Source of the DNA: Sulfurospirillum sp.
GTDB taxonomy: Bacteria > Campylobacterota > Campylobacteria > Campylobacterales > Sulfurospirillaceae
DNA length: 64,000 bases
Direction: 5' to 3'
NCBI GenBank assembly: GCA_016744795.1
Contig: JADGDR010000001.1
Coordinates: forward strand, 124,001 to 188,000
Shown: positions 1 through 64,000 of the stretch, piece by piece
Position numbering within the stretch: the first letter of the stretch is position 1
Layout of the letters: each line of letters opens with the position of its first letter
Notes under the pieces: generated by a model
Told to the model about the DNA's origin: nothing
Database searches by the model: none
The model's input: only the letters and a program-made list of their open reading frames with translations
Position numbers and translations under genes: made by a program

Positions 1-49
1 TAACTAAACCTACTATCACCAAACCTAAAATTAGTGTCAATTTCTTCAT
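1..49 (-). CDS. Start of an exported protein gene (cut by window edge)
   Basis: The first 16 codons of a minus-strand gene are visible: MKKLTLILGLVIVGLV, a lysine pair followed by a hydrophobic run, as in an N-terminal signal peptide or membrane anchor. A ribosome binding site (AGGAG) sits at about 55-60, overlapping the stop codon of pyrF, so this gene is probably translated in the same ribH-nusB-pyrF operon. The rest lies outside the window and no function can be given. Confidence 0.6.
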   Translation of the reverse strand, partial: MKKLTLILGLVIVGLV

Positions 50-58
50 AATTATCTC

Positions 59-742
59 CTAGATATTTTCTATTATTTTTTGTGTAACTCCAAGTGGATC
101 ATTTGATTGATATATAGGACGTCCAACTACTATAAAGTCAGACATTTCTTGTTTTGCAGTAGCTAAGTCAGCCACTCGTTGCTGGTCTCCCACACTCTCC
201 CCAAATGGACGAATGCCAGGAGTCAAAGTCAAAAAGTTTTTTGTTGTATTGCTTTTTATAAGCTGACTTTCAAAAACAGAACAAACTACACCATTTAACC
301 CACTCGCATAAGCATCTTTAGCAAACTGTTTAGCCTTTGTGTCTATACTCTGTGCATATACTTCACTAAAAGAAGCTTCGTCAAAACTAGTTAAAGCAGT
401 AACTGCTAAAACTATAGGAGGATTTTCCATACCACTGAGCCTATCCATAACCATAGTCATCGCTTTTTTACCACTCGAAGCATGAACATTAAACATATCT
501 ACGTCAAGTCTAGCCATAGACTCAGCAGCGTCCGCCATAGTATTTGGGATATCATAAATTTTCAAGTCTAAAAAAATTTTAAAATTTGGATTTATAGCTT
601 TTAGCTCTTCTAAAAGAGACTTACCATCTCTAATGAACGAGCGAAGACCAACTTTTAACCAAACGTCTTCATTTTTCAAAATTTTTGCTAAATCTAAATT
701 TTCTTTAGAAGTGGGTAAGTCTAAAGCTACACATAATTTCAC
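59..742 (-). CDS. pyrF: Orotidine 5'-phosphate decarboxylase
   Basis: Converts OMP to UMP in the last step of de novo pyrimidine synthesis, in the cytoplasm. The catalytic DLKIYDIPNT block (D59, K61, D64) is intact, followed by the late VVGRPI phosphate-binding loop near residue 205. The 227-residue length is normal for the short bacterial family. It begins two bases after the nusB stop and forms an operon with ribH and nusB. This ribH-nusB-pyrF order is the one I recall from Campylobacter jejuni. Confidence 0.96.
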   Translation of the reverse strand: MKLCVALDLPTSKENLDLAKILKNEDVWLKVGLRSFIRDGKSLLEELKAINPNFKIFLDLKIYDIPNTMADAAESMARLDVDMFNVHASSGKKAMTMVMDRLSGMENPPIVLAVTALTSFDEASFSEVYAQSIDTKAKQFAKDAYASGLNGVVCSVFESQLIKSNTTKNFLTLTPGIRPFGESVGDQQRVADLATAKQEMSDFIVVGRPIYQSNDPLGVTQKIIENI

Positions 743-744
743 GA

Positions 745-1149
745 CTATTTTTCTTTATTTTTCATAATAGCATCTAAAACGCCATTTATAAATTTTGGAC
801 TTGTATCATTACATAGTTTTTTTGCTAATTCAATTGCCTCATTAATAACGACTACATCATCAAGCTCACTATGAAGAATTTCATACGCTCCTAGTCTTAA
901 TATCGCTCTTTCTATATTACCTATTTCACTAAGATTCCACTCTTTTAAATAACTATTAATAACTTCGTCTACACTTGCAATATTTATTTTTATACCACTA
1001 TACAGCTCTTTTGCAAACACAAGTTGATTATTTCTTATTTTTTTCTCTTCAAAAAGCTCATCTGCGAACTTATCAATTCCTTCATTTCCTATGTCACTTG
1101 CGTAAAGAAGTCCTACTATACTCTCTCTTACTTGATGTCTTGTTGCCAA
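745..1149 (-). CDS. nusB: Transcription antitermination factor NusB
   Basis: A small all-helical RNA-binding protein (134 residues) that works with NusE/S10 in rRNA antitermination. The N-terminal ATRHQVRESIVGLLYASD is typical of NusB (R..ARE.A...LY), and the C-terminal half carries the family's DVVVINEAIELAKK and FINGVLDAI blocks. Length is normal. It sits between ribH and pyrF with gaps of 9 and 2 bases, which indicates one transcript. Confidence 0.94.
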   Translation of the reverse strand: MATRHQVRESIVGLLYASDIGNEGIDKFADELFEEKKIRNNQLVFAKELYSGIKINIASVDEVINSYLKEWNLSEIGNIERAILRLGAYEILHSELDDVVVINEAIELAKKLCNDTSPKFINGVLDAIMKNKEK

Positions 1150-1158
1150 CTTTTATCC

Positions 1159-1623
1159 TTATAAATTCTTATATAAACTTACCATCTCGATAAGCCCTGT
1201 CATTACTTCAAAGCCTTTGTTTCCTGCTTTGCTTCCTGCTCTCTCTATTGCTTGCTCTATTGTATCAGTCGTAAGAACTCCAAATACAACTGGAACATGA
1301 TATTTCAATGCACAACTAGCCACTCCCTTAGTAGCCTCAGCCGATATATAATCAAAATGAGGAGTACTTCCACGAATAACTGCACCAACACAACAAACAG
1401 CATCATACTTTCCACTTGCTAAGACTTTATCAAGTGCTAAAGGTATCTCAAATGCTCCTGGAACTAAAATCAAGTCTAATTTTTTTTCATCTCCACCATG
1501 ACGCAAAAATGAATCTTTTGCACCTTCTACTAATCTGTCAGTTATAATATGGTTAAATCTTGCATTTATTATTGCTATCTTTTCACTTCCATCTAACGAA
1601 AGTTTTCCTTCTATAATTTTCAT
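1159..1623 (-). CDS. ribH: 6,7-dimethyl-8-ribityllumazine synthase
   Basis: Condenses the ribityl-uracil intermediate with dihydroxybutanone phosphate in riboflavin synthesis and forms a hollow cytoplasmic shell. Family blocks are visible in order: IINARFN near residue 20, [10 protein letters not shown] near 55, [14 protein letters not shown] near 80 with the catalytic histidine, and [17 protein letters not shown] near 115. Length (154) is normal. It is first in the ribH-nusB-pyrF unit. I saw no FMN riboswitch in the short upstream gap (1624-1696), which it shares with a divergent patatin-like gene. Confidence 0.96.
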
Positions 1624-1696
1624 TTTATTCCTTACCTAGTATTTTTCTCATTATACTATCATTTTGGTAAAAAAAACATTGTGATATAATCTATTT

Positions 1697-2479
1697 ATGA
1701 TTAAAAACTTTAAAACTAACAACTTTACTTTAGTGCTATCAGGCGGAGGAGCTCTAGGAATAGCTCATCTTGGCATAATTAATGATTTGGAATCAAAACA
1801 ATTAATACCTTCACAAATCATTGGTACAAGTATGGGTGCTATTATTGGGGCATGCGTAGCTATAGGAATGAAAGAAAAAGATATTTTTTTATTCTTTGAA
1901 AAATTCTCAAATATTTTCAAACTATTAAAATTTTCATTTTCTGGTAATTCTATAATTAAAAGTGATAAAATAGAAAACATGCTAAATGGCATTTTTTTAG
2001 ATATGAAAATTAAAGATGCAGCAATACCACTAAAAATCATAGCTACAAACTTACACAGTGCAGATGTAAAAGTTTTTGACTCTAATGATGATATAAAAAT
2101 CAAAGATGCTTTACTAGCAAGTATCGCAATACCAGGAGTATTTGAAGAACAATATATAAATAATGCAATATATGCCGATGGTTTTCTTTGCGAAAATCTT
2201 GGAGTATCTCAGGCTTCATATGACAATGTTTTAGCTATTGATGTACTTGGCAAAAATTCTTTTGAAGAAAAAATGCCAAACAACATGTTTAAAACAAGTA
2301 ACGTTCTAGAAATGTTTGAAAAATCTATGCGAATTCTCATTTACAATCAAACAAAAACTACCTTAAAAAACTCTACAAAAAATATCTACCTTATTGAACC
2401 CAACACAAAAAAATATAAAACTTTTCACTTCCATAAATATAAAGAGCTAAGAAAACTTGGATTAAATTTACTTAAATAA
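1697..2479 (+). CDS. Patatin-like phospholipase
   Basis: A 260-residue patatin-family lipid acyl hydrolase. The oxyanion loop GGGALG is at about residues 16-21, the nucleophile serine in GTSMG is near residue 44, and the catalytic aspartate of the DG pair is in YADGFL near residue 155. It has the short form of the family, with no signal peptide or membrane segment, so it should act in the cytoplasm, probably on phospholipids or acyl esters. It is transcribed against its neighbours and lies between ribH and kdsA, which are adjacent in Campylobacter as I recall, so it may be an insertion. The substrate cannot be read from the sequence. Confidence 0.85.
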   Translation: MIKNFKTNNFTLVLSGGGALGIAHLGIINDLESKQLIPSQIIGTSMGAIIGACVAIGMKEKDIFLFFEKFSNIFKLLKFSFSGNSIIKSDKIENMLNGIFLDMKIKDAAIPLKIIATNLHSADVKVFDSNDDIKIKDALLASIAIPGVFEEQYINNAIYADGFLCENLGVSQASYDNVLAIDVLGKNSFEEKMPNNMFKTSNVLEMFEKSMRILIYNQTKTTLKNSTKNIYLIEPNTKKYKTFHFHKYKELRKLGLNLLK

Positions 2480-2481
2480 TT

Positions 2482-3282
2482 TTATCTTCCAAGACTATTT
2501 TGAATTACCTTTATGTCTTCAATTGTTTTGCCAAAATCTTCAAGATTTAGCATATTTGGTCCATCGCAAAGTGCTTCACAAGGATTATCATGAGTTTCAA
2601 AGAAAAATCCATCTACTCCAATAGCAGCTGCCCCTCTTGCTAATGGTGCTACAAATTCTCTTTTTCCGCCACTTGTTCCACCAGCCATTCCAGGCATTTG
2701 CACTGAGTGAGTTGCATCAAAGATTACAGGAGCGAACTCATTCATAATCATAAAGCTTCTCATATCAACTACTAAATTACCATAACCAAAGGTACTTCCT
2801 CGCTCAGTTAACCATACTTTGTTAGCACGGGCTACTTCTTTGCCCTCTTCCATCACACCACGAGTTTCAAGTACTTTTTTTACAGAATATCTCATATCTG
2901 CTGGGTTTAAAAACTGTCCTTTTTTAATATTCACAACTGCATTAGTTTTAGCAGCTTCGACGAGTAAATCAGTTTGACGACATAAAAAAGCAGGAATTTG
3001 AAGAACATCTGCTACTTCTGCCACAGATTTTGCCTGATCTGGTACATGAATGTCAGTCAAAATCTGATAACCAAACTCAGCCTTTACCTCATCAAGAAGT
3101 TTTAATCCTTCATCAATTCCTGGTCCTCTAAAACTATCCAAACTTGTTCTATTTGCCTTGTCAAAACTAGATTTAAAATAAAAATCTATACTTTTATCTT
3201 CATGATACTTTACTAATTTTTCAGCCACTGAAAATAACTTATCTCTACTCTCTATAACGCAAGGTCCTGCTATTAAAATCAT
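2482..3282 (-). CDS. kdsA: 3-deoxy-D-manno-octulosonate 8-phosphate synthase
   Basis: Condenses phosphoenolpyruvate with arabinose 5-phosphate to give KDO-8-phosphate for lipid A core synthesis, which implies a Gram-negative envelope. Family motifs seen are [12 protein letters not shown] near residue 36, the ILTDIH block near 75, FLCRQTDLL near 95, and [19 protein letters not shown] near 200. Length (266) is normal. It is convergent with the patatin-like gene with only two bases between the stop codons, and it stands apart from ribH. Confidence 0.95.
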
Positions 3283-3369
3283 ATTTTTTCCTAGTATTTA
3301 AAATTGTATAGATTATAGCAAATACTCTTATAACTTTAGGTAAATAGAAATATTTATTAAAATTTATTC

Positions 3370-4242
3370 TTATTTTTGCTTTGCAACTAAAATACCACCA
3401 ATTACAACTAAAATTATTCCAAAAGTGCCCATTAAGTCTGGAAATGCATCACCCATGAGTACACCAACAATAAGCGAAAAAAGTATGTTAGAATAACTTA
3501 CAGCTCCAACTATACCTGCCTTTGCTATGCCATATGCTTTTGTCATATATATCTGTGCCACTGTTGCACTTGCTCCAACACCTACAATATAAACCCACAT
3601 TTTAAAATCAGGTACTATAAAAGTAGCCTTTAAAAACTCTACATGTAAAAAATCATTAAATACTATTAGAAGAAGTGGACCTATGGTTCCTGTTAACATA
3701 AAGGAGAGTACTATTATGCGAGTATCGTAGTATTTTTTTAACTCTTTTACGCTTGTATATGCCAAAGCTGCTCCAACACCACTTAAAAGTCCTAGCATAT
3801 CTGTCAATTCTAATTGAAAACCATTTGGCTTCATAATAAAAATCATACCAACAAAACCAATCAAAAGTGCCACTACTTCTTTGCGCCCAAGTTTTTCTTT
3901 TAAAAACCAAAAAGCAAAAAGTGCTGTAAACATAGGTGAAGTTCTCGAAAATGTCATGGCGTCAGCTAGTGGTATGTGTGCAATATTATAAAAAAATGCA
4001 ACTAAAGCTATAAAGCCCATAAGTCCACGAAAAAAGAGTAAAAAAGGTTTTCCTCCTACTTGCTTTACAGGCATTTTTAAAAATGTAATCCCTATAAATA
4101 TAACACCGACTATGTTCCTAAAAAAAACAACTTCTAGCGAATCCATTGAGCCACTTAATTCTTTTGCAAAAGCCCCCATAATGGCAAAACAAAATGAAGC
4201 AAAAAGCATATACCATACACCAATATTAACCGACTTAATCAA
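3370..4242 (-). CDS. EamA-family (DMT) transporter
   Basis: An inner-membrane protein of 290 residues with about ten hydrophobic segments in two EamA repeats, the usual layout for the drug/metabolite transporter superfamily. The conserved FWFLKEKLGRKEVVALLIGF block closes the first repeat near residue 120. The C-terminal IILVVIGGILVAK closes the second. Substrate is unknown; exporters of amino acids, nucleotides or metabolites are all possible. It overlaps the upstream DUF3108 gene by 8 bases, so the two are probably translated from one message. A TACATGTA copy lies in the gene at 3640. Confidence 0.82.
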   Translation of the reverse strand: MIKSVNIGVWYMLFASFCFAIMGAFAKELSGSMDSLEVVFFRNIVGVIFIGITFLKMPVKQVGGKPFLLFFRGLMGFIALVAFFYNIAHIPLADAMTFSRTSPMFTALFAFWFLKEKLGRKEVVALLIGFVGMIFIMKPNGFQLELTDMLGLLSGVGAALAYTSVKELKKYYDTRIIVLSFMLTGTIGPLLLIVFNDFLHVEFLKATFIVPDFKMWVYIVGVGASATVAQIYMTKAYGIAKAGIVGAVSYSNILFSLIVGVLMGDAFPDLMGTFGIILVVIGGILVAKQK

Positions 4243-4969
4243 TCATCTCTCCTCTTATGTCTCCAAAAAACAATACATCTTTAAGTATCGCTTGTTGGCA
4301 AAGTCCATCGTCTCTTAAATTTAACAAAAGTTCACCTTTGTCACTCGAAAATATATCATCATTTACTATTACTCTCATCAAATGTCCTTTCTTCCAATCA
4401 AATTCATCCTTTACATGTAAAGGTTTTATGTCTATGCGACCATCGGTTTTGTTTGCACCAACTGCATAAAATGTTGAATCACTTGTTACTTCTAAACTAG
4501 GTAACATCTTTTTAAAGTTAAAAAATAGAGAAAGCAAGTCATTTGAGGCATAATAGTCTCCTACTTTTTCCTCAAATTCTCTACTCTCACCTTTATATTT
4601 TGTCTTTTGTACATGTAACTCTTTTGTCTCATGTGAAAAAATATACTTTCTTATGTCTTTTTTTAGTACAGTCTCCCCAACACTTGAACTATACCTTTGT
4701 ACTGTTTTTTTATAATAATCTGGAACTAAAACTCCATCGTTAACAACTCCAACACTTTCATACCACTCTTCTCTCTCACCACTAAGTAGATTTGCCATAC
4801 CTGTTGTTTTTGCATGGATGGTTATTTTATAATTTTGATTCTCTACATGTAGATTAGTTTTTGCAATTCCAATTTGCCCAAATATACCAAAAGATACTTT
4901 GTACTTGGCACTAATGTCAGTAGCAACAAGTGAAGTTACTAAAATAAATAGTAAAATTACATGACCCAA
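4235..4969 (-). CDS. DUF3108-family exported protein
   Basis: A 244-residue protein with an N-terminal hydrophobic signal (MGHVILLFILVTSLVATDISA) and no later membrane segment, so probably periplasmic or outer-membrane associated. The YKVSFGIFGQIGIAK start and the following beta-rich pattern (TTGMANLL, YYKKTVQRYSSS) resemble DUF3108 proteins as I know them. The function of that family is not established. It is the first gene of a two-gene unit with the EamA transporter (8-base overlap). Three TACATGTA copies lie inside it (4412, 4610, 4844). Confidence 0.65.
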   Translation of the reverse strand: MGHVILLFILVTSLVATDISAKYKVSFGIFGQIGIAKTNLHVENQNYKITIHAKTTGMANLLSGEREEWYESVGVVNDGVLVPDYYKKTVQRYSSSVGETVLKKDIRKYIFSHETKELHVQKTKYKGESREFEEKVGDYYASNDLLSLFFNFKKMLPSLEVTSDSTFYAVGANKTDGRIDIKPLHVKDEFDWKKGHLMRVIVNDDIFSSDKGELLLNLRDDGLCQQAILKDVLFFGDIRGEMID

Positions 4970-5049
4970 AGTTATTCCTTATTATAAGTATATTTTATTA
5001 TATAGAAAATTGTGTTAAAATTCGTTTATATTTTTACAAAGGTCATTTA

Positions 5050-6126
5050 ATGAAAGAACTGTTAGAGTACACAATATTTGATATAAAAGCTACCGATATC
5101 ATCATATCCATAGCCATACTGTTTATCGCTTATTTTTTCAAAGTACAACTCTCAAAAATAATTCTTAAAAATTTACAGCTATTAACATCAAAAACTAAAA
5201 CTAAACTTGATGACAAATTATTAGATATTATTGAACCTCCTTTAAAGTTTTCAGTACTTGTACTTGGATTCTACTTAGCAGAACAATGGATAAATATAGA
5301 AGGTTTTAGAGTAATCGCGACTAGCATAGAAAAAACACTTATAGTATTTACTATCTTTTGGACACTCTATAGAACTATAAATGAGTTTTCGTATATTTTT
5401 ACAAAATTTTCATCTAAGTTTGGCAAAAACTTAAGTGACGATATATCAAATTTTATAATCAAATTTTTAAAAGTAATTATATTAATTATAGGTGCTATGA
5501 CCATACTAGAAGGATGGGGCATCAATGTTGGTGCTTTTGTAGCATCTTTAGGTCTTATTGGTATGGCATTTGCCTTAGCTGCAAAAGATACAGCTGCAAA
5601 CTTGTTTGGATCTTTGGTGATTTTTACTGATAAACCATTTAAAAAAGGTGATTGGATTTTGACTCCAGATGTAGAAGGTACTATTGAGAGCATAGGAATT
5701 CGTTCAACAAGGGTAAGAACTTTTGCCCAAGCGCTTGTAAGTGTACCAAATGCAGTCATTGCCAACTCAGCTATCACCAACTGGTCAAAAATGGGTAAAA
5801 GAAGAATCAAAATGAGACTAGGACTTACCTACTCAACCAATACAACTCAAATGGAAAATATATTAAAAGAACTCAGAGAGATGCTTAAAAATCATCCTGA
5901 TGTCCATAACAGCACAATCATGGTTCATTTTGACAAATTTGAAGATAGTTCACTTAGTCTGTTTTGTTACTTTTTTACAACCACAACAAAATGGGCAGAG
6001 TACTTAAGTGTAAGAGAAAACATTAACCTAAAAATGATGAAGATAGTAGAACAAAACGGAGCAGGATTTGCATTTCCAAGTCAATCAATTTATGTTGAGA
6101 GTATGCCTAAGAATGAGATGATTTAG
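5050..6126 (+). CDS. MscS-family mechanosensitive channel
   Basis: Inner-membrane channel of the small-conductance mechanosensitive family, 358 residues. Hydrophobic segments occupy roughly residues 15-35, 70-90, 100-120 and 138-155. The pore-lining helix follows with alternating Gly/Ala (GAFVASLGLIGMAFALAAKDTAANLFG, residues about 158-184, read in parts). The beta-domain signature FKKGDWI and VPNAVIANSAITNWS follow, then the cytosolic alpha-beta domain. Its TAG stop shares a base with the GTG start of the TolC gene, so translation may be coupled. Role would be relief of osmotic pressure. Confidence 0.9.
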   Translation: MKELLEYTIFDIKATDIIISIAILFIAYFFKVQLSKIILKNLQLLTSKTKTKLDDKLLDIIEPPLKFSVLVLGFYLAEQWINIEGFRVIATSIEKTLIVFTIFWTLYRTINEFSYIFTKFSSKFGKNLSDDISNFIIKFLKVIILIIGAMTILEGWGINVGAFVASLGLIGMAFALAAKDTAANLFGSLVIFTDKPFKKGDWILTPDVEGTIESIGIRSTRVRTFAQALVSVPNAVIANSAITNWSKMGKRRIKMRLGLTYSTNTTQMENILKELREMLKNHPDVHNSTIMVHFDKFEDSSLSLFCYFFTTTTKWAEYLSVRENINLKMMKIVEQNGAGFAFPSQSIYVESMPKNEMI

Positions 6127-7442
6127 TGAAAAAAGTTTTTATATTTTTAGCATTTGTTTCACTACTAAATGCAAATATTAACATAAAAAATGCTTGGCAA
6201 AAAGTTCTACATGTAAACCAAGGACTCAAAGCCTCCCAAGCCGAAGTAGACTATGCAAAAGAGCTTAAAAATGCTACTGATTATCTGTATCTTCCTGAAA
6301 TTAGTGTAAGTGGAAGTTATACAAGACTTGAAAAAGAGATAGCAATAGAAGATGAGATAAACCTTGGTGCTACTAGCATACCACTTCACCTACCTCTTCA
6401 AGACCAAGATGTTTTTATGTCAAGTTTGTCAGTTCTATGGCCAATTTATACAGGTGGAAGAATAGATGCCACAAGTGATATATATGCAGCCAAAGAAAAA
6501 GAAGCCGAAGCAAAACAGCATATGCAAAAAGACAAAACATTTTTAAAACTCATAAAAGTTTACTATGGAGTTGTAATGAGTGAAGAACTTCTAAACACCA
6601 GACTAGAAGCCCAACATGCCCTAGAACTACATTTCAATAATGCAAAAAAGTTAAAAGAACAGGGGCAAATAGCAAATATAGAGTTGCTAAATGCCCAAGT
6701 TAAACTAGACTCTGCAAGAATACAAACAACAAAAGCTCATCATAAACATGAAATTACTAAACTTGCTCTTAAAGATATGCTTGGCAGTAAAGACTTACCA
6801 ACTTCTCATCTTTTTATAGATAGTAACTTAGAAGATGAAAAAAAATACGAACAGCAGATGCTAAGTAACTACGCTGGACTTGATGTAATCAAATCAAAAA
6901 AAGTCCAAGTAGATTCACACATAGTTATTGAAAAAGCGGCATTCAAACCTACATTTTTTGCATTTGGAAACTATCTTTTGTACAAAGATGACTCACCCAT
7001 TATGGACATGACGCCTAATTGGATGGCTGGAATTGGTGTAAAGTTTAACATCCTTTCACGTGAAGGTAAAAGTGAAAAACTCTCAGCTGCAAAGCTAATG
7101 AAAAACCGTTTAGCACATACGCTAAACCAAGCACAAAATGACCTTTCACTCTTGGTAGAAAAAACCTATAAAGAGATGCTTCAGTATAAAATAGAATATA
7201 AAGCACTAGATTCATCTTTAGCTCTTGCTCGTGAAAATTTGCGTTTAAGAGAATTGGCTTTTAAAGAGGGACTTGCAACCTCAGTAGACGTGGTAGATGC
7301 TCAAATGTTTCTAACAGGGGCAAAAACAAAAAGACTAAATGCAATATATAATTACGTTCAAAAAATTTCACAACTCGCAGTTTTAAGTGGGGATAGTGAA
7401 CTCTTTTTTAAACTTGAACAAACTTCTATGGAGATAAAATGA
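6126..7442 (+). CDS. TolC-family outer-membrane efflux protein
   Basis: A 438-residue TolC-type outer-membrane channel. The N-terminus (MKKVFIFLAFVSLLNANINI) is a signal peptide. Two long helical repeats follow, each with the family pattern of coiled-coil heptads and an LPEISVSGSY or FKPTFFAFGNY beta strand. The start is GTG, chosen because it overlaps the TAG stop of the MscS gene. Its stop overlaps the HlyD start in ATGA. It forms the outer part of a tripartite exporter with the next three genes. Confidence 0.9.
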   Translation: MKKVFIFLAFVSLLNANINIKNAWQKVLHVNQGLKASQAEVDYAKELKNATDYLYLPEISVSGSYTRLEKEIAIEDEINLGATSIPLHLPLQDQDVFMSSLSVLWPIYTGGRIDATSDIYAAKEKEAEAKQHMQKDKTFLKLIKVYYGVVMSEELLNTRLEAQHALELHFNNAKKLKEQGQIANIELLNAQVKLDSARIQTTKAHHKHEITKLALKDMLGSKDLPTSHLFIDSNLEDEKKYEQQMLSNYAGLDVIKSKKVQVDSHIVIEKAAFKPTFFAFGNYLLYKDDSPIMDMTPNWMAGIGVKFNILSREGKSEKLSAAKLMKNRLAHTLNQAQNDLSLLVEKTYKEMLQYKIEYKALDSSLALARENLRLRELAFKEGLATSVDVVDAQMFLTGAKTKRLNAIYNYVQKISQLAVLSGDSELFFKLEQTSMEIK

Positions 7443-8413
7443 ATAAAATACTAATAATAATTTCTGCGCTTATAGCAGGTCTTATCCTTTGGGTTGGAGC
7501 TACTTTTTACAAAGCATATCAACCAAAACCACTAAACTTACAAGGAGAAATAGATGCACAAACCTACAATATTTCTTCAAAAGTAGCAGGTCGTATTAGC
7601 CAAATAGATGTCAAAAAAGGCGATAATGTAAAAGTTGGTGATTTTATTTTTTCAATAAATTCAGATGAAGTCAAAGCTAAACTAAAACAAGCCATTGCTT
7701 CAAAAGATGTGGCAGAGGCAGTCAAAAACAAAGCAGATAGTGGGGCAAGAATCCAAGAAATTGAAGCTGCAAAAAGTCAATACCAAAAAGCAGAAGCTGC
7801 GCAAGAACTTATGAAAATCACATATAAGCGTATTAAAAAGCTTTATGACGAGGGTGTTCTTTCAGAACAAAAACATGATGAAGCCTACACAAGACTACAA
7901 GCCTCAAAATACACATCAAATGCAGCAAAACAACTCTACATTATGGAAAAAGAGGGAGAAAGAAGTGAAGACAAAAAAGCTGCTTTAGCTAAAGAAGAGG
8001 TATATGCTGGAAAAATAGATGAAGTAGAATCTTATGTAAAAGAGCTTAACCTCTATTCGTTTCACAATGGTGAAGTTACTTCTGTTTTAATTCATGAAGG
8101 AGAACTTGCTCCAACAGGCTTTCCCGTAGTCACATTAACAGACATGAATGACTCATGGGCTAGATTTACCGTAAGAGAAGACCTACTTCCTAGATTTAAA
8201 AAAGGTAAAAAGTTTAATGTAAAACTGCCTGGACTTAGTAATAAAACTTACGAGTTTGAGGTCACTTTCATCTCAGTTATGGGAAGTTTTGCTGTATGGA
8301 AAGCCCCACAAGCAGGAAAAGGCTTCGATATGAAAAGCTTTGAAGTACACATGTACCCTACAAAACCAATAAAAGACCTAAGAGTTGGTATGAGTGTTCT
8401 TTTAGAGTTATGA
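7439..8413 (+). CDS. HlyD/YbhG-type membrane fusion protein
   Basis: A periplasmic adaptor of 324 residues. A single N-terminal membrane segment (about residues 4-24) is followed by a lipoyl half (VAGRISQIDVKKGDNVKVGDFIF), a long helical hairpin rich in Ala, Lys and Glu (about 75-200), and the second lipoyl half (NGEVTSVLIHEGELAPTG). It is coupled to both neighbours by ATGA overlaps. It should link the two ABC-2 permeases in the inner membrane to the TolC-type channel. Confidence 0.9.
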   Translation: MNKILIIISALIAGLILWVGATFYKAYQPKPLNLQGEIDAQTYNISSKVAGRISQIDVKKGDNVKVGDFIFSINSDEVKAKLKQAIASKDVAEAVKNKADSGARIQEIEAAKSQYQKAEAAQELMKITYKRIKKLYDEGVLSEQKHDEAYTRLQASKYTSNAAKQLYIMEKEGERSEDKKAALAKEEVYAGKIDEVESYVKELNLYSFHNGEVTSVLIHEGELAPTGFPVVTLTDMNDSWARFTVREDLLPRFKKGKKFNVKLPGLSNKTYEFEVTFISVMGSFAVWKAPQAGKGFDMKSFEVHMYPTKPIKDLRVGMSVLLEL

Positions 8414-9531
8414 TAGATGCTTTTAAGTTAGAATTACAAGAGATAAAAAATTCATTTTTTCTTCTCTCTTTACTTACATGGATTCCGCTTGTAAGTTTTT
8501 TAACCATCATTTTCATATTTCACGATGGAGTTGTAAAAAACTTACCAATAACAGTAGTAGACTATGACCAAAGCAATATTTCACGTCAAATCATAACACA
8601 AATAAATGCAAATCAAACCTTACATGTAACAAAAATACAAACTAGCTTAAAAGAAGCAAGTGTAGATATTTCGGCTAGCAAAATATATGCAACAGTAGTT
8701 ATACCAAATCATTTTAAAAGGGATATTTTACAAAAAAAAGAACCTCAGATAACAGCTTTTATAAATGCTCAATATCTTCTTATAGGAAAGATGATATATT
8801 CAGCACTGAACACTACACTAAGCCAAAATTCTGCAAATATAGATTTTGTATCAAATTTAAACCAAAATGGGCAATACTCTACTGCTAAAAACTACACATC
8901 TCCTATAAATACCCAAATAACCCCATTTTTCAATACTTATCAAAACTATTTTTTGTTTCTAGTTTCAGCGATTATCCCTACGATTTTACAAATACTTATT
9001 GCTTTATCGATTATAATATCCATAGGAAAAACATTTAAAGAAAAAAAAGAAAAAGACTTTTTCAAAAATGGCATAGTTGCATCACTAATAGGAAAAACAC
9101 TGCCTTACACTTTAACTTATCTTGCTTGGGGAATTCTCTTTATTCTTTACATGTATGGGTTTGAACCTTGGAAATTTCAAGGCTCATTTGCAATAACTTT
9201 TTTAGCTATGCTTCTTAATATCTTGGCTTATCAAGGAGTAGCTTTAAGCTTTTTTGTATTAAGCTTTCACTATGTTAGAACACTTAGTTTAGCTACTATC
9301 TATACTGCACCTGCTTTTGCTTTTTTAGGTATAACTTTTCCTGTGAATAGTATGTCTAAATTCGCTCTAATTTGGCATAACCTACTGCCCATCTCACACT
9401 ACTTAAAAATTCAGATTGCACAAGCTAGTTATGGCGTACCTGTTAGTGAAATGGTACCACTTCTTGTAAATTTACTTATGTTCTTACCTCTATGGATTTT
9501 TGTTATATTTAAACTAAGGCAAAAAATATGA
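8410..9531 (+). CDS. ABC-2 type exporter permease (first of two)
   Basis: A 373-residue ABC-2 membrane protein: one N-terminal transmembrane segment (about 17-37), a periplasmic domain of about 130 residues (VVDYDQSNISRQI at its start is typical of the YhgE/Pip or YbhS/YbhR class), then five more segments from about residue 175. ABC-2 permeases need an ATP-binding partner, but none is encoded in this operon. ATGA overlaps join it to the HlyD gene and to the second permease, so the two permeases probably form a heterodimer. Confidence 0.87.
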   Translation: MIDAFKLELQEIKNSFFLLSLLTWIPLVSFLTIIFIFHDGVVKNLPITVVDYDQSNISRQIITQINANQTLHVTKIQTSLKEASVDISASKIYATVVIPNHFKRDILQKKEPQITAFINAQYLLIGKMIYSALNTTLSQNSANIDFVSNLNQNGQYSTAKNYTSPINTQITPFFNTYQNYFLFLVSAIIPTILQILIALSIIISIGKTFKEKKEKDFFKNGIVASLIGKTLPYTLTYLAWGILFILYMYGFEPWKFQGSFAITFLAMLLNILAYQGVALSFFVLSFHYVRTLSLATIYTAPAFAFLGITFPVNSMSKFALIWHNLLPISHYLKIQIAQASYGVPVSEMVPLLVNLLMFLPLWIFVIFKLRQKI

Positions 9532-10670
9532 GTTTTTTAGAAGTCTTAAAATTTGAATTTAAAAGTATATTTACTAATGCACCTATTATTATGACAATTA
9601 TTGGTGGAGTTATTCTTTATTCGTTTTTTTATCCTCAACCGTATATCAATGAGGTAGTAAAAACATTAAAAGTGAGCGTTGTAGATCTTGACAAAAGTGA
9701 GCTTTCAAGAAAACTAATTTACTCTATTAATTCTACTCCACAAATAGAAGTATCGAGGCAAGACATGAGCAGTACTGATGCAAAACAAGCACTTATAGAA
9801 AAAAAAATAAGCGGTATCATTATTATACCTGCTCATTTTAAAAAAGACATAGCCTTACATGTAAGCCCAACCATAGCTGTGGGAGCTGATTCAAACTACT
9901 TTTTAGTTTACGGTAGTATTCTTGAAGGAGCTATTAAAAGCATATTGACTCAATCAGCTGGCATAAAAGTAACTAATTTACTTTTACAAAATACTCCACT
10001 CAAAATGGCTAAAAAATCATATACACCTTATTCTTTAAAAACCATATATCTTTTTAATCCAGATATGAGTTATACATATTATATAGTTCCTGCAGTTTTC
10101 ATACTTATTCTTCAACAAACCATGCTTATAGGATTGGGTATATTAGGTGGTTTTTATAACGAATTTAAAAAAACATATAACGCACCTATTTGGATGAAAA
10201 TAAGCAGTAGAACTCTTATTTTTGGTACCTTGTTTTTTACACATATGCTCTTCTATTTTGGTTTTTCTTTTGAATTTTATCACATACCTCACTTAGCAAG
10301 TGCTTACGATATAATCACTCTAGGCGTTCCTTTTATACTTGCAACTGTTTTTTTAGGAATCTTCTTTGGCGGACTTCTAAAAAACCAAGAGAGTGCTACT
10401 CCTGCTATTGTCCTCACCTCTTTACCTCTCGTTTTTAGTGCAGGATTTGTCTGGCCAAAAGAAGCAGTACCTGAACTTATAACCTATTTCTCTCTTTTTT
10501 TCCCATGCACCCCAGCCATGCAAGGGTTTTTAAAACTAAACCAAATGGGTGCCAGTTTTGATGGGGTTTTAGTTCAATATGGACTACTTTGGTTGCAAAC
10601 TGTTTTGTATCTATTGTTAGCTATTTATGTTTTGAGGCGCAATAAATATAAGCATTCACCTCATCAGTAA
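9528..10670 (+). CDS. ABC-2 type exporter permease (second of two)
   Basis: A 380-residue paralogue of the upstream permease with the same plan: N-terminal membrane segment, periplasmic domain beginning VVDLDKSELSRKL, and five C-terminal segments. It is the last gene of the TolC-HlyD-ABC2-ABC2 chain. No terminator hairpin is obvious before the copper operon promoter at 10721. The set resembles the Helicobacter pylori HP1489-HP1486 group as I remember it. The substrate is unknown. Confidence 0.87.
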   Translation: MSFLEVLKFEFKSIFTNAPIIMTIIGGVILYSFFYPQPYINEVVKTLKVSVVDLDKSELSRKLIYSINSTPQIEVSRQDMSSTDAKQALIEKKISGIIIIPAHFKKDIALHVSPTIAVGADSNYFLVYGSILEGAIKSILTQSAGIKVTNLLLQNTPLKMAKKSYTPYSLKTIYLFNPDMSYTYYIVPAVFILILQQTMLIGLGILGGFYNEFKKTYNAPIWMKISSRTLIFGTLFFTHMLFYFGFSFEFYHIPHLASAYDIITLGVPFILATVFLGIFFGGLLKNQESATPAIVLTSLPLVFSAGFVWPKEAVPELITYFSLFFPCTPAMQGFLKLNQMGASFDGVLVQYGLLWLQTVLYLLLAIYVLRRNKYKHSPHQ

Positions 10671-10720
10671 ACAAAAAAACTATTATCAATATATTTTTTC
10701 ATGTTTAATTATAGAAGAAC

Positions 10721-10749
10721 TTGACTTATTTAGAAACATATGATAATAT
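10721..10749 (+). promoter_or_regulatory. Sigma-70 promoter of the copper operon
   Basis: A TTGACT box at 10721-10726 and a TAATAT box at 10744-10749 are separated by exactly 17 bases, a near-consensus housekeeping promoter. The -10 box lies inside the palindrome at 10737-10758, so a bound repressor would block RNA polymerase. Transcription would begin near 10756, about 30 bases before the start of the HMA gene. Confidence 0.7.
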
Positions 10750-10758
10750 TTTCATATG
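10737..10758. promoter_or_regulatory. 22-bp palindromic operator, likely ArsR/SmtB site
   Basis: The two 11-base halves (CATATGATAAT and ATTTTCATATG) are inverted copies that differ by only one mismatched pair, giving 20 of 22 symmetric positions. AT-rich palindromes with this ATATGA...TCATAT character are typical of SmtB/CadC/CzrA-type repressors. An ArsR-family repressor is encoded in the same operon at 10986, so autoregulation is the natural reading. The site overlaps the -10 box. Confidence 0.7.
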
Positions 10759-10786
10759 AATAAAACTACATATGAAGGAATATAAA

Positions 10787-10993
10787 ATGAAAAAAACATT
10801 TAAAGCTCAAAACATCAACTGCATCAACTGCTCAAACCTTATTAAAGGCTCACTAGAAGATGAGTTTGGCACAATTGACGTAAACCTAGAGACTAGCCCA
10901 AAAGAAGTTACTGTTGAAATTAAAGATGAAAAAAGTGAAGCACATTTCGTTAATGAAATGGCTGATATAGGTTTTGATATTATAAATGAGTAA
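10787..10993 (+). CDS. Heavy-metal-associated (HMA) domain protein, probable copper chaperone
   Basis: A 68-residue protein made of one HMA ferredoxin-like fold. The metal site is NCINC near residues 12-16 (CxxC), followed by LIKGSLEDEFG and the final FDIINE strand. I chose the ATG at 10787, not the in-frame ATG at 10772, because an AAGGA ribosome binding site lies at 10776-10780, six bases before it. It overlaps the ArsR gene by 8 bases. It probably delivers Cu(I) to CopA. Confidence 0.85.
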   Translation: MKKTFKAQNINCINCSNLIKGSLEDEFGTIDVNLETSPKEVTVEIKDEKSEAHFVNEMADIGFDIINE

Positions 10994-11345
10994 TCTCATA
11001 CGCTCTTGTTGCGAAGATTTGAGTTTCATACCTGATATCCAAAAAACTCTTCCCAATGAAGATGAATTAATAGATATAACTTGTATATACAAAGCTCTAA
11101 GCGACCCCACCAGAGTGAAAATACTCTTTGCTTTAATTAAATATGAAATATGCGTAGGAGAGATAGTTAATCTACTAGACCTCCCCCAATCTCATGTTTC
11201 TCATCAGTTAAGAGTCCTCAAAAAATACAATATAGTTACATTTACAAAAGATAAAAAAATGTCCTTTTATAGGATAAAAAATCTACATGTAAAAGAACTA
11301 CTAAAAATAGCACTGGAAAACGTACAATGTCAAAAGAAAAAATAA
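10986..11345 (+). CDS. ArsR/SmtB-family metal-responsive repressor
   Basis: A 119-residue winged-helix repressor. The sequence KALSDPTRVKILFAL starts the DNA-binding core and LPQSHVSHQLRVLKK is the recognition helix. Possible metal ligands are the Cys pair C8-C9 at the N-terminus and the cysteine in YEICVGEI before the recognition helix, which recalls the CadC alpha-3N site, although CadC has CxC there and this protein has only one cysteine. It overlaps both neighbours and probably binds the operator at 10737-10758. Confidence 0.87.
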   Translation: MSNLIRSCCEDLSFIPDIQKTLPNEDELIDITCIYKALSDPTRVKILFALIKYEICVGEIVNLLDLPQSHVSHQLRVLKKYNIVTFTKDKKMSFYRIKNLHVKELLKIALENVQCQKKK

Positions 11346-13504
11346 CCCTCAACATATCGGGTATGACCTGCGTAAACTGTTCAAATGGAATACAAAGAGT
11401 TGTAAACAAAATGGAGGGATTAGATAGCTCAAAAGTTAACTTCACATCGAATAATGGTGAATTTACAATTGACACAGAAAAACTAGACAAATCTAAACTC
11501 ATAGCCAAAATAAAAAAGTTAGGTTATGGGGTTGAAGAAAATATGGAAGCACTAGAACTTGCCAAAAAAGAGAGCTACAAAAAACTAAAAAGTCTCTTTT
11601 TTGTAGCTGCTTCTTTTAGTTTTTATATCTTTATATTTATGTTATTTCCTTTAACAATGATAAATAACAACTACGTCATATTTGCCCTAGCCTCTGTTGT
11701 TCAATTCTACCCAGGACTTAGGTTTTATTTGCTTGCATACAAGGCACTTAGTAATAGAAACTATGACATGAATGTACTTGTTGCACTTGGTACTAGTGCG
11801 GCTTATTTCTACTCTGCTGCGGTTGTTCTTTTCCCAGATATGTTTCCAGAACATCTACGATTTGTTTATTTTGATGGAGCGGCTGTTATCATTACATTCA
11901 TACTTCTTGGTCGTCTTTTAGAAGAAAGAAGTAAGACAAAAGCAACTGATTTTTTAAAAGGACTTATGGATTTAGCTCCTCAAAATGCAAATCTTATTTT
12001 AAAAAATGCAGATATAAAAATAGTCTTAGCAAAAGACTTACGCATAGACGATATTGTTCTTATTAAACAAGGAGAAAAAGTCTCAACTGATGCCGTCATC
12101 CTTGAAGGTGAAGCCGAGATAGATACTTCCATGATTACAGGTGAGCCAATGCCAGTTTTTAAAACTGTTGGTGACTATGTAATAGCAGGAACGCTAATTA
12201 AAACTGGAACTCTACATGTAAGGGTTCAAAAACTAAGTAGCGACACCACTTTAGCTAAAATTATAGCCTTGCTTAATGAGGCTGGAAGTAAAAAGCTACC
12301 AATTGCAAGATTTGCAGACAAGGTAGCAAATATTTTTGTACCAACTGTTATAGCTATCTCAATTCTTACATTTTTGATTTGGTATTTTGTAGTTGGAGAC
12401 AGTTTTGGAGCAATTTTAGCTTGCATATCTGTTTTAATTATATCTTGTCCTTGCGCACTTGGATTAGCTACCCCTATTGCAATAGTAAGTTCTGTTGGAA
12501 AAGGAGCACATGAGGGAATTCTCATAAAAAATCCTGAAATTCTTGAAATTATTAAAGACATCAAATATGCAGTTTTTGATAAAACTGGAACGCTAACTAA
12601 GGGCGAAATATCAGTAAAAGATATGCTTATTGATGAAAAATATTTAAGCCTAATTGCATCAGCAGAGTTGCAAAGCGAACATCCAATAAGCCAAGCTATA
12701 GTCAAATACGCTAAAGATAAGAATATACCACTAGATGAAAAGATAGAGGATTTAAAAATTCAAGTAGGACTTGGGATAAGTGCCTTATGCAATAATCATG
12801 AAATTCTAGTAGGAAATATAAACTTATTAGAAAAAAACAATGTCAATATAAGCCAAGAAATTCTAAATGATTTTGAGAAAATACTTGCTGAGGGAAACGG
12901 AGCAGTACTAGCTTCAATAAACAAGGAATGCATAGGTGTAATTTCACTTGAAGATAGTCTCAAAGATGGGGCGAGTGAACTTATAGCAGGTTTAAAAGAG
13001 AAAAATATAGTGTCTATTTTATTAACAGGCGATAACGAAGTAACTGCAAAAAAAATAGCTAGTAAAATTGGTATTGATTTGATATACGCAGAACTTATGC
13101 CTGAGCAAAAGTACAAAGTCATCAAAGAGCTTCAAGAAAAATCAAAAGTAATGTTTGTGGGAGATGGGATAAATGACAGTGTTTCAATCAAACAAGCAGA
13201 CATTGGAATTGCTTTAAATTCAGGCTCAGACATCACAAAAGATGCAGGTGATATCATACTTGTTAACAATCAACTCAGCGCTGTTTTAAAAAGTATAAAT
13301 CTTTCAAGTAAAACTATGTCGATCATCAAACAAAATCTATTTTGGGCATTTTTCTATAATGCCTTAGGTATCCCACTTGCTGCAGGAGTTCTCTACCCAA
13401 TAATTGGGGTAATGCTTAGTCCAATGTACGCAGGAATTGCAATGAGTTTTAGCTCAGTTACAGTTGTATTGAATTCTCTTAGACTAAAGTTTGCGAAGCT
13501 GTAA
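11327..13504 (+). CDS. copA: Cu(+)-exporting P1B-type ATPase
   Basis: A 725-residue copper ATPase of the inner membrane. In order: one N-terminal HMA domain (GMTCVNCS, residues 12-19), eight membrane segments, the actuator loop TGEPMP near 272, the ion-binding CPC in ISCPCALGLATP near 378, the phosphorylation site DKTGTLT near 420, the SEHPI motif near 451, and GDGINDS near 613. YNALGIPLAAG in segment 7 and MSFSSVTVVLNSLRL in segment 8 are the P1B-1 (copper) signatures. It overlaps the repressor gene by 19 bases. The HMA-ArsR-CopA operon suggests copper efflux controlled by an ArsR-type sensor. Confidence 0.93.
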   Translation: MSKEKITLNISGMTCVNCSNGIQRVVNKMEGLDSSKVNFTSNNGEFTIDTEKLDKSKLIAKIKKLGYGVEENMEALELAKKESYKKLKSLFFVAASFSFYIFIFMLFPLTMINNNYVIFALASVVQFYPGLRFYLLAYKALSNRNYDMNVLVALGTSAAYFYSAAVVLFPDMFPEHLRFVYFDGAAVIITFILLGRLLEERSKTKATDFLKGLMDLAPQNANLILKNADIKIVLAKDLRIDDIVLIKQGEKVSTDAVILEGEAEIDTSMITGEPMPVFKTVGDYVIAGTLIKTGTLHVRVQKLSSDTTLAKIIALLNEAGSKKLPIARFADKVANIFVPTVIAISILTFLIWYFVVGDSFGAILACISVLIISCPCALGLATPIAIVSSVGKGAHEGILIKNPEILEIIKDIKYAVFDKTGTLTKGEISVKDMLIDEKYLSLIASAELQSEHPISQAIVKYAKDKNIPLDEKIEDLKIQVGLGISALCNNHEILVGNINLLEKNNVNISQEILNDFEKILAEGNGAVLASINKECIGVISLEDSLKDGASELIAGLKEKNIVSILLTGDNEVTAKKIASKIGIDLIYAELMPEQKYKVIKELQEKSKVMFVGDGINDSVSIKQADIGIALNSGSDITKDAGDIILVNNQLSAVLKSINLSSKTMSIIKQNLFWAFFYNALGIPLAAGVLYPIIGVMLSPMYAGIAMSFSSVTVVLNSLRLKFAKL

Positions 13505-13531
13505 AATAGAGTATTTAAAAAACTCTATTTT
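13503..13531. terminator. Bidirectional terminator between copA and the AraC gene
   Basis: A perfect 10-bp stem, AAAATAGAGT at 13503-13512 and ACTCTATTTT at 13522-13531, encloses a 9-base loop. The A and T ends give a U-tract in both directions. It overlaps the copA stop codon and the end of the convergent AraC gene. Confidence 0.75.
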
Positions 13532-14433
13532 ATTACTATATCCTTTTCAAAAGATGGCTTTGCCTCTTTTGGAGGATATCCAAAATAACTCTTAAAATCT
13601 CTACTAAATTGTGAAGCACTATCATAGCCTAACTCATCAGCAACAGCATTAACTTGATAATGATGTTTTGAGAGTAAATCTTTTGCTCTATTTAATTTGA
13701 TTTTCTTTATATATTGCAAAGGAGTATGTGAAGTAATTTTCTTAAAATGCGTATGAAAAGAAGAAACACTCATATCTTCTTGTCTAGCTAAACTAGGAAC
13801 ATCTAATGGAACATTAAAATCATCATGGATTGTTTTTAATGCTCTTACTATTTTTGCTTCATTATTTGTATTTAAAAACATTTTATGTAAAAAATGTGCA
13901 TTTTCTCCTACTGAAATTCTATAAAATATCTCTTTTAAAATTGAGCTTCCTAGTATAGTTGACTCCTCTTTAGATTTTAAGATTTTTAAAAGTCTTAATG
14001 TTAAATCTTCTATATCTTCAGTTACACTATCTGAAAAAATGGCAAGTGAATTTTTTTTACAAATAGTGTTTTTTCTTATTGCAACATAATCTATAATTTC
14101 ATTCATCACTTTTTTATCTATAGAAATAACCAGACTTATAAAAGGTTCTTCTTTTGATGCATATGTTTCACACTCTAAGGGCAAAGTAGTTGGTACAACC
14201 AAATAATTTTCACAATCATAAACCAATGTATTTTGTGCTAAATGCCCTATTTTTTTACCTTGCAGAACCAAGATAAGACATACATCATAAATAAATGGAC
14301 TTAAAGGATCATATTTAGAAGTAGTATATATTTTAACTTCTCTTAAATAAGTATCATGTACACCATCTTTTTCAAAAAGTTTATTTGCTTCTGTTATAAT
14401 TTCTTTTTTCATGCTTTTAGCTTTCTTGTGCAA
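13525..14433 (-). CDS. AraC-family transcriptional regulator
   Basis: A 302-residue regulator. The N-terminal half (about 20-170, including PFIYDVCLILVLQGKK) matches the AraC_N ligand-sensing domain, and the C-terminal 100 residues hold two helix-turn-helix motifs (SVSSFHTHFKKITSHTPLQYIKK and AVADELGYDSASQFSRDFKSYFG, given here in parts). The family layout is like E. coli YqhC, which activates the aldehyde reductase gene yqhD. An iron alcohol dehydrogenase gene lies beyond the transporter remnant on the other strand and is its likely target. Confidence 0.85.
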   Translation of the reverse strand: MHKKAKSMKKEIITEANKLFEKDGVHDTYLREVKIYTTSKYDPLSPFIYDVCLILVLQGKKIGHLAQNTLVYDCENYLVVPTTLPLECETYASKEEPFISLVISIDKKVMNEIIDYVAIRKNTICKKNSLAIFSDSVTEDIEDLTLRLLKILKSKEESTILGSSILKEIFYRISVGENAHFLHKMFLNTNNEAKIVRALKTIHDDFNVPLDVPSLARQEDMSVSSFHTHFKKITSHTPLQYIKKIKLNRAKDLLSKHHYQVNAVADELGYDSASQFSRDFKSYFGYPPKEAKPSFEKDIVIK

Positions 14434-14740
14434 CTACATTTTTTTTATTAATCAAAAAAACACCTGCAAAAATAAATATTGTCGCAATATAATCAATGAA
14501 CTTTATATCTTCTTTAACAAGCAATACTCCACTGATTAAAATCACACCTATAAAACCAACTATAACTCCTATAAAAGCAAATTTACTAATTTTTTCATCT
14601 TTCAAAAATATTACAGCTAAAACGAAATAAAAGACTACTTGTATAGGAGATATTAATTCTGCTGAGAGCTTCATATATATAAAATTACTGCCCCAAATAA
14701 TACCTAAAGCGCAAAATGCTATTACATGAATGTATCTCAA
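14417..14740 (-). pseudogene. EamA transporter remnant with internal deletion
   Basis: The 107-residue frame begins like a normal EamA protein (first membrane segment, CALGIIWGSNFIYMKLSAELI). It then jumps to sequence typical of the end of an EamA repeat (LAVIFLKDEKISKFAFIGVI), and finishes with the end-of-protein motif IDYIATIFIFAGVFLINKK. A full member has about 290 residues and ten segments; this one has about four. The reading frame is intact, so the gene looks like the product of in-frame deletion of roughly two thirds of the coding region. It overlaps the AraC gene by 17 bases. A functional small four-helix member cannot be ruled out. Confidence 0.6.
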
Positions 14741-14948
14741 ATATTTTTCCTTTGTTTTTATTTAGTCATAAAAATATTTTACTAGAATGACATGATAATA
14801 TAAAAATTATAATAAATCAATAATTTATTCTCCACTTTTTTGGCTTTAATTAATTTGTAGAAACTGACATGTTATTTGTATAAAATGCTATTCTTTAAAG
14901 CCATAAAAATATATATAATTCTCTATAAAATTTATAAAAGGAACATAT
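14741..14948. promoter_or_regulatory. Divergent regulatory region before the alcohol dehydrogenase
   Basis: This very AT-rich gap of 208 bases carries two direct copies of TGACATG (14788-14794 and 14865-14871). It also has an inverted pair TGGCTTTAA (14841-14849) and TTAAAGCCA (14895-14903). Both are possible binding sites for the nearby AraC-type regulator. No clear -35 box is seen. The dehydrogenase start is preceded by an AAAGGAA ribosome binding site. Confidence 0.4.
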
Positions 14949-16085
14949 ATGGAATTTTCATATCACAACCCAACGGCTATTGAATTTGGTCAAGGAAAAA
15001 TAAAAGAGATTGCTAATAAAATCAGTAAAGATAAAAAAATATTATTAGTTTATGGCGGAGGATCAATTAAGAAAAATGGTGTATATAATCAAGTTATCAA
15101 AGCATTAGAAAATCATACTTTCTTAGAATTTTCAGGTGTTGAAGTTAATCCAACAGTAGAAACAATGAATAAAGCAGTAAAAATTGTAAAAGAAGAAAAA
15201 ATTGATTTTATTCTTGCAGTTGGTGGTGGTTCGGTTATTGATGGCTGTAAATATTTAGCAGCAGCTTCACTTTATGATGGTGATGCATGGGATTTCTTAG
15301 ATGGAACAACAGAAGTTCAAAAAGCTTTACCAATTGGTGTAGTTTTAACATTAGCTGCAACAGGCTCAGAAACAAATCATTTAACAGTAGTTTCAAAAAA
15401 AGAGACTGATGAAAAAAGAATGTATTTTTCAAATTATTCATACCCTCAATTTGCAATTATGGATGCTAGTGTAATGGCAACACTAAGTGATAGACAATTA
15501 GGAAATGGTTTAGTTGATGCATTCGTTCATACATCTGAACAATACCTTACATATCCAACATCTGCATTAGTAAATGATGGTTATGCTGAAACTTTATTTA
15601 GAGCTTTAGTAACACTAGCAGATACTTGGGAAAATAGGAGAACTGATAATTGGTTAGAAAACTTAATGCATATTGCAAACCAAGCATTAAACTTCCAAAT
15701 TGGAGCTGGTGTTCCTCAAGATTGGTCAACACATCTAATTGGACATGAGTTAACAGCTTATTATAAACTAGATCACGCAAGGTCATTAGCAGTAGTACAG
15801 CCATTTCTTTTAGATGTAATGAGTGAAGACAAAAAAGAGAAAATTGCACAATTAGGTAAAAATGTATTTGGCATAGAAAATGATAATGCAGCCGTAATTA
15901 AAGCAATGGAAAAAGTATATAATAAAGTAGGAGTACCTACAAAATTAAGTGACTATAAAATTGATGATAAAGTAATTTTAAATGTTACAAAAGCATTAAC
16001 AAAAAATGGATACACAGCAATGGGTGAAAATGGAAACATCACTCTTGATAAAGTAGAAACTATTTTAACAATGTCTATGAAATAG
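14949..16085 (+). CDS. Iron-containing alcohol dehydrogenase (YqhD/BDH type)
   Basis: A cytoplasmic NAD(P)H-dependent aldehyde reductase or alcohol dehydrogenase of family III, 378 residues. The nucleotide site GGGSVIDGCK is near residues 96-105. The metal ligands are visible as D and H in LVDAFVHTSEQ (about 194 and 198), H in HLIGHELTA near 263 and H in KLDHARSLAV near 277. The protein resembles E. coli YqhD, which detoxifies short aldehydes. A flanking AraC-type regulator fits the yqhC-yqhD arrangement. Confidence 0.88.
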   Translation: MEFSYHNPTAIEFGQGKIKEIANKISKDKKILLVYGGGSIKKNGVYNQVIKALENHTFLEFSGVEVNPTVETMNKAVKIVKEEKIDFILAVGGGSVIDGCKYLAAASLYDGDAWDFLDGTTEVQKALPIGVVLTLAATGSETNHLTVVSKKETDEKRMYFSNYSYPQFAIMDASVMATLSDRQLGNGLVDAFVHTSEQYLTYPTSALVNDGYAETLFRALVTLADTWENRRTDNWLENLMHIANQALNFQIGAGVPQDWSTHLIGHELTAYYKLDHARSLAVVQPFLLDVMSEDKKEKIAQLGKNVFGIENDNAAVIKAMEKVYNKVGVPTKLSDYKIDDKVILNVTKALTKNGYTAMGENGNITLDKVETILTMSMK

Positions 16086-16101
16086 TCAATATAATTATTC
16101 T

Positions 16102-16131
16102 ATCCAAAAGAAGATTAACCTTCTTTTGGAT
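16102..16131 (+). terminator. Hairpin after the alcohol dehydrogenase gene
   Basis: A perfect 12-bp stem, ATCCAAAAGAAG at 16102-16113 and CTTCTTTTGGAT at 16120-16131, has a 6-base loop. It begins 16 bases after the stop codon. There is little U-tract after it, so it may be a weak terminator or an mRNA-stabilising hairpin. Confidence 0.55.
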
Positions 16132-16309
16132 TACTAACTGTATACAAAATAAAGAACATTCTACATTTTCTTTTTATTTGTACACATTCTTTATAATCCT
16201 TCCATTCATTTTTTAACTATCTAAGTAAAGTAAAATTAATGTAATATCTAAAAGCTTAGTTTATTAAGTAATTTCTTGCTAAAATGGTATTATAAAAGAG
16301 AGAAATGAC

Positions 16310-16972
16310 ATGAAAATTTTACTTCTAGAAGATGATTATAGTTATAGAGTTAGTATAAAAGAATTTCTTGAGTCTTTTGATTATGAAGTTGATGATTTTG
16401 AGAATGGACAGGATGCTTTAGATGCCGTCTTTGAAAATGACTATGCACTTTTACTTTTAGATGTAAGAGTTCCTACTATTTCTGGTCATGAAGTTCTCAA
16501 AGAAGTAAGAAAAAACGACATTGATGTTCCTATTATATTGGTTACTTCATTAACCGATATTGATGATTTGAGCCTTGGTTACGAGATTGGGTGCAATGAC
16601 TACATTAGAAAACCATTTGCTCTTAAAGAGCTAAAATGCAGAGTAAACCAAACTATCAATAATTTTCAATTCAAAACTAGTAAAAGTAATATAAAACTAG
16701 ACTTCAATTTTATCTATGATTTAGACAAACATGAGCTGATGAAAAATGGTGAATATGTAAAACTTACTATTGTAGAACAACGAATAATTCAGTTTCTCAT
16801 TAGAAGATTAGGTTCATTTTCTACTACGAACGAAATGACTACAACACTCTGGGATGATGATTTTATTACTGATGCAGACTTAAGAATGCATATAAAAAGA
16901 ATTCGAGATAAAACAGATAAAAATCTTATATTAAATTCTCGTGGACTTGGATATAAAATTGAGAAAATATAA
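16310..16972 (+). CDS. OmpR/PhoB-type response regulator
   Basis: A 220-residue two-component regulator. The receiver domain (1-115) has the acidic pair near the N-terminus (EDD, residues 7-9), the phosphorylation aspartate in LLLDVRVP near 52, the threonine/serine in LVTS near 80 and the lysine in IRKPF near 102. A winged-helix DNA-binding domain follows (about 130-218). It shares 32 bases with the histidine kinase gene, so the two are translated together. Confidence 0.92.
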   Translation: MKILLLEDDYSYRVSIKEFLESFDYEVDDFENGQDALDAVFENDYALLLLDVRVPTISGHEVLKEVRKNDIDVPIILVTSLTDIDDLSLGYEIGCNDYIRKPFALKELKCRVNQTINNFQFKTSKSNIKLDFNFIYDLDKHELMKNGEYVKLTIVEQRIIQFLIRRLGSFSTTNEMTTTLWDDDFITDADLRMHIKRIRDKTDKNLILNSRGLGYKIEKI

Positions 16973-18128
16973 TATTTCAATAGCCTTTTACTCTTTAGTA
17001 CTTTCTTCTTTAATAACTTTTGCATTTGCACTCTTGTCTTACTTTTATATTCAAGAATCTATTTCTACTTTAAAGCTACAAGAAAAGTACAAAATAGAGT
17101 ACTATGCTGATAAAATTACAAAACAAAAAAGAACAATCAATGAATTTAAAGAGTTCAACTTTGGAACTTTAGAATCTTTTTTATATAAAGTAGCTATAAC
17201 TAAACGAGATGGTGAAATTTTATTTAGTACCTTTGAAAATATACCAAAATATAACCCTCTAAAAACAGTTTATATAAAAGAAGATAGCATTTTTTATAAC
17301 AACATGAAAGATTTTTTACATGTAGGAAATGTAAGAATTACCATCAAAAAAGATTTTGACTACTCAGGTATAAAACATAGAGTCTTTATTCTTGTTGTTA
17401 ACATCTTTACTTTTTTTCTTTTATGCATGGTATTTTTATATATACATACTTCAAAAGTACACAACATTATGAACAAAAATCTTGATCTATTTTTAAAAGA
17501 TGCTATGCATGAGATAAGAACACCAATAGGTGTCATTCAGATAAATTTAGAATTTCTTGAAAGTACTTTAAAGCCTACTATGGCTCTTAAAAGAGCACAA
17601 GGAGGTCTTAGGAATATAACTTCTGTATATGAAAGTATAGAGTACTTTATAAAAAATGAGAAAATAACTTATAAAAAAAAGTTAGTCAATGTCTCTGCAT
17701 TACTTGAAACAAGAGTAGAATTTTTTCATATCTTAGCAGATATAAAAAATCTAGAAGTAATAAGCAATATGCAAGACAATATCATTTTACATGTAAATGA
17801 TGAAGAGGTACAAAGGCTCATTGACAATAACCTCTCAAATGCAATAAAATATTCAAAAAAAGATACAAAAATTGAAATCAATTTGTACAAAAATCCTACA
17901 TCTGTAGTCTTGAGTTTTACAAATTATGGTGATCAAATAAAAGATACCAATAAAATATTTCAAAGGTATTATAGAGGTGACAATATCAGGGGTGGATTTG
18001 GATTAGGACTTAATATGGTAGAGCATATATGTAGTGTCTACGGTATTATTATAAGCGTAAATTCATCCCAAAATGGCAAAAGTACATTTACCTATACAAT
18101 GCCCTCAAAAATGACAAAAGGAAAATAA
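16941..18128 (+). CDS. Sensor histidine kinase
   Basis: A membrane kinase of about 395 residues. Membrane segments at about 12-35 and 148-170 enclose a periplasmic part of about 110 residues, and no HAMP domain is visible. The H-box is DAMHEIRTPIGV (about 190-200). The N-box NNLSNAIKYS and the G-box GGFGLGLNMVEH give the ATPase domain. No ATG is available near the start. I kept the GTG at 16941, but a TTG at 16959 would also fit and neither has a good ribosome binding site. Confidence 0.88.
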   Translation: MDLDIKLRKYNISIAFYSLVLSSLITFAFALLSYFYIQESISTLKLQEKYKIEYYADKITKQKRTINEFKEFNFGTLESFLYKVAITKRDGEILFSTFENIPKYNPLKTVYIKEDSIFYNNMKDFLHVGNVRITIKKDFDYSGIKHRVFILVVNIFTFFLLCMVFLYIHTSKVHNIMNKNLDLFLKDAMHEIRTPIGVIQINLEFLESTLKPTMALKRAQGGLRNITSVYESIEYFIKNEKITYKKKLVNVSALLETRVEFFHILADIKNLEVISNMQDNIILHVNDEEVQRLIDNNLSNAIKYSKKDTKIEINLYKNPTSVVLSFTNYGDQIKDTNKIFQRYYRGDNIRGGFGLGLNMVEHICSVYGIIISVNSSQNGKSTFTYTMPSKMTKGK

Positions 18129-18129
18129 A

Positions 18130-19401
18130 ATGATAAAGTTTTTTAGTATATTTTTGCTCTTACATGTATACTTGTTCGCAACTGTAGATATAGGATTAAA
18201 TAAAAAAGAAAAACAGTGGTTAAAAGAACATCCATTTATAACAACAGCAATAGACAATAACTATGCTCCTTTTGAGTTTATCGATGAAAATGGAGGATTT
18301 AAAGGTATAGCTATTGATTATATAAAAGAGATAGAGAAAATTTTAGGTATAAAAATCAATATAGTAACAGCAAAAAGCTGGAATGAAGTCACTGATTTAG
18401 CGAAAAATAAATCTATAGATATTCTGTCTTGTTTAGTTAAAACCAGTGAAAGAGCCAAATACCTAAAGTTTACAAAACCATATTTGTCTTTTCCTATGGC
18501 AATAGTCACAAACAAAACAATAGGTTATGTAAATGGGTTAAAAGAGTTAAATGGGAAAACTGTTGCAGTTATAAACGAATATATGGCAGATCAATATCTA
18601 AAAGAGTATAACAAGAATATCTTTTTAGTAAGAACTAAAGACTTAACACAGGGTTTAGAATTAGTCGTATCTGGTAAAACATTTGCTTATGTTGGCAATC
18701 TATCACAAATAACATACTCTTTGCAAGAAAATGGTTTTGATAATTTAGCCATAGCAGGTGTTGCAAAGTATAGATTTAACTATGCTATGGGAGTGAGAGA
18801 TGACGAACCTATATTACGAGATATTTTGCAAAAAAGTATTGACGCTATACCAAATGGAATCAAAGAGAGTATCTATTGTAAATGGTTTCCTCCTCTTTAT
18901 CAACAAGCCATAGATTATACTTTGGTTTGGAAAATATCGATATTTAGTTTTTTTATAATTTTGATTTTTATATACTGGATGTATAGACTAAAAAGTGAAA
19001 TTAAAAAAAGAAAACTTATAGAAAAAAGGCTTACAAGAAACAAAGAGTGGCTAACTTGTAGTTTAAAATCAGCCAATATAGGTGCTTGGGATTGGGATAT
19101 AATACAAAGAGTTATAACAGGAAATTCAGTCTTTGCAAAAATATTAGACCTTGAGGAAGAAGAAGTTTCTATTCAGATAGACCAATTTAAAAAAGAGTTT
19201 ATACATAAAGATGATTTGCAAACCATACTAAAACATCAAGAAGATTGTTTTAGTAGCACTGATGAGTTTTGCAAAACAACATTTAGACTCATTACCAAAA
19301 AAGGTATACTTAAAACAGTTGAATCTCGTAGTAGAATTTTTAAATATGATGAATATAACAACCCTACCAGAATGATAGGGTTTATTAAGGAGATTAAATA
19401 A
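18130..19401 (+). CDS. Periplasmic solute-binding sensor with PAS domain, no output domain
   Basis: A 423-residue protein: signal peptide (1-17), a family 3 solute-binding domain (about 20-255; WLKEHPFITTAIDNNYAPFEF and FVDILSCLVKTSERAKYLKFTKPY-type blocks, quoted in parts), one membrane segment near 268-288, a short coiled linker, and a PAS domain (about 305-423; GAWDWDI is a typical PAS start). Proteins of this plan usually continue into a kinase, GGDEF or EAL domain. This one stops right after the PAS. It begins one base after the kinase stop, so it may relay an amino-acid-like signal to that kinase. Confidence 0.8.
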   Translation: MIKFFSIFLLLHVYLFATVDIGLNKKEKQWLKEHPFITTAIDNNYAPFEFIDENGGFKGIAIDYIKEIEKILGIKINIVTAKSWNEVTDLAKNKSIDILSCLVKTSERAKYLKFTKPYLSFPMAIVTNKTIGYVNGLKELNGKTVAVINEYMADQYLKEYNKNIFLVRTKDLTQGLELVVSGKTFAYVGNLSQITYSLQENGFDNLAIAGVAKYRFNYAMGVRDDEPILRDILQKSIDAIPNGIKESIYCKWFPPLYQQAIDYTLVWKISIFSFFIILIFIYWMYRLKSEIKKRKLIEKRLTRNKEWLTCSLKSANIGAWDWDIIQRVITGNSVFAKILDLEEEEVSIQIDQFKKEFIHKDDLQTILKHQEDCFSSTDEFCKTTFRLITKKGILKTVESRSRIFKYDEYNNPTRMIGFIKEIK

Positions 19402-19408
19402 GCTTAGA

Positions 19409-20332
19409 TTAAGAGATTATCTTGAATCTCTCGTTAGGACGCTTGTCATCATATGTATGTAACATAATCTTTCTCGGAAAGTATTTATCAGCACAGCCAA
19501 TACAAGGATGACCTGCTTTTATACAGATATTTGTATTGTCATTATGTCCATTTATAGGACAATCATTTTTAGTAACAATACCTTGACAACCCAAGTAATA
19601 TAAACAACCTTCATCACCAATCTTTTTAGCAAATTTCTTTCTTGTAAAATAATCATGTCTAGTACACCTTTCATGGATAGTTTTTGAAAAGAATCTAATA
19701 GGACGCTTCTCTTTATCTAACTCTGGAAGACTTTTAGTTTTAAGATAATAAAACAATACATAGAGTAACTGCTCTGGTTTCATGGGACAATTTGGAAGAT
19801 TTATAACTGGTTTATTAATGCCTTTATAGCTAATAAAATCAGCTAAAGTTTTTGGTCCTGTTATCATTCCATCCATATCTGTAATACCACCAAAACTTGC
19901 ACAGGTTCCAGCAGCAATACAAACACTTGCATTTTTAGCTAATTTTTCCACCCAGTAAGTCATAGGTTTATCACCCATCATACAAGCATGAGGCATAGCT
20001 ATTGGAATAGAACCCTCCAATATAAATATAGAATCTTTGTATTCATTTGCACGCTCTAACAAATCAGTAACTTGATGTCCTGTTGCTAATGAAATATCTG
20101 GATGAAAAATAACATTTGTATACTCTGTTAAAATATCTACTACTGAAACACCTTCTATATTTAAAAATGATGTTGAGCAACCAGAACATGATGTTCCATG
20201 CAACCAAACTAAATTAGGTTTTGTTATCTCACCTCTATCCATAGCAAGTAAATCATCAAAACTTAAAAAGCTCGATGCTCCAACAGCTACGACTACTTTA
20301 TACATATTTTTTAGTATTTCTCTTCTAGTCAT
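19409..20332 (-). CDS. hydA: [NiFe] hydrogenase small subunit, Tat-exported
   Basis: The FeS electron-transfer subunit of a periplasmic hydrogenase, 307 residues. A short twin-arginine signal begins TRREILKNM. The proximal cluster motif HGTSCSGCSTSF is near residue 45, followed by AAGTCASFGG and LPNCP. The C-terminal half carries the distal and medial cluster ligands (HERCTRHDYF, EGCLYYLGCQG, NDCPINGHND, GHPCIGC). The protein ends soon after, without the C-terminal membrane helix found in cytochrome b-linked forms. It is the last gene of the dba-dsbI operon, preceded by an AAGGAG site. Confidence 0.93.
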   Translation of the reverse strand: MTRREILKNMYKVVVAVGASSFLSFDDLLAMDRGEITKPNLVWLHGTSCSGCSTSFLNIEGVSVVDILTEYTNVIFHPDISLATGHQVTDLLERANEYKDSIFILEGSIPIAMPHACMMGDKPMTYWVEKLAKNASVCIAAGTCASFGGITDMDGMITGPKTLADFISYKGINKPVINLPNCPMKPEQLLYVLFYYLKTKSLPELDKEKRPIRFFSKTIHERCTRHDYFTRKKFAKKIGDEGCLYYLGCQGIVTKNDCPINGHNDNTNICIKAGHPCIGCADKYFPRKIMLHTYDDKRPNERFKIIS

Positions 20333-20342
20333 CTTGTTCTCC

Positions 20343-21893
20343 TTAATGTACTGAACAAGCTATACAAGGATCAGTTGATCTTACGATTCTTGCTAACTCT
20401 ATTGGATTATTTTCATCTGCAACTTTTGTGCCAATTAGCATTTGCTCTACAGCACCTGCCCTATCAATACTATCTTTAGGAGAAATATTCCAAGTAGTTG
20501 GTACTATCATCTCGTAGTTTTTGATAAGCCCATTTTCATCAGTCTCTATCCAGTGAGCTAAAGCTCCACGACTTGCTTCTGTAAAGCCAAATCCTGTAGC
20601 ATTCCTAGGAACATCACGTTCAATAAAACCAAGCTCTCCAGGTACTACTTTATTCAAATCATTTTCAAGTCTTTCAACAACAACTAGAGAAATTAAAGCA
20701 CGACAAAGATGTCTACCCATAACTGAGTTATAATCATTTAAATTGATTCCTAACTCTGCATTTGTCTCATCTATTAACTTGTTAAATGCTGGATTATGTC
20801 CACTCTTATAAGTATTTATCACTTGGGCAACTGGTCCAACTTCTACAACTTTATCTCTATATCTAGGTGCTTTACTCCAGCTATATTTTCCATTGTCTTT
20901 TTTATGCTCTTTTTCAAATTCATACCAATTTAGTGGTCTTATGGAGTTTTGTTCTAATGGCGCATAATCTTTTTTATCATCTTTATAGTAAGAGTATTTT
21001 TGAGACTCTACAATTTGAGTATCTTTAAGTGCTTCAAACTTACCATCAATAGTAGACCCACCAACAAATAAGAAGTTCTCTCCATTTTCATCTGGCATAA
21101 AATCAAAATTTAGAAAATCACCAGTTCCTTTTCCCATGTTAAAGTACTCTTTATAGTCTTTTGCAACTGCTTTTACATCTGGAACATAAAAATCTTTAAT
21201 GAACCTCTTAGTTCTTTTTAAAAGTGTTTCATACTTTACAAGTGCATCTACAGTTGGTCGCGTGGTAATTCCACCTGCTTCAATGGCAACAGGATGTGGA
21301 GATTTACCACCAAAAATAGCTACCATTTTATGAATCTCCGCCATCATTGGAATTGCATCAAGATAGTGTTTAACTGCCGTGATATTTAAATTTGTATTAT
21401 TTGTGTACGCCGTTTCATATCTTGGTAAAAAAGGAGTTGCAGGAAAAATTTTTCCACTTTTTAACTCTTTTTCAACCCATTTTTTTAATCCTACTAACGC
21501 GCTATCGTTACCTTTGTATTTTGTTATAGCAGTAATATCGATAAAATCTAAAGCACTCAATATATAAAAATGTAATATATAATCTTGTAAACGATAAGCA
21601 CCAACTACAAGGTTTCTAAGCAAATATCCATTTTTATTTAACTTCAAACCCATTGCATTTTCTAATGCTAACGCTGAAGCTTCAGCCTGAGCATAAGGAC
21701 ATACTCCACAAACTCTTTGAGTTACTTGCTGAGCAACTTTTGCATCATATCCTATAAGTGCTTTTTCTATACCTCTATACATATCAGCAGAACATTTAGC
21801 ATCTTTAACAACTCCATCTTTAGAAAATGTTGTTTCAAATTTAAGATGCCCTTCAATCCTTGTTAAAGGGTCTATGACCACTCTTTTTGACAT
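20343..21893 (-). CDS. hydB: [NiFe] hydrogenase large subunit without C-terminal extension
   Basis: The catalytic subunit, 516 residues, that would cleave or form H2 at a NiFe(CN)2CO centre. The N-terminal motif RVCGVCPYAQ gives Ni/Fe ligands C62 and C65, but the usual histidine three residues later is glutamine (Q69). The C-terminal motif DPCIACSVH gives C510 and C513 and ends at H516, with the stop codon directly after it. Most hydrogenases carry a further 15 or so residues that a protease removes after nickel insertion; none are encoded here. Both traits recall H2-sensing (regulatory) hydrogenases, yet the partner subunit has a Tat signal and the operon encodes a redox enzyme. Confidence 0.93.
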   Translation of the reverse strand: MSKRVVIDPLTRIEGHLKFETTFSKDGVVKDAKCSADMYRGIEKALIGYDAKVAQQVTQRVCGVCPYAQAEASALALENAMGLKLNKNGYLLRNLVVGAYRLQDYILHFYILSALDFIDITAITKYKGNDSALVGLKKWVEKELKSGKIFPATPFLPRYETAYTNNTNLNITAVKHYLDAIPMMAEIHKMVAIFGGKSPHPVAIEAGGITTRPTVDALVKYETLLKRTKRFIKDFYVPDVKAVAKDYKEYFNMGKGTGDFLNFDFMPDENGENFLFVGGSTIDGKFEALKDTQIVESQKYSYYKDDKKDYAPLEQNSIRPLNWYEFEKEHKKDNGKYSWSKAPRYRDKVVEVGPVAQVINTYKSGHNPAFNKLIDETNAELGINLNDYNSVMGRHLCRALISLVVVERLENDLNKVVPGELGFIERDVPRNATGFGFTEASRGALAHWIETDENGLIKNYEMIVPTTWNISPKDSIDRAGAVEQMLIGTKVADENNPIELARIVRSTDPCIACSVH

Positions 21894-21921
21894 AATTTTT
21901 CCTTTTTGATAACTAATTATG

Positions 21922-22557
21922 TTATTTTTTAAGAAGAATTATAAAAAACTCTTCTTCAATTTTTAAAATATTTAGAATAAACTCAGCAAGATTTTTCCAT
22001 ATTTGTTTCTCACTGTTATTAGATATATCATCACAAAAATTTGGAAACCACTGTTTAGGATGTTTATATAAAAACTCCTCACGAACCAAAATGAGCTCTT
22101 TTGCCTCTTCTATCTTCTTAGCCTTAATAAGTTCAACTACTAACTGAGAAACATAAAAAAGATATTGAAATTCTAAGCCAATAAAGTCATCTGGAAATTG
22201 ATCTTTTTTCTCTACTTCTAGACCAACTTGTGCATAAAATTCTCTTACTTCAAATGTAAATTCTCTCATCATAAGCTGTTTTTGGGATCTATAAACTGAT
22301 TCAAATGGAGTAGCCAATGGTTTTTTTGGACCAATAAACAGTCTGTTATACTCCCACCTTACCTCATCTAAATCGCTTGTTTCTAAAACTTCCAAACTTT
22401 TAACAAATGACGATTTTTGTAACTTTTGATTTAGAAGTTTTGATTTGTTTTTTATTTCCCAAATAGTGTTTTCTTTCCATTGGTTAAAAAAAACAACTCT
22501 TAACAAATCATATACATTTGAAATATTTTGGTGATACTCTAATTCTAAATTTTCCAT
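21922..22557 (-). CDS. TorD/DmsD-family molybdoenzyme chaperone
   Basis: A 211-residue helical protein. The motif FPDDFIGLEFQYLF near residue 130 matches the conserved E/DxxPDH...ELEF region of redox enzyme maturation proteins, and RWEYNRLFIGP near 70 is the other typical block. The family binds the Tat signal of molybdoenzymes until the cofactor is inserted. It lies between the FeS subunit and the hydrogenase large subunit, so it may serve the molybdoenzyme, the hydrogenase small subunit, or both. Confidence 0.82.
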   Translation of the reverse strand: MENLELEYHQNISNVYDLLRVVFFNQWKENTIWEIKNKSKLLNQKLQKSSFVKSLEVLETSDLDEVRWEYNRLFIGPKKPLATPFESVYRSQKQLMMREFTFEVREFYAQVGLEVEKKDQFPDDFIGLEFQYLFYVSQLVVELIKAKKIEEAKELILVREEFLYKHPKQWFPNFCDDISNNSEKQIWKNLAEFILNILKIEEEFFIILLKK

Positions 22558-22578
22558 TTTAGCCCCTAATTCTCTGCA

Positions 22579-23142
22579 CTAATTGATTTTTATATAATCT
22601 CCACTTCTAAATTTTGGATAAAATCTGATTGATGGTTTCATACTTGATATTTCAAATCCTACTGTAGTTTTTGACATACTAGCTGCATCGGACACTCTTA
22701 CATCAACTAATTTAAGAGTATCCATAGGACATGCCGCAACACAAACAGGGAGTTCACCTACATCTTGTTTTTCAGCACACATATTACATTTTTGTGCTTT
22801 TGCATCTTTACCCTTAAGTGTTATTGCACCGTATGAACAGGACTCTTCACAGTATCCACAACCTATACATTTATCACGATCCAATTCAACTATTCCATCA
22901 TCTCTTTTTATGTACGCATATGTAGGACAAACTTTTACACACTCAGGCTCTTCACAATGGTGACAAGAACTTGAAATATATACTTCTTTTTCCATATTAG
23001 TATCGTTATAGAAAAAAGTATCAACATGTCTCCAATTAATAAAATCTTCTTGCTGATGATATACTTGACATGCAATTTCACAGGCTTTACAGCCTATACA
23101 AAAATTCTGGTCAAATAAAAATCCTTTTTGACTTTTTAACAT
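22579..23142 (-). CDS. Four-cluster [4Fe-4S] ferredoxin subunit (DmsB/PsrB type)
   Basis: A 187-residue electron-transfer subunit. Four cysteine groups can be seen in order: CIGCKACEIAC (15-25), CHHCEEPECVKVC (about 60-72), CIGCGYCEESC (about 92-102), and CNMCAEKQ...CVAAC (about 119-142). This matches the FeS subunit of DMSO- and polysulfide-reductase-like enzymes. It has no signal of its own and would be co-exported with the Tat-bearing catalytic subunit. No NrfD/DmsC membrane anchor is encoded nearby, which is unusual for such pairs. Confidence 0.9.
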   Translation of the reverse strand: MLKSQKGFLFDQNFCIGCKACEIACQVYHQQEDFINWRHVDTFFYNDTNMEKEVYISSSCHHCEEPECVKVCPTYAYIKRDDGIVELDRDKCIGCGYCEESCSYGAITLKGKDAKAQKCNMCAEKQDVGELPVCVAACPMDTLKLVDVRVSDAASMSKTTVGFEISSMKPSIRFYPKFRSGDYIKIN

Positions 23143-23155
23143 TTCCTATTCCCTC

Positions 23156-25477
23156 CTATACTTTTTTAACTTCAATATATGATGCTGTATATACAGAGCC
23201 TTGACCCAAATCACTAATACCATCACTACATAAGAAGTTTGCACCTGTTTTAGTTTTAGTTGTTTTTAGCCATATGTTATTCCAAGCGTATGTGATGCCA
23301 TCTTTCATTTGCGTACTAATTCTTACTCTAAAAAATGCTTCACCCAACTCATTTTTAGCACTTACTACGCTTCCTTCTATGATTCCTCGTAGAAGTGCAT
23401 CTTCTTTTGTCATAAACAGTTCTGGATAACCATCATAATCAACACGACTAGCAATATACTTTGTACTTCCCCAGTTTGAGTTATTTTGAAGTTGCGTTCC
23501 TGGAGTCATAAAATATAGTGGGTATTTTTTGAGATACTCAACCCCAAAATCTTTATGCTCTTTATAATAACTCTCATCAGTTCCAAGATCAATTACAGGA
23601 TGAAAACCCTCATTTTTAAAATGTTGTGAAAATAGTTCACACTTGCCAGATTTAGTTTTAAATACTAAATTATCTTTTTCATGATAGGGGTAATAAGGAA
23701 AATGCTCTTTCATAGTTTTAGAGTTTCTCACAGGTTTTACCCAACCAATAGTTTTTAGTTTTTCATAAGACGTGCCTTGAGATTTATTAAATTTTGTATC
23801 AAACATCATTCTTAAAATTTGCTCTGCATTCCATGTAAAACACTCATCTTTAAAGCCCATTGCTATCGCAATTCCATTAAAAATCTCTAAATTATTTTTA
23901 CTCTCTCCAACTAACTTTGCAGCCGCTGCGTTATAACAAACATAACCAGAAACTTGGTCATTTTGAACATCTTCTGACTCTAAAAAAGTTCCTGCAGGCA
24001 TAACAATATCAGCATAATCAACAGTATCTGTATTAAAAGGATCCATCACTACTAAAAAGAGGTTATCTTTAAGAAGTCTATCTTTAACTAATTGGGTATT
24101 TGGTGCTGTTACCATTAGATTCGTATTGTAGTTTATAACCGCTCTAATAGGAGTTTTTAGTTTTACTTCTTTATATGAAGCAGAACTAGTATCTAAACTA
24201 GTAGGATTATCAAGTCTTAAAGCTCTACCAAATTGAACATAATTTGCAGTTTGTCTTTGTATCTTTTTACCTTTTGAATCTTTTGGAGAAAGATCTGGCG
24301 ATACTTTATCAAACGTATAACATGGTTTAAGATTTGTATATGCCCAAAAAAGTCCAGCACCTGGTTTTGTTAAAGCACCAACAAGAACTGGTAAGAAAGT
24401 AACTGCACGAACAAGTCTAGCTCCATTAAAGTGTCTTTGTCCCCCATCACCATGAGAAATAGCAGGAGCTTTTGCTTTTGCATACTCTCTTGAGAAAACT
24501 TCAATCTCTTTAACCGTAATGCCACACATATCGGCTAACTGCTTTAGTGTGTACTCTTTTGTCTCTTTTATTAAATCGTTAAAACCCATGGTATAGTTTT
24601 CAACAAATTTTCTATCATATAAATTTTCTTCAATGAGCACCTTACAGACACCTAAACAAAAAGCAGAATCACTACATGGCTTAAGCTGAATAAACATATC
24701 GGACTGACTTGCCATTGGAGTTCTTACTGTATTAATAGTAATTAACTTGCCACCTCTTCTTCTTACATCTTGCCCAAACTTAGCCCAGTGAACAGCCGTA
24801 TAAGCTTCATTTGAACCCCAAGTAATATACATATCTGAAAGATCAAATTCAAGAGCATCTTTTGAATATGGAGTTCCTATTACACTAGGAGTTCCTGCAT
24901 ACCTTGGCCAATCACATGGGTTTCTTACTAGTCTAGTTGCTCCAATTTTCTCGAAAAAGTTACCTGGAGCAACTGACTTGCTAATATATCCTTCATTTCC
25001 AGAATATACAAACTCTCCAATTGCCTCTCCACCGTACTTATCTATAATTTTTTTGAATTTTTTTGCTGTAAAGTTAAATGCTTCATCCCAACTGATGCGT
25101 TCCCATTTACCTTCACCCTTTTTGCCAGCTCTTTTCATAGGGTACATAATTCTGTCAGTTGCATACAGGTACTCTCTATATGCATGACCTTTTACACATG
25201 CTGTTCCTTTTGTAACAGGGTGTGCAGGGTCACCTTTAATGTCTATCATCACTCCATCTTGTACTTCGGCAATTAATGCACATGCATCACGGCAATTCCT
25301 AGGACAGGTTACATGATGAAACTTTGAATTTCCTTTTGGCTTAGTTGGGCTGAAAAGTGGATTTTCCTCAGCTATTGAATAATTCATACCAAAAAGTGGA
25401 ACACTCATCAAACCTAAGCTTGCTCCTTTAAGAAAGCCTCTACGACTTACATTCATATCTTTTTTTAAAACTTGCAA
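23156..25477 (-). CDS. Tat-exported molybdopterin oxidoreductase (DMSO reductase family)
   Basis: A 773-residue catalytic subunit that binds bis-MGD. The twin-arginine signal is SRRGFLKGASLG (about 11-22). The [4Fe-4S] site CPRNCRDAC is near 59-67 with a later cysteine in GTACVKGHA. The molybdopterin domains follow, ending with the FFRVRIS and YIEVKKV strand region. The substrate cannot be read; polysulfide, thiosulfate, sulfoxides or an organic acceptor are all possible. I kept the TTG start because an AGGAGG site lies five bases before it; the first ATG is 21 bases further on. A hairpin precedes the gene. Confidence 0.9.
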   Translation of the reverse strand: MQVLKKDMNVSRRGFLKGASLGLMSVPLFGMNYSIAEENPLFSPTKPKGNSKFHHVTCPRNCRDACALIAEVQDGVMIDIKGDPAHPVTKGTACVKGHAYREYLYATDRIMYPMKRAGKKGEGKWERISWDEAFNFTAKKFKKIIDKYGGEAIGEFVYSGNEGYISKSVAPGNFFEKIGATRLVRNPCDWPRYAGTPSVIGTPYSKDALEFDLSDMYITWGSNEAYTAVHWAKFGQDVRRRGGKLITINTVRTPMASQSDMFIQLKPCSDSAFCLGVCKVLIEENLYDRKFVENYTMGFNDLIKETKEYTLKQLADMCGITVKEIEVFSREYAKAKAPAISHGDGGQRHFNGARLVRAVTFLPVLVGALTKPGAGLFWAYTNLKPCYTFDKVSPDLSPKDSKGKKIQRQTANYVQFGRALRLDNPTSLDTSSASYKEVKLKTPIRAVINYNTNLMVTAPNTQLVKDRLLKDNLFLVVMDPFNTDTVDYADIVMPAGTFLESEDVQNDQVSGYVCYNAAAAKLVGESKNNLEIFNGIAIAMGFKDECFTWNAEQILRMMFDTKFNKSQGTSYEKLKTIGWVKPVRNSKTMKEHFPYYPYHEKDNLVFKTKSGKCELFSQHFKNEGFHPVIDLGTDESYYKEHKDFGVEYLKKYPLYFMTPGTQLQNNSNWGSTKYIASRVDYDGYPELFMTKEDALLRGIIEGSVVSAKNELGEAFFRVRISTQMKDGITYAWNNIWLKTTKTKTGANFLCSDGISDLGQGSVYTASYIEVKKV

Positions 25478-25511
25478 AAATTCCTCCTTGCTAAAATTGT
25501 TTTAGTTAAAA

Positions 25512-25539
25512 TTGCACTAAGGACAAAACCTTAGTGCAA
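25512..25539 (-). terminator. Intra-operon hairpin between dsbI and the molybdoenzyme gene
   Basis: A perfect 11-bp stem (TTGCACTAAGG at 25512-25522, CCTTAGTGCAA at 25529-25539) has a 6-base loop. Read in the operon direction it is followed by TTTTAAC, so it may terminate part of the dba-dsbI transcripts. It may instead mark a processing site that separates dba-dsbI from the downstream genes. Confidence 0.6.
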
Positions 25540-25552
25540 AAAAACTTTGCTT

Positions 25553-27061
25553 CTATTTTAAAATATAAAGCATGTTCTTATCATTTTGATAACTAACCAC
25601 ATAAAGTTCGTCATTAACAAAGTCCAAACCTCTAATGTTTTTTATTTCGCTAGGAAAAGAGTAAGTGTCTATTATTCTGTCTGTTGCAGTGTTGATTACA
25701 ACAATAGTATTAAAGTTTTTACTAGCAGCGTAAAGCTTTCCATTTTTGTAAGCTAATGCTGTTACATATAGTTCACCTAGTTTTCTATCTTTTTTAAGAG
25801 TTACGCCATAACCTATTTCTGGTGTTAATTCTGCTGAAAGCATTCCATCTGCATTTGATTGCTTAATAAGAATAAAGCTTTTATTTAAATTGTTTGGAAC
25901 AGATATTGTGTAACTATATTTATCATCTGCAACAAAACTACTGATATAATTTGTTTTTGCCCTAAGTGTCTGGAACATTGATCTGTCTACTTTAGTAAAC
26001 TTATCAGCACCCTCATAAAAATCAGCAAACCCTACTACTTCATCAGCATTATCATCAGCTTTAACTGTTATATATGCCTTGTTATATCCCATAACTTTTA
26101 TATCATCTCCAACAAAGTCAACACCAACAAAGTTTAATACTACAGGAAAGTACAGATGATCTAAAACAAAATACCTTTCTATGGACTCTAGTTTTTTATC
26201 ACATAGATACAGTCCCCAATCCTCTGTTGCTATAGCAAATTTCTTACTACTTTTATCAAATCTGATTGAATTTATAGGAGCATTAAGGTCTAAACTAATC
26301 TCTTTTTTAGACTCAATACTTAATAATTTATTGATTTTCAAAGGTGAATCTGCAAAATCATTATTAAAATTAAACTCTTTTGCAGGACTTGTTGAAAGAT
26401 CAGGATCGCTTACACCCATAGGACCTCTCCATGAAGGCTCTGAAAAAACATTGGGAAGTAATGAACCCCATGAAATATACTTTGGATTTAATGTAAATCT
26501 TTGAGGACTGTCAGGACCAGTAAAAGGAGGAGGACCAACTGCAACAAACGCTTGAAATGCATTTGAAGTTACAATCACTAAAAACACTACAAAAGTAATA
26601 TTATTTAGTTTTGAAAGTTCTCTGTACTCTTTGTTTTTCGTATCTTCAACTAACTCTTCTAGAGTTGGAGCTGTAAAAAGCAATATAAGTCCAAATAGAA
26701 CAATAACTGTCCACATAACAATACCAGCCCACATTTGTGTATGGATATTCAATATCATCAAGGCTTGCCCTTGACCCATATCTAATTGAGCATATATTCC
26801 TAAGTGCCAAAAAGCATTCCATAAACCATAACCAGCAGCTATTAACATCATGCCTACATACTTTAGTTTTAAGCCATATCTGATTATAAATAGTGCAGAT
26901 GTTGCAACAACAATCATCATTATTCTTAGCGCCCAACAACTTGTGCACGGAGAATCCCCTAACATATAACCAAAAACTATATTTGCGATTCCAACAGGAA
27001 GTGCTATAATACCAATAGCCGCAAGGGATATTAATGTATAAAATCTTGTATTTTTTTCCAT
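25553..27061 (-). CDS. dsbI: DsbI-type thiol oxidase fused to a beta-propeller
   Basis: An inner-membrane DsbB-family protein of 502 residues. Five hydrophobic segments cover residues 8-190, and the DSPCTSC loop gives the redox pair C39-C42. The rest (about 215-502) is a periplasmic beta-propeller-like domain with repeated strands such as GLDFVNDELYVVSYQ. Canonical DsbB has a second periplasmic cysteine pair; the only other cysteine here is in the propeller (LYLCDKK). The start at 27061 is preferred over the ATG six bases upstream because of the spacing from the AGGAG site. The dba-dsbI order matches Campylobacter jejuni. Confidence 0.85.
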   Translation of the reverse strand: MEKNTRFYTLISLAAIGIIALPVGIANIVFGYMLGDSPCTSCWALRIMMIVVATSALFIIRYGLKLKYVGMMLIAAGYGLWNAFWHLGIYAQLDMGQGQALMILNIHTQMWAGIVMWTVIVLFGLILLFTAPTLEELVEDTKNKEYRELSKLNNITFVVFLVIVTSNAFQAFVAVGPPPFTGPDSPQRFTLNPKYISWGSLLPNVFSEPSWRGPMGVSDPDLSTSPAKEFNFNNDFADSPLKINKLLSIESKKEISLDLNAPINSIRFDKSSKKFAIATEDWGLYLCDKKLESIERYFVLDHLYFPVVLNFVGVDFVGDDIKVMGYNKAYITVKADDNADEVVGFADFYEGADKFTKVDRSMFQTLRAKTNYISSFVADDKYSYTISVPNNLNKSFILIKQSNADGMLSAELTPEIGYGVTLKKDRKLGELYVTALAYKNGKLYAASKNFNTIVVINTATDRIIDTYSFPSEIKNIRGLDFVNDELYVVSYQNDKNMLYILK

Positions 27062-27073
27062 AATCATCTCCTC

Positions 27074-27244
27074 TTATAGATTCATCGGTGGAAGCATGAA
27101 AAATTGTATATCAATTGCGAAAAACACAACTGCAATCAGTACAAATACCCCAACAAATAACTTAAACGCCAACGCTTCTTTCTCTGGTTTTTTCCAAATT
27201 AAATAAGCGATTAAAATTAGAATTGACAACTCTAAAAACTCCAT
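27074..27244 (-). CDS. dba: Dba-like small membrane protein
   Basis: A 56-residue protein with two hydrophobic stretches (LELSILILIAYLIW and LFVGVFVLIAVVFFAI) around a charged KKPEKEA loop. It ends 12 bases before dsbI. In Campylobacter jejuni a short membrane protein, Dba, is encoded directly before dsbI and translated with it, so position and size support this call. The ATG at 27244 has an AAGGGA site six bases upstream. A longer TTG reading adds five residues but would put that site inside the gene. Confidence 0.7.
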   Translation of the reverse strand: MEFLELSILILIAYLIWKKPEKEALAFKLFVGVFVLIAVVFFAIDIQFFMLPPMNL

Positions 27245-27454
27245 AAATGATCCCTTCAAGTAAATAAGCTATGCAAAATAGCTACACAACACAAAGAACT
27301 ATTTGTTCTAACCTCTTATTGTCTTAATTTATTAAATATTCTTAAATACTTAAACTTTTTTAACATTAAAAGATTAACAATCAAAAGTAAAATTAACGTA
27401 ACAATGGATAGTTTTTTATCTTATTTGCTTATTTTCCAAGTCCTTTTAACTGAT
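27245..27454. other. Gap between dba and the CRISPR array
   Basis: This 210-base AT-rich stretch must carry the promoter of the dba-dsbI operon. Two small inverted repeats are present: AGCTAT/ATAGCT (27267-27272 and 27278-27283) and AGAAC/GTTCT (27295-27299 and 27305-27309). Neither has a clear role. I could not pick out a convincing -35/-10 pair. No gene is seen. Confidence 0.4.
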
Positions 27455-28018
27455 ATCACGGCTTTCATTCCTACATGTAAATGCTATAATTATTGCTGAA
27501 CAAGTTGTTATCGTTGCAACGTTATAGCTTCCGTTCCTACATGTAAATGCTATAATTGGCACTTGCGAACATAGTACCCAACTATGGTTATAGCTTCCGT
27601 TCCTACATGTAAATGCTATAATCAGCTAGCTTTTATGTGGATAGTGCAAATTGTTATAGCTTCCGTTCCTACATGTAAATGCTATAATGGACTAGGCGGA
27701 GCAGGTGGAAATGTTGGAGTTATAGCTTCCGTTCCTACATGTAAATGCTATAATCAAACTAAGCAACGTTTCATTCACCTTTTTGTTATAGCTTCCGTTC
27801 CTACATGTAAATGCTATAATTCGCAGCAATACTACTTGCATCAGCTTTTGGTTATAGCTTCCGTTCCTACATGTAAATGCTATAATAAGATTAAAACAGC
27901 TACACAGGTAGATAAAGTTATAGCTTCCGTTCCTACATGTAAATGCTATAATTAAGCTGCACCTGTCATCACTTGAGCGACTGTTATAGCTTCCGTTCCT
28001 ACATGTAAATGCTATAAT

Positions 28019-28180
28019 ACTTGGTTTAAATACAAAATCATCCCACTTGTTATAGCTTCCGTTCCTACATGTAAATGCTATAATAGAAGTATTTTTAACT
28101 ACTTCAACATTTTTGTTATAGCTTCCGTTCCTACATGTAAATGCTATAATTTTCATTTTTGAATTTAAAAAGTTCACCTA
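28019..28180 (+). repeat. Duplicated three-spacer block, copy 1
   Basis: Spacers 9, 10 and 11 of the array with the two repeats between them. The same three spacers in the same order recur at 28745-28906, offset by 726 bases (11 repeat units). Confidence 0.95.
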
Positions 28181-28744
28181 GTTATAGCTTCCGTTCCTAC
28201 ATGTAAATGCTATAATTATCTCACCATTGTCTATTTGGGCACGTGTGTTATAGCTTCCGTTCCTACATGTAAATGCTATAATAGAATAGTTACTGACACA
28301 ACCTTTTTATATGTTATAGCTTCCGTTCCTACATGTAAATGCTATAATAATGTTTATAAAATATTAAATGCATAGAGCGTTATAGCTTCCGTTCCTACAT
28401 GTAAATGCTATAATGCCGTTGTCTAGGTTTAGTGCCATACTATCGTTATAGCTTCCGTTCCTACATGTAAATGCTATAATAGGTCGCGTTTGCTTTGTTC
28501 CCTTATTTCGGTTATAGCTTCCGTTCCTACATGTAAATGCTATAATACTAGTATTTAATTTATCGCAATCTATACAGTTATAGCTTCCGTTCCTACATGT
28601 AAATGCTATAATTTATTACTACGCTCAAGCTTTAAAGGTATTGTTATAGCTTCCGTTCCTACATGTAAATGCTATAATATTAAATGAAAAGCTTAGTGAT
28701 TGGAATCAGTTATAGCTTCCGTTCCTACATGTAAATGCTATAAT

Positions 28745-28906
28745 ACTTGGTTTAAATACAAAATCATCCCACTTGTTATAGCTTCCGTTCCTACATGTAA
28801 ATGCTATAATAGAAGTATTTTTAACTACTTCAACATTTTTGTTATAGCTTCCGTTCCTACATGTAAATGCTATAATTTTCATTTTTGAATTTAAAAAGTT
28901 CACCTA
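28745..28906 (+). repeat. Duplicated three-spacer block, copy 2
   Basis: Spacers 20, 21 and 22, identical to spacers 9, 10 and 11. The spacers before and after the two blocks differ, so the shared segment is limited to these three units. Eight other spacers lie between the copies. Confidence 0.95.
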
Positions 28907-30400
28907 GTTATAGCTTCCGTTCCTACATGTAAATGCTATAATTCAAAAATTAGAACTTGATGACAAGTTTATGTTATAGCTTCCGTTCCTACATGTAAAT
29001 GCTATAATTAAAGACTACAATCCTGAACGACTACCGTAGTTATAGCTTCCGTTCCTACATGTAAATGCTATAATTCACTAAATCCTCCTATCTGCTCGTC
29101 TAGCGTTATAGCTTCCGTTCCTACATGTAAATGCTATAATTTATATTCAAACTAAATAGCTTCATCTTTCGTTATAGCTTCCGTTCCTACATGTAAATGC
29201 TATAATATTAGGGTGTCGTTTAATTCAGCAAATGCGGTTATAGCTTCCGTTCCTACATGTAAATGCTATAATTCCTATTGCTGCTTCTGTTGGATTAACC
29301 CCGTTATAGCTTCCGTTCCTACATGTAAATGCTATAATATTTCGTTCTGCATTATTTAGCTTCATCTAGTTATAGCTTCCGTTCCTACATGTAAATGCTA
29401 TAATGTCGATGAAAGTGCAATTGCTGACGATTTTGTTATAGCTTCCGTTCCTACATGTAAATGCTATAATTACAGTTACTGAATTACAAGAGCTTTTACA
29501 GTTATAGCTTCCGTTCCTACATGTAAATGCTATAATAAAATAGAACATTACAATAGTCATCATAATGTTATAGCTTCCGTTCCTACATGTAAATGCTATA
29601 ATGCTGTCTATGTTTATCCAATCAAATGGCAAGTTATAGCTTCCGTTCCTACATGTAAATGCTATAATGGAACTATGGATAATATCTAAATGTACCGCGT
29701 TATAGCTTCCGTTCCTACATGTAAATGCTATAATCTGTTTGTCTTTTGCATCTGCATTAGTTACGTTATAGCTTCCGTTCCTACATGTAAATGCTATAAT
29801 CTCTATATGAGGCATATCTTTAAAACTCCAGTTATAGCTTCCGTTCCTACATGTAAATGCTATAATTAAACCCAAAAATAGAAACGATTTACGCTCGTTA
29901 TAGCTTCCGTTCCTACATGTAAATGCTATAATAAAATTTAAAGTGCGTGTAGATATAGATTTGTTATAGCTTCCGTTCCTACATGTAAATGCTATAATCA
30001 TATAGATACAATGAAGACGTAAAAGTTCGTTATAGCTTCCGTTCCTACATGTAAATGCTATAATTAACTATTCAAGAAAGTATAGATGTTTCGAGTTATA
30101 GCTTCCGTTCCTACATGTAAATGCTATAATGAGGAATTTGCAGGATATACGTATCAAGACGTTATAGCTTCCGTTCCTACATGTAAATGCTATAATTCAA
30201 TCTCGTTGCAACCTATAACATCATAAGTTATAGCTTCCGTTCCTACATGTAAATGCTATAATAAGTAAAAATTTACTTAGCAAAGAAAATAGGTTATAGC
30301 TTCCGTTCCTACATGTAAATGCTATAATAGATACAGGCAAATATACCTTATTATTCTCGTTATAGCTTCCGTTCCTACATGTAAATGCTATAATACCTAG

Positions 30401-30441
30401 CTTTAGAACCCTTATATCAAGGGTTCTAAAGATTTTTCTTT
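30401..30441 (+). terminator. Rho-independent terminator of the CRISPR array transcripts
   Basis: A perfect 13-bp stem (CTTTAGAACCCTT at 30401-30413, AAGGGTTCTAAAG at 30419-30431) with a 5-base loop is followed by ATTTTTCTTT. The U-tract is on the + strand only. It therefore ends transcripts coming from the array, and confirms that the array is read toward the cas genes. Confidence 0.88.
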
Positions 30442-30490
30442 ACATAAAAAATTGAAAAAATATTATATAATTTTATAAAAAAACTTGTTT

Positions 30491-30823
30491 TTAAAACAAA
30501 AGAAGTTGATTTTTTGTGATTTTTTTCTCTTCTATTGTCTCTTTTCCAACTAAAATTTGCATTCTTCCATATTGTTTTTCTGTTATTTGTAAAATTCTTA
30601 CATTTCCTGAGCTTGGAAGATTTTGCATAATTTTATTTTGATATTTATCAACTATGTCTTGACCTTTACAAACTCTAACGTATATAGAATACTGAAGCAT
30701 CATAAAACCAAGTGATAAAATATGATTTCTAAACTTAGTAGCTTCTCGTCTATGTTTTTTGCTACTTGTTGGTAAGTCAAACAATACGATAAGTCTCATA
30801 AATCTACTTTCATAATTATTCAT
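30491..30823 (-). CDS. cas2: CRISPR-associated endoribonuclease Cas2
   Basis: The adaptation-complex subunit, 110 residues. The core MRLIVLFDLPTSSKKHRREATKFRNHIL (read in parts) carries the typical beta-1 aspartate and the type II-like TSSKKHRR. The YSIYVRVCKG strand follows. The listed start overlaps the cas1 stop by 8 bases; a second methionine eight codons later (MRLIVLFDL) could also be used. It is the last cas gene, next to the intact end of the array. Confidence 0.93.
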   Translation of the reverse strand: MNNYESRFMRLIVLFDLPTSSKKHRREATKFRNHILSLGFMMLQYSIYVRVCKGQDIVDKYQNKIMQNLPSSGNVRILQITEKQYGRMQILVGKETIEEKKITKNQLLLF

Positions 30824-31730
30824 TTACTTCCAATGATGGCAAAAGTATATCTTCATACTCTTTTGATTTTATTGCATTTGCTAAAGATGAAGCTACAATG
30901 TCACAACAGTTCAAAAGTGTTGTTTCATGGTTATCTATATTCGCTTTTACAGAAAAAAGCTCATACAATCTATTCTTGTCTTCTTTTATGAATCTCTGCT
31001 TTCTTTTGCATATATCTTCTAAACACTCTTCGTACATTTCATAAACCACAACATCTATAAAAGCACGAAATGGCTCTATTATATCATCTGCTAGACTGAA
31101 TGCATTGAGTTGATTTTTATGATGAATTCCAAAAGAAGGGATAAGTCCATAAGAAACCAAACTCCTTGCTATTGCTCCACGTATCAAAGAGTATCCATAA
31201 TTAAGAGCTTTGTTTCTCCAATCTTCTTCATCTCTTCTGTTAAATGGTGCAAACAGATACTCAAAATACAACTTAGCCGATGAACTTTCTACATTCGTAC
31301 TATCTCCTGATTTTACATGTAAAGATAAATTATATATTTTTTTATAATTTTTATTTTTTATGTATTTTAAACAATATGCCTGATTTTGGATTTTTTGTAC
31401 GATTATTTTTTGCCAAATATTCTTTTTAAATGGTTTCGTCCATCCTATTTGAAGATGTGCCATAAGAGAATATCGACTATGTTGGTGAAATGGTAAAAAA
31501 ATACCATTTGGAGTATGCTTCTCATCACAAGAAAAAAGTACAATATTAAGCTCAGCTATTTTTGAAAAAAGTGCATTTGTAATACTTACTTGATGAGTTT
31601 CTAAAACAATAACTGATATATCTTCTATGGGAACACTTATGGACTCCCCTTCCAATGGAGAATATAAAAAGTTTTTTCTATGCAACGAAATTTTTGAGGC
31701 ACTTGATATAACTACTACTCTATAACTCAT
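30816..31730 (-). CDS. cas1: CRISPR-associated integrase Cas1
   Basis: The spacer integrase of the adaptation complex, 304 residues. Visible parts are the N-terminal beta domain (VVISSASKISLHRKNFLY), the catalytic-helix region with ALNYGYSLIRGAIARSLVSYGL near 180-200, HH in FGIHHKNQLNAF near 208, and ADDIIEPFRAF with the metal-binding acidic residues near 222. I placed the start at 31730, where ATG overlaps the cas9 stop in TGATG and an AAGGA site lies seven bases before it. A longer frame reading into cas9 exists but lacks such support. Confidence 0.95.
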   Translation of the reverse strand: MSYRVVVISSASKISLHRKNFLYSPLEGESISVPIEDISVIVLETHQVSITNALFSKIAELNIVLFSCDEKHTPNGIFLPFHQHSRYSLMAHLQIGWTKPFKKNIWQKIIVQKIQNQAYCLKYIKNKNYKKIYNLSLHVKSGDSTNVESSSAKLYFEYLFAPFNRRDEEDWRNKALNYGYSLIRGAIARSLVSYGLIPSFGIHHKNQLNAFSLADDIIEPFRAFIDVVVYEMYEECLEDICKRKQRFIKEDKNRLYELFSVKANIDNHETTLLNCCDIVASSLANAIKSKEYEDILLPSLEVNE

Positions 31731-34609
31731 CACTTCATCCTTTTTGTTCCTACTCTTTTTTCTGATTTTATCTCCGTACAAATTCCTAAAGGACAAACCT
31801 GATATTTTTTAATGTATTCTAAACTACCAGTAGAAAACCTATTTTTTGAAGCATTAAATTTTGCATCTAAATGATTTGCAATAGCAAATCTTCCATCTGA
31901 AAGTGAAAATTTCATATAACCTTTTATTGGTTCTTTGTTTTTTTGTTTTATCTCTATAAACTCATTTTTAAATATAGAAAAAATAAACTCAAAATTTTCA
32001 TCTACATGTACATCTTTTATTGTTTTAACTGGCAAATAATTTTTTTCAAAATCAGATGGATAAAGATAAATAAAATGATACTTATCATCTTTTTTAAATA
32101 TATCTATTCTTTTTACTTCTCCATTTTCTGCTAGCCCACCATTGACTTCAAAATGTCCTTTTTGTTTTTCTAATTTTTTAGAATAAATAGTATCTTTATG
32201 AGCGCAACCACTTACCCCACGTCTTGGAGCAATAGAAACAAATATATCATCAATACTAGCTTGCACTTCATCTCTAAAATTTTTCATCGGAGCTTCAAAT
32301 ATTAATTTTTTTGCTTTTTCTTCTTTACTCTTTGTTGCAAATTCATATAATTTTGCAGATATAGTTGATAGTCTTTGGACTTCACTTTGCGTTGCGAATG
32401 CAACTATAATGGCATCAACAGCATGATGAAGATGATTATCTCTACTTTTAGTGCCTACTGCCCAATTGTGTCTTAACATACTTGTCAACATTCCATTTAT
32501 GGTAAGAACTTTTTTCTTACTCTTACTTGTAAGTTCTAAGTTCTCTTCTATAAAATTTTTTAGAAATTTTGCCATATATGCTGTATCATTTATATTTCTT
32601 TCTCTAAACTCTTTTGCCGAATTTTTATCAAAATTTTTCTTTAAAAGCCTATCTCTTTTTGCTTTCCTTATATTTTTAAAACTTTTTACAAAACCATCAA
32701 ACCACTCCCAATCTTTTCCCTCATCCATAAAATATTCATAAGGAGTTTTATTTTTCTTATTTTGATTCTCTTTTACCAAACATAACACTTTATTGTTCAA
32801 TCCATCTTCAAGACTTCTACTAAAAGGTAATATATGATCAATCTGCACGTAACCGTATTCCAATAAGCTCTCTGGTAGTAATTTTTCACCACTATATATG
32901 CATCTATAATCTTGTTCTTGAAGCAATCTAAACTTTAAAAGTTCTTTTCCTCTTGGTGCTCTTTTGTAATCTTCCATAAACTTATGAACAATACCCTTTT
33001 TCACATCTTGATACTTTTGCATATCTTTTTCTAGTTTATTCCTATCTTTATGAGATTTTTTTATCTCTCTTGTTAATTCTATATGTACTTTATCAAACTG
33101 TCCATATTTTCTTATCAGTGCATTAACAATTTTTCTTGTCTGAGCAATTGCTCTTTTTACCACTGGATTTGTAAGTTCATTCATTTCATCTTTGTTTAAA
33201 GCTCTTAAAAAAGTCTCCTTTTTTCCATTTGCTAATTTATATCCTATTTTTTCAACTGCTTCATCATAACGTTTCCCCTCTTTCATCCAAAATACAATCT
33301 TTTCAATAGCTTTAATACTTATATGCAAAAAATGCTCAAAATGAATTTTTGCTATAAGTGCTTTAATAAGTATATTTTTTTCACTTTCTTCCAAAGAACT
33401 AAACTTCAACTTATTTAACTCTCTTTCTATCAAATCATCACTTTTATGATAAGAAAATATTTTAGCTATCTCATTTAAAAGATTTTTATCTTGAAAAAGG
33501 TTTTGCCAATGAGTTTTTGATAGAACTTTTTCTATAACTTTTCTAAGCTCATGAAAACCTTTAAAAGCACTTATAAATTGTGTGGCTTTTTTTGAAACTT
33601 CTCCAGTTTTTTTATCTATTGGATAAAAATCTATGCCTTTAAAATGACTACTTTTATCTAGTCCAATTACATCTCTTATTTTAATATATGTAGGTTTTTC
33701 ACTATGTTTACACAACTGTATTGATTTTTCAAGTTCAATTTTATTAAAGCTTCTTTCTTGCCCCACTTTATCAATTATTTTTGTATTTATGAGTTTTGAA
33801 AGAGTTACAAATTCCTCACTGCTATAGGCTCTTTTGGCTGCTCTTTTCTCTTTTTTTCCTTCAAGAGTACATGAACCAACCATTTTATCTACACTTGCAA
33901 AATCTTTTTGCTTTGAAAATATTTTTACGTATTTATCTTTAAAATTATCTTTTGCAAAAATATTACTAAACTCTTTTTGCTTTTCAAAAATCATATTTAT
34001 TTCATCAAGTAACATGTCTCGTGAAAGGCTATATTTATAATCATCTTTTTTGTTTCTTCTCGTTTTTGTTTCTTGAGTAGTTTTGTATATAGCTTCACCT
34101 ATTGTGAAATAACCCTTTAGTAATTTTTTATTTTCTTCAATAGCTCCTAAAACTTTTTTCCCTTCTTTATCTCCATTTTCTTCGACTTTTCTATTTGACT
34201 TATAACCCCTTCTTTTTGCTATATGTGTTAACACTCTTGCAAATTCTTTATTTGAAAGTTTCCGCTTTATTGATTCACTTCTTAATTGCCAAATATCAAT
34301 CCTCTCTTTTTCTCCATATATATTTACTTGTGAAAAAAGTTCTTTTTTTGAAAGTTCAAAATATGAAATTAAAAGATTTTTTATAGCTTTTATTCTTTGT
34401 CTTTTTCTCTTTATAGTCCGTCGGGCTCCTCGTGCCAATCTTCGTGGAAGAGCCAAAGGTTCACCAGTTTTTGGATTTTCCGCTACTGTAAAGATTCTAA
34501 CACCACTTTTAATAATTTTATTATTTAACACATTATTTTCGTCATACTCTATAACAGCCCATCCAACTGAACTTATACCCATATCTAAACCTAAAATTTT
34601 CTCCGACAT
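31730..34609 (-). CDS. cas9: Cas9 endonuclease, type II-C
   Basis: RNA-guided DNA endonuclease of 959 residues, close in size to the compact Campylobacter type. RuvC-I is ILGLDMGISSVGWAV with D9. The arginine-rich bridge helix RRLARGARRTIKRKR starts near 55. RuvC-II is VHIELTREI near 508, and the HNH motif IDHILPFSRSLEDGLNNK is near 590. RuvC-III is HHAVDAIIVA near 728, followed by the PAM-interacting part. All catalytic residues appear present. With only cas1 and cas2 beside it (no csn2 or cas4), the system is II-C. A GGAG site lies upstream. Confidence 0.97.
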   Translation of the reverse strand: MSEKILGLDMGISSVGWAVIEYDENNVLNNKIIKSGVRIFTVAENPKTGEPLALPRRLARGARRTIKRKRQRIKAIKNLLISYFELSKKELFSQVNIYGEKERIDIWQLRSESIKRKLSNKEFARVLTHIAKRRGYKSNRKVEENGDKEGKKVLGAIEENKKLLKGYFTIGEAIYKTTQETKTRRNKKDDYKYSLSRDMLLDEINMIFEKQKEFSNIFAKDNFKDKYVKIFSKQKDFASVDKMVGSCTLEGKKEKRAAKRAYSSEEFVTLSKLINTKIIDKVGQERSFNKIELEKSIQLCKHSEKPTYIKIRDVIGLDKSSHFKGIDFYPIDKKTGEVSKKATQFISAFKGFHELRKVIEKVLSKTHWQNLFQDKNLLNEIAKIFSYHKSDDLIERELNKLKFSSLEESEKNILIKALIAKIHFEHFLHISIKAIEKIVFWMKEGKRYDEAVEKIGYKLANGKKETFLRALNKDEMNELTNPVVKRAIAQTRKIVNALIRKYGQFDKVHIELTREIKKSHKDRNKLEKDMQKYQDVKKGIVHKFMEDYKRAPRGKELLKFRLLQEQDYRCIYSGEKLLPESLLEYGYVQIDHILPFSRSLEDGLNNKVLCLVKENQNKKNKTPYEYFMDEGKDWEWFDGFVKSFKNIRKAKRDRLLKKNFDKNSAKEFRERNINDTAYMAKFLKNFIEENLELTSKSKKKVLTINGMLTSMLRHNWAVGTKSRDNHLHHAVDAIIVAFATQSEVQRLSTISAKLYEFATKSKEEKAKKLIFEAPMKNFRDEVQASIDDIFVSIAPRRGVSGCAHKDTIYSKKLEKQKGHFEVNGGLAENGEVKRIDIFKKDDKYHFIYLYPSDFEKNYLPVKTIKDVHVDENFEFIFSIFKNEFIEIKQKNKEPIKGYMKFSLSDGRFAIANHLDAKFNASKNRFSTGSLEYIKKYQVCPLGICTEIKSEKRVGTKRMK

Positions 34610-34646
34610 TTTAAAGCTCCTTTAATTCTAAATAAGATAAAATAAT

Positions 34647-34655
34647 ATTATAGCA
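34647..34655 (-). promoter_or_regulatory. Probable cas9 extended -10 promoter
   Basis: On the minus strand this reads TGCTATAAT, a perfect extended -10 box pointing at cas9, which would give a leader of about 30 bases. It is the same element that ends each CRISPR repeat. It exists here because the anti-repeat of the tracrRNA is an inverted copy of a repeat. Confidence 0.6.
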
Positions 34656-34758
34656 TATACGTGTAGGAACGGAGCTATAATAATCGGTCTGCAGTAGTTT
34701 TGGAAATTTTGTAGCAGGTAACCGAGTAAAGCTCTAACTATTTAAGTAGTTATCTTTT
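34647..34758 (+). ncRNA. tracrRNA
   Basis: The anti-repeat at 34647-34681 matches the complement of the CRISPR repeat at 32 of 36 positions, with one deleted base and one G-U wobble. It is followed by a stem (TCGGTCTGC at 34684-34692 with GCAG at 34714-34717 and ACCGA at 34721-34725). The last element is a 6-bp hairpin (34735-34740 with 34747-34752) followed by TCTTTT, a plausible terminator. It lies between cas9 and der on the + strand, opposite to cas9. A possible -10 box (TAAAAT, 34638-34643) would start it near 34650, so the true 5' end is uncertain by some bases. Confidence 0.88.
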
Positions 34759-34906
34759 AAAATTTCCTTTTTCTATTTACAAGATCAAATACCTCTCATT
34801 AAATTTACAGCAAACAAATGATATAATAAATACAAAACACAATTCTTACATTATTTCTAAGTTAAATTTACCTGTTACATGTAAGAGTTTCTAATCAAAG
34901 GCAATT

Positions 34907-36301
34907 ATGAAAACCATAGCGATTATAGGCTTACCAAATGTTGGAAAAAGTTCACTTTTTAACCGTATAGCAAAAAAACGTATAGCAATAACATCTGATT
35001 TCAGTGGTACAACGCGTGATATTCGTGACCATGAAGTTATCATAGCAGACAAGCCTTGTATCATACTCGATACAGGAGGACTTGATGATTCAAATGAACT
35101 TTTTACAAATGTTCGTATTAAATCAATGGAAGCTGCTACCAAAGCAGATATTATCATTCTCATGGTGGACGGTAAAATGTTACCTTCAGTTGAAGAGAAA
35201 AAAATATTTTACGCACTTCAATCACATAAAAAACCAATTGCACTTGTTATTAACAAAATAGATAATGACAAAGAGATAGAAAAAGCTTGGGAATTTGGTG
35301 AATTTGGAGCTGATAAAGTATTTCCTATCTCTGTTTCTCACAACCGTGGGGTTAGCGCACTTCTTGACTGGATTGGAAGCTTTTTACCTGAAATTGAACC
35401 AGAAGAACCTAAAATAGAAGAAGATAATGAAGATATAGATATAGAATCACTTTTAGCTCTAGGTGAAGATGAACCAGAAAAAGAAGAGGAAGAATCAAAT
35501 CAGATAAATATAGGCATAGTAGGTCGTGTAAATGTAGGAAAAAGTTCACTTCTAAACGCTCTTGTTGGTGAAGACAGAGCTGTTGTAAGCTCAATTGCAG
35601 GCACAACCATAGACCCAGTTGATGAGTACATAGACTATGAAGACAAAAGACTAAACTTTATTGATACAGCTGGTTTAAGACGTCGTGGAAAAATTGAGGG
35701 CATAGAAAAATTTGCTCTAATGCGAACTAACGATATGCTTGAAGGAGCGGACATAGCCTTACTTGTTCTTGATGGAAGTGAACCTTTTAAAGAACTTGAT
35801 GAGCGTATTGCAAACCTTGCTGATAAAAATAATCTTGCTACTATTATTGTTTTAAATAAATGGGACAAAAAATGTGAAAGCTATGAAAAAACACTAGAAG
35901 AACTTAGATATAGATTTAAATTTTTAGCATATGCTCCTGTTATCACAGTCTCTGCACTGAACAAAAAAAGAGTTTACAAAATAAAAGATATGATTTTAGA
36001 TGTTTATAAAAACTATTCTCAAAGAATACCAACTTCAAAACTCAATGCTTTATTTAAAGAAGCAACAATAAGACACCATATACCTGGAGACAAAACAAAA
36101 GAAGTTAAAATTTACTTTGCTACGCAATATGATGTGAAACCTCCTAAAATTGTTCTTGTTATGAACAGACCAAAAGCACTTCATTTTAGTTACAAAAGAT
36201 ACCTTATGAACAAACTAAGAGAAGAGTTTAAGCTAGAAGGAAGCCCTATTCTCCTTTTTGCAAGAAAAAAAGGGGAAAGAGACGAAAGCTTAGATATATG
36301 A
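34907..36301 (+). CDS. der: Ribosome-assembly GTPase Der
   Basis: A tandem GTPase (464 residues) needed for 50S subunit assembly. The first G domain has GLPNVGKSS near residue 8, DTGG near 56 and NKID near 116. An acidic linker (about 160-195) follows. The second G domain has GRVNVGKSS near 205, DTAG near 252 and NKWD near 317. A KH-like C-terminal domain closes it. It begins the der-aroK-trpS-serS-TPR operon, whose ATGA overlap with aroK implies coupled translation. A TACATGTA copy at 34876 lies in the leader. Confidence 0.96.
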   Translation: MKTIAIIGLPNVGKSSLFNRIAKKRIAITSDFSGTTRDIRDHEVIIADKPCIILDTGGLDDSNELFTNVRIKSMEAATKADIIILMVDGKMLPSVEEKKIFYALQSHKKPIALVINKIDNDKEIEKAWEFGEFGADKVFPISVSHNRGVSALLDWIGSFLPEIEPEEPKIEEDNEDIDIESLLALGEDEPEKEEEESNQINIGIVGRVNVGKSSLLNALVGEDRAVVSSIAGTTIDPVDEYIDYEDKRLNFIDTAGLRRRGKIEGIEKFALMRTNDMLEGADIALLVLDGSEPFKELDERIANLADKNNLATIIVLNKWDKKCESYEKTLEELRYRFKFLAYAPVITVSALNKKRVYKIKDMILDVYKNYSQRIPTSKLNALFKEATIRHHIPGDKTKEVKIYFATQYDVKPPKIVLVMNRPKALHFSYKRYLMNKLREEFKLEGSPILLFARKKGERDESLDI

Positions 36302-36807
36302 GCCAAAATCTAGTTCTCATAGGATTTATGGGTGTTGGAAAAGGCACGATTGCTCGTACCCTTGTGAGGAAAAGTGATATGTTTGGACTTGATAGTGATG
36401 ACCTTATTGAGTCTATTGAAAATAAAAAAATTAAAACTATTTTTGAAGAAGATGGCGAAGAATACTTTAGGGCTATGGAGAGAAAAACCGCACGATGGCT
36501 TAGCCAAAATGTAACAAACACAGTAATTTCAACTGGTGGTGGATTTTTTAAAGTAGATGAGTTAAATAAGATAGGCAAAGTAATCTATCTTATGTCTAGT
36601 TTTGATGGAATAATAACAAGACTAAAAGCTCAACCAAATGCTCAAGAAAAATTTAATCAACGCCCACTACTTAAAGATATAAACAAAGCTAGAATACTTT
36701 TTGATGAAAGAGCTCCAATGTATGAAAAAAAAGCCGATATCATCATAAATGTAGAAAACAAAAATATAAACAAAATAATTAATACAATACTAGAGGAAAT
36801 CAAATAA
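36298..36807 (+). CDS. aroK: Shikimate kinase
   Basis: Phosphorylates shikimate in the chorismate pathway, in the cytoplasm, 169 residues. LDSDD near 32-36, YFRAMERK near 58, STGGG near 77, and the lid RPLL near 121 are in place. The P-loop is GFMGVGKGT: the serine or threonine that normally follows the lysine is glycine (G16), with T17 next. GKGT is known from adenylate kinases, so activity is likely. It overlaps der (ATGA) and trpS (TAATG). Confidence 0.92.
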   Translation: MSQNLVLIGFMGVGKGTIARTLVRKSDMFGLDSDDLIESIENKKIKTIFEEDGEEYFRAMERKTARWLSQNVTNTVISTGGGFFKVDELNKIGKVIYLMSSFDGIITRLKAQPNAQEKFNQRPLLKDINKARILFDERAPMYEKKADIIINVENKNINKIINTILEEIK

Positions 36808-37775
36808 TGACACGAGTATTAACAGGAATTCAGCCTTCAGGTGCCCTACACTTGGGTAACTACTTTGGAGCTATAAAACAGATGAAAGACCTACAAGATA
36901 GTAGTGATTTATTTATCTTTATCGCAAACTATCACGCACTTACATCGCTTAAAGATCCAAAAGCATTAAGAGAAAATACTATTGACTGTGCTATTAACTT
37001 TTTATCACTTGGAATTGATCCAAACAAAACTACTTTTTATGCACAATCTGATGTAAAAGAAGTACTAGAACTTTACTGGATACTCTCAGGTTATACTCCA
37101 ATGGGTTTACTAGAACGCGCTCATAGTTACAAAGATAAAGTAGCAAAAGGCATTGGAGCTAACCACTCACTATTTTCTTACCCAGTTTTAATGGCAGCTG
37201 ACATACTTATTTATGATGCTAAGATTGTTCCTGTAGGAAAAGACCAGATTCAGCACGTTGAAATGACAAGAGATATTGCTATAAAATTTAACAATGATTT
37301 TGGAAATATACTAACTATTCCTGAGTTTAAAGTAGCCCAAGAAGTACAGACTGTTCCAGGACTTGATGGTTCTAAGATGAGTAAGAGTTATGGTAATACC
37401 ATAAATATATTTAATACTGAAAAACAACTCAAAAAAGCAGTTGGAAAAGTTGTTACCGATTCCACTCCAATGGAAGATGCAAAAGACTGGTCTACATGTA
37501 ATGTTTTTGCCCTAGCAAAACTCTACCTAGACAAAGCTGGTCAAGAAGAACTTCAAAAGAGATATGAAAAAGGTGGAGAGGGTTATGGGCACTTCAAAAT
37601 GTACCTTAAAGAGTTAATTTGGGATTATTATAAAGATGCCCGTGAAAAAAGAGAACACTACCTAAACAATACAGACGAAGTGTACGATATACTGAGTGAT
37701 GGTGCTAAAAAAGCAAGTAAAATTGCAAAAGCAAAAATGGAAATAATCAGAGATGCCGTTGGCATTTACCGTTAA
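36807..37775 (+). CDS. trpS: Tryptophanyl-tRNA synthetase
   Basis: Class I aminoacyl-tRNA synthetase, 322 residues. The HIGH-type motif is GALHLGNYFG near residues 11-20, and the KMSKS motif is SKMSKSYGN near 192-200. The active-site helix and the MAADILIYDAKIVPVGKDQIQH block near 130-150 are typical of bacterial TrpRS. It follows aroK directly and precedes serS by 10 bases in the same operon. Confidence 0.96.
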   Translation: MTRVLTGIQPSGALHLGNYFGAIKQMKDLQDSSDLFIFIANYHALTSLKDPKALRENTIDCAINFLSLGIDPNKTTFYAQSDVKEVLELYWILSGYTPMGLLERAHSYKDKVAKGIGANHSLFSYPVLMAADILIYDAKIVPVGKDQIQHVEMTRDIAIKFNNDFGNILTIPEFKVAQEVQTVPGLDGSKMSKSYGNTINIFNTEKQLKKAVGKVVTDSTPMEDAKDWSTCNVFALAKLYLDKAGQEELQKRYEKGGEGYGHFKMYLKELIWDYYKDAREKREHYLNNTDEVYDILSDGAKKASKIAKAKMEIIRDAVGIYR

Positions 37776-37785
37776 GGGAAAATAG

Positions 37786-39024
37786 ATGTTGGACATAAAA
37801 CTTTTACAAAATGACTTTGATACAATTTGTGAAAAACTAAGAAAGAAAAAAGTAAAAGAAGAGACTCTTGATGAGTTAAAAACTATTTCACTTGAACTAA
37901 AAAAAGAAAAAAAAGTTCTAGAAGAGCTTCAAGCAGAACAAAATGCTAAAAGCAAACTTTTTGGAGTTTATGCAAGAGAGGGAAAAGATATAGTTTCTCT
38001 AAAAGCAGAACTTTCACAAAATAAAACAAAGGTATTAGAACTAAATAGCATTGTAAAAACATTAGAAGAAAAGCTTACATCCATAGCAAATGAGATACCA
38101 AACATACCTGATGATAGTGTTCCTGATGGAAAAGATGAAAATGATAATGTAGAAATTGAACTTATTCTTGCGCCTGCAACATTTGATTTTACTCCTAAAG
38201 AACATTGGGACATGGATAATGGTTGGCTAGATTTTGAAAAAGGCGTAAAACTTGCAAAAAGCAGATTTACCGCTTTAAGAGGAGATGGAGCTAAACTTTC
38301 TCGTGCATTAATTAACTATATGTTAGATTTCAATGCAAAACGTGGATTTTGTGAGGTAAGTGTTCCTTATATTGTTAATCGTGAAACACTTGAAGGCACT
38401 GGGCAACTTCCAAAATTTGAAGATGACTTGTTTAAAATAGATGGTGAAAATTTATTCTTAATTCCAACTGCTGAAGTTCCTGTAACAAATCTTTTTAGAG
38501 ATGAAATTATAAATGAAAATGAACTTCCTATAAAAATGACTTGTTATAGTGAATGTTTTAGAAAAGAAGCAGGAAGTGCTGGACGAGATACAAGAGGAAT
38601 GATTAGACAACATCAATTCTCAAAAGTTGAACTAGTTTCAATAACAAAACCAGATCAGAGCGAAGAAGTATTTAAAGACATGGTAGAATGTGCAAGTGAC
38701 TTACTAACTTCTCTTGGACTAGCTCATAGGAAAGTGATGCTTTGTGGTGGTGACTTAGGTTTTAGTGCAGCAAAAACAATAGATCTTGAAGTATGGTTTC
38801 CAGGACAAAACAGATATAGGGAAATAAGCTCTATTTCAAACACTATGGATTTTCAAGCAAGACGTGCAAAAATAAGATATAAAGATGGCAAGAAAAATAG
38901 ACTTGTTCACACTTTAAATGGTTCATCATTAGCTATAGGAAGAACTCTAATTGCCATAATGGAAAATTATCAAAAAGAAGATGGTAGCATAGAAATTCCT
39001 GAAGTACTTAAGGCTTACATGTAA
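37786..39024 (+). CDS. serS: Seryl-tRNA synthetase
   Basis: Class II synthetase, 412 residues. The N-terminal coiled coil (about 25-105) that grips the tRNA is clear from its heptads. The catalytic domain has [14 protein letters not shown] (motif near 228), the motif 2 segment [22 protein letters not shown] near 262-283 (read in parts), and motif 3 [19 protein letters not shown] near 380. Its TAA stop shares a base with the start of the TPR gene; a TACATGTA palindrome sits at that junction. Confidence 0.96.
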
Positions 39025-41327
39025 TGGCTGAAGAAGAGATAATAATCCTTGAGGAGAGTGAAGACGAAGACTTTACAGCCCCAAAAAAGGAAAAAGAAAA
39101 ACTCAAACTGAACCTAGATAAGAAAAAAAAACTTATCATCATAGGTAGTTCTGTTTTTGCTTTTTTACTGATTATAATCGTAATCATTATTATCTCTACC
39201 AGTAGCTCCCAAGAACCTATGGTTTCAGATATAAACACTTCACAAATAGTAGACAAACTGAACAAAAAAAATAATTTTGGACAATTTTCTCCATCTCATT
39301 TAGAAAATATGATAAAAAAAGCTAACCTTTTATATGAAGGTGGAAATAAAGAAGAAGCTCTAAAAGTATACAAAAGAATCTCAACATTCAATGAATCAAT
39401 TTCTTACTACAACATAGGTGTAGCTAAACTAAAAGAAAAGAATTTTAAAGAAGCACTTGAGTCATTCAAAAAGGCTATTGATAACGAAGAACAAAGATGT
39501 GTAAGTGCAATAAATGCAGCAGTTTGTGCATTGCAACTTGGACAAACTGAACTTTTTAAATACTATATTGACTTAGCATTTACCTACCTTCCTAGAGAGA
39601 GTAATGCACCTCTATACTCATATTATGTTGGTTTGATTAACTATTATAAAAATTATTACTATGAGTCCTTAGCAGCTCTACAACATACAAGTTCGAAACA
39701 CTACAATTATGAGCAAAACTATATTGCATCAAAAATTTTATCTTCTATCGACCTTAATAATCAAGCAGTAAATACCTTAGAAAAAAAAGCAAAAAGTGAT
39801 GATGCCCTTACACTTGGTCTTTTATATGCAAGATTAGGAGAGTTCAAAGTAGCAAAAAACTATCTTATAAAAGCTCATGGGAATACAGATAAACCTTTAC
39901 ATGTAAAAGCAGCACTTGCACTTGTTTACAACAAATTAGGAGAACTAGAGAGTAGTGCTGGTATAATGAACGAGTTGTATAGCAAATATGAGGAAAATGC
40001 TACAAAAGTTTACCCAATAAAAACGACACTTAAAGATTCTTTGTTTGATGTCAATATTGCACAAAATGAATTTGATAAAGAACTCTTTTTTAATGATAAA
40101 AAAACTTATAGCCTACTTTTTTACTTTGCACCTTTTAAAGTCTTTAATGCTAAACAGACTATAGACTATATAAGAAAAGGAAGTATGAATGTCTTTATAG
40201 ATGAAATTGGACCAGCCTTGTCATACCTAAAAAGTAGCTCAACCATGTCAAAAGTCAATATATCCATAAGTAGCGGCATTAAAAAAGCACTAAATCATCA
40301 TACAGAACAAGCAAATCAAATATTCTTAAAAATGATAGATACTTATCCTAAACACTCAATTCTTCACTATAACTTAGCTCTTTCTTATGCTCAAATGGCA
40401 GATTTTGGAAGAGCATACAAACACTTTAAAAAAAGTTACCATCTTGACAACAACAACTACCTTGCAGGTGCTTTTGCCATTATGTGCGGCGATTTAATTA
40501 AAGAAGACATTACAAAACTAAAAGAAGATATAAAATCAAGTATGACAAATGATCATAACTTAGAAGAAACAAATCTTTTTATGTCCTTAGTTCATTTAAC
40601 AGAAAACAACCAACTATCACTAACAAGATGGTTAGAACATGATAAAGCTAAAACGCCCTTAAACTTAATATTTGATACTATCATCGCACAAAAAACCTTT
40701 AATGAAAAAGAGTACAGACAAAAAGCAACAATATTAAAATCAATTCTTCCAAAAGACATAATGGCAAATATTATAAACTTCAATGTAAAACATAAAAAAA
40801 ATGATATCAAAAAGTATGCTAAAGCTATACAAATAGATTTTAGAAAACTAGATTTAGACTACGATTCTTTTTATTATGGTCCTAGATTGGTACAAAATTC
40901 ATATGTAAGACTTTTACAAATTGGAGGTCTTTTACACCATGAAAGAAATAGACTTATTAAAAAAATGCAACTAGAAAAAACAGATCAGGCAGCTATCATG
41001 CAAACCTTAGCTTACCTAAGTATATATACTCACAATTTTGAAGAAGCTTATGTACTATATAATAAACTTATAGATGATTTAAATAAGAGTGATAGTGCTA
41101 CTATTTTTCTTGCAGCAGTCGCTAGCATAGGAGCAGAACATACGCAAAATGCTGTTGCTCTATTAGAACTCTCAAAACTAATAAACCCTAAAAACCTTGA
41201 AGCTAGATATGGTTTAGGACTCTTATATCAAGAAATAGCCAATTGGGAAGGTTCTACTATTCAATATATGAGAGTAGGAAATAGTGACTTTAAATCAAAA
41301 TATTTTAGCTTTAAAGTCACTAGATAA
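39024..41327 (+). CDS. Membrane-anchored TPR-repeat protein
   Basis: A 767-residue protein. It has an acidic and then lysine-rich cytoplasmic start (1-36), one membrane segment (about 37-58, IIIIGSS..LLIIIVIIIIS type), and a large periplasmic part made of helical repeats. TPR-like units are visible at about 90-150 (EEALKVYKRI, SYYNIGVAKLKEKNF), 270-330 and 430-480 (HYNLALSYAQMADFGRAYKHF). The function is unknown. A TPR gene after serS is the arrangement I recall from Campylobacter jejuni (Cj0390). Confidence 0.8.
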   Translation: MAEEEIIILEESEDEDFTAPKKEKEKLKLNLDKKKKLIIIGSSVFAFLLIIIVIIIISTSSSQEPMVSDINTSQIVDKLNKKNNFGQFSPSHLENMIKKANLLYEGGNKEEALKVYKRISTFNESISYYNIGVAKLKEKNFKEALESFKKAIDNEEQRCVSAINAAVCALQLGQTELFKYYIDLAFTYLPRESNAPLYSYYVGLINYYKNYYYESLAALQHTSSKHYNYEQNYIASKILSSIDLNNQAVNTLEKKAKSDDALTLGLLYARLGEFKVAKNYLIKAHGNTDKPLHVKAALALVYNKLGELESSAGIMNELYSKYEENATKVYPIKTTLKDSLFDVNIAQNEFDKELFFNDKKTYSLLFYFAPFKVFNAKQTIDYIRKGSMNVFIDEIGPALSYLKSSSTMSKVNISISSGIKKALNHHTEQANQIFLKMIDTYPKHSILHYNLALSYAQMADFGRAYKHFKKSYHLDNNNYLAGAFAIMCGDLIKEDITKLKEDIKSSMTNDHNLEETNLFMSLVHLTENNQLSLTRWLEHDKAKTPLNLIFDTIIAQKTFNEKEYRQKATILKSILPKDIMANIINFNVKHKKNDIKKYAKAIQIDFRKLDLDYDSFYYGPRLVQNSYVRLLQIGGLLHHERNRLIKKMQLEKTDQAAIMQTLAYLSIYTHNFEEAYVLYNKLIDDLNKSDSATIFLAAVASIGAEHTQNAVALLELSKLINPKNLEARYGLGLLYQEIANWEGSTIQYMRVGNSDFKSKYFSFKVTR

Positions 41328-41328
41328 A

Positions 41329-41352
41329 AACTCTTACATGTAAAGATTTTTA
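41329..41352. terminator. Bidirectional terminator built on TACATGTA
   Basis: Between the convergent TPR gene and leuA, CTCTTACATGTAAAGA forms a short stem with one bulged base. A run of five T follows on the + strand (41347-41351) and a run of five A precedes it (41326-41330), giving a U-tract in both directions. Confidence 0.55.
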
Positions 41353-41353
41353 T

Positions 41354-42913
41354 CTATATATTTGCCCCTGTTTTGTTCTTGTTACTTCTTAATCCATCTT
41401 TCATAGAAACATAACTATTTAGCGCTCCAATATAGGCATTTGCTGTTGCAAGCATAGTATCAACACTTAATCCATGTCCCATAATAGCAGGCTTACCATC
41501 TTCAAATGCAACTTTAACTACAACACGAGCTAAAGCATCTTTTCCTTCAGTAACTGCGTCAACTTTATAATCTCTAAGTTCACCTTTAACATCACAAACT
41601 CTGTCAATAACTTTAAAAACTGCATCCATGGTTCCATTACCAATAGCTGCGTCCGTTATCTCTTTACCATCATGAGAAATAGTAACAGCTGCATTTGCAA
41701 CTCCACCAGGATTACAGTCACTTAACTGAAGAGTTAGTAACTTAAATACTTCAGGAATTTTTGTAATCTCGGCAGAAACTAAAGCCCTAATATCATCATC
41801 AAAAATCTCTTTTTTTGCATCAGCTAAAACCTTGAATCTACCAAATGCTTCATTTATCTCTTCATCTTTTAAATTAAATCCTAATTTACAAAGCTTATCT
41901 TTAAAGGCATGACGCCCAGAGTGTTTACCTAAGACAATGGAGTTTTTATCCAATCCTATATCAGTTGCTTTCATAATTTCATATGTTTCCATATGTTTTA
42001 ACACACCATCTTGATGTATCCCACTCTCATGAGCAAAGGCATTTTTACCAACAATTGCTTTATTTGGCTGTGGCTCAATTCCAGTGATTGTTGCTACTAA
42101 TCTACTTGTTGGATATATCTCTTTTATATTTATATTAGTATCAAACCCACCAAATAGATCATGTCTTGTGCGAAGCGCCATGACCACCTCTTCTAAAGCT
42201 GCATTTCCAGCTCTTTCACCCAAACCATTGATAGTACACTCTACTTGTCTTGCACCATTTAAAATACACTCAATTGAGCTAGCAACGGCAACACCTAAAT
42301 CATTGTGATTATGCACAGAAAGAATTGCTCGATCTCCTACACTCTCATGCAAAGATTTTATAATAGCACCCATCTCACTTGGCATTCTATAACCTACTGT
42401 ATCAGGAATATTTAGTGTTGTTGCTCCTGCTTGGATAACAGCATCAAGAATCTCTTTCATAAAAACTATATCACTTCTTCCTGCATCTTCACAACTAAAC
42501 TCAATATCATCACAAAAAGTTTTAGCATAAGTTACAGAATCAACAGCTTTTTTTATAACTTGCTCTGGAGTCATTTTTAACTTATATTCCATATGTATAG
42601 GACTCGTAGCAATAAAAGTATGTATTCTTTGTAACTTTGCACATTTAATAGCATCACCTGCTGCTTTTATGTCGCGGTCCAATGCACGAGCAAGTGAACA
42701 TACAGTAGAACTTTGTACTTGCTCACTTATCCTTCGTATAGCGTCAAAATCACCAGGACTTGCAGCTGCAAAACCTGCCTCGATTATATCTACTCCAAGT
42801 TTTTCTAACTGTAAAGCTAATTGTATTTTCTCTTCTGTATTCATTGAAGCACCAGGACTCTGCTCACCATCTCGTAATGTTGTGTCAAATATTATAATAT
42901 TTTCTGTTTTCAT
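41354..42913 (-). CDS. leuA: 2-isopropylmalate synthase
   Basis: First committed enzyme of leucine synthesis, condensing acetyl-CoA with 2-oxoisovalerate; 519 residues. The start [18 protein letters not shown] gives the substrate- and metal-binding block. [15 protein letters not shown] near 203 supplies the metal-binding histidines, and [13 protein letters not shown] follows near 235. The C-terminal 150 residues form the leucine-feedback LeuA dimer domain. Expression is probably also controlled by the leader peptide and attenuator at 42938-43062. Confidence 0.96.
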
Positions 42914-42937
42914 AGGAAATCCTTATTTTTATCATAT

Positions 42938-42959
42938 AAAAAGCTTTACATGTAAAGCT
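42938..42959 (-). terminator. leuA attenuator terminator
   Basis: An 18-bp perfect palindrome, AGCTTTACATGTAAAGCT at 42942-42959, is followed on the minus strand by TTTTATAT. It lies between the leucine-rich leader peptide and leuA and is centred on a TACATGTA copy. A second copy with the same 12-base core lies in the leader peptide gene at 43043-43054 and could pair with it to form an antiterminator. Confidence 0.7.
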
Positions 42960-42984
42960 ACGCAATTTGTATTTTATTTATATT

Positions 42985-43062
42985 TTAAAAGTTGAGTAAG
43001 AAGAGCAGAAGAACGTTATATCTCTTTTGTATTGAAATATGATTTACATGTAAACATGTCAT
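42985..43062 (-). CDS. leuL: leu operon leader peptide
   Basis: A 25-residue reading frame ending YNVLLLFLLNF, with five leucine codons in six (CTT, CTG, CTC, TTC for Phe, TTA, CTC). It has a strong AAGGAG ribosome binding site five bases before the ATG. A terminator hairpin lies 26 bases after its stop, and leuA follows. This is the layout of a leucine attenuator: with leucyl-tRNA scarce, the ribosome stalls in the leucine run and the terminator should fail to form. Confidence 0.8.
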   Translation of the reverse strand: MTCLHVNHISIQKRYNVLLLFLLNF

Positions 43063-43127
43063 AACGTCTCCTTTTTAGATTTTAGTAACTAAAGCAAAAA
43101 GTTTAGCTACTGTATTTTAATTTTTCC

Positions 43128-43133
43128 ATTATA
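43128..43133 (-). promoter_or_regulatory. Likely -10 box of the leuL-leuA promoter
   Basis: TATAAT on the minus strand lies just after the pssA stop codon. Transcription would start near 43121, about 60 bases before the leader peptide. No good -35 box was found, which is common in Campylobacterota. Confidence 0.5.
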
Positions 43134-43859
43134 CTAGTTTTTTTTCTTTTTAGCAATTGTATAGACTCCACGAAAAAGCCCATAAAGTAAATATCCTGTT
43201 ATAAGAAATGTTGTACTCTCTACTGGGTAAAGATAAAGTAGAGAAAAAACAAGAATCAAAATGACCAAAACTTTTCTTATATTTGCTTTTTTCATATCGA
43301 CTTTTTTAAAACTTGGATATCTAATATTGCTCACCATAAGAAAAGATAAAACACCCAAACCCATAAGCATTGATATTTCTAAACCCTGCATAAATGGATA
43401 TTTTAGGTAAGTAAGCACCCACATAGTTAAAACTACAGCAGCTCCAGGAATAGGAATTCCAATAAATACAGAAGGTTCACTCACCCCACTCATAACATTA
43501 AATCTAGCAAGTCTTATCGCACCAAAAACAACATACAAAGCACTAAATAAAGCACCAAGTCTTCCAAACTGATATCCAACACTAAAGTAAAAAAGCATTG
43601 CAGGAGCTGCACCAAAGGCGATAACATCTGCAAGTGAATCAAACTCTGCACCAAATTTGCTTGTAGTATTAGTAAGTCTTGCTACTCTGCCATCAAGTCC
43701 ATCTAAAACAAGTGATAATAAAATATAAATTGCAGCTTTTTCAAACTGTCCATTCGAAGAAGCTATTATTCCTATCATACCTAAAAATGCACTTGCAGCT
43801 GTAAAAAGGTTTGGGAATATATACATTAACTGAAATTTTTCACCATTACTATCTCTCAT
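43134..43859 (-). CDS. pssA: CDP-diacylglycerol-serine O-phosphatidyltransferase
   Basis: Makes phosphatidylserine from CDP-diacylglycerol and serine in the inner membrane; 241 residues with about seven hydrophobic segments. The CDP-alcohol phosphatidyltransferase signature is complete: DGLDGRVARLTNTTSKFGAE then FDSLAD, residues about 49-75. It overlaps the Psd-like gene by 11 bases, an order that matches pssA-Cj1115c in Campylobacter jejuni as I recall. Confidence 0.94.
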   Translation of the reverse strand: MRDSNGEKFQLMYIFPNLFTAASAFLGMIGIIASSNGQFEKAAIYILLSLVLDGLDGRVARLTNTTSKFGAEFDSLADVIAFGAAPAMLFYFSVGYQFGRLGALFSALYVVFGAIRLARFNVMSGVSEPSVFIGIPIPGAAVVLTMWVLTYLKYPFMQGLEISMLMGLGVLSFLMVSNIRYPSFKKVDMKKANIRKVLVILILVFSLLYLYPVESTTFLITGYLLYGLFRGVYTIAKKKKN

Positions 43860-44508
43860 CTATGTTTCCTTTATGTGCAAAATAACCAAGTACACTCTCA
43901 CCAGCTTTTACTTCGTCGCCTACAGCAACTTTTACTCTAGAATCTAAGGGCAAATAAAGTTCAACATCACCCTCAACTAAAAGCCCAAATCTTTGAGCAG
44001 ATTTTAGGGGACCAACTGTTTTAAAAAGTTCTATTTTTCTGGCAAATGCTCCAGCATTTATATTGATAAAAAGTTCATTATAATTGCTTTTACATGTAAG
44101 AATTGCTTTCTCACCAAGTTTTTTGCTCAACTCAAATTTAGTGGATAAAAAAAGACCATGTCTTCTTTGTGTCGATTTTATGTTCATTGTAGTTGGTGCT
44201 CTTAAAATACAAGCTTCTAATAGTGATTTTTTAATTTCTACTTTTATGTACTCTTTTCCATCACTATATTTTGATTTAGATATAGTTAATATAGTCCCAT
44301 CACTAGGACTAAGAACCGCCATATCATCATCTTCAGCAGGAAGTCTTTCAGGATTTCTAAATAGATATCCCGTAAAGATAAGAATAACAAAAAACACCCA
44401 TGAAAACATCTCCAACCATAAAGATAGTACAAACACAATAAAGCTAAAAAAGAGGTATTTCCAGCCCTCTTTTGCTATCAGTTGTGTTGTTGTACTATTT
44501 TTCATCAC
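43849..44508 (-). CDS. Phosphatidylserine decarboxylase-like protein lacking the GS cleavage site
   Basis: A 219-residue protein with two hydrophobic segments at about 12-45 and a Psd-like domain (LSPSDGTI near 70, RAPTTMNIKSTQRRHGLFL near 105). In active Psd the block RFGxxxFGSRVDVYLP holds the Gly-Ser pair that self-cleaves to give the pyruvoyl group. Here the aligned block reads RFGLLVEGDVELYLP (about 168-182), so Gly-Ser is replaced by Glu-Gly. It should therefore not mature to an active decarboxylase. It lies between pssA and ftsH, overlapping both. A non-catalytic role is likely. Confidence 0.8.
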   Translation of the reverse strand: MMKNSTTTQLIAKEGWKYLFFSFIVFVLSLWLEMFSWVFFVILIFTGYLFRNPERLPAEDDDMAVLSPSDGTILTISKSKYSDGKEYIKVEIKKSLLEACILRAPTTMNIKSTQRRHGLFLSTKFELSKKLGEKAILTCKSNYNELFININAGAFARKIELFKTVGPLKSAQRFGLLVEGDVELYLPLDSRVKVAVGDEVKAGESVLGYFAHKGNIDER

Positions 44509-46432
44509 TACTAACTTCTATTTCTTTCTTTTTTTGTGATTGTATATCTTTCTGTTCTTCATATGTATGAATTATTTCCCTAAGTTCATCACCATCAATA
44601 GTCTCATTTTTCTTTAAAGATATAACAATGTTCTCTATACACTCTTTATACTCTTCAAGTTTTCCAAGAACTATTTTGTATCTACTCTCAAGAGTCTTTT
44701 TGATGTATGTATCAAGATTTTCAGCCATCTTATCACTACAATCATTTGATGAACTTGAACCTAAAAATGTATTGTTTTGACGTGAAATAACCATTAATCC
44801 TGCCACATCGCTCATGCCATATATGCTAGCCATAGATTTTATAATATCCGTTGCACGCTCTAAGTCATTGCCAGCACCTGTGCTTATTTCACCTATGAAA
44901 ATCTCTTCAGCCGCACGACCACCTAAAAGTACATCTACTTCAGCAATAAGTTCATGCTTTTGAGCTAAAAATTTATTTTCTTCAGGAGTATTAAGTGTAT
45001 AACCAAGAGCAGCAAGTCCACGAGGAATAATAGATACTTTTGATACACTTTTTGCACCTTTAGTAGTTTCAGCAATAAGTGCATGTCCACTTTCATGATA
45101 AGCTACTATTCTTTTTTCTTCAGGGTTAATACGGCGACTTTTCTTTTCAAGTCCTGCAATTGATCGTTCAACTGCTTCAACCATATCTTTATGTTCAACA
45201 TGAGATTTATTATTTCTTCCAGCAAGCAATGCTGCTTCATTTATAATGTTTGCTAAATCAGCACCTGCGAGACCAGCAGTTAAACGTCCTATCTCTTCTA
45301 AATTAACATCTTTCGCAAGCTTTATACCATCAACATGAACCTTTAAAATATCAACTCTTCCTTTAAAATCAGGTTTGTCAACTAAAACTTGTCTGTCAAA
45401 ACGTCCTGGTCTTAAAAGTGCAGCGTCAAGTACTTCTGGTCTATTAGTTGCAGCAAGAACAATAACTGGAGATTTGTCAGAACTAAATCCATCCATCTCA
45501 GCTAAAAGTTGGTTTAATGTTTGCTCTCTCTCATCATTACCACCCATTTGACCATTGGCCGCACGACTCTTTCCAATAGCATCAATTTCATCTATAAAAA
45601 CAATAGCTGGTGCTTCTTTTTTTGCATTTTCAAACAAGTCTCTAACACGACTTGCACCAACACCTACAAACATCTCTATAAAACTTGATCCTGAAACTGA
45701 ATAAAAAGGGACATCTGCTTCACCTGCAACTGCCTTAGCAAGAAGTGTTTTACCAGTACCAGGAGGTCCTACAAGAAGAACACCTTTTGGAATTTTTGCA
45801 CCGAGATTCAAATACCGATCAGGATGTTTTAAAAAATCGACTATCTCTTTAACTTCTTCTTTTGACTCTTCAACTCCAGCAACATCATCAAACTTTACAT
45901 TTGGTTTTTCTGAATTTACTAGTTTTTTACTACTTCCCATTCCAAGAATTCCACCACCCATATTCTTTTGCATACGATTTGCAAGAAGCATCCAAATACC
46001 AAAAAATATAAAAATTGGAATTACCCATGAAAAAAGAATCTCAGTAAATATATTTGTTTCATTATACCCACCATATGGGATTTGTTTCTCATCTAAAAGA
46101 GGTATAAGAGTTGGATCAGCTCCAACTTTTTTTGCTATATATATTGTTTTGGTAATACCTTTGTCATTTACAGCTCGTATCATTGTTTGTCCCATAGCAA
46201 CGTAAGTTACTTGGTTCTTCTTAACCAACTCTTTAAGCTCATAGTAGTTAATATTCTTTGTAACTGCTTTTCCACCTTGAGCTCCACTTATGCCACCCAT
46301 ACCATCATCTGGTGCTAAAAAGTTTTTAAACACCATGATAATTACGATTGAAAAAATCGCAAATACCAAAAGCGGATTTTGATTAAAAAAATTATTGTTT
46401 TTGTTGTTTTTGTTGTCATTATTTTGGTTCAA
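44495..46432 (-). CDS. ftsH: ATP-dependent zinc metalloprotease FtsH
   Basis: Membrane AAA+ protease for misfolded membrane proteins and regulators, 645 residues. Two membrane segments (about 18-36 and 130-150) enclose the periplasmic domain. The AAA module has [13 protein letters not shown] near 220 (Walker A), [10 protein letters not shown] near 275 (Walker B) and the SRH region near 325. The zinc site is HESGHA near 445 with a downstream aspartate. It overlaps the Psd-like gene by 14 bases. Confidence 0.97.
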
Positions 46433-46436
46433 ATTT

Positions 46437-47261
46437 TTACCTTTTTAGTACAAGTGTATACCACTCATCTTTTTTATATTTTTCTAAAATTTCCATCGAA
46501 TTAAATCTTTTTTCTACTCTTTTCACATATTTATCTAATATCCCTGAGAGTATCAATATACCATCTTTCTTTGTAGCACTAATTAAATCAGATGCAAGCA
46601 TAATAAGAACATCTGCTATGATATTAGCTATTACAACATCATACTCACCATCTCTTTTTTGAACAGAACCTGCCCAAAAATTATTATATCTTTCTTGATT
46701 TAATTCAAAATTATTACTTGCACTTTTAACTGCAAGCTCATCTGTATCACAAAAATCGACCTCTGCTCCTAGTTTTGCACTAGCAATTGAGAGAATTCCA
46801 CTGCCACATCCAACATCTAACGTTTTATTATCTTTTTGCAAATATTTCTGTAACATTAATAAACATCCATAGGTTGTTTCATGATGTCCAGAACCAAATG
46901 CAAGAGCTGGATCTATAAGAATATTTAACATATTTTGTTTTTTTTCAATCCAACTAGGACGTATGTAAAACTTCCCTATTTTTATTGGTTGAACTGATTT
47001 TTGATAACTACTTATCCAATCTATATTCTCTTTAACTTCTAACTTTGTTTCAACACTTATGTGTTTATCAAGAGTTACTGAAAGGCTCTGCGCAAAAACT
47101 TTAACACCAAATTCAACTATATCAAGCTCTTCTTCACTGCGTACAATAATAACGCCATCACACTCTTCTATAGCTTCATTTGTAAGGGTTAGGATAAAAT
47201 CGGCGAAAAGATTATATTCGCCGGACGGGGTAATTTGTAATTCGTTATAGGTTTCTTTCAC
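46437..47261 (-). CDS. prmA: Ribosomal protein L11 methyltransferase
   Basis: Trimethylates ribosomal protein L11, 274 residues. The SAM-binding motif is LDVGCGSGILSIASAKLGA near 143-160, preceded by the PrmA-specific FGSGHHETTYGCL near 122. The catalytic VIANIIADVL follows near 208. Length is slightly short of the E. coli enzyme but normal for this phylum. It lies between cheY and ftsH, as in Campylobacter. Confidence 0.93.
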   Translation of the reverse strand: MKETYNELQITPSGEYNLFADFILTLTNEAIEECDGVIIVRSEEELDIVEFGVKVFAQSLSVTLDKHISVETKLEVKENIDWISSYQKSVQPIKIGKFYIRPSWIEKKQNMLNILIDPALAFGSGHHETTYGCLLMLQKYLQKDNKTLDVGCGSGILSIASAKLGAEVDFCDTDELAVKSASNNFELNQERYNNFWAGSVQKRDGEYDVVIANIIADVLIMLASDLISATKKDGILILSGILDKYVKRVEKRFNSMEILEKYKKDEWYTLVLKR

Positions 47262-47263
47262 GA

Positions 47264-47635
47264 TTAGCCTAAAACGTCCTCTAATTTTTCTTTTAATACA
47301 GCAGGTGTAAAAGGTTTTACTATATAGTTGTTAACTCCAGCTTTAAGAGCCACGATAACTTCTGCTTTTCCACCCTCAGTTGTAACCATGATTATTGGCA
47401 TATCTTCGTATTTCGATTCTGCTCTTACTTTTTTAACTAGCTCCAGTCCATTCATCTCTGGCATATTCCAATCTGTGATAAGTACATCTATATCATCGTT
47501 CTCACCCATCACTTTCCAAGCAACAGCACCATCTTCAGCTTCTAATACATCTTTATAGTTCAACCTTGCTAATGTATTTTTTATAATACGGCGCATTGTT
47601 GAGCTGTCATCCACTACTAGCAATCTCAATGTCAC
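47264..47635 (-). CDS. cheY: Chemotaxis response regulator CheY
   Basis: A single receiver domain of 123 residues with no output domain. The acidic pair D8-D9 (VVDDSS), phosphorylation site in LITDWNMPEMNG near 54-57, the T in MVTTEGG near 84-86 and the K in YIVKPF near 106 are all present. It should bind the flagellar motor switch when phosphorylated by CheA. It precedes prmA by two bases. Confidence 0.93.
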   Translation of the reverse strand: MTLRLLVVDDSSTMRRIIKNTLARLNYKDVLEAEDGAVAWKVMGENDDIDVLITDWNMPEMNGLELVKKVRAESKYEDMPIIMVTTEGGKAEVIVALKAGVNNYIVKPFTPAVLKEKLEDVLG

Positions 47636-47704
47636 TCCTTTTTATTAACAAGTTTTATTGAATATGAATATTCTAGCCATATTTTAACTAAAATTACTTT
47701 TAAC

Positions 47705-48424
47705 TTACTTTAATTCATTTGTTAGTTTAAATGCTTCTTTTAATTCTAGGGTACCTTCATAATAAGCTTTTCCAACTATAACCCCTGAAACTTCTTTTGT
47801 TTCTAGCAAAATTTTTATATCATTTAAATCCTTAACGCCACCGCTTGCTATGGTATCAACACCACTAGCCCTTGCAATTTCAAGTGTAAAATCTACATTA
47901 ACACCACTTAAAGTTCCATCTCTACCTACATCTGTACAAATAATTGCTTCTACACCAGCACTTGCAAACTCTTTTGCTAAATCAGTTGCTTTCATAGTTG
48001 ATTTTTCAGCCCAACCTTCAACCGCAACATAACCATCAATCGCATCTATTCCAACAACGACTGAGTATTTTTTACACATCTGTTTTACAAATTCTGGATT
48101 TTTAAGAGCAATTGAGCCAAGTATAACTCTATCTACTCCTAAATCACAGTATCTTTTAATGGTATCTTCATCACGAATTCCACCACCAAGTTCTAATTTC
48201 ATATTACAATTTTTACGAATCTTTTCTATTTGTTCTAAATTTTTTGGTTCTCCTGCAAATGCACCATTTAAATCTACTAAATGAAGCCAACTTGAACCCA
48301 TCTCTTCAAACTTTTTAGCTACTTGCCAAGGCTCATTTGAATAAATCTTTGCTGTGTCCATAAGTCCATGTGTTAATCTAACTGCTAAACCATCTTTTAA
48401 ATCTATTGCTGGTAATATATCCAC
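47705..48424 (-). CDS. hisA: Phosphoribosylformimino-AICAR ribotide isomerase
   Basis: Histidine biosynthesis isomerase with a TIM-barrel fold, 239 residues. The catalytic aspartates are D8 (PAIDLKDG) and the one in [12 protein letters not shown] near 128. GGGIRD near 81 and [10 protein letters not shown] near 173 form the two phosphate sites. It follows hisH with a 9-base gap. The two his genes separate cheY from pglG, which are neighbours in Campylobacter jejuni. Confidence 0.95.
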
Positions 48425-48433
48425 TATTGTCCT

Positions 48434-49045
48434 TTATAATTTTACAAAATTTTTAAGTATTTTTAATCCATTCTCATGTGACTTTTCTGGGTGAGGCTGA
48501 AAACCATATATATTGTCTTTTTGAACTGCACTAACAAAATCATATCCATAAAATGTTTTTCCTATAGCAAATTTATCTGAGCAAGTTGCATGAAAACTAT
48601 GCACAAAATATAGATAAATCTCTTTATCCATTCCTACAAAAAGTTTGGAATCACGCTGTACAAAAAGTTCATTCCAACCCATATGTGGAACTTTAAGTTT
48701 ATGCTCAAACTTAGATTTATCGAACTCTTTTACACTTCCTTCAATAAGCCCTAGTCCTTTTGTAAAACCAAACTCCTCACTACTTTCTAGTAAGAGTTGC
48801 ATGCCCAAACAGATTCCCAATAGAGGTTTTCCACTCTTTGCAAACTCCAGTACAGACTCTTGCATACCACTATTTTTTAGATGCCTCATGGCATCTTTAT
48901 ATGCTCCAACGCCTGGAAGTATCACCTTATCAAAATCTTTTAGTTTTTCTGGATTATTTACAATTTCTACACGTGAGCCTATTTTATTAAAAGCATTAGA
49001 AACGCTTCTTAAATTACCCATATTATAATCAATTAACGCTATCAT
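48434..49045 (-). CDS. hisH: Imidazole glycerol phosphate synthase glutaminase subunit
   Basis: Class I glutamine amidotransferase of the HisH-HisF pair, 203 residues. The nucleophile is in LGICLGMQLLLES (cysteine near 79), preceded by LPGVGAYKDAM near 45. The His-Glu of the triad is in FQPHPEKS near 183. It overlaps the pglG-like gene by 17 bases. hisF is not in the window. Confidence 0.95.
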   Translation of the reverse strand: MIALIDYNMGNLRSVSNAFNKIGSRVEIVNNPEKLKDFDKVILPGVGAYKDAMRHLKNSGMQESVLEFAKSGKPLLGICLGMQLLLESSEEFGFTKGLGLIEGSVKEFDKSKFEHKLKVPHMGWNELFVQRDSKLFVGMDKEIYLYFVHSFHATCSDKFAIGKTFYGYDFVSAVQKDNIYGFQPHPEKSHENGLKILKNFVKL

Positions 49046-49946
49046 TTTCTCTCTTTACTGAAACAGATTGTACATAATATGCTAGAGATACCAAAAGTAC
49101 TGATACACCACCTATAAGATATACTGCTGAGAGTATATGCGTTGGATCTGTTATGGCAAATTTAAACACTAGCATCAATGCTTCTATTGCTAAAGCTATA
49201 ACAATAGAACCTAAAAAACGTACCATTGTTTTATGTATTCCACTCACATCATCTCTATTGTGCCTACCAAGCACCTCTTCTTCAAAAATAGTTTTTACCA
49301 AATCAAATATGGCCAAAGCAAGCGTTAAAAGAATAGTCGCTTTAAACATAGCTTCTATATCCTCGGTCGCACTCATAAATCCATGGCTTATAATACTAGC
49401 AATACCATTATAAAAAAGCAAAAATGCAACCATTAAAAGCGCCAGTGAAAACATACTATAGGAGACTTTTACAAAATCACCAAACATTGACTGCAAAGAA
49501 CTTGGATGAGCGATTTTTAAAACATCTTTTAAAGAAATATCCATGCAAGCCACATACTTTAACTCAGACTTATCATCATATATAGGATAAGCTGCTGTCA
49601 CTGTCAAAGAGTTTGTCAAACTTGAAGGGTAAGGGTCTGTTAAGACACATCTTTTTTGACGAACTGCTCGATAAAAATACGATTTGTTACTTCTATTAGT
49701 TCCTATGCCACCTTTATACTTTTGTTTGTTTGTCAAGTTATCAGTAACTTGTTTACCACTAGCATCAAGTACATAAAGTGCTTCAAAACTATCTATTTCA
49801 TTAACTATTTTATCAAGGGAATTATTTATCTCTTCTAAATCTAGATTTGGAAGACGAATCGGCATATTTCTATTAAATAAATAACAAAAATAGGCTCTAG
49901 CTCTCTGTCTTACTTCTCCAAACTGTTCTATTTCACGAACGACCAT
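49029..49946 (-). CDS. pglG: PglG-like membrane protein with a PDC/Cache-type domain
   Basis: A 305-residue protein of unknown function. The first 145 residues look like a PDC/Cache sensory domain (FEALYVLDASGKQVTDN, KSYFYRAVRQ, VTAAYPIYDDKSELKYVACMDIS, read in parts). Four membrane segments follow between about 155 and 290. No N-terminal membrane segment precedes the sensor-like domain, which is unusual for Cache domains. Its position before pglF, and its size, match PglG (Cj1119c) of the Campylobacter N-glycosylation cluster as I recall. An AGGAGG site lies seven bases before the start. Confidence 0.65.
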   Translation of the reverse strand: MVVREIEQFGEVRQRARAYFCYLFNRNMPIRLPNLDLEEINNSLDKIVNEIDSFEALYVLDASGKQVTDNLTNKQKYKGGIGTNRSNKSYFYRAVRQKRCVLTDPYPSSLTNSLTVTAAYPIYDDKSELKYVACMDISLKDVLKIAHPSSLQSMFGDFVKVSYSMFSLALLMVAFLLFYNGIASIISHGFMSATEDIEAMFKATILLTLALAIFDLVKTIFEEEVLGRHNRDDVSGIHKTMVRFLGSIVIALAIEALMLVFKFAITDPTHILSAVYLIGGVSVLLVSLAYYVQSVSVKRENDSVN

Positions 49947-50015
49947 TAAGAAACCTCCTTCTTAGATATTTACTATTTTATCTAAAAAAGATTAACTTTG
50001 GTGTATAGTTTTTGT

Positions 50016-51752
50016 TCAACCTGCGTTATGATTAAATTCTGGAACTATTTTTTTAAGCTGTAATAATTTATCTTTACATGTAAGAAGTTCTTTTATTTCT
50101 TTATTCAATTCTTTTATATCATACTTAGTTCTTGAAGCAACAGTTATCGACTCATACTGTGTTTTTTGATCGCTCTCATTTATGAGTAACTCTTCATATA
50201 GTTTTTCTCCAGCTCGAAGCCCTGTAAACTGTATTTGAATATCTTTTTTACCAGAAAGTTCTATCATTTTCTTTGCCAAATCTGTTATGCGTATTGGCTT
50301 TCCCATATCAAGTATAAATATCTCTCCGCCCTTTGCTATAGCTCCAGTTTGAAGTACTAATTCACAAGCTTCAGGAATTAGCATAAAATACCTTGTTATA
50401 TCTTTATGAGTAACAGTAACTGGACCACCCTTTTCTATTTGAGTTGTAAACTTTGGTATCACTGAACCAGATGAGCCCAAAACATTTCCAAATCTTACAG
50501 CAGCTATTTCTGTGCTTTTACTATCTACATTTCCAGCATAAAGCTCACAAATACGTTTTGTAGTTCCCATCACATTAGTTGGGCGAACGGCTTTGTCAGT
50601 TGAAATTAATATAAACTTTTTAACATTATATTTAATAGCTAAATCTATACAATTTTTTGTGCCTATTATATTGTTTTGTATACCCTCTTCAATATTAGCT
50701 TCGACTAAAGGTACATGCTTGTAAGCTGCTGCGTGAAGGATGATATCAGGTTTACATGTTGAGATTGTTTTTTCTAATGCTTTAACATTTAAAACACTAT
50801 GCATAATTGGTTTGATTCTACTAGAATTTAACTCTTCACATATTGAATAAAGATTAAATTCACTGTGGTCTAAAAGGGTTAACTCTTTAACACCGTACCT
50901 TAAACACTGACGGCTTATTTCACTACCTATGCTCCCACCTGCTCCTGTAACAAGTACTTTTTTATCTTCTAAAAATCCTGATATGATTTTTTTATCTAAA
51001 TCTTGAGGATGGCGTGCGAGTAAGTCTTCTACACTTAAATTTTTTAATTGTGATACAAATGATTTATCATCTAAAATAGTACTCATTGAAGGTAATATAC
51101 GTATATCTTCAAAATAATCATTTAATTTTTCATATATTATATTTATACGCTTTTGGTTTGCTGAGGGCATAGCAATAATAAGAAGTTCAAATTTCTCTTC
51201 TTCGCCAATGTTTTGTATTAGCTCATTTTTTGAAACGATTCTTATCCCATCTATGCTTCTTTTTTGAAGTGCCTTATTATCATCTACAAAATACTTTACT
51301 TTGTATTTAGAATTTCTATACTCCTCTTCAAGCTTAAGTCCAGCACGTCCAGCTCCAAATATAACTAAACTTTTGCTCTTTTTAACTCTGCTTCTGTTTA
51401 TAAAAATATAATACATATACATAAAAAAGTTAATAGCAAACAGATAAAAAGCCAATTCTGAAAGCATACCTGCAATGCGCACTTTTCCATAAGCATAAGG
51501 CATATAAACAATAAAAGCTACAATATATACAAAACTTTTTATTATAAATGTTTTTTGAGTAGCCTTACTCCAAGACAAAGAATAATCTTTAAAAATCAGA
51601 ATTGAAGCTAAAATACGAATTAATATAACCCATAAAACAATACCTAACTCAAATGGTTTATGAAATATCCAAAAAGTCCATGCAAATGTAATACAACTCA
51701 AACATATAATTATTAGTATATTTAAAACTCTTTTATCTAGGTGTATTTTCAT
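50016..51752 (-). CDS. pglF: UDP-N-acetylglucosamine 4,6-dehydratase (membrane type)
   Basis: Starts synthesis of bacillosamine-type sugars by removing water from UDP-GlcNAc; 578 residues. Four membrane segments (about 8-125) come first. A nucleotide-binding domain (FGAGRAGLKLEEE near 152) follows, and then the SDR catalytic domain with TGAGGSIGSE near 267. The catalytic block STDKAVRPTNVMGTTKR near 395-411 shows methionine in place of the usual tyrosine, typical of FlaA1/PglF/WbpM. It overlaps the transferase gene by four bases. Confidence 0.9.
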   Translation of the reverse strand: MKIHLDKRVLNILIIICLSCITFAWTFWIFHKPFELGIVLWVILIRILASILIFKDYSLSWSKATQKTFIIKSFVYIVAFIVYMPYAYGKVRIAGMLSELAFYLFAINFFMYMYYIFINRSRVKKSKSLVIFGAGRAGLKLEEEYRNSKYKVKYFVDDNKALQKRSIDGIRIVSKNELIQNIGEEEKFELLIIAMPSANQKRINIIYEKLNDYFEDIRILPSMSTILDDKSFVSQLKNLSVEDLLARHPQDLDKKIISGFLEDKKVLVTGAGGSIGSEISRQCLRYGVKELTLLDHSEFNLYSICEELNSSRIKPIMHSVLNVKALEKTISTCKPDIILHAAAYKHVPLVEANIEEGIQNNIIGTKNCIDLAIKYNVKKFILISTDKAVRPTNVMGTTKRICELYAGNVDSKSTEIAAVRFGNVLGSSGSVIPKFTTQIEKGGPVTVTHKDITRYFMLIPEACELVLQTGAIAKGGEIFILDMGKPIRITDLAKKMIELSGKKDIQIQFTGLRAGEKLYEELLINESDQKTQYESITVASRTKYDIKELNKEIKELLTCKDKLLQLKKIVPEFNHNAG

Positions 51753-52699
51753 ATAAATTTTTTCTTTCTATCAACAAATTTTGTGACCATGTATAATACA
51801 ATAAGTGAAATTAAAAATGCCATTGTTATATTGGAGATAAAATAGACAATACAAAATAAAACTATATTTACTAAAATGGAACATAATACAACTTTGCTAT
51901 GACTCCATCCACTTTGGGTAAGTCTTTGATAGGCATGTTTTTTATGAGCTTGACTTAATTTCTCTTTATTTTTGTATCGTCTAAACAGAGTAAAAGTTGC
52001 ATCAAACCAAAAAAGTCCAAATAGTATAATCCATATCCATAAGTTTTTTGAATCTTGATTTGCATAATATATAGTAATTATTGCTATATTGTAACCTAAA
52101 AGTGTACTTCCTGCATCTCCCATAAATATTTTGGCCCTATGCCAATTCCAAACTAAAAATCCTAAAACAGAAGCCACAAGTACTAAAAATAGGCTATTTT
52201 GAAAAAGCAAAAACCCTGCAATGCCAAGAAATACAACTTCACTTCCAGCATAACCATCAATGCCATCTAAAAAATTATAAAGATTTATAAACCAGATTAT
52301 TAATAAAATAGCAAAAATATTAGTTACAATTTGATTTTCAAAAACCAATACTTGTTCAAGTCCACCTAAAAACCAAAGCCCCAAACAAGCCACCAAAAAC
52401 TGAATTAAAATTCTAAGTTTAGCACTTAGTTCGAACATGTCATCAAAAAAACTAACAATAGAGATAACCACACCAACTAAAAGAGCATAGAATATATCTT
52501 GCTCTATCATGTTGTTCATATAAAGATATATAAGCCCTACAAACCAAGTAAAAGCTAGAGCAATTCCACCACCATGAGGAGTAGGAACACTATGGGAACT
52601 TCTCTCATTCACTTCTGCTAACAAGGACTTTTTAATAGCATAATCTTTTATCAAATATGTTAGACATAAAGATAGTAAAAATAGGCTTATATAAATCAT
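51749..52699 (-). CDS. WecA/MraY-type polyprenyl-phosphate sugar-1-phosphate transferase
   Basis: A polytopic membrane enzyme (316 residues, about ten segments) that loads the first sugar phosphate onto undecaprenyl phosphate. Signatures are NERSSHSVPTPHGGG near 35, FDDMFELS near 86, NLYNFLDGIDGYAGSE near 140 and KIFMGDAGSTLLGY near 190. In Campylobacter the N-glycan pathway uses the unrelated single-helix PglC. Its place between pglF and pglB suggests that this enzyme starts the glycan here, or serves a second polysaccharide. Confidence 0.88.
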   Translation of the reverse strand: MIYISLFLLSLCLTYLIKDYAIKKSLLAEVNERSSHSVPTPHGGGIALAFTWFVGLIYLYMNNMIEQDIFYALLVGVVISIVSFFDDMFELSAKLRILIQFLVACLGLWFLGGLEQVLVFENQIVTNIFAILLIIWFINLYNFLDGIDGYAGSEVVFLGIAGFLLFQNSLFLVLVASVLGFLVWNWHRAKIFMGDAGSTLLGYNIAIITIYYANQDSKNLWIWIILFGLFWFDATFTLFRRYKNKEKLSQAHKKHAYQRLTQSGWSHSKVVLCSILVNIVLFCIVYFISNITMAFLISLIVLYMVTKFVDRKKKFI

Positions 52700-54801
52700 A
52701 TCTTTAACTTAAATATTTTCGCACTAGGATCAAGTATAACTGGTTCAAATAAATTTTTATCATAATTTTCAAATACAAAAAGTTGAATATACGTAGAATT
52801 CAACATAGATTCATCTAAAACCAAAAAAGTGTTATATGAACGCATAAAAACAAGATACATATTTGCATTTTTGTGTATTCTTTGTCTTTGTCTTATTAAT
52901 TTTTTATTTTTATCATAGCCAGTCATAAGAAACTCTTTTACTGGAACCTCTTGATTTCCAATTTTTAGCATTCCAGTTTTTTTATTGAACAATACGCCAT
53001 TACTAAGATTTAAAATATCTTTTGAGTCTTTAAACCTATTGGTTTGGTACATAAAAGGTCTTCTATTGGTTTTGCCATTCATCAAGTCTATATCACTAAA
53101 TCTAGATATAGTTGGGAGTATACCCATCATTCGAAAAGGAAGATAAAAGTAAATATCTCTTGTTTTTTTAGGTAATGAACTTTTTACATGTAAAGAAGTT
53201 AGAAAATCATTTGTATCATTAAATCCATTGTCTAAAGTCATATTGGCTATATTTGTTCGGTTCCTATCTTTGTCATTTTTACTCATCAAAAATTTTGATT
53301 GAGTATATTCGACATCATATCTAGCTAGTTTTGCAGCACTAAGTTGAGGATTTGTAAGCATGTAACTTACTGGAAAATTAACAGCCCCACTATGTTTTCC
53401 ACCATCAATGAGAGTATTAACATCACTATAATAACGAATAGGATAACCATAATCCCACCAAGCAACTACATAATCTTCTCTATCAGCTATACTTTTTAGC
53501 TTATCCAAAACAGTAACTTCTTGTTTGCTAAAAACAGTTGGAACTTTATACCCTATTATGTGTAAAATATTTGGATATAGAATTGCTGCTGTACATGTAA
53601 GAACAAAAACAACTTTGGCATAAGAATTTTTAAGATAATCACTACAAAAAAAGATAAGATATGAGATACCAAAAGCTAACACTGGCACAGCATAGATAGT
53701 AAAGCGCAAACCTCCAACGTAAGCTAAAAAACCAAGACCAATTAGAGGAAGTCCTAAGAACATAACCCTATGTCTCAAAACTAATAAAACATAACCAATA
53801 ACAGACAAAACAAATGTAATGGTATGCCCACTTATGCGATTTGCAAAAGTTTCAAATGGGATTTTTCCTGCTTCTCGTACTGTTTGCATTACTGAAAAAA
53901 AGTGTAGTTGTAAATCTTTGCCTACCACTGCTAACGTATCTTGAAATACATAACCTTTAAGTTGAGCCCATATCGGAGAAAACCCACCTGAAAGCATAAA
54001 AAGTAAGAATGCAAGTCCCAATAGATAATATATATAAACTTCTAATTTTTTACTTCTATACATAATAAATACAGTTATAACTGTAACAAACCTAACTAAA
54101 CTAGGCAAACCCATCATGGCAAAAAGCATGATAGAGAGCAATTTGTACATGTAAAGATTTTTTCGCTCAAAAATAAGAGCATAAAGTAAAATCAAGCCAA
54201 AAAAAGCAAACTCTAAAGAATAACTCTGAGGATACCACCATCTGTAGGCTATAATTTCTAAGGCTGTAAAAAGAAGATACTTCTCTTCATTACTTTTTAT
54301 TGCAAGAATCAATGACCACAAAAGAAAAGTAGGAAAAACAATGTTGAGCATGTCGGTGTCAAAGTAACCTACCATAGTACGGTTATAGTAACTCCAAGCA
54401 ATACTTGCCAAAAGAGCTGCCACAAAACCAATTTCTACTCTTTTTAGACTTTGAGCTATCAAAATCATGGGAATAACTATAAGAGAACTTAAAAAAACTG
54501 GTAAGTAAAGAATGACTGTTTCAAAAGAAAAAGGTAAAATCCAAGCAAAAAATGCAGATAATTGTGAACCTGCAGTTTTAACGGGAGAGAGTGCAAACTC
54601 ACTAAAATTCCAATTCAGTATATCTCTAGCTCCTTCTGCCCAAAAGTAACCATCATTAGTGTTTATCATAAACTGGTCATTCCAGATAAAGCTATCGACT
54701 CCGTTAAACTGATAAATCCAAATAAATCTTACTAATGTGCTAAATACAAATGCTAATGCTATATATATCCAAACTTTCTTATCTATACTGCTCATACTCA
54801 T
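52696..54801 (-). CDS. pglB: Oligosaccharyltransferase PglB (STT3 family)
   Basis: Transfers a lipid-linked glycan to asparagine of periplasmic proteins; 701 residues. About thirteen membrane segments fill residues 10-420. The first loop holds NTNDGYFWAEG near 47, with the metal-binding aspartate. The STT3 signature WWDYG is near 446-450, followed by YYSDVNTLIDGGKHSG. A periplasmic domain ends the protein. Its presence predicts an N-glycoproteome in this organism. It overlaps the transferase gene by four bases. Confidence 0.93.
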   Translation of the reverse strand: MSMSSIDKKVWIYIALAFVFSTLVRFIWIYQFNGVDSFIWNDQFMINTNDGYFWAEGARDILNWNFSEFALSPVKTAGSQLSAFFAWILPFSFETVILYLPVFLSSLIVIPMILIAQSLKRVEIGFVAALLASIAWSYYNRTMVGYFDTDMLNIVFPTFLLWSLILAIKSNEEKYLLFTALEIIAYRWWYPQSYSLEFAFFGLILLYALIFERKNLYMYKLLSIMLFAMMGLPSLVRFVTVITVFIMYRSKKLEVYIYYLLGLAFLLFMLSGGFSPIWAQLKGYVFQDTLAVVGKDLQLHFFSVMQTVREAGKIPFETFANRISGHTITFVLSVIGYVLLVLRHRVMFLGLPLIGLGFLAYVGGLRFTIYAVPVLAFGISYLIFFCSDYLKNSYAKVVFVLTCTAAILYPNILHIIGYKVPTVFSKQEVTVLDKLKSIADREDYVVAWWDYGYPIRYYSDVNTLIDGGKHSGAVNFPVSYMLTNPQLSAAKLARYDVEYTQSKFLMSKNDKDRNRTNIANMTLDNGFNDTNDFLTSLHVKSSLPKKTRDIYFYLPFRMMGILPTISRFSDIDLMNGKTNRRPFMYQTNRFKDSKDILNLSNGVLFNKKTGMLKIGNQEVPVKEFLMTGYDKNKKLIRQRQRIHKNANMYLVFMRSYNTFLVLDESMLNSTYIQLFVFENYDKNLFEPVILDPSAKIFKLKI

Positions 54802-54802
54802 T

Positions 54803-55654
54803 TTAACCTTTTATCATGAATTTAATTCCGTCTTCTAGACTATATGGATTTTTAAGATTCAAAATCTTTTTTGTTTCTCTATTGTCCACTTCTAAACTTT
54901 TATAAAGTCTTTTGTGAAAAGATGGTTTTACTAACTTTAACAAACTTTCAAAAAAAGGAATCTTTATCAGATATACTTTCTTGTCCAGATTTTTAGCAAT
55001 AAGTTCTATAAGTTTAGTTGTCGAAACTGGCTTATCGTCACTAGCCAAAAATATACCACTCTTTTGTTTTTGTATTATTGTATCTATTAAATGGCATAAA
55101 TTACCAATATATACCATGCTTCTTTTATTTTTAATACAGCTTAAAGGTAATATGGAAATTTTTTCTACTAGATTTATAAGGTTTTTAACATTTCCTTTTA
55201 CACCATAACCATAAACTATAGGAGTTCTTATAATCGAAACTTTGAAATCATCATCCTCTAGTTCTTGTAGCTTAATTTCTGCTTTTAATTTGCTTTTACC
55301 ATAATCATCTTGAGGTTTACATGTAAAGACTTTTGTATAAGCAAGACTATTCTCTTCTCCATATACTTTTACTGTACTCATAAATATAAAATGCTTTACT
55401 CCACTTTTTTTTGCTTTACTTGCTAAGCTTAAAGTTTGAGTTACGTTTACTCTTTCATACTCTTCTTTACTTGCTCCACCCATTTGATGAACTAAAGCTG
55501 AAAGATGAAAGACAATATCTATATTTTCTACATCTAGGAATTCAAGCTCATCTTTTCTAAATGAAAAAGTTTTAATATTATACTTTTTATTGTATTTATT
55601 TATAAAATATTTTCCTATAAAACCAGTTGAACCAGTTATTAATATATTTTTCAT
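54803..55654 (-). CDS. NAD-dependent sugar epimerase/dehydratase
   Basis: Extended SDR protein, 283 residues. The Rossmann motif is TGSTGFIGKY near residue 7, FHLSALVHQMGG near 70 and the catalytic YGKSK near 137-141. It is shorter than typical UDP-sugar epimerases and resembles the WbpV/WbpK-like group, which reduces 4-keto sugars. The exact substrate is not readable. It overlaps the neighbouring glycosyltransferase gene by four bases. Confidence 0.82.
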   Translation of the reverse strand: MKNILITGSTGFIGKYFINKYNKKYNIKTFSFRKDELEFLDVENIDIVFHLSALVHQMGGASKEEYERVNVTQTLSLASKAKKSGVKHFIFMSTVKVYGEENSLAYTKVFTCKPQDDYGKSKLKAEIKLQELEDDDFKVSIIRTPIVYGYGVKGNVKNLINLVEKISILPLSCIKNKRSMVYIGNLCHLIDTIIQKQKSGIFLASDDKPVSTTKLIELIAKNLDKKVYLIKIPFFESLLKLVKPSFHKRLYKSLEVDNRETKKILNLKNPYSLEDGIKFMIKG

Positions 55655-56412
55655 TTTTTAAATAATCCTAAAATTTTACTAGGATACTTAGAAAGTATTT
55701 TAAATATATTTGTTTTTATATTATTATCTTTACAAACCATAAGAGTTTCAAAGTTATTAATCCAAATACTGCTAAAAGAAGTACTAACCCCACCCATTCT
55801 CATTTTTACTAATACATCTTTAATATAGCTATAACTTATTTTGTTTGTATATAAAAACCTAGATAAGATATCAAAATCGGCAGCTATTTTTAAATCTGTT
55901 CTAAATAAACCATATTTTTCGTATATTTCTTTTTTAACAAAAAAAGTAGGATGAGCAGGCATCCAACCATAAGCAAATTTTGAAGGATTAAAATTACTAC
56001 TATCATAATAACGCACAGTTTTTTCTAGGTTTTCAGACCGCACATAAACTAAATCTGCATATACACTATCGACTTGTTTTTCTTTAAATTCTTTCATTAC
56101 GTTTTCACACACAAAATTATTAATATAAAAATCATCACTATTTAATATGCCAATTACATCGCCAGTAGTTAAATTAATTCCTTTATTCATAGCATCATAA
56201 AGACCTTTATCTTCTTCACTTATAAATTTAGTAATTTTATTTCCATAACTTTTAACAACATCAACAGTTCCATCAGTGGAAGCTCCATCTATGATGATAT
56301 ATTCTATATTTTCATAGGTTTGACCTAATACAGAATTTATTGCATCTTTTATTGTTTCTTTATTATTCCATACTACTGTTATTATTGATAGTTTCAAATA
56401 GATTTTTCCCAT
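55651..56412 (-). CDS. Glycosyltransferase family 2
   Basis: A GT-A fold transferase, about 250 residues. LSIITVVWNNKETI at the start, IIDGASTDGTVD near 40, SEEDKGLYDAMNKG near 65 and the metal-binding LNSDDF near 92 are the standard blocks. The last membrane-free 60 residues vary. The listed ATG overlaps galE by 19 bases; a TTG at 56397 that overlaps the galE stop in TTGA is an equally good start and would remove five residues. Confidence 0.85.
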   Translation of the reverse strand: MGKIYLKLSIITVVWNNKETIKDAINSVLGQTYENIEYIIIDGASTDGTVDVVKSYGNKITKFISEEDKGLYDAMNKGINLTTGDVIGILNSDDFYINNFVCENVMKEFKEKQVDSVYADLVYVRSENLEKTVRYYDSSNFNPSKFAYGWMPAHPTFFVKKEIYEKYGLFRTDLKIAADFDILSRFLYTNKISYSYIKDVLVKMRMGGVSTSFSSIWINNFETLMVCKDNNIKTNIFKILSKYPSKILGLFKK

Positions 56413-57410
56413 GCATATGCGCTATTAATTATAATATTTAAATCATCATATTTTGCTTTCCAATTCATCTTTGAAATAATTTTATTATTATCTGATACCA
56501 ATACAGAAGGGTCACCTTCTCTTCTTTTATCATTTAAGACTTTAAAATTTTTTTGTGTTAATGTTTTTACACTATTTATAATTTCTTTAACACTATATCC
56601 ATGCCCATATCCACAATTAAAGGTATCACTATCATTATATTCAATATAATCTATACCTTTTATATGAATATCTGCCAAATCATCTACATGTATATAATCT
56701 CGTATACATGTACCATCAGGGGTATTATAATCATCACCAAAAATTGCAATATTTTCTCTTTTATTTAATGCAGTTTTCAAAATTAATGGAATAAGATGTG
56801 TTTCTGGACTATGACACTCTCCTATCCTTGGTTGTATATTATTATCGTCAAAATATATATCTGCACCAGCTACATTAAAATATCTGAATATTACATATTT
56901 AAATTTACAATTAACCTTAGCTTCATCTTTTATGACTTTTTCACTCATTAATTTACTCATACCATAAGGGTTTATTGGATTCGTTCTAAAATCTTCATCA
57001 ATTAAGTTTTTACCTAATTTAAATTTTGGTTCACCATAAACAGCAGCCGTACTACTAAAAATAAACTTATTAACTCCATGAGAGGAAGCCAATCTGACTA
57101 AGTTTATAGTATTAACTGTATTATTCATATAATATTTTATAGGATTTTGTATAGATTCACCCACTTGGGAAAATGCTGCAAAATGAATAACCGTATTTAT
57201 TTTATATTTTTTAAATAGCTCTTCAACTTTATGAATTTCTTTTAAATCCAAATTTATGAAACAAAATTTTTTTATATTTTGTAATGTATCTATTGTTTTT
57301 TGAAATCCTGTAGATAAATTATCTAGAACTATTAAATCTTCATTTTTCTCTAAAAGTTGTTTAACAACATGACTTCCTATATATCCTGCTCCACCTGTAA
57401 TAAGTATCAT
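56394..57410 (-). CDS. galE: UDP-glucose 4-epimerase
   Basis: Interconverts UDP-glucose and UDP-galactose, possibly also the N-acetyl forms; 338 residues. The NAD site TGGAGYIGSH is near residues 5-14. VIHFAAFSQVGES near 75, the catalytic SSTAAVYG near 125, and YGMSKLMSE (YxxxK) near 152 follow. DGTCIRDYIHVDDLAD near 220 is typical of GalE. A galE/gne gene accompanies the pgl genes in Campylobacter. Confidence 0.92.
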   Translation of the reverse strand: MILITGGAGYIGSHVVKQLLEKNEDLIVLDNLSTGFQKTIDTLQNIKKFCFINLDLKEIHKVEELFKKYKINTVIHFAAFSQVGESIQNPIKYYMNNTVNTINLVRLASSHGVNKFIFSSTAAVYGEPKFKLGKNLIDEDFRTNPINPYGMSKLMSEKVIKDEAKVNCKFKYVIFRYFNVAGADIYFDDNNIQPRIGECHSPETHLIPLILKTALNKRENIAIFGDDYNTPDGTCIRDYIHVDDLADIHIKGIDYIEYNDSDTFNCGYGHGYSVKEIINSVKTLTQKNFKVLNDKRREGDPSVLVSDNNKIISKMNWKAKYDDLNIIINSAYAWEKSI

Positions 57411-58531
57411 ATTCTATTTTCCATTATAATTTTATTTAGATTTTCTATATATTGCCTCAAGCTATACTCTTCTTTTGCTTCTTGCTTATTATGTTCTTGT
57501 ATCTTTCTTAATCTTTGTGAGTTATTTAACAATATTTCTATTCCATCTACTAAACTATCAACGGATTTTGATTTAACTAATATACCATTTTTACTTTTCA
57601 CAATTTCAGGAAGATATTTATAGTTGGTAGTAACAATTACATTTCCACATCTCATAGCTTCTATAATAGATATAGGAAAAGCTTCAGATTTATAATAAGT
57701 TGGTAATACAAATATATCTGATTTTTGAAGAAGCTTTATTTTGTTTTGCCCAAAAACTTTCCCAATATAATTAATTTTTTTATTTTTAGCTAGTTTTCCA
57801 TAAAATTCTTCTTTAACTTTTTCTATAGACATATACTCATCAGCTATAAAATCACCTGCAATATTTAAAAACAAACTTTCATTCCTTAATGAAAGTTTTT
57901 CAAAAGCATCTATAAGTTCAAAGATACCTTTACTTTTCATTATATTAGATAAATACAATAAATTTATAACATTAGCATCTTTTTTTTCTAACTCCTTGTT
58001 TAGCTCATCATCATAAAAATTAGGAACTACTACAAGTTTCATATCTGTAAAATCTCTAAATTGATTCTTCATAGAATCAAGTAGGACAATAGAAGTAGAT
58101 ACTTTAGCATATGACAAACACAAAATATTCTTATAAAACTCAGGTACACTGTGAAAAAAATCATAAAAATCTGAACCATGAAGATGATTTATTAATTTTA
58201 TACTTTTAAGACTTCCTAAATTTATAAGTACTATGTCTTTTATGGATCCAAAAAAGCTTCTACTACATGTAAAATAAATAACATTATATTTAAAAAAAAT
58301 ACACTTAAATACTATTAAAAAAATAGTTTTAAATGTCAATAAAATCTTATATATTTTTGTTTTATCTTCAAAATTGGTATTTATGACTATTTTATTTTTA
58401 TCCTCAACACTTTCGTAAAATCTTGTAAATGCCAGTGATTGTCCATGAATAGGTGGTAAAAGGGGGCCAACAAATAATATTTTCAATTTTTTACTTTTTT
58501 TTAGATAACATAAAAACGGATCCAGGTGCAA
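57407..58531 (-). CDS. Glycosyltransferase family 4/GT-B
   Basis: A GT-B transferase of about 360-374 residues. The start KILFVGPLLPPIHGQ is typical, LSNIMKSKGIFELIDAF near 200 opens the donor domain, and FVLPTYYKSEAFPISIIEAM near 275-295 holds the conserved Glu pair. The listed ATG overlaps the upstream gene by 41 bases. A TTG at 58486, directly before KILFVG, may be the true start, though no ribosome binding site is evident for either. Confidence 0.82.
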   Translation of the reverse strand: MHLDPFLCYLKKSKKLKILFVGPLLPPIHGQSLAFTRFYESVEDKNKIVINTNFEDKTKIYKILLTFKTIFLIVFKCIFFKYNVIYFTCSRSFFGSIKDIVLINLGSLKSIKLINHLHGSDFYDFFHSVPEFYKNILCLSYAKVSTSIVLLDSMKNQFRDFTDMKLVVVPNFYDDELNKELEKKDANVINLLYLSNIMKSKGIFELIDAFEKLSLRNESLFLNIAGDFIADEYMSIEKVKEEFYGKLAKNKKINYIGKVFGQNKIKLLQKSDIFVLPTYYKSEAFPISIIEAMRCGNVIVTTNYKYLPEIVKSKNGILVKSKSVDSLVDGIEILLNNSQRLRKIQEHNKQEAKEEYSLRQYIENLNKIIMENRI

Positions 58532-59051
58532 TTTTTTTAAATATGTTATCTCTAAAGTAGTTCATATTCCAACTAAACAATTTTAAAAAAATAAAATCAA
58601 TATAAATAACAATACAAGAATTTAAAGTCAAGTTTATTTTATTAAAAATTTTCAATATTGGATTAAAAAAACAATACTTTTTAAATATTATTTCACAATC
58701 TAATTGACTCAACGTTTTAGCAAGATATTGACTACTTATTCCTCTTTCATTAATTGTTGTACCTATTCTTACTTTACTCCAATTTCCCATAGAAGATATT
58801 GGTTCTCTTAAAAAAATGAAACCATCTTTCTTTAATACTTTAACAAATTGAGATAATACAAAAGATACATTTAATCCATAAAAATTATTAATATTTTCAT
58901 ACATATATCTTTTATCAGCCACCATATCTGTAAGATTACAATAAGCCTCTTCTTCCTCTTTATACCATTGTGCTATATCTTTTTGTTTAAATTCATCTCC
59001 AACTAATTTTTCTCCACTTAAAAACTGACTATGAAAATATTTTTCTAGCAT
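58491..59051 (-). CDS. Methyltransferase-like protein without a SAM-binding core
   Basis: A 186-residue protein. The segment VLSQFVKVLKKDGFIFLREPI near residue 70-92 resembles the post-core part of class I methyltransferases (LKPGG.L.I.EP). The glycine-rich SAM motif that should precede it is absent. The N-terminal 60 residues (KDIAQWYKEEEEAY) do not match anything I know. It may be an internally deleted remnant or a variant with another role. It sits among glycosyltransferases in a low-GC stretch. Confidence 0.45.
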   Translation of the reverse strand: MLEKYFHSQFLSGEKLVGDEFKQKDIAQWYKEEEEAYCNLTDMVADKRYMYENINNFYGLNVSFVLSQFVKVLKKDGFIFLREPISSMGNWSKVRIGTTINERGISSQYLAKTLSQLDCEIIFKKYCFFNPILKIFNKINLTLNSCIVIYIDFIFLKLFSWNMNYFRDNIFKKIAPGSVFMLSKKK

Positions 59052-59065
59052 TAATTAACTCCTCT

Positions 59066-59983
59066 TTAATTTTTTACTAATCTCTTCACAAAATCATATC
59101 CGCCATATTTTTTCAAAAAATATCCAATCTTAGTTTTAACCCTCAAATCATGAAAGTCTTTAAAACATTGTATCATTTTATTCTCTACGCGTAACTCTTC
59201 AAAATTAACTTTATTGTTATCTAATTCCAAAGTTAATTTTTTATTTTTTCCACAATTATGCGTTCCAATGTTATCTAAAAATCCATCATTAATAATTTTA
59301 GACTTTTTAAGATAAACTGTATATTTACCTAGTTTAAACTGACTATAGCACCATCTAATAGCCCATGAATCAATCTTTCCAAGCATTTGTAATTCCAACA
59401 TCTTATACATGTCATTTCCTGCACGATTAAACCTTTTTCTTAACGCCTTGCTTGCTTTTAAAGTAGAAAAATCTTTTACTTCCCAATCTACCTCGTCCCA
59501 TCTATCTTGCCAAGTAGCCCAGCCCCAGGATGAACCTCTAGGTGATAAATACAAATCCTTTTTATAATTTTCGAAACAAGATAGTTGTGGTGCATAACCA
59601 GAGATAGACCATATGTTTTTGTTATTTTCATAAAAGTTTAAAGAATCATTCATATAGTCTAAAAAGTCTGTTGAAACAATCAAATCATCTTCTAGAACAA
59701 TTGCTTTCCCATATTCACTAACGACTTCAGTCACACCATTTATAATAGAATTGGCTAAACCTATATTTTTCTGTGATTCTATTATTTTAATACTTTTAAA
59801 ACATGTAATAGATCTAATATATTTTCTAACTGCTTCTATATCTGATTTATCATTATTATTTTTATTTCCATCCGAATATATTATCAGACTACTTTTTTTA
59901 GCTAACTTATTTTGTAATAAACTATCTATGAGCTTTTTAGGTACTCTACGGTATGTGAATATAATAATTGGAGAGTACGACAT
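59066..59983 (-). CDS. Glycosyltransferase with GNT-I-like GT-A domain
   Basis: A 305-residue transferase. SPIIIFTYRRVPKKL at the start, SQKNIGLANSIINGV near 88 and the metal-binding VLEDDLIVS near 116 match the family with a GT-A fold near GNT-I and HlpA-like proteins. SWGWATWQDRW near 170 is typical of this group in O-antigen loci. The acceptor sugar is unknown. It overlaps the ABC flippase gene by one base. Confidence 0.75.
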   Translation of the reverse strand: MSYSPIIIFTYRRVPKKLIDSLLQNKLAKKSSLIIYSDGNKNNNDKSDIEAVRKYIRSITCFKSIKIIESQKNIGLANSIINGVTEVVSEYGKAIVLEDDLIVSTDFLDYMNDSLNFYENNKNIWSISGYAPQLSCFENYKKDLYLSPRGSSWGWATWQDRWDEVDWEVKDFSTLKASKALRKRFNRAGNDMYKMLELQMLGKIDSWAIRWCYSQFKLGKYTVYLKKSKIINDGFLDNIGTHNCGKNKKLTLELDNNKVNFEELRVENKMIQCFKDFHDLRVKTKIGYFLKKYGGYDFVKRLVKN

Positions 59984-61659
59984 TAATTTAATTTTCCTAT
60001 ATCAATTTTAATATCACATCTCTCAACTGTACTTAGTCTATGAGCAATTATTATAAGTGTTTTATCCTTACTTATTTTATAAATTTCATCCATAATAGAC
60101 ATCTCTGTTTCGATGTCAAGAGATGAAGTTGCTTCATCTAATACTAATATCTCTGGTTCCCCATACAATGCTCTAGCTATGCCTATTCGTTGTTTTTGAC
60201 CACCACTAAGTTGAATCCCACCTTCACCAACAATAGTATTCAATCCTTCTTTTTTCAGGATAAAATCATAAACATTAGTCTGTTTCAAGACCATTATCAG
60301 CTTTTCATAATTATAATCTCTTCCAAAAGTTATATTCTCCGCAAGTGTCCCATCAAAAAGATATATATTTTGAGGAATATAACCTATTTTTTTTCTCCAA
60401 GATACTATATTCTTATTATTTAGTTCTACGTTATCTATAAAAATTTTTCCACTATTTGGTTTATATATTCCACATATCAAATCAACTAATGTAGATTTTC
60501 CACTACCACTTTCACCAATAAATGCTATTTTATCCCCTTTATTTATTGTTAAAGATAAATTGTCAATTATATTTTCATTTTTTTTATATGTAAAATGTAT
60601 ATTTTCTAGTTTAATGTTCCCATTAAACGAAATTTTAGTTTCACATTCTCTTTCATATTTAAATGAAAGATCATTATATACTATGTCTAAAGAAGGTATA
60701 AAAAATACAATATTATTATAACTATTTAAAATTCTTGTAGTAGCAGGCAATAATCTATATAGAGCTAAAGCATACATTGTAACAATAGGTATAACATTTA
60801 AAATATTATTTTCAAAAGATACAATGTAAATAACTACTGCCATCAACATAGATAAACCTATTGCTTCTAATGCATTTCTTGGTATAGTCTGAAGTGTTAC
60901 ATTTGAAATATGTATATTTATAAATTTATTATTTATATTTGAAAAAGTATCAATTAAACTAGTCTGATTAGAAATAAACTTTATTACTTTAAAATTACCT
61001 AATGTCTCATTTATCATTCTATTAAATTTATCTTGAAACACTGCACGTTGTATACCAATTGTTTTTATTCTTTTTGAAATTGTTTTTGTTAAAAATAGAA
61101 CTTTTAAGCCCATCAACAATGTTAATACTAAAGTCATTTTAACATTGACCATCAATAATAATATATATATTATTATTATAATTATTACTTCTGATAAAAA
61201 TATCAATGAACTTTGAAGAAGAACTGCTAATTGTGATGCTTCTATTATAATTACTTTTGAAATTGTAGCGCTATTTCTTTTAACAAATTCACTATAAGGC
61301 ATATTGATATAGTTTTCGAATAACTGATTTGCCAAAACAGCATACTTATTCATTGAAAATTTAGCCATCAAGTAACTATGATAAATAATATAAAATGCAC
61401 GAAAAAAATAAAAAACTATTAAAGAAATTCCAAAATAAATTATAAATTCTTTACTTGTTGATACTCCAAAAAAATCATAAACCATTTTATAATATTCATT
61501 TGTATAAATCAATTTTGGATTTGCTGCAGTTGATATAAATGGCATAATAGCACTAATTCCAATAATTTCTATAATTGAAAGAAGAATACTCATCAACAAT
61601 AAAATAAACAAAAAAATCTTATCTTGTCTAGTTAAAAGCAGGTTAAGTTTCTTAATCAT
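59983..61659 (-). CDS. ABC transporter with fused ATPase, lipid-linked glycan flippase type
   Basis: A 558-residue half transporter. Six membrane segments (about 15-320) are followed by an ATPase domain with GESGSGKSTLVD near 377 (Walker A), LSGGQKQR near 478 (signature), ILVLDEATSSLD near 500 (Walker B) and an H-loop in IAHRLSTV. Size and placement fit PglK, which flips the lipid-linked glycan to the periplasm for PglB. MsbA-like lipid export is an alternative. Confidence 0.85.
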   Translation of the reverse strand: MIKKLNLLLTRQDKIFLFILLLMSILLSIIEIIGISAIMPFISTAANPKLIYTNEYYKMVYDFFGVSTSKEFIIYFGISLIVFYFFRAFYIIYHSYLMAKFSMNKYAVLANQLFENYINMPYSEFVKRNSATISKVIIIEASQLAVLLQSSLIFLSEVIIIIIIYILLLMVNVKMTLVLTLLMGLKVLFLTKTISKRIKTIGIQRAVFQDKFNRMINETLGNFKVIKFISNQTSLIDTFSNINNKFINIHISNVTLQTIPRNALEAIGLSMLMAVVIYIVSFENNILNVIPIVTMYALALYRLLPATTRILNSYNNIVFFIPSLDIVYNDLSFKYERECETKISFNGNIKLENIHFTYKKNENIIDNLSLTINKGDKIAFIGESGSGKSTLVDLICGIYKPNSGKIFIDNVELNNKNIVSWRKKIGYIPQNIYLFDGTLAENITFGRDYNYEKLIMVLKQTNVYDFILKKEGLNTIVGEGGIQLSGGQKQRIGIARALYGEPEILVLDEATSSLDIETEMSIMDEIYKISKDKTLIIIAHRLSTVERCDIKIDIGKLN

Positions 61660-61660
61660 T

Positions 61661-62590
61661 TTATTCTATTTCCTCATAAATTTTTAATATATACTTATTT
61701 ATTATATTTTGATAATACAAATTATCATCACCCCTTAGATGCAATCCATCAGAATGAAATGCATAATTGTTAAATTGATAAATACTATTTATATTAATTA
61801 CTTTTAATGTCATTTTATCTAAATGTTGCTTCCATAGTGATTTTTTAAAAATTTCATTTGCTTTTTCTAGCGATGGCTCAATTATTAATGTAAATTTAAT
61901 ATTATTTTGCTCACATAACTTGATAATTTTATTTAAATATACTTTTGGTAATTCTGGAATTAATTTATATTTTTGATACTTTAAAATTCTATCGTTAATC
62001 GATCTATTGGTGAATTTTTCTTTTTTTATCAAATTAGTTTCATTAATATATATTGGTTTTTCTTTTAAAACATTTTTAAAACATTTTGGAAAAAACAAAG
62101 TACTTCTTCTTGATATAAAATAATCGTCAAAAATTGTATTTTTATATAAATCTAATCTAATTTTCATTATTTCATTTTTTTCATTTTTATTAATAAATAT
62201 TGATTCAAAGTAAGAATATGTCAATTCTCTATTTAAAGTCTCATTTAATAATTCTATTGAACTAAAAAGATATATTGATTTTACACTATTTTTGTTTTTA
62301 ATAAATCTTCTAATTATAAAATAATTTCCAACAAGTGACACTGGAACAGTTGTTGATAAATCTAATATGCCATTTTTTAAAATAGTTGGTGACAACACCA
62401 TCTCTGAAATACTATCACCTAATATTAAAGAATCAAATTTTTGATTCTTAATTTTATTTAATTTATAATTTACAATATAGTCTACTTTATTTTTATATTG
62501 ACATTTATTTAATTGAAATATTATTTCAATAATTAAAAAACATAAAACTATTGATAGAAAAAATAACTTAATAAATTTTTTAGCATTCAT
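61661..62590 (-). CDS. SGNH-type protein, partner of the MBOAT acyltransferase
   Basis: A 309-residue protein with one N-terminal membrane segment (about 8-26) and a periplasmic domain. The SGNH block I is LILGDSISE near 56-64 and the terminal Asp-His pair is in HSDGLHL near 280. Such DltD/AlgX-like proteins act with MBOAT enzymes to place acyl groups on polysaccharides. The MBOAT gene lies 10 bases upstream. The acceptor polymer is not known. Confidence 0.65.
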   Translation of the reverse strand: MNAKKFIKLFFLSIVLCFLIIEIIFQLNKCQYKNKVDYIVNYKLNKIKNQKFDSLILGDSISEMVLSPTILKNGILDLSTTVPVSLVGNYFIIRRFIKNKNSVKSIYLFSSIELLNETLNRELTYSYFESIFINKNEKNEIMKIRLDLYKNTIFDDYFISRRSTLFFPKCFKNVLKEKPIYINETNLIKKEKFTNRSINDRILKYQKYKLIPELPKVYLNKIIKLCEQNNIKFTLIIEPSLEKANEIFKKSLWKQHLDKMTLKVININSIYQFNNYAFHSDGLHLRGDDNLYYQNIINKYILKIYEEIE

Positions 62591-62600
62591 TACTTATCTC

Positions 62601-64000
62601 CTAAAAATTAAAATACAAAAATTCTGATTTTTTACTAAGCGATAAAATAGAATATACAAATAAAAAAACTGAAATAAATAGCATAGTATAATTAAGTTTT
62701 TTGTTTAAAAAATATGTCGTATTTTTGAATCTTAAAACTATAATAAAAGCCATAAAAAAATAAATCAATGAGTATCTGTCTGCATTAATATTTAACAATA
62801 ATGCATCAAAATGAATATTATAATTCGTCAAAAATAAAAATTTAGATTCCAAAACCTTTGGTAAAACAATATAATCTAAACTAAACATCGCACTTAAAAC
62901 TTTTGTAGCATCGTCCCATTCTTTCGCTCTAAAAAATATCCAAGTAATATTTAAAAAATTGAAAGTAATTAACCAAGCAAACCAAATCCAAAGTTTAAAA
63001 CCTAACTCATTCCAAACTCTATATACAACTAATGCTAAACCATGTAAAAAACCCCAAAATATGAAAGTCCAACCAGCCCCATGCCAAATACCCCCTAATA
63101 AAAAAGTAATCATTAAATTAGCAGAAGTTCTAAATTTACCTTTTCTATTACCTCCAAAGGGAATATAAATATAATCTTTTAAAAATCTTGAAAGTGTAAT
63201 ATGCCATCTTCTCCAAAAATCTTGTATATTTGTAGCTTTATATGGACTATTGAAATTTATAGGTAGTTTTATGTTAAATAATAATGCTAACCCTATAGCC
63301 ATATCTGTATAACCTGAAAAATCAAAATATAACTGAAAAGTATAAGATAAAGATGTAGCCCAGGCTTCAATAAGATTTAGTCTAATTGCTGTATCAAATC
63401 CAGATGTTGCCCATACAGCAAATGTATCAGCAATTACAACTTTTTTAAATAGTCCTATTGAAAACACAAAAAGACCTATTGCTATATTTTTATAATTTAT
63501 TATCATATTTTTTTTAGAAGTAAATTGTGACATCATTTCACTATGATGAACTATTGGACCTGCTATAAGTTGTGGGAAAAATGTAACAAATATTGAATAA
63601 TTTAAAAAGTTATATTCTTTTGTTTCACCTTTATAACTATCAACTAAATATGCTATTTGTTGAAATGTAAAAAATGAAATGGCTAAAGGTAATGCTAAAT
63701 TTAACAACTCTACATTTGATGATGTTACTATATTGAAATTTTCTATGAAAAAATTTGTATATTTAAAGTATCCCAGTAATGCTATATTAGATACTATTCC
63801 AAAAGTCAAAAGTGATCTTTTAGTAAATCTTATTTTATTGCTATTTTTATTTAGACTATTTCCAATGATAAAGTTGAAAAACATACTTAAAAGTATAAGA
63901 GGTAAGTATAAAATATTCCACCAACTATAAAAAAAAAGTGAAGAAAATACTAAAAAATATTTTGAGGCTACAGTCGCTCTTTTATGATTTAAATAAAAAT
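62601..64000 (-). CDS. MBOAT-family O-acyltransferase, AlgI type (5' end outside window)
   Basis: An inner-membrane acyltransferase. The catalytic histidine is in GGIWHGAGWTFIFWGFLHG, and WRRWHITLSRFLKDYIYIP is the family's other signature. The frame has an internal methionine at 63884 but stays open to the end of the window. The upstream codons encode SLFFYSWWNILYLPLILLS, the usual N-terminal AlgI motif, so the real start is beyond 64000. It should pass acyl groups across the membrane for the SGNH partner. Confidence 0.9.
   Translation of the reverse strand, partial: FYLNHKRATVASKYFLVFSSLFFYSWWNILYLPLILLSMFFNFIIGNSLNKNSNKIRFTKRSLLTFGIVSNIALLGYFKYTNFFIENFNIVTSSNVELLNLALPLAISFFTFQQIAYLVDSYKGETKEYNFLNYSIFVTFFPQLIAGPIVHHSEMMSQFTSKKNMIINYKNIAIGLFVFSIGLFKKVVIADTFAVWATSGFDTAIRLNLIEAWATSLSYTFQLYFDFSGYTDMAIGLALLFNIKLPINFNSPYKATNIQDFWRRWHITLSRFLKDYIYIPFGGNRKGKFRTSANLMITFLLGGIWHGAGWTFIFWGFLHGLALVVYRVWNELGFKLWIWFAWLITFNFLNITWIFFRAKEWDDATKVLSAMFSLDYIVLPKVLESKFLFLTNYNIHFDALLLNINADRYSLIYFFMAFIIVLRFKNTTYFLNKKLNYTMLFISVFLFVYSILSLSKKSEFLYFNF

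Follow-up and report, generated by a model that had tools for sequence, protein, structure and literature searches.

A seven-gene operon joining a [NiFe]-hydrogenase to a molybdoenzyme module without a membrane anchor in Sulfurospirillum sp.

Operon layout, boundaries, and conservation

The DNA analyzed here (the window) is a stretch of 64,000 nucleotides from the 2.68-Mb, 30-contig genome of a Sulfurospirillum sp. It contains seven genes on the minus strand between positions 27259 and 19409, in the order dba, dsbI, molybdoenzyme (Mo) gene, Fe-S gene, TorD gene, hydL, and hydS. Pfam and NCBIfam matches agreed with all seven gene names, with the Mo subunit, Fe-S subunit, DsbI, and Dba scoring under the curated cut-offs of every NCBIfam family shown.

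The first gene, dba (27074–27259), encodes a small membrane protein of 61 aa from a TTG start or 56 aa from the ATG at 27244 (NF050061, E = 8.7e-10, 38.3 bits, cut-off 90), and dsbI (25553–27067) encodes a 504-aa protein with a DsbB-like membrane domain (Pfam DsbB) and a C-terminal periplasmic domain (NF050065, E = 2.5e-150, 501 bits, cut-off 800). With 38 and 501 bits against the Campylobacter families, both under the cut-offs, Dba and DsbI are homologous to Campylobacter Dba and DsbI, yet of a different branch. The Mo-bisPGD catalytic subunit (23156–25477, 773 aa, Tat signal, Mo ligand Cys188), read from a TTG or alternatively from an ATG at codon 8, matched PF00384, PF04879, and PF01568, its best NCBIfam match being dmsA_ynfE (271.8 bits, cut-off 777.7). 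It is followed by a four-cluster ferredoxin-type electron-transfer subunit (22579–23142, 187 aa, DmsB-type TIGR02951, 132.7 bits, cut-off 214.1) and a TorD/DmsD-type chaperone (21922–22557, 211 aa, PF02613, E = 3.7e-28). The last two genes encode the [NiFe]-hydrogenase large subunit HydL (20343–21893, 516 aa, PF00374, 457 bits) and the small subunit HydS (19409–20332, 307 aa), which carries a Tat signal and matched PF14720, PF01058, and TIGR00391, the last at 185.4 bits and above its cut-off of 179.5. A response regulator, a histidine kinase, and a solute-binding/PAS protein, identified by Pfam, are encoded on the plus strand immediately next to the operon (16310–19401).

The intergenic gaps from dba to hydS were 6, 75, 13, 21, 28, and 10 bp in order, with 10–28 bp separating the genes from the Mo gene through hydS. 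A terminator scan of the coding strand identified terminator-like sites at only two positions, 25539–25512 between dsbI and the Mo gene and 19382–19360 just past hydS. The former is a minus-strand stem-loop (25512–25539) with an 11-bp stem that could be a terminator, an attenuator, or a processing site; stem-loops of other sequence occur at this site in the related genomes G061 and G272, and none in G312. Because this stem-loop separates dsbI from the Mo gene, dba and dsbI may be transcribed, expressed, or processed independently of the five genes that follow.

A preliminary description of this DNA had proposed the same seven-gene order and two Tat-exported enzymes, and both proposals held, with Tat signals in HydS and in the Mo subunit. 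It had also named independent transcription of the hydrogenase genes as evidence against its reading, and from the Mo gene start to the end of hydS the coding strand contains no terminator-like site. The search that it recommended for the same order elsewhere found all seven genes in a single further genus of the family (G061), with 68–87% identity to the window operon (77% for dba). Comparison of the two operons gave dN values of 0.08–0.22 and dS values of 1.0–3.2, indicating purifying selection. Chance placement of the hydrogenase genes was ruled out by this order and purifying selection, both kept in a second genus. The linkage of hydrogenase and Mo module is known from these two genomes only, and the operon is real, rare, and functional-looking.

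Rfam returned nothing for positions 15000–36000 of the window, and a plasmid search gave only matches below 60% identity. Beside dba lies a CRISPR array (27461–30404) of approximately 44 units of 66 bp, followed by cas2-, cas1-, and Cas9-like open reading frames (110, 326, and 959 aa; 30491–34609). Part of its spacer run is seemingly duplicated, as the open reading frames at 27692–28177 and 28706–28903 have the same first 65 residues. Elsewhere in the genome (G000:C7:366473–380526), two Mo genes with in-frame TGA, which probably encode selenocysteine formate dehydrogenases, lie on either side of a weak match to a [NiFe] large subunit at 374853, an arrangement that resembles a formate hydrogenlyase cluster.

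The molybdoenzyme module and its membrane anchor in relatives

Relatives of the Mo subunit were found in 21 of 397 genomes of the class (E ≤ 1e-120); within the family, a search of 44 genomes at a stricter limit gave 3 with such a relative. The surroundings were read for 14 Mo operons, namely those of the window, G061, and 12 others. The usual module order was dba, dsbI (single or split in two), Mo, Fe-S, and TorD, with dba or part of dsbI unrecognized in a few relatives. All 12 of the hydrogenase-free operons contained an anchor gene, which was a cytochrome b gene between the Fe-S and TorD genes in G312 and G272 and an NrfD gene after TorD in the other ten. The two hydrogenase-bearing operons contained none, and no b-type cytochrome or NrfD/DmsC gene was present within or adjoining the window operon. 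The anchor absence noted in the preliminary description is therefore strengthened by the anchors present in every hydrogenase-free relative read. Compared with the window and G061, the operons with a cytochrome b anchor had Mo subunits of 77–80% identity and Fe-S subunits with few fixed differences (5 positions), the latter a point against the hydrogenase-coupled function proposed below.

Other irregularities were seen among the relatives. The Mo gene of G215, G098, and G246 was split or had an in-frame stop, as if the module were decaying, and a second dsbI set without an obvious partner enzyme lay on the opposite strand, a few kb away from the Mo operon, at two loci (L086:13721–15331 and L087:14219–16081), the latter set including dba and neighboring an AAA ATPase.

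In the Mo subunit, Cys188 aligned with Sec140 of E. coli FdhH and Asp189 with its catalytic His141. A formate dehydrogenase was ruled out by this pair, and formate is an unlikely substrate because the catalytic His of FdhH is replaced by Asp. Cys ligation of Mo makes a Ser-ligated S- or N-oxide reductase unlikely as well. The top solved structures related to the Mo subunit included FdhF of the hydrogen-dependent CO2 reductase. In the Fe-S subunit, 16 Cys residues were invariant across 14 relatives.

DsbI was found with the Mo subunit in operons without a hydrogenase, and because of this it appears to belong with and serve the Mo enzyme, not the hydrogenase. Of the partners suggested earlier for this thiol oxidase, the Mo enzyme is thus retained and the hydrogenase is not. 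DsbI has one conserved CxxC and lacks a second conserved cysteine pair, so a canonical DsbB-like relay receives no support. Four invariant Cys residues of the Mo subunit outside the cofactor ligands (278, 318, 546, and 750) are candidates for disulfide formation. A literature search for DsbI together with molybdoenzymes was unproductive.

The response regulator, kinase, and solute-binding/PAS genes also adjoin the operons of G061, G272, and G312 (69–79, 52–64, and 60–66% identity for the three genes in order). Across the four operons of this branch they are retained whether or not a hydrogenase is present, and this set probably regulates the Mo module and senses its substrate. The closest solved relatives of the solute-binding domain were an EAL-domain protein, EvgS, and BvgS, which pointed to no substrate.

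The hydrogenase and its chemoreceptor-linked relatives

HydL contains the motifs RVCGVC (RxCGxC) and DPCIAC (DPCxxC), as in group 1 [NiFe]-hydrogenases, but lacks the C-terminal extension cut by a maturation protease that is a group 1 trait, ending instead at DPCIACSVH. All complete HydL sequences of its clade end at DPCxxCxVH, whereas two group 1b copies that were checked run 18–20 residues further. HydS has the Tat signal TRREILK and cluster Cys residues invariant in 12 relatives, and hydropathy analysis revealed no C-terminal membrane helix. The cytoplasmic location and linked kinase of group 2b were not found either, as HydS carries a Tat signal and the kinase next to the operon belongs to the Mo module.

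Relatives of HydL with 55–85% identity were present in 7 further genomes of the 397, and the HydS query returned the same set. A scan of contigs for hydL identified ten loci, including three that match contigs from the seven-genome set. In the HydL tree, the clade was set apart from group 1b with support of 100/100, and the window and G061 fell inside it as one lineage; with the root within the clade open, the Mo and chemoreceptor linkages are unordered in age.

At ten other loci (L005, L007, L008, L009, L010, L012, L013, L056, L057, and L058), hydLS was directly followed by a gene for a methyl-accepting-type chemoreceptor (MCP), and no Mo gene of the window kind adjoined hydLS at any of them. 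At the nine loci with enough flanking sequence (all but L010), the MCP gene began within 10 bp past hydS and encoded 585–599 aa with two periplasmic CxxCH motifs. At L010, from a Halorhodospira MAG with 67% G+C, an MCP N-terminus judged similar by eye overlaps the hydS stop codon, and the contig ends there. The sensor domain of this haem MCP was found neither in the genome of the window nor in G061; in both, all matches started at query residue 314 or beyond, in the signalling part. The same search thus found no haem MCP encoded apart from hydLS in the genome of the window. An AlphaFold model of the sensor region (pLDDT 71, moderate) gave weak matches to the extracytoplasmic sensor domains of WalK, KinD, and Tlp3.

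The preliminary description did not include this kinship with chemoreceptor-linked enzymes, and the hydrogenase-chemoreceptor pair may be the more general discovery. From its gene arrangement, the hydLS-MCP pair is a candidate H2-taxis system in Campylobacterota and the Halorhodospira MAG. HydDB lists a putative chemotactic class for [FeFe] enzymes only, and a full-text literature search, with subscription journals mostly outside its reach, found no [NiFe] chemotactic counterpart. Judged by position, hydLS of G039 is very likely GAmH_0978/0979 of Nautilia profundicola Am-H, which was published as the second, soluble uptake hydrogenase of that organism; the description consulted makes no mention of a chemoreceptor.

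Comparison of small subunits identified 31 positions common to the window and G061 and unlike all MCP-linked HydS sequences. Ten of the 31 fell within residues 220–252 (p ~0.001), a clustering that concerns a single branch and a region picked after the alignment was seen. Charge changes included E231 to R near the distal cluster and E283 to K further on. Such substitutions near the distal cluster would be the trace expected from a change of electron partner.

Proposed function and comparison with known systems

From the observed gene order, anchor absence, motifs, hydrogenase clade, and conservation in a second genus, we consider it slightly better than an even chance (probability approximately 0.55) that the operon encodes an anchor-less, soluble, periplasmic H2:acceptor oxidoreductase in which the hydrogenase is the electron input of a Mo reductase. 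The soluble periplasmic enzyme proposed in the preliminary description thus remains the simplest reading, with its lack of an anchor upheld, and its electron path is one that we infer. The Mo module (Dba, DsbI, Mo, Fe-S, and TorD) would have exchanged its NrfD or b-type cytochrome anchor for a two-subunit [NiFe]-hydrogenase. HydS and the Mo subunit are expected to be periplasmic because both carry Tat signals, and with the haem-MCP partner absent from both genomes, the closest candidate to accept electrons from HydS is the Fe-S subunit, whose counterparts in relatives are paired with an anchor. HydS would dock on the four-cluster protein via its distal Fe-S cluster, and electrons would pass from H2 to Ni-Fe, the three HydS clusters, the four clusters of the Fe-S subunit, the Mo-subunit cluster, and finally Mo, where a periplasmic substrate would be reduced. 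Such an enzyme would work without electron exchange with quinone and would conserve no energy as proton motive force. Its benefit is a matter of guesswork; H2 might provide the reducing power to detoxify or salvage some compound, probably the one to which the neighboring solute-binding protein and two-component system respond. A broader proposal, which we put forward tentatively, is that the clade provides the H2-sensing input of haem chemoreceptors in Campylobacterota and Gammaproteobacteria and has here been wired to a Mo reductase, replacing the quinone anchor.

The closest solved relatives of HydLS were the Desulfovibrio periplasmic hydrogenases, which use c-type cytochromes, and the apparent partner of the HydLS relatives is likewise a c-type haem protein. 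HydLS and the Mo enzyme might accordingly be only co-regulated, with soluble HydLS reducing a c-type cytochrome and the Mo enzyme drawing on another donor. We regard this as rather unlikely, as it does not account for the loss of the anchor exactly where hydLS appears, and the operon contains no cytochrome c gene.

The genome of the window contains two NrfD genes (contigs C13 and C20) and four b561-type genes, comprising the gene for the group 1b HydC, a gene on C17, and two more on C1 and C28. An anchor acting in trans (NrfD, a b561-type cytochrome, or group 1b HydC) could serve the Mo enzyme or HydLS and make the system quinone-linked, and the C17 b561 protein shares 45% identity with the G312 anchor. 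This gene, however, sits in a second anchored Mo-FeS-cytochrome b operon of its own (L106:150–4190), whose Mo subunit is only ~25% identical to that of the window, and it has no counterpart in G061, where a search with the cytochrome b of the anchored operons also found nothing. The C-terminal helix by which group 1b small subunits join HydC is missing from HydS; both HydC and this helix occur in the group 1b operon that the same genome encodes, where hydropathy places the helix in HydA, and neither is present in the window operon. The two NrfD genes each have other Mo genes in their vicinity. The specific anchor encoded elsewhere that had been raised against the soluble reading was thus not found, the NrfD genes and the traced b561 genes (HydC and C17) all sitting with other enzymes, and we consider an anchor in trans distinctly unlikely.

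Regulatory hydrogenases have a large subunit without a C-terminal extension, as does HydL, and with chemoreceptor-linked relatives and a two-component system adjoining the operon, HydLS could be an H2 sensor here too, signalling via that system. This appears improbable: in G272 and G312, where no such hydrogenase occurs, the two-component genes still adjoin the Mo operon, so that they are disfavored as an H2 sensor, and a haem motif was noticed in neither the kinase nor the solute-binding protein. Most improbable is the reverse reaction, in which the Mo enzyme would oxidize a low-potential substrate and the hydrogenase release H2, for although the medial cluster motif of HydS, in which Cys replaces the usual Pro (ICIKAGHPCIGC), predicts a low-potential [4Fe-4S] cluster, as in H2-evolving [NiFeSe] enzymes, formate as the obvious low-potential substrate is disfavored by the Asp at the catalytic His position.

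If the soluble H2:acceptor reading is true, the quinone anchor of a respiratory molybdoenzyme is exchangeable for a hydrogenase, yielding a self-contained H2-fed reductase. The little-noticed pair of [NiFe]-hydrogenase and haem chemoreceptor is in turn a candidate basis of H2 taxis in vent and sediment bacteria.

Among known systems, DmsABC/PsrABC-type complexes share the Tat-exported Mo-bisPGD subunit, the four-cluster Fe-S subunit, and the TorD-type chaperone, whereas the window operon has a hydrogenase instead of an anchor and subunits under the named NCBIfam cut-offs. The MCP-linked [NiFe] clade (Sulfurimonas, Nautilia, and Halorhodospira) resembles the window in HydLS (47–65% identity), Tat signal, and the lack of extension and anchor, but there a chemoreceptor with two haem motifs follows and no Mo gene is nearby, whereas the window operon contains no MCP. 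The putatively chemotactic HydDB group C2 is [FeFe] and signalling-linked, whereas the window enzyme is [NiFe] and without a receptor. Group 2b regulatory [NiFe]-hydrogenases likewise have no C-terminal extension but are cytoplasmic and kinase-linked, whereas the window enzyme is exported. The Aquifex hydrogenase-sulfur reductase supercomplex also couples H2 oxidation to a Mo reductase, but it is membrane-bound and quinone-linked. The hydrogen-dependent CO2 reductase (FdhF-HycB-HydA2) is likewise a soluble chain of hydrogenase, multi-cluster ferredoxin, and Mo/W enzyme, a precedent for the proposed window system and an analogy to it in working principle; that enzyme is cytoplasmic, with an [FeFe]-hydrogenase and a formate dehydrogenase, whereas the window enzyme is [NiFe], exported, and, by its active-site pair, not a formate dehydrogenase.

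Follow-up and report, generated by a model that had tools for sequence, protein, structure and literature searches.

The 2-isopropylmalate synthase gene leuA of this bacterium is preceded by leuL, which, as judged from comparison of related loci, is a real and conserved leader peptide gene. Its run of leucine codons goes beyond chance because it is conserved in most of the loci compared, and leuL probably senses leucine ahead of leuA. By the same comparison, the conserved parts are the leader, its peptide and a helix between the Shine-Dalgarno (SD) sequence of leuL and its leucine codons; two copies of the palindrome TTTACATGTAAA that lie in the region are not conserved. It is tentatively proposed, at somewhat less than an even chance, that leuL-leuA is a leucine-responsive leader in which two copies of a genome-wide palindrome were recruited as terminator and antiterminator. 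We read the leader as one of a known kind, and the recruitment of an undescribed genome-wide palindrome, so far seen in this lineage alone, as the new part.

The window, i.e., the whole stretch of 64,000 nucleotides that was analysed, corresponds to C7:124001-188000 in a draft genome of 2.68 Mb, and all positions are relative to it. The source genome was placed in the family labelled f1, which holds the Sulfurospirillum genomes, and among named relatives the closest by LeuA is Sulfurospirillum arcachonense DSM 9755 (91% identity). The genes pssA and leuA, which are encoded by the minus strand, flank the region 42938-43133 (Table 1). The promoter match there is TTGCTA-17-TATAAT (10/12); promoter-like sites in the region number 2, against 2.8 expected from shuffles, and TAGTATAAT at the end of pssA is found again in relatives. 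An earlier note on this DNA had described a 25-residue leader with five leucine codons in six, and this leader is indeed present, the leucine codons being 18-20 and 22-23. In its putative translation, leuL has what marks the leader ORF of leucine attenuators, namely an SD and a run of leucine codons upstream of a leu gene. The terminator-like hairpin reported after leuL was also recovered: AGCTTTACATGTAAAGCT forms 7 bp, starts 25 nt past the stop codon of leuL (26 in the note) and is followed by UUUUAUAU. The same palindrome core was found inside leuL, as described, at a spacing of 31 nt from the leucine run instead of about 36.

Table 1. Features of the leuL-leuA locus, by position in the window
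Feature	Positions	Strand	Remark
-10 box TATAAT of the leuL-leuA transcript	43133..43128	-	directly past the end of pssA
Decayed-looking remnant of the start-codon element, intact in relatives	43083..43117 (limits approximate)	-	alignment with L017
SD of leuL, GGAG; 5′ arm of the SD:Leu-codon helix	43071..43068 (arm to ~43061)	-	
leuL, leader peptide gene	43062..42985	-	MTCLHVNHISIQKRYNVLLLFLLNF
Upstream copy of TTTACATGTAAA within leuL	43054..43043	-	codons L-H-V
Leucine codons	43011..42994	-	CTT CTG CTC TTC TTA CTC = LLLFLL
Terminator-like hairpin AGCUUUACAUGUAAAGCU	42959..42942	-	-4.7 kcal/mol; second TTTACATGTAAA inside
Second copy of TTTACATGTAAA	42956..42945	-	in the hairpin
U-run	42941..42938	-	3′ of the hairpin
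leuA, 2-isopropylmalate synthase	42913..41354	-	LeuA by Pfam and NCBIfam

Two LeuA searches yielded 110 loci, in 109 of which the start of leuA was located; 99 loci were distinct. To count as a leader, an ORF had to be 15-40 codons long, be preceded by an SD, start with ATG or GTG and have at least 4 leucines in its last 14 residues. By this definition, a leucine-run leader precedes leuA in 76 of the 99 distinct Campylobacterota loci. The 23 loci that lack one include L024, L065 and L101, in which a contig end is close upstream, as well as at least one locus lost through the start-codon filter (L072, which starts with TTG). The leader peptide of the source genus reads MTxxHVKxISxQKRxNVLLLFLL, that of Sulfurospirillum and other groups MNSVDIGIMKSIKxLPKIEIKNALLQNLLSL, and that of Sulfurovum MKTIIxxxTIFTKDSxLLLLSL; the leucine codons are kept in all leader groups. 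No Rfam family matched the leader region at the gathering score. With E-values up to 5 allowed, the sole match was to idnO, on the opposite strand and with a score well short of its gathering threshold (E 0.55), and seven relatives gave no relevant leader-family match. The earlier note knew of no such leader in Campylobacterota, which agrees with the Rfam result and with the literature searched (bioRxiv and many subscription journals excluded), where no leu leader or amino-acid attenuator is described for the phylum. A leuA leader may be mentioned in small-protein studies of Campylobacter jejuni.

The most widely conserved RNA feature is the pairing of the leuL SD with the first leucine codons (GGAGA... 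with ...UCUCC), the 3′ arm being the stretch just before and at the start of these codons. RNAalifold recovered this helix in 18 leaders of group g3 (Sulfurospirillum sensu stricto) and in 23 leaders of the Sulfurovum type, and in part only in six g1/g2 leaders. Over 75 leaders, the mean duplex energy was -11.9 kcal/mol for the true pairs vs -10.7 kcal/mol for permuted pairs, with none of 5000 permutations reaching as low, and -5.7 kcal/mol when the leucine regions were shuffled. The upstream TTTACATGTAAA of leuL is located in the loop of this helix. Closure of the helix, we infer, would hinder renewed initiation at leuL after the ribosome has passed.

The proposed mechanism starts from three features seen in the sequence and its comparison, i.e., a promoter-like box recurring at the end of pssA, the conserved leucine-run peptide and the conserved SD:Leu helix. 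When Leu-tRNA is ample, the ribosome would complete leuL and the SD:Leu helix would close behind it. With the upstream TTTACATGTAAA trapped in the loop of the closed helix, the hairpin at 42959..42942 would form and transcription would end ahead of leuA. A shortage of Leu-tRNA would stall the ribosome on the leucine codons, so that the SD:Leu helix could not form. The freed upstream palindrome would then pair with the terminator palindrome and leuA would be read, this step being specific to the lineage. Left free, a palindrome would be accessible whatever the state of the ribosome; in the model, the conserved SD:Leu-codon helix is what makes it conditional. The two copies would have been recruited, as terminator and antiterminator, from a genome-wide repeat of the Sulfurospirillaceae.

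The switch was modelled by equilibrium, not co-transcriptional, folding of the leader as far as the U-run, the ribosome footprint being held unpaired. The probability of the terminator in the source leader was 0.96 with no ribosome and 0.98 with a ribosome at the stop codon; with the ribosome on leucine codons 18, 19, 20, 22 and 23, the mean was 0.29. By a slightly different measure, the values were 0.95 in the free leader and 0.97 for a ribosome at the stop codon, falling to 0.46 for the first leucine codon and 0.37 for the third. Masking the upstream palindrome during the stall raised the probability from 0.31 to 0.82. The contrast was equalled by 2 of 150 shuffles that kept both palindromes in place; these shuffles do not isolate the share of the palindrome, because the SD:Leu helix is destroyed in them too. 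The modelled switch is broad, as stalls at codons 14-17, which are not leucine codons, also reduce the terminator, to 0.36-0.50, and a smaller or larger footprint alters single values. L019, L020 and L021 kept a terminator probability of 0.91-0.99 whatever the state of the ribosome; L017 is uninformative, as its value was always 0.00 in the register used. The role of antiterminator that the earlier note assigned to the upstream palindrome was thus favoured by the folding of this one sequence, but not by that of these three relatives. In the RNA folding that it had suggested as a check, the ribosome mask produced the contrast here; taken as a whole, the leader does not fold better than shuffled sequences (z 0.03). 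In silico, the upstream palindrome is supported as able to compete with the terminator, in the model only when the ribosome is on or near the leucine codons, and in this genome only.

The palindrome itself is far from confined to this locus. There are 310 copies of the 12-mer in the source genome (4 of the word read backwards), 7-283 in five genomes of the same genus, 14-792 in g3 genomes and 0-8 in g5; 23 genomes of other families contain it at most once each. As a leu-specific element the palindrome is excluded by these counts, 310 here and as many as 792 in relatives. The source contig has 45 copies in 400 kb, against 0.84 expected from an order-4 Markov model, and G007 has 98 in 400 kb against 0.39. 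When genes were mapped simply as ORFs, some three quarters of the copies fell within them (35/45 in G000 and 69/98 in G007), and copies wholly inside one ORF use the two frames free of the stop codon. The density in G007 is even over the 800 kb seen, with 18-29 copies per 100 kb. That the palindrome is a genome-wide repeat is not visible from the 64-kb stretch alone. Because the 12-mer is so abundant, the pair at leuL is weaker evidence than the earlier note had assumed, and its abundance makes an incidental pair at leuL plausible.

The word is kept with unusual rigidity. Variants with one changed base deviate almost always at one of the two outer positions, and position 1/12 accounts for 15 of 17 mismatches. 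Between the Sulfurospirillum genomes G007 and G026, whose flanks are 82% identical, ungapped windows contained 60 sites, of which 42 were identical and 15 had a single difference, as compared with 11.5% identity among control 12-mers (n=46,520); the remaining 38 of 98 sites fell outside ungapped windows. Between the source contig and S. arcachonense, 7/19 sites are identical vs 7.0% of controls. The complete genome G016, with its 14 copies, retains the word at none of 67 aligned sites. Gain and loss of copies proceed by substitution, since 48 of 52 aligned coding sites in G016 are without a gap. A search of G016 for an alternative over-represented word gave none that was clear. In G009:C1:700001-900000 (L186-L195), from a genome without TTTACATGTAAA, the words ATCATGAT (62 vs 24 in 200 kb) and TATCATGA (107 vs 40) are mildly raised.

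What such a word might serve was sought in the literature and among candidate genes. In the literature searched, the 12-mer stands in 3 papers, none of which deals with these bacteria to judge by title and abstract, and no description of it in these bacteria was found. No methyltransferase common to all copy-rich genomes was found with PF01555 and PF02086 in G000-G022 and 14 genomes of other families, nor with PF00145 in 29 chosen genomes. At E 1e-10, G005 (283 copies) has no match to PF01555 or PF02086, and G007 (791 copies) none to PF01555 or PF00145. ComEC is present in 57/60 genomes and DprA in 56/60; these competence genes do not discriminate, because they are equally present in genomes without the 12-mer. 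In G028:C8 and G032:C4, the DprA match is in two parts, 35 kb and 24 kb apart and on one contig each, as if a large element were inserted in dprA. The window also carries a Type II CRISPR array at 27521..30394, with 44 identical 36-bp repeats at 66 bp spacing, and adjoining cas genes at 30491..34609 on the minus strand (cas2, cas1 and a 959-aa cas9); the repeat, GTTATAGCTTCCGTTCCTACATGTAAATGCTATAAT, includes TACATGTAAA, which is ten bases of the genome-wide palindrome. We consider it less likely than not that TTTACATGTAAA is the recognition word of an undescribed genome-wide Sulfurospirillaceae system for DNA uptake, chromosome organisation or methylation, two copies of which were exapted in this genome as the terminator and antiterminator of a leucine attenuator. 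If true, a repeat spread for another reason, and kept by strong selection even inside genes, would have turned into a regulatory switch.

The strongest alternative to a recruited switch is that the leucine leader is real and the palindromes are ordinary copies of the repeat with no switching role, the terminator being regulated otherwise, e.g., by the SD:Leu helix, transcription-translation coupling, Rho or leuA translation. This is a serious contender, though we would put it at less than an even chance. It is favoured by the distribution among relatives, in which the exact TTTACATGTAAA occurs within 300 nt upstream of leuA in 2 of the 99 loci, i.e., the source locus with two copies and L018, of the same genus, with one copy within leuL and no terminator hairpin found. 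The pair is missing from all 98 other loci, and pairing of palindromes was accordingly rejected as a general mechanism of leuA leaders. The earlier note had taken the pair as the switch of the leader, with its loss in close relatives as grounds for giving this up; L018, L019, L020 and L021 each lack the pair, and the pair as the defining switch is not supported. In the conservation check that the note had proposed, the leucine-run leader upstream of leuA was upheld, but the exact palindrome was not. The g1 relatives keep H-V-K but not the palindrome (L017 GTACATGTAAA, L019 GTACATGTTAA), which also favours ordinary copies, as do close pairs of the 12-mer elsewhere, 27 and 99 bp apart and inside ORFs. 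Neighbouring copies less than 100 bp apart make up 3 of 44 spacings in 400 kb (random mean 0.5, P 0.016).

The terminators of relatives bear on the same question. L019 has the hairpin AGCUUUAAAUGUAAAGCU-UUCU, with TTTAAATGTAAA in it and without an exact upstream copy; L020 and L021 have unrelated terminator hairpins with U-runs, and L017, from S. arcachonense, a hairpin with little U-run. In g3 leaders, with ~50 nt between leuL and leuA, leuL is present and a terminator hairpin was not found, which again suits ordinary copies. Automatic detection over all leaders was too strict (it missed L021 and chose the wrong hairpin in L019), so that its 'none' is no proof of absence. A simple terminator scan did not flag the leuL hairpin, which is weak, with its -4.7 kcal/mol and four U followed by AU. 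The hairpin copy nevertheless looks like a terminator, because it alone among the 10 intergenic copies in 400 kb has a 3-bp arm extension and a U-run. This singularity, together with a folding contrast that just 2 of 150 shuffles reached, speaks against ordinary copies. In Sulfurovum-type loci (L071-L123), a conserved hairpin UCUAAUUAACC..GGUARAAUUAGACAAUUUU lies between leuL and leuA, and some of these loci, such as L089 and L109, have a small hairpin with a U-run farther down.

An arrest-peptide function of the leader is possible, and a second alternative gives the nascent peptide (LPKIEIKN in many relatives, SIQKRYN in this clade) the part of leucine sensor, as an arrest peptide that would hold the ribosome in response to leucine, instead of the codons alone. 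The sequence K-S-I-K-x-L-P-K-I-E-I-K-N before the leucine codons is conserved in its amino acids across several groups, e.g., in L023, L045, L091 and L108. All 38 leaders with LPKIE also share K at -5, -2 and +6 and N at +7, and 37 of them have G at -8. The pN/pS over LPKIEIKN is 0.025 vs 0.33 for six codons nearer the N-terminus, but the former value is too low because the leaders were picked by LPKIE, which makes five of the eight codons invariant by selection. AAA AAC is, moreover, invariant at the third base also, which points to an RNA constraint there. The source clade has a different peptide, and it is the leucine codons that all groups retain; the nascent peptide as the sensor is thus improbable. 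Least probable is that the palindromes are sites of a DNA-acting protein (a repressor or nucleoid protein) regulating leuA at the DNA level: a perfect 12-bp palindrome under strong genome-wide constraint would suit a dimer, but most copies cannot be operators because about three quarters lie in ORFs, and both leuL copies are downstream of the promoter.

The putative remnant upstream of leuL belongs to a separate matter. An 80-83 bp element (TACAGA..CTCGTGCTTYAGTCGCGAGGAATTTTT-hairpin-AAAAAGGGGACAATAAA) lies directly 5′ of the ATG of many unrelated genes, which by eye are trpA-, nadC-, parB- and nuo-like, and some copies are in tandem. It was seen at L271, L272, L274-L277 and L279-L289, and in the leuA leaders L017, L019, L024, L040 and L044. 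The element begins with its own ATG, and copies such as L277 would encode a peptide of 28 codons with a TGA stop that overlaps the ATG downstream. Allowing one mismatch, it occurs in 16 of the 22 genomes of Sulfurospirillaceae, most often in G019 with 34 copies, and the reversed control gave 0; the exact element was found in none of 200 mostly complete genomes of the phylum, and a search of the literature by its core words gave no description. The remnant scores against the S. arcachonense copy (L017) at a level that none of 500 shuffles reached, the two regions being orthologous anyway.

A leader with a conserved SD:Leu-codon helix thus recurs over many Campylobacterota families. A 12-bp palindrome needs a function if it reaches 792 copies in a genome and, between species with flanks of 82% identity, is identical at 70% of its orthologous sites, as this one does; its sporadic loss in one complete genome of the same genus (14 copies) offers a natural comparison. 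If the two copies also act as a switch, a regulatory element would have arisen from a dispersed repeat.

The enterobacterial leuL/leuABCD systems are ribosome-mediated leucine attenuators. The locus described here resembles them in its short leucine-run leader ORF before a leu gene, its terminator-like hairpin and its predicted alternative pairing. Unlike in enterobacterial leuL, the SD of the leader itself forms part of the sensor helix, a copy of a genome-wide palindrome would take the antiterminator role in place of a private segment, no Rfam leader family matches, and in most relatives no terminator was found. For the palindrome, DNA uptake sequences such as the DUS of Neisseria and the USS of Haemophilus are one comparison. 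The 12-mer is like these in having hundreds of copies, mostly in genes and made by substitution and not insertion, in genomes with ComEC and DprA; it differs in being a perfect palindrome and in that genomes lacking the word have these genes just as often. Uptake of DNA through a methylated motif has been reported for C. jejuni, in the part of PMC8468864 consulted. Another comparison is with the highly iterated palindromes (HIPs) of cyanobacteria, such as HIP1, GCGATCGC, which in the sections of PMC4390886 consulted reach densities of 1000-2000 copies per Mb and, in its section 3.1, are at least 75% GC with one exception of 50%. Set against these sections, the 12-mer is 12 bp long and AT-rich, with 2/12 bases G or C; it reaches ~115 to 310 copies per Mb in copy-rich genomes, and the three methyltransferase families searched do not follow the copy-rich genomes. 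As far as the same sections describe HIP1, the 12-mer resembles it in having hundreds of copies over genes and intergenic regions, far above expectation, a rigid core with deviations at the outer positions, and sporadic loss within a clade (G016). The HIP1-related CGATCG lies within a CRISPR repeat in Synechocystis (PMC6604393, in the part consulted), just as ten of the twelve bases of the palindrome lie in a CRISPR repeat here.
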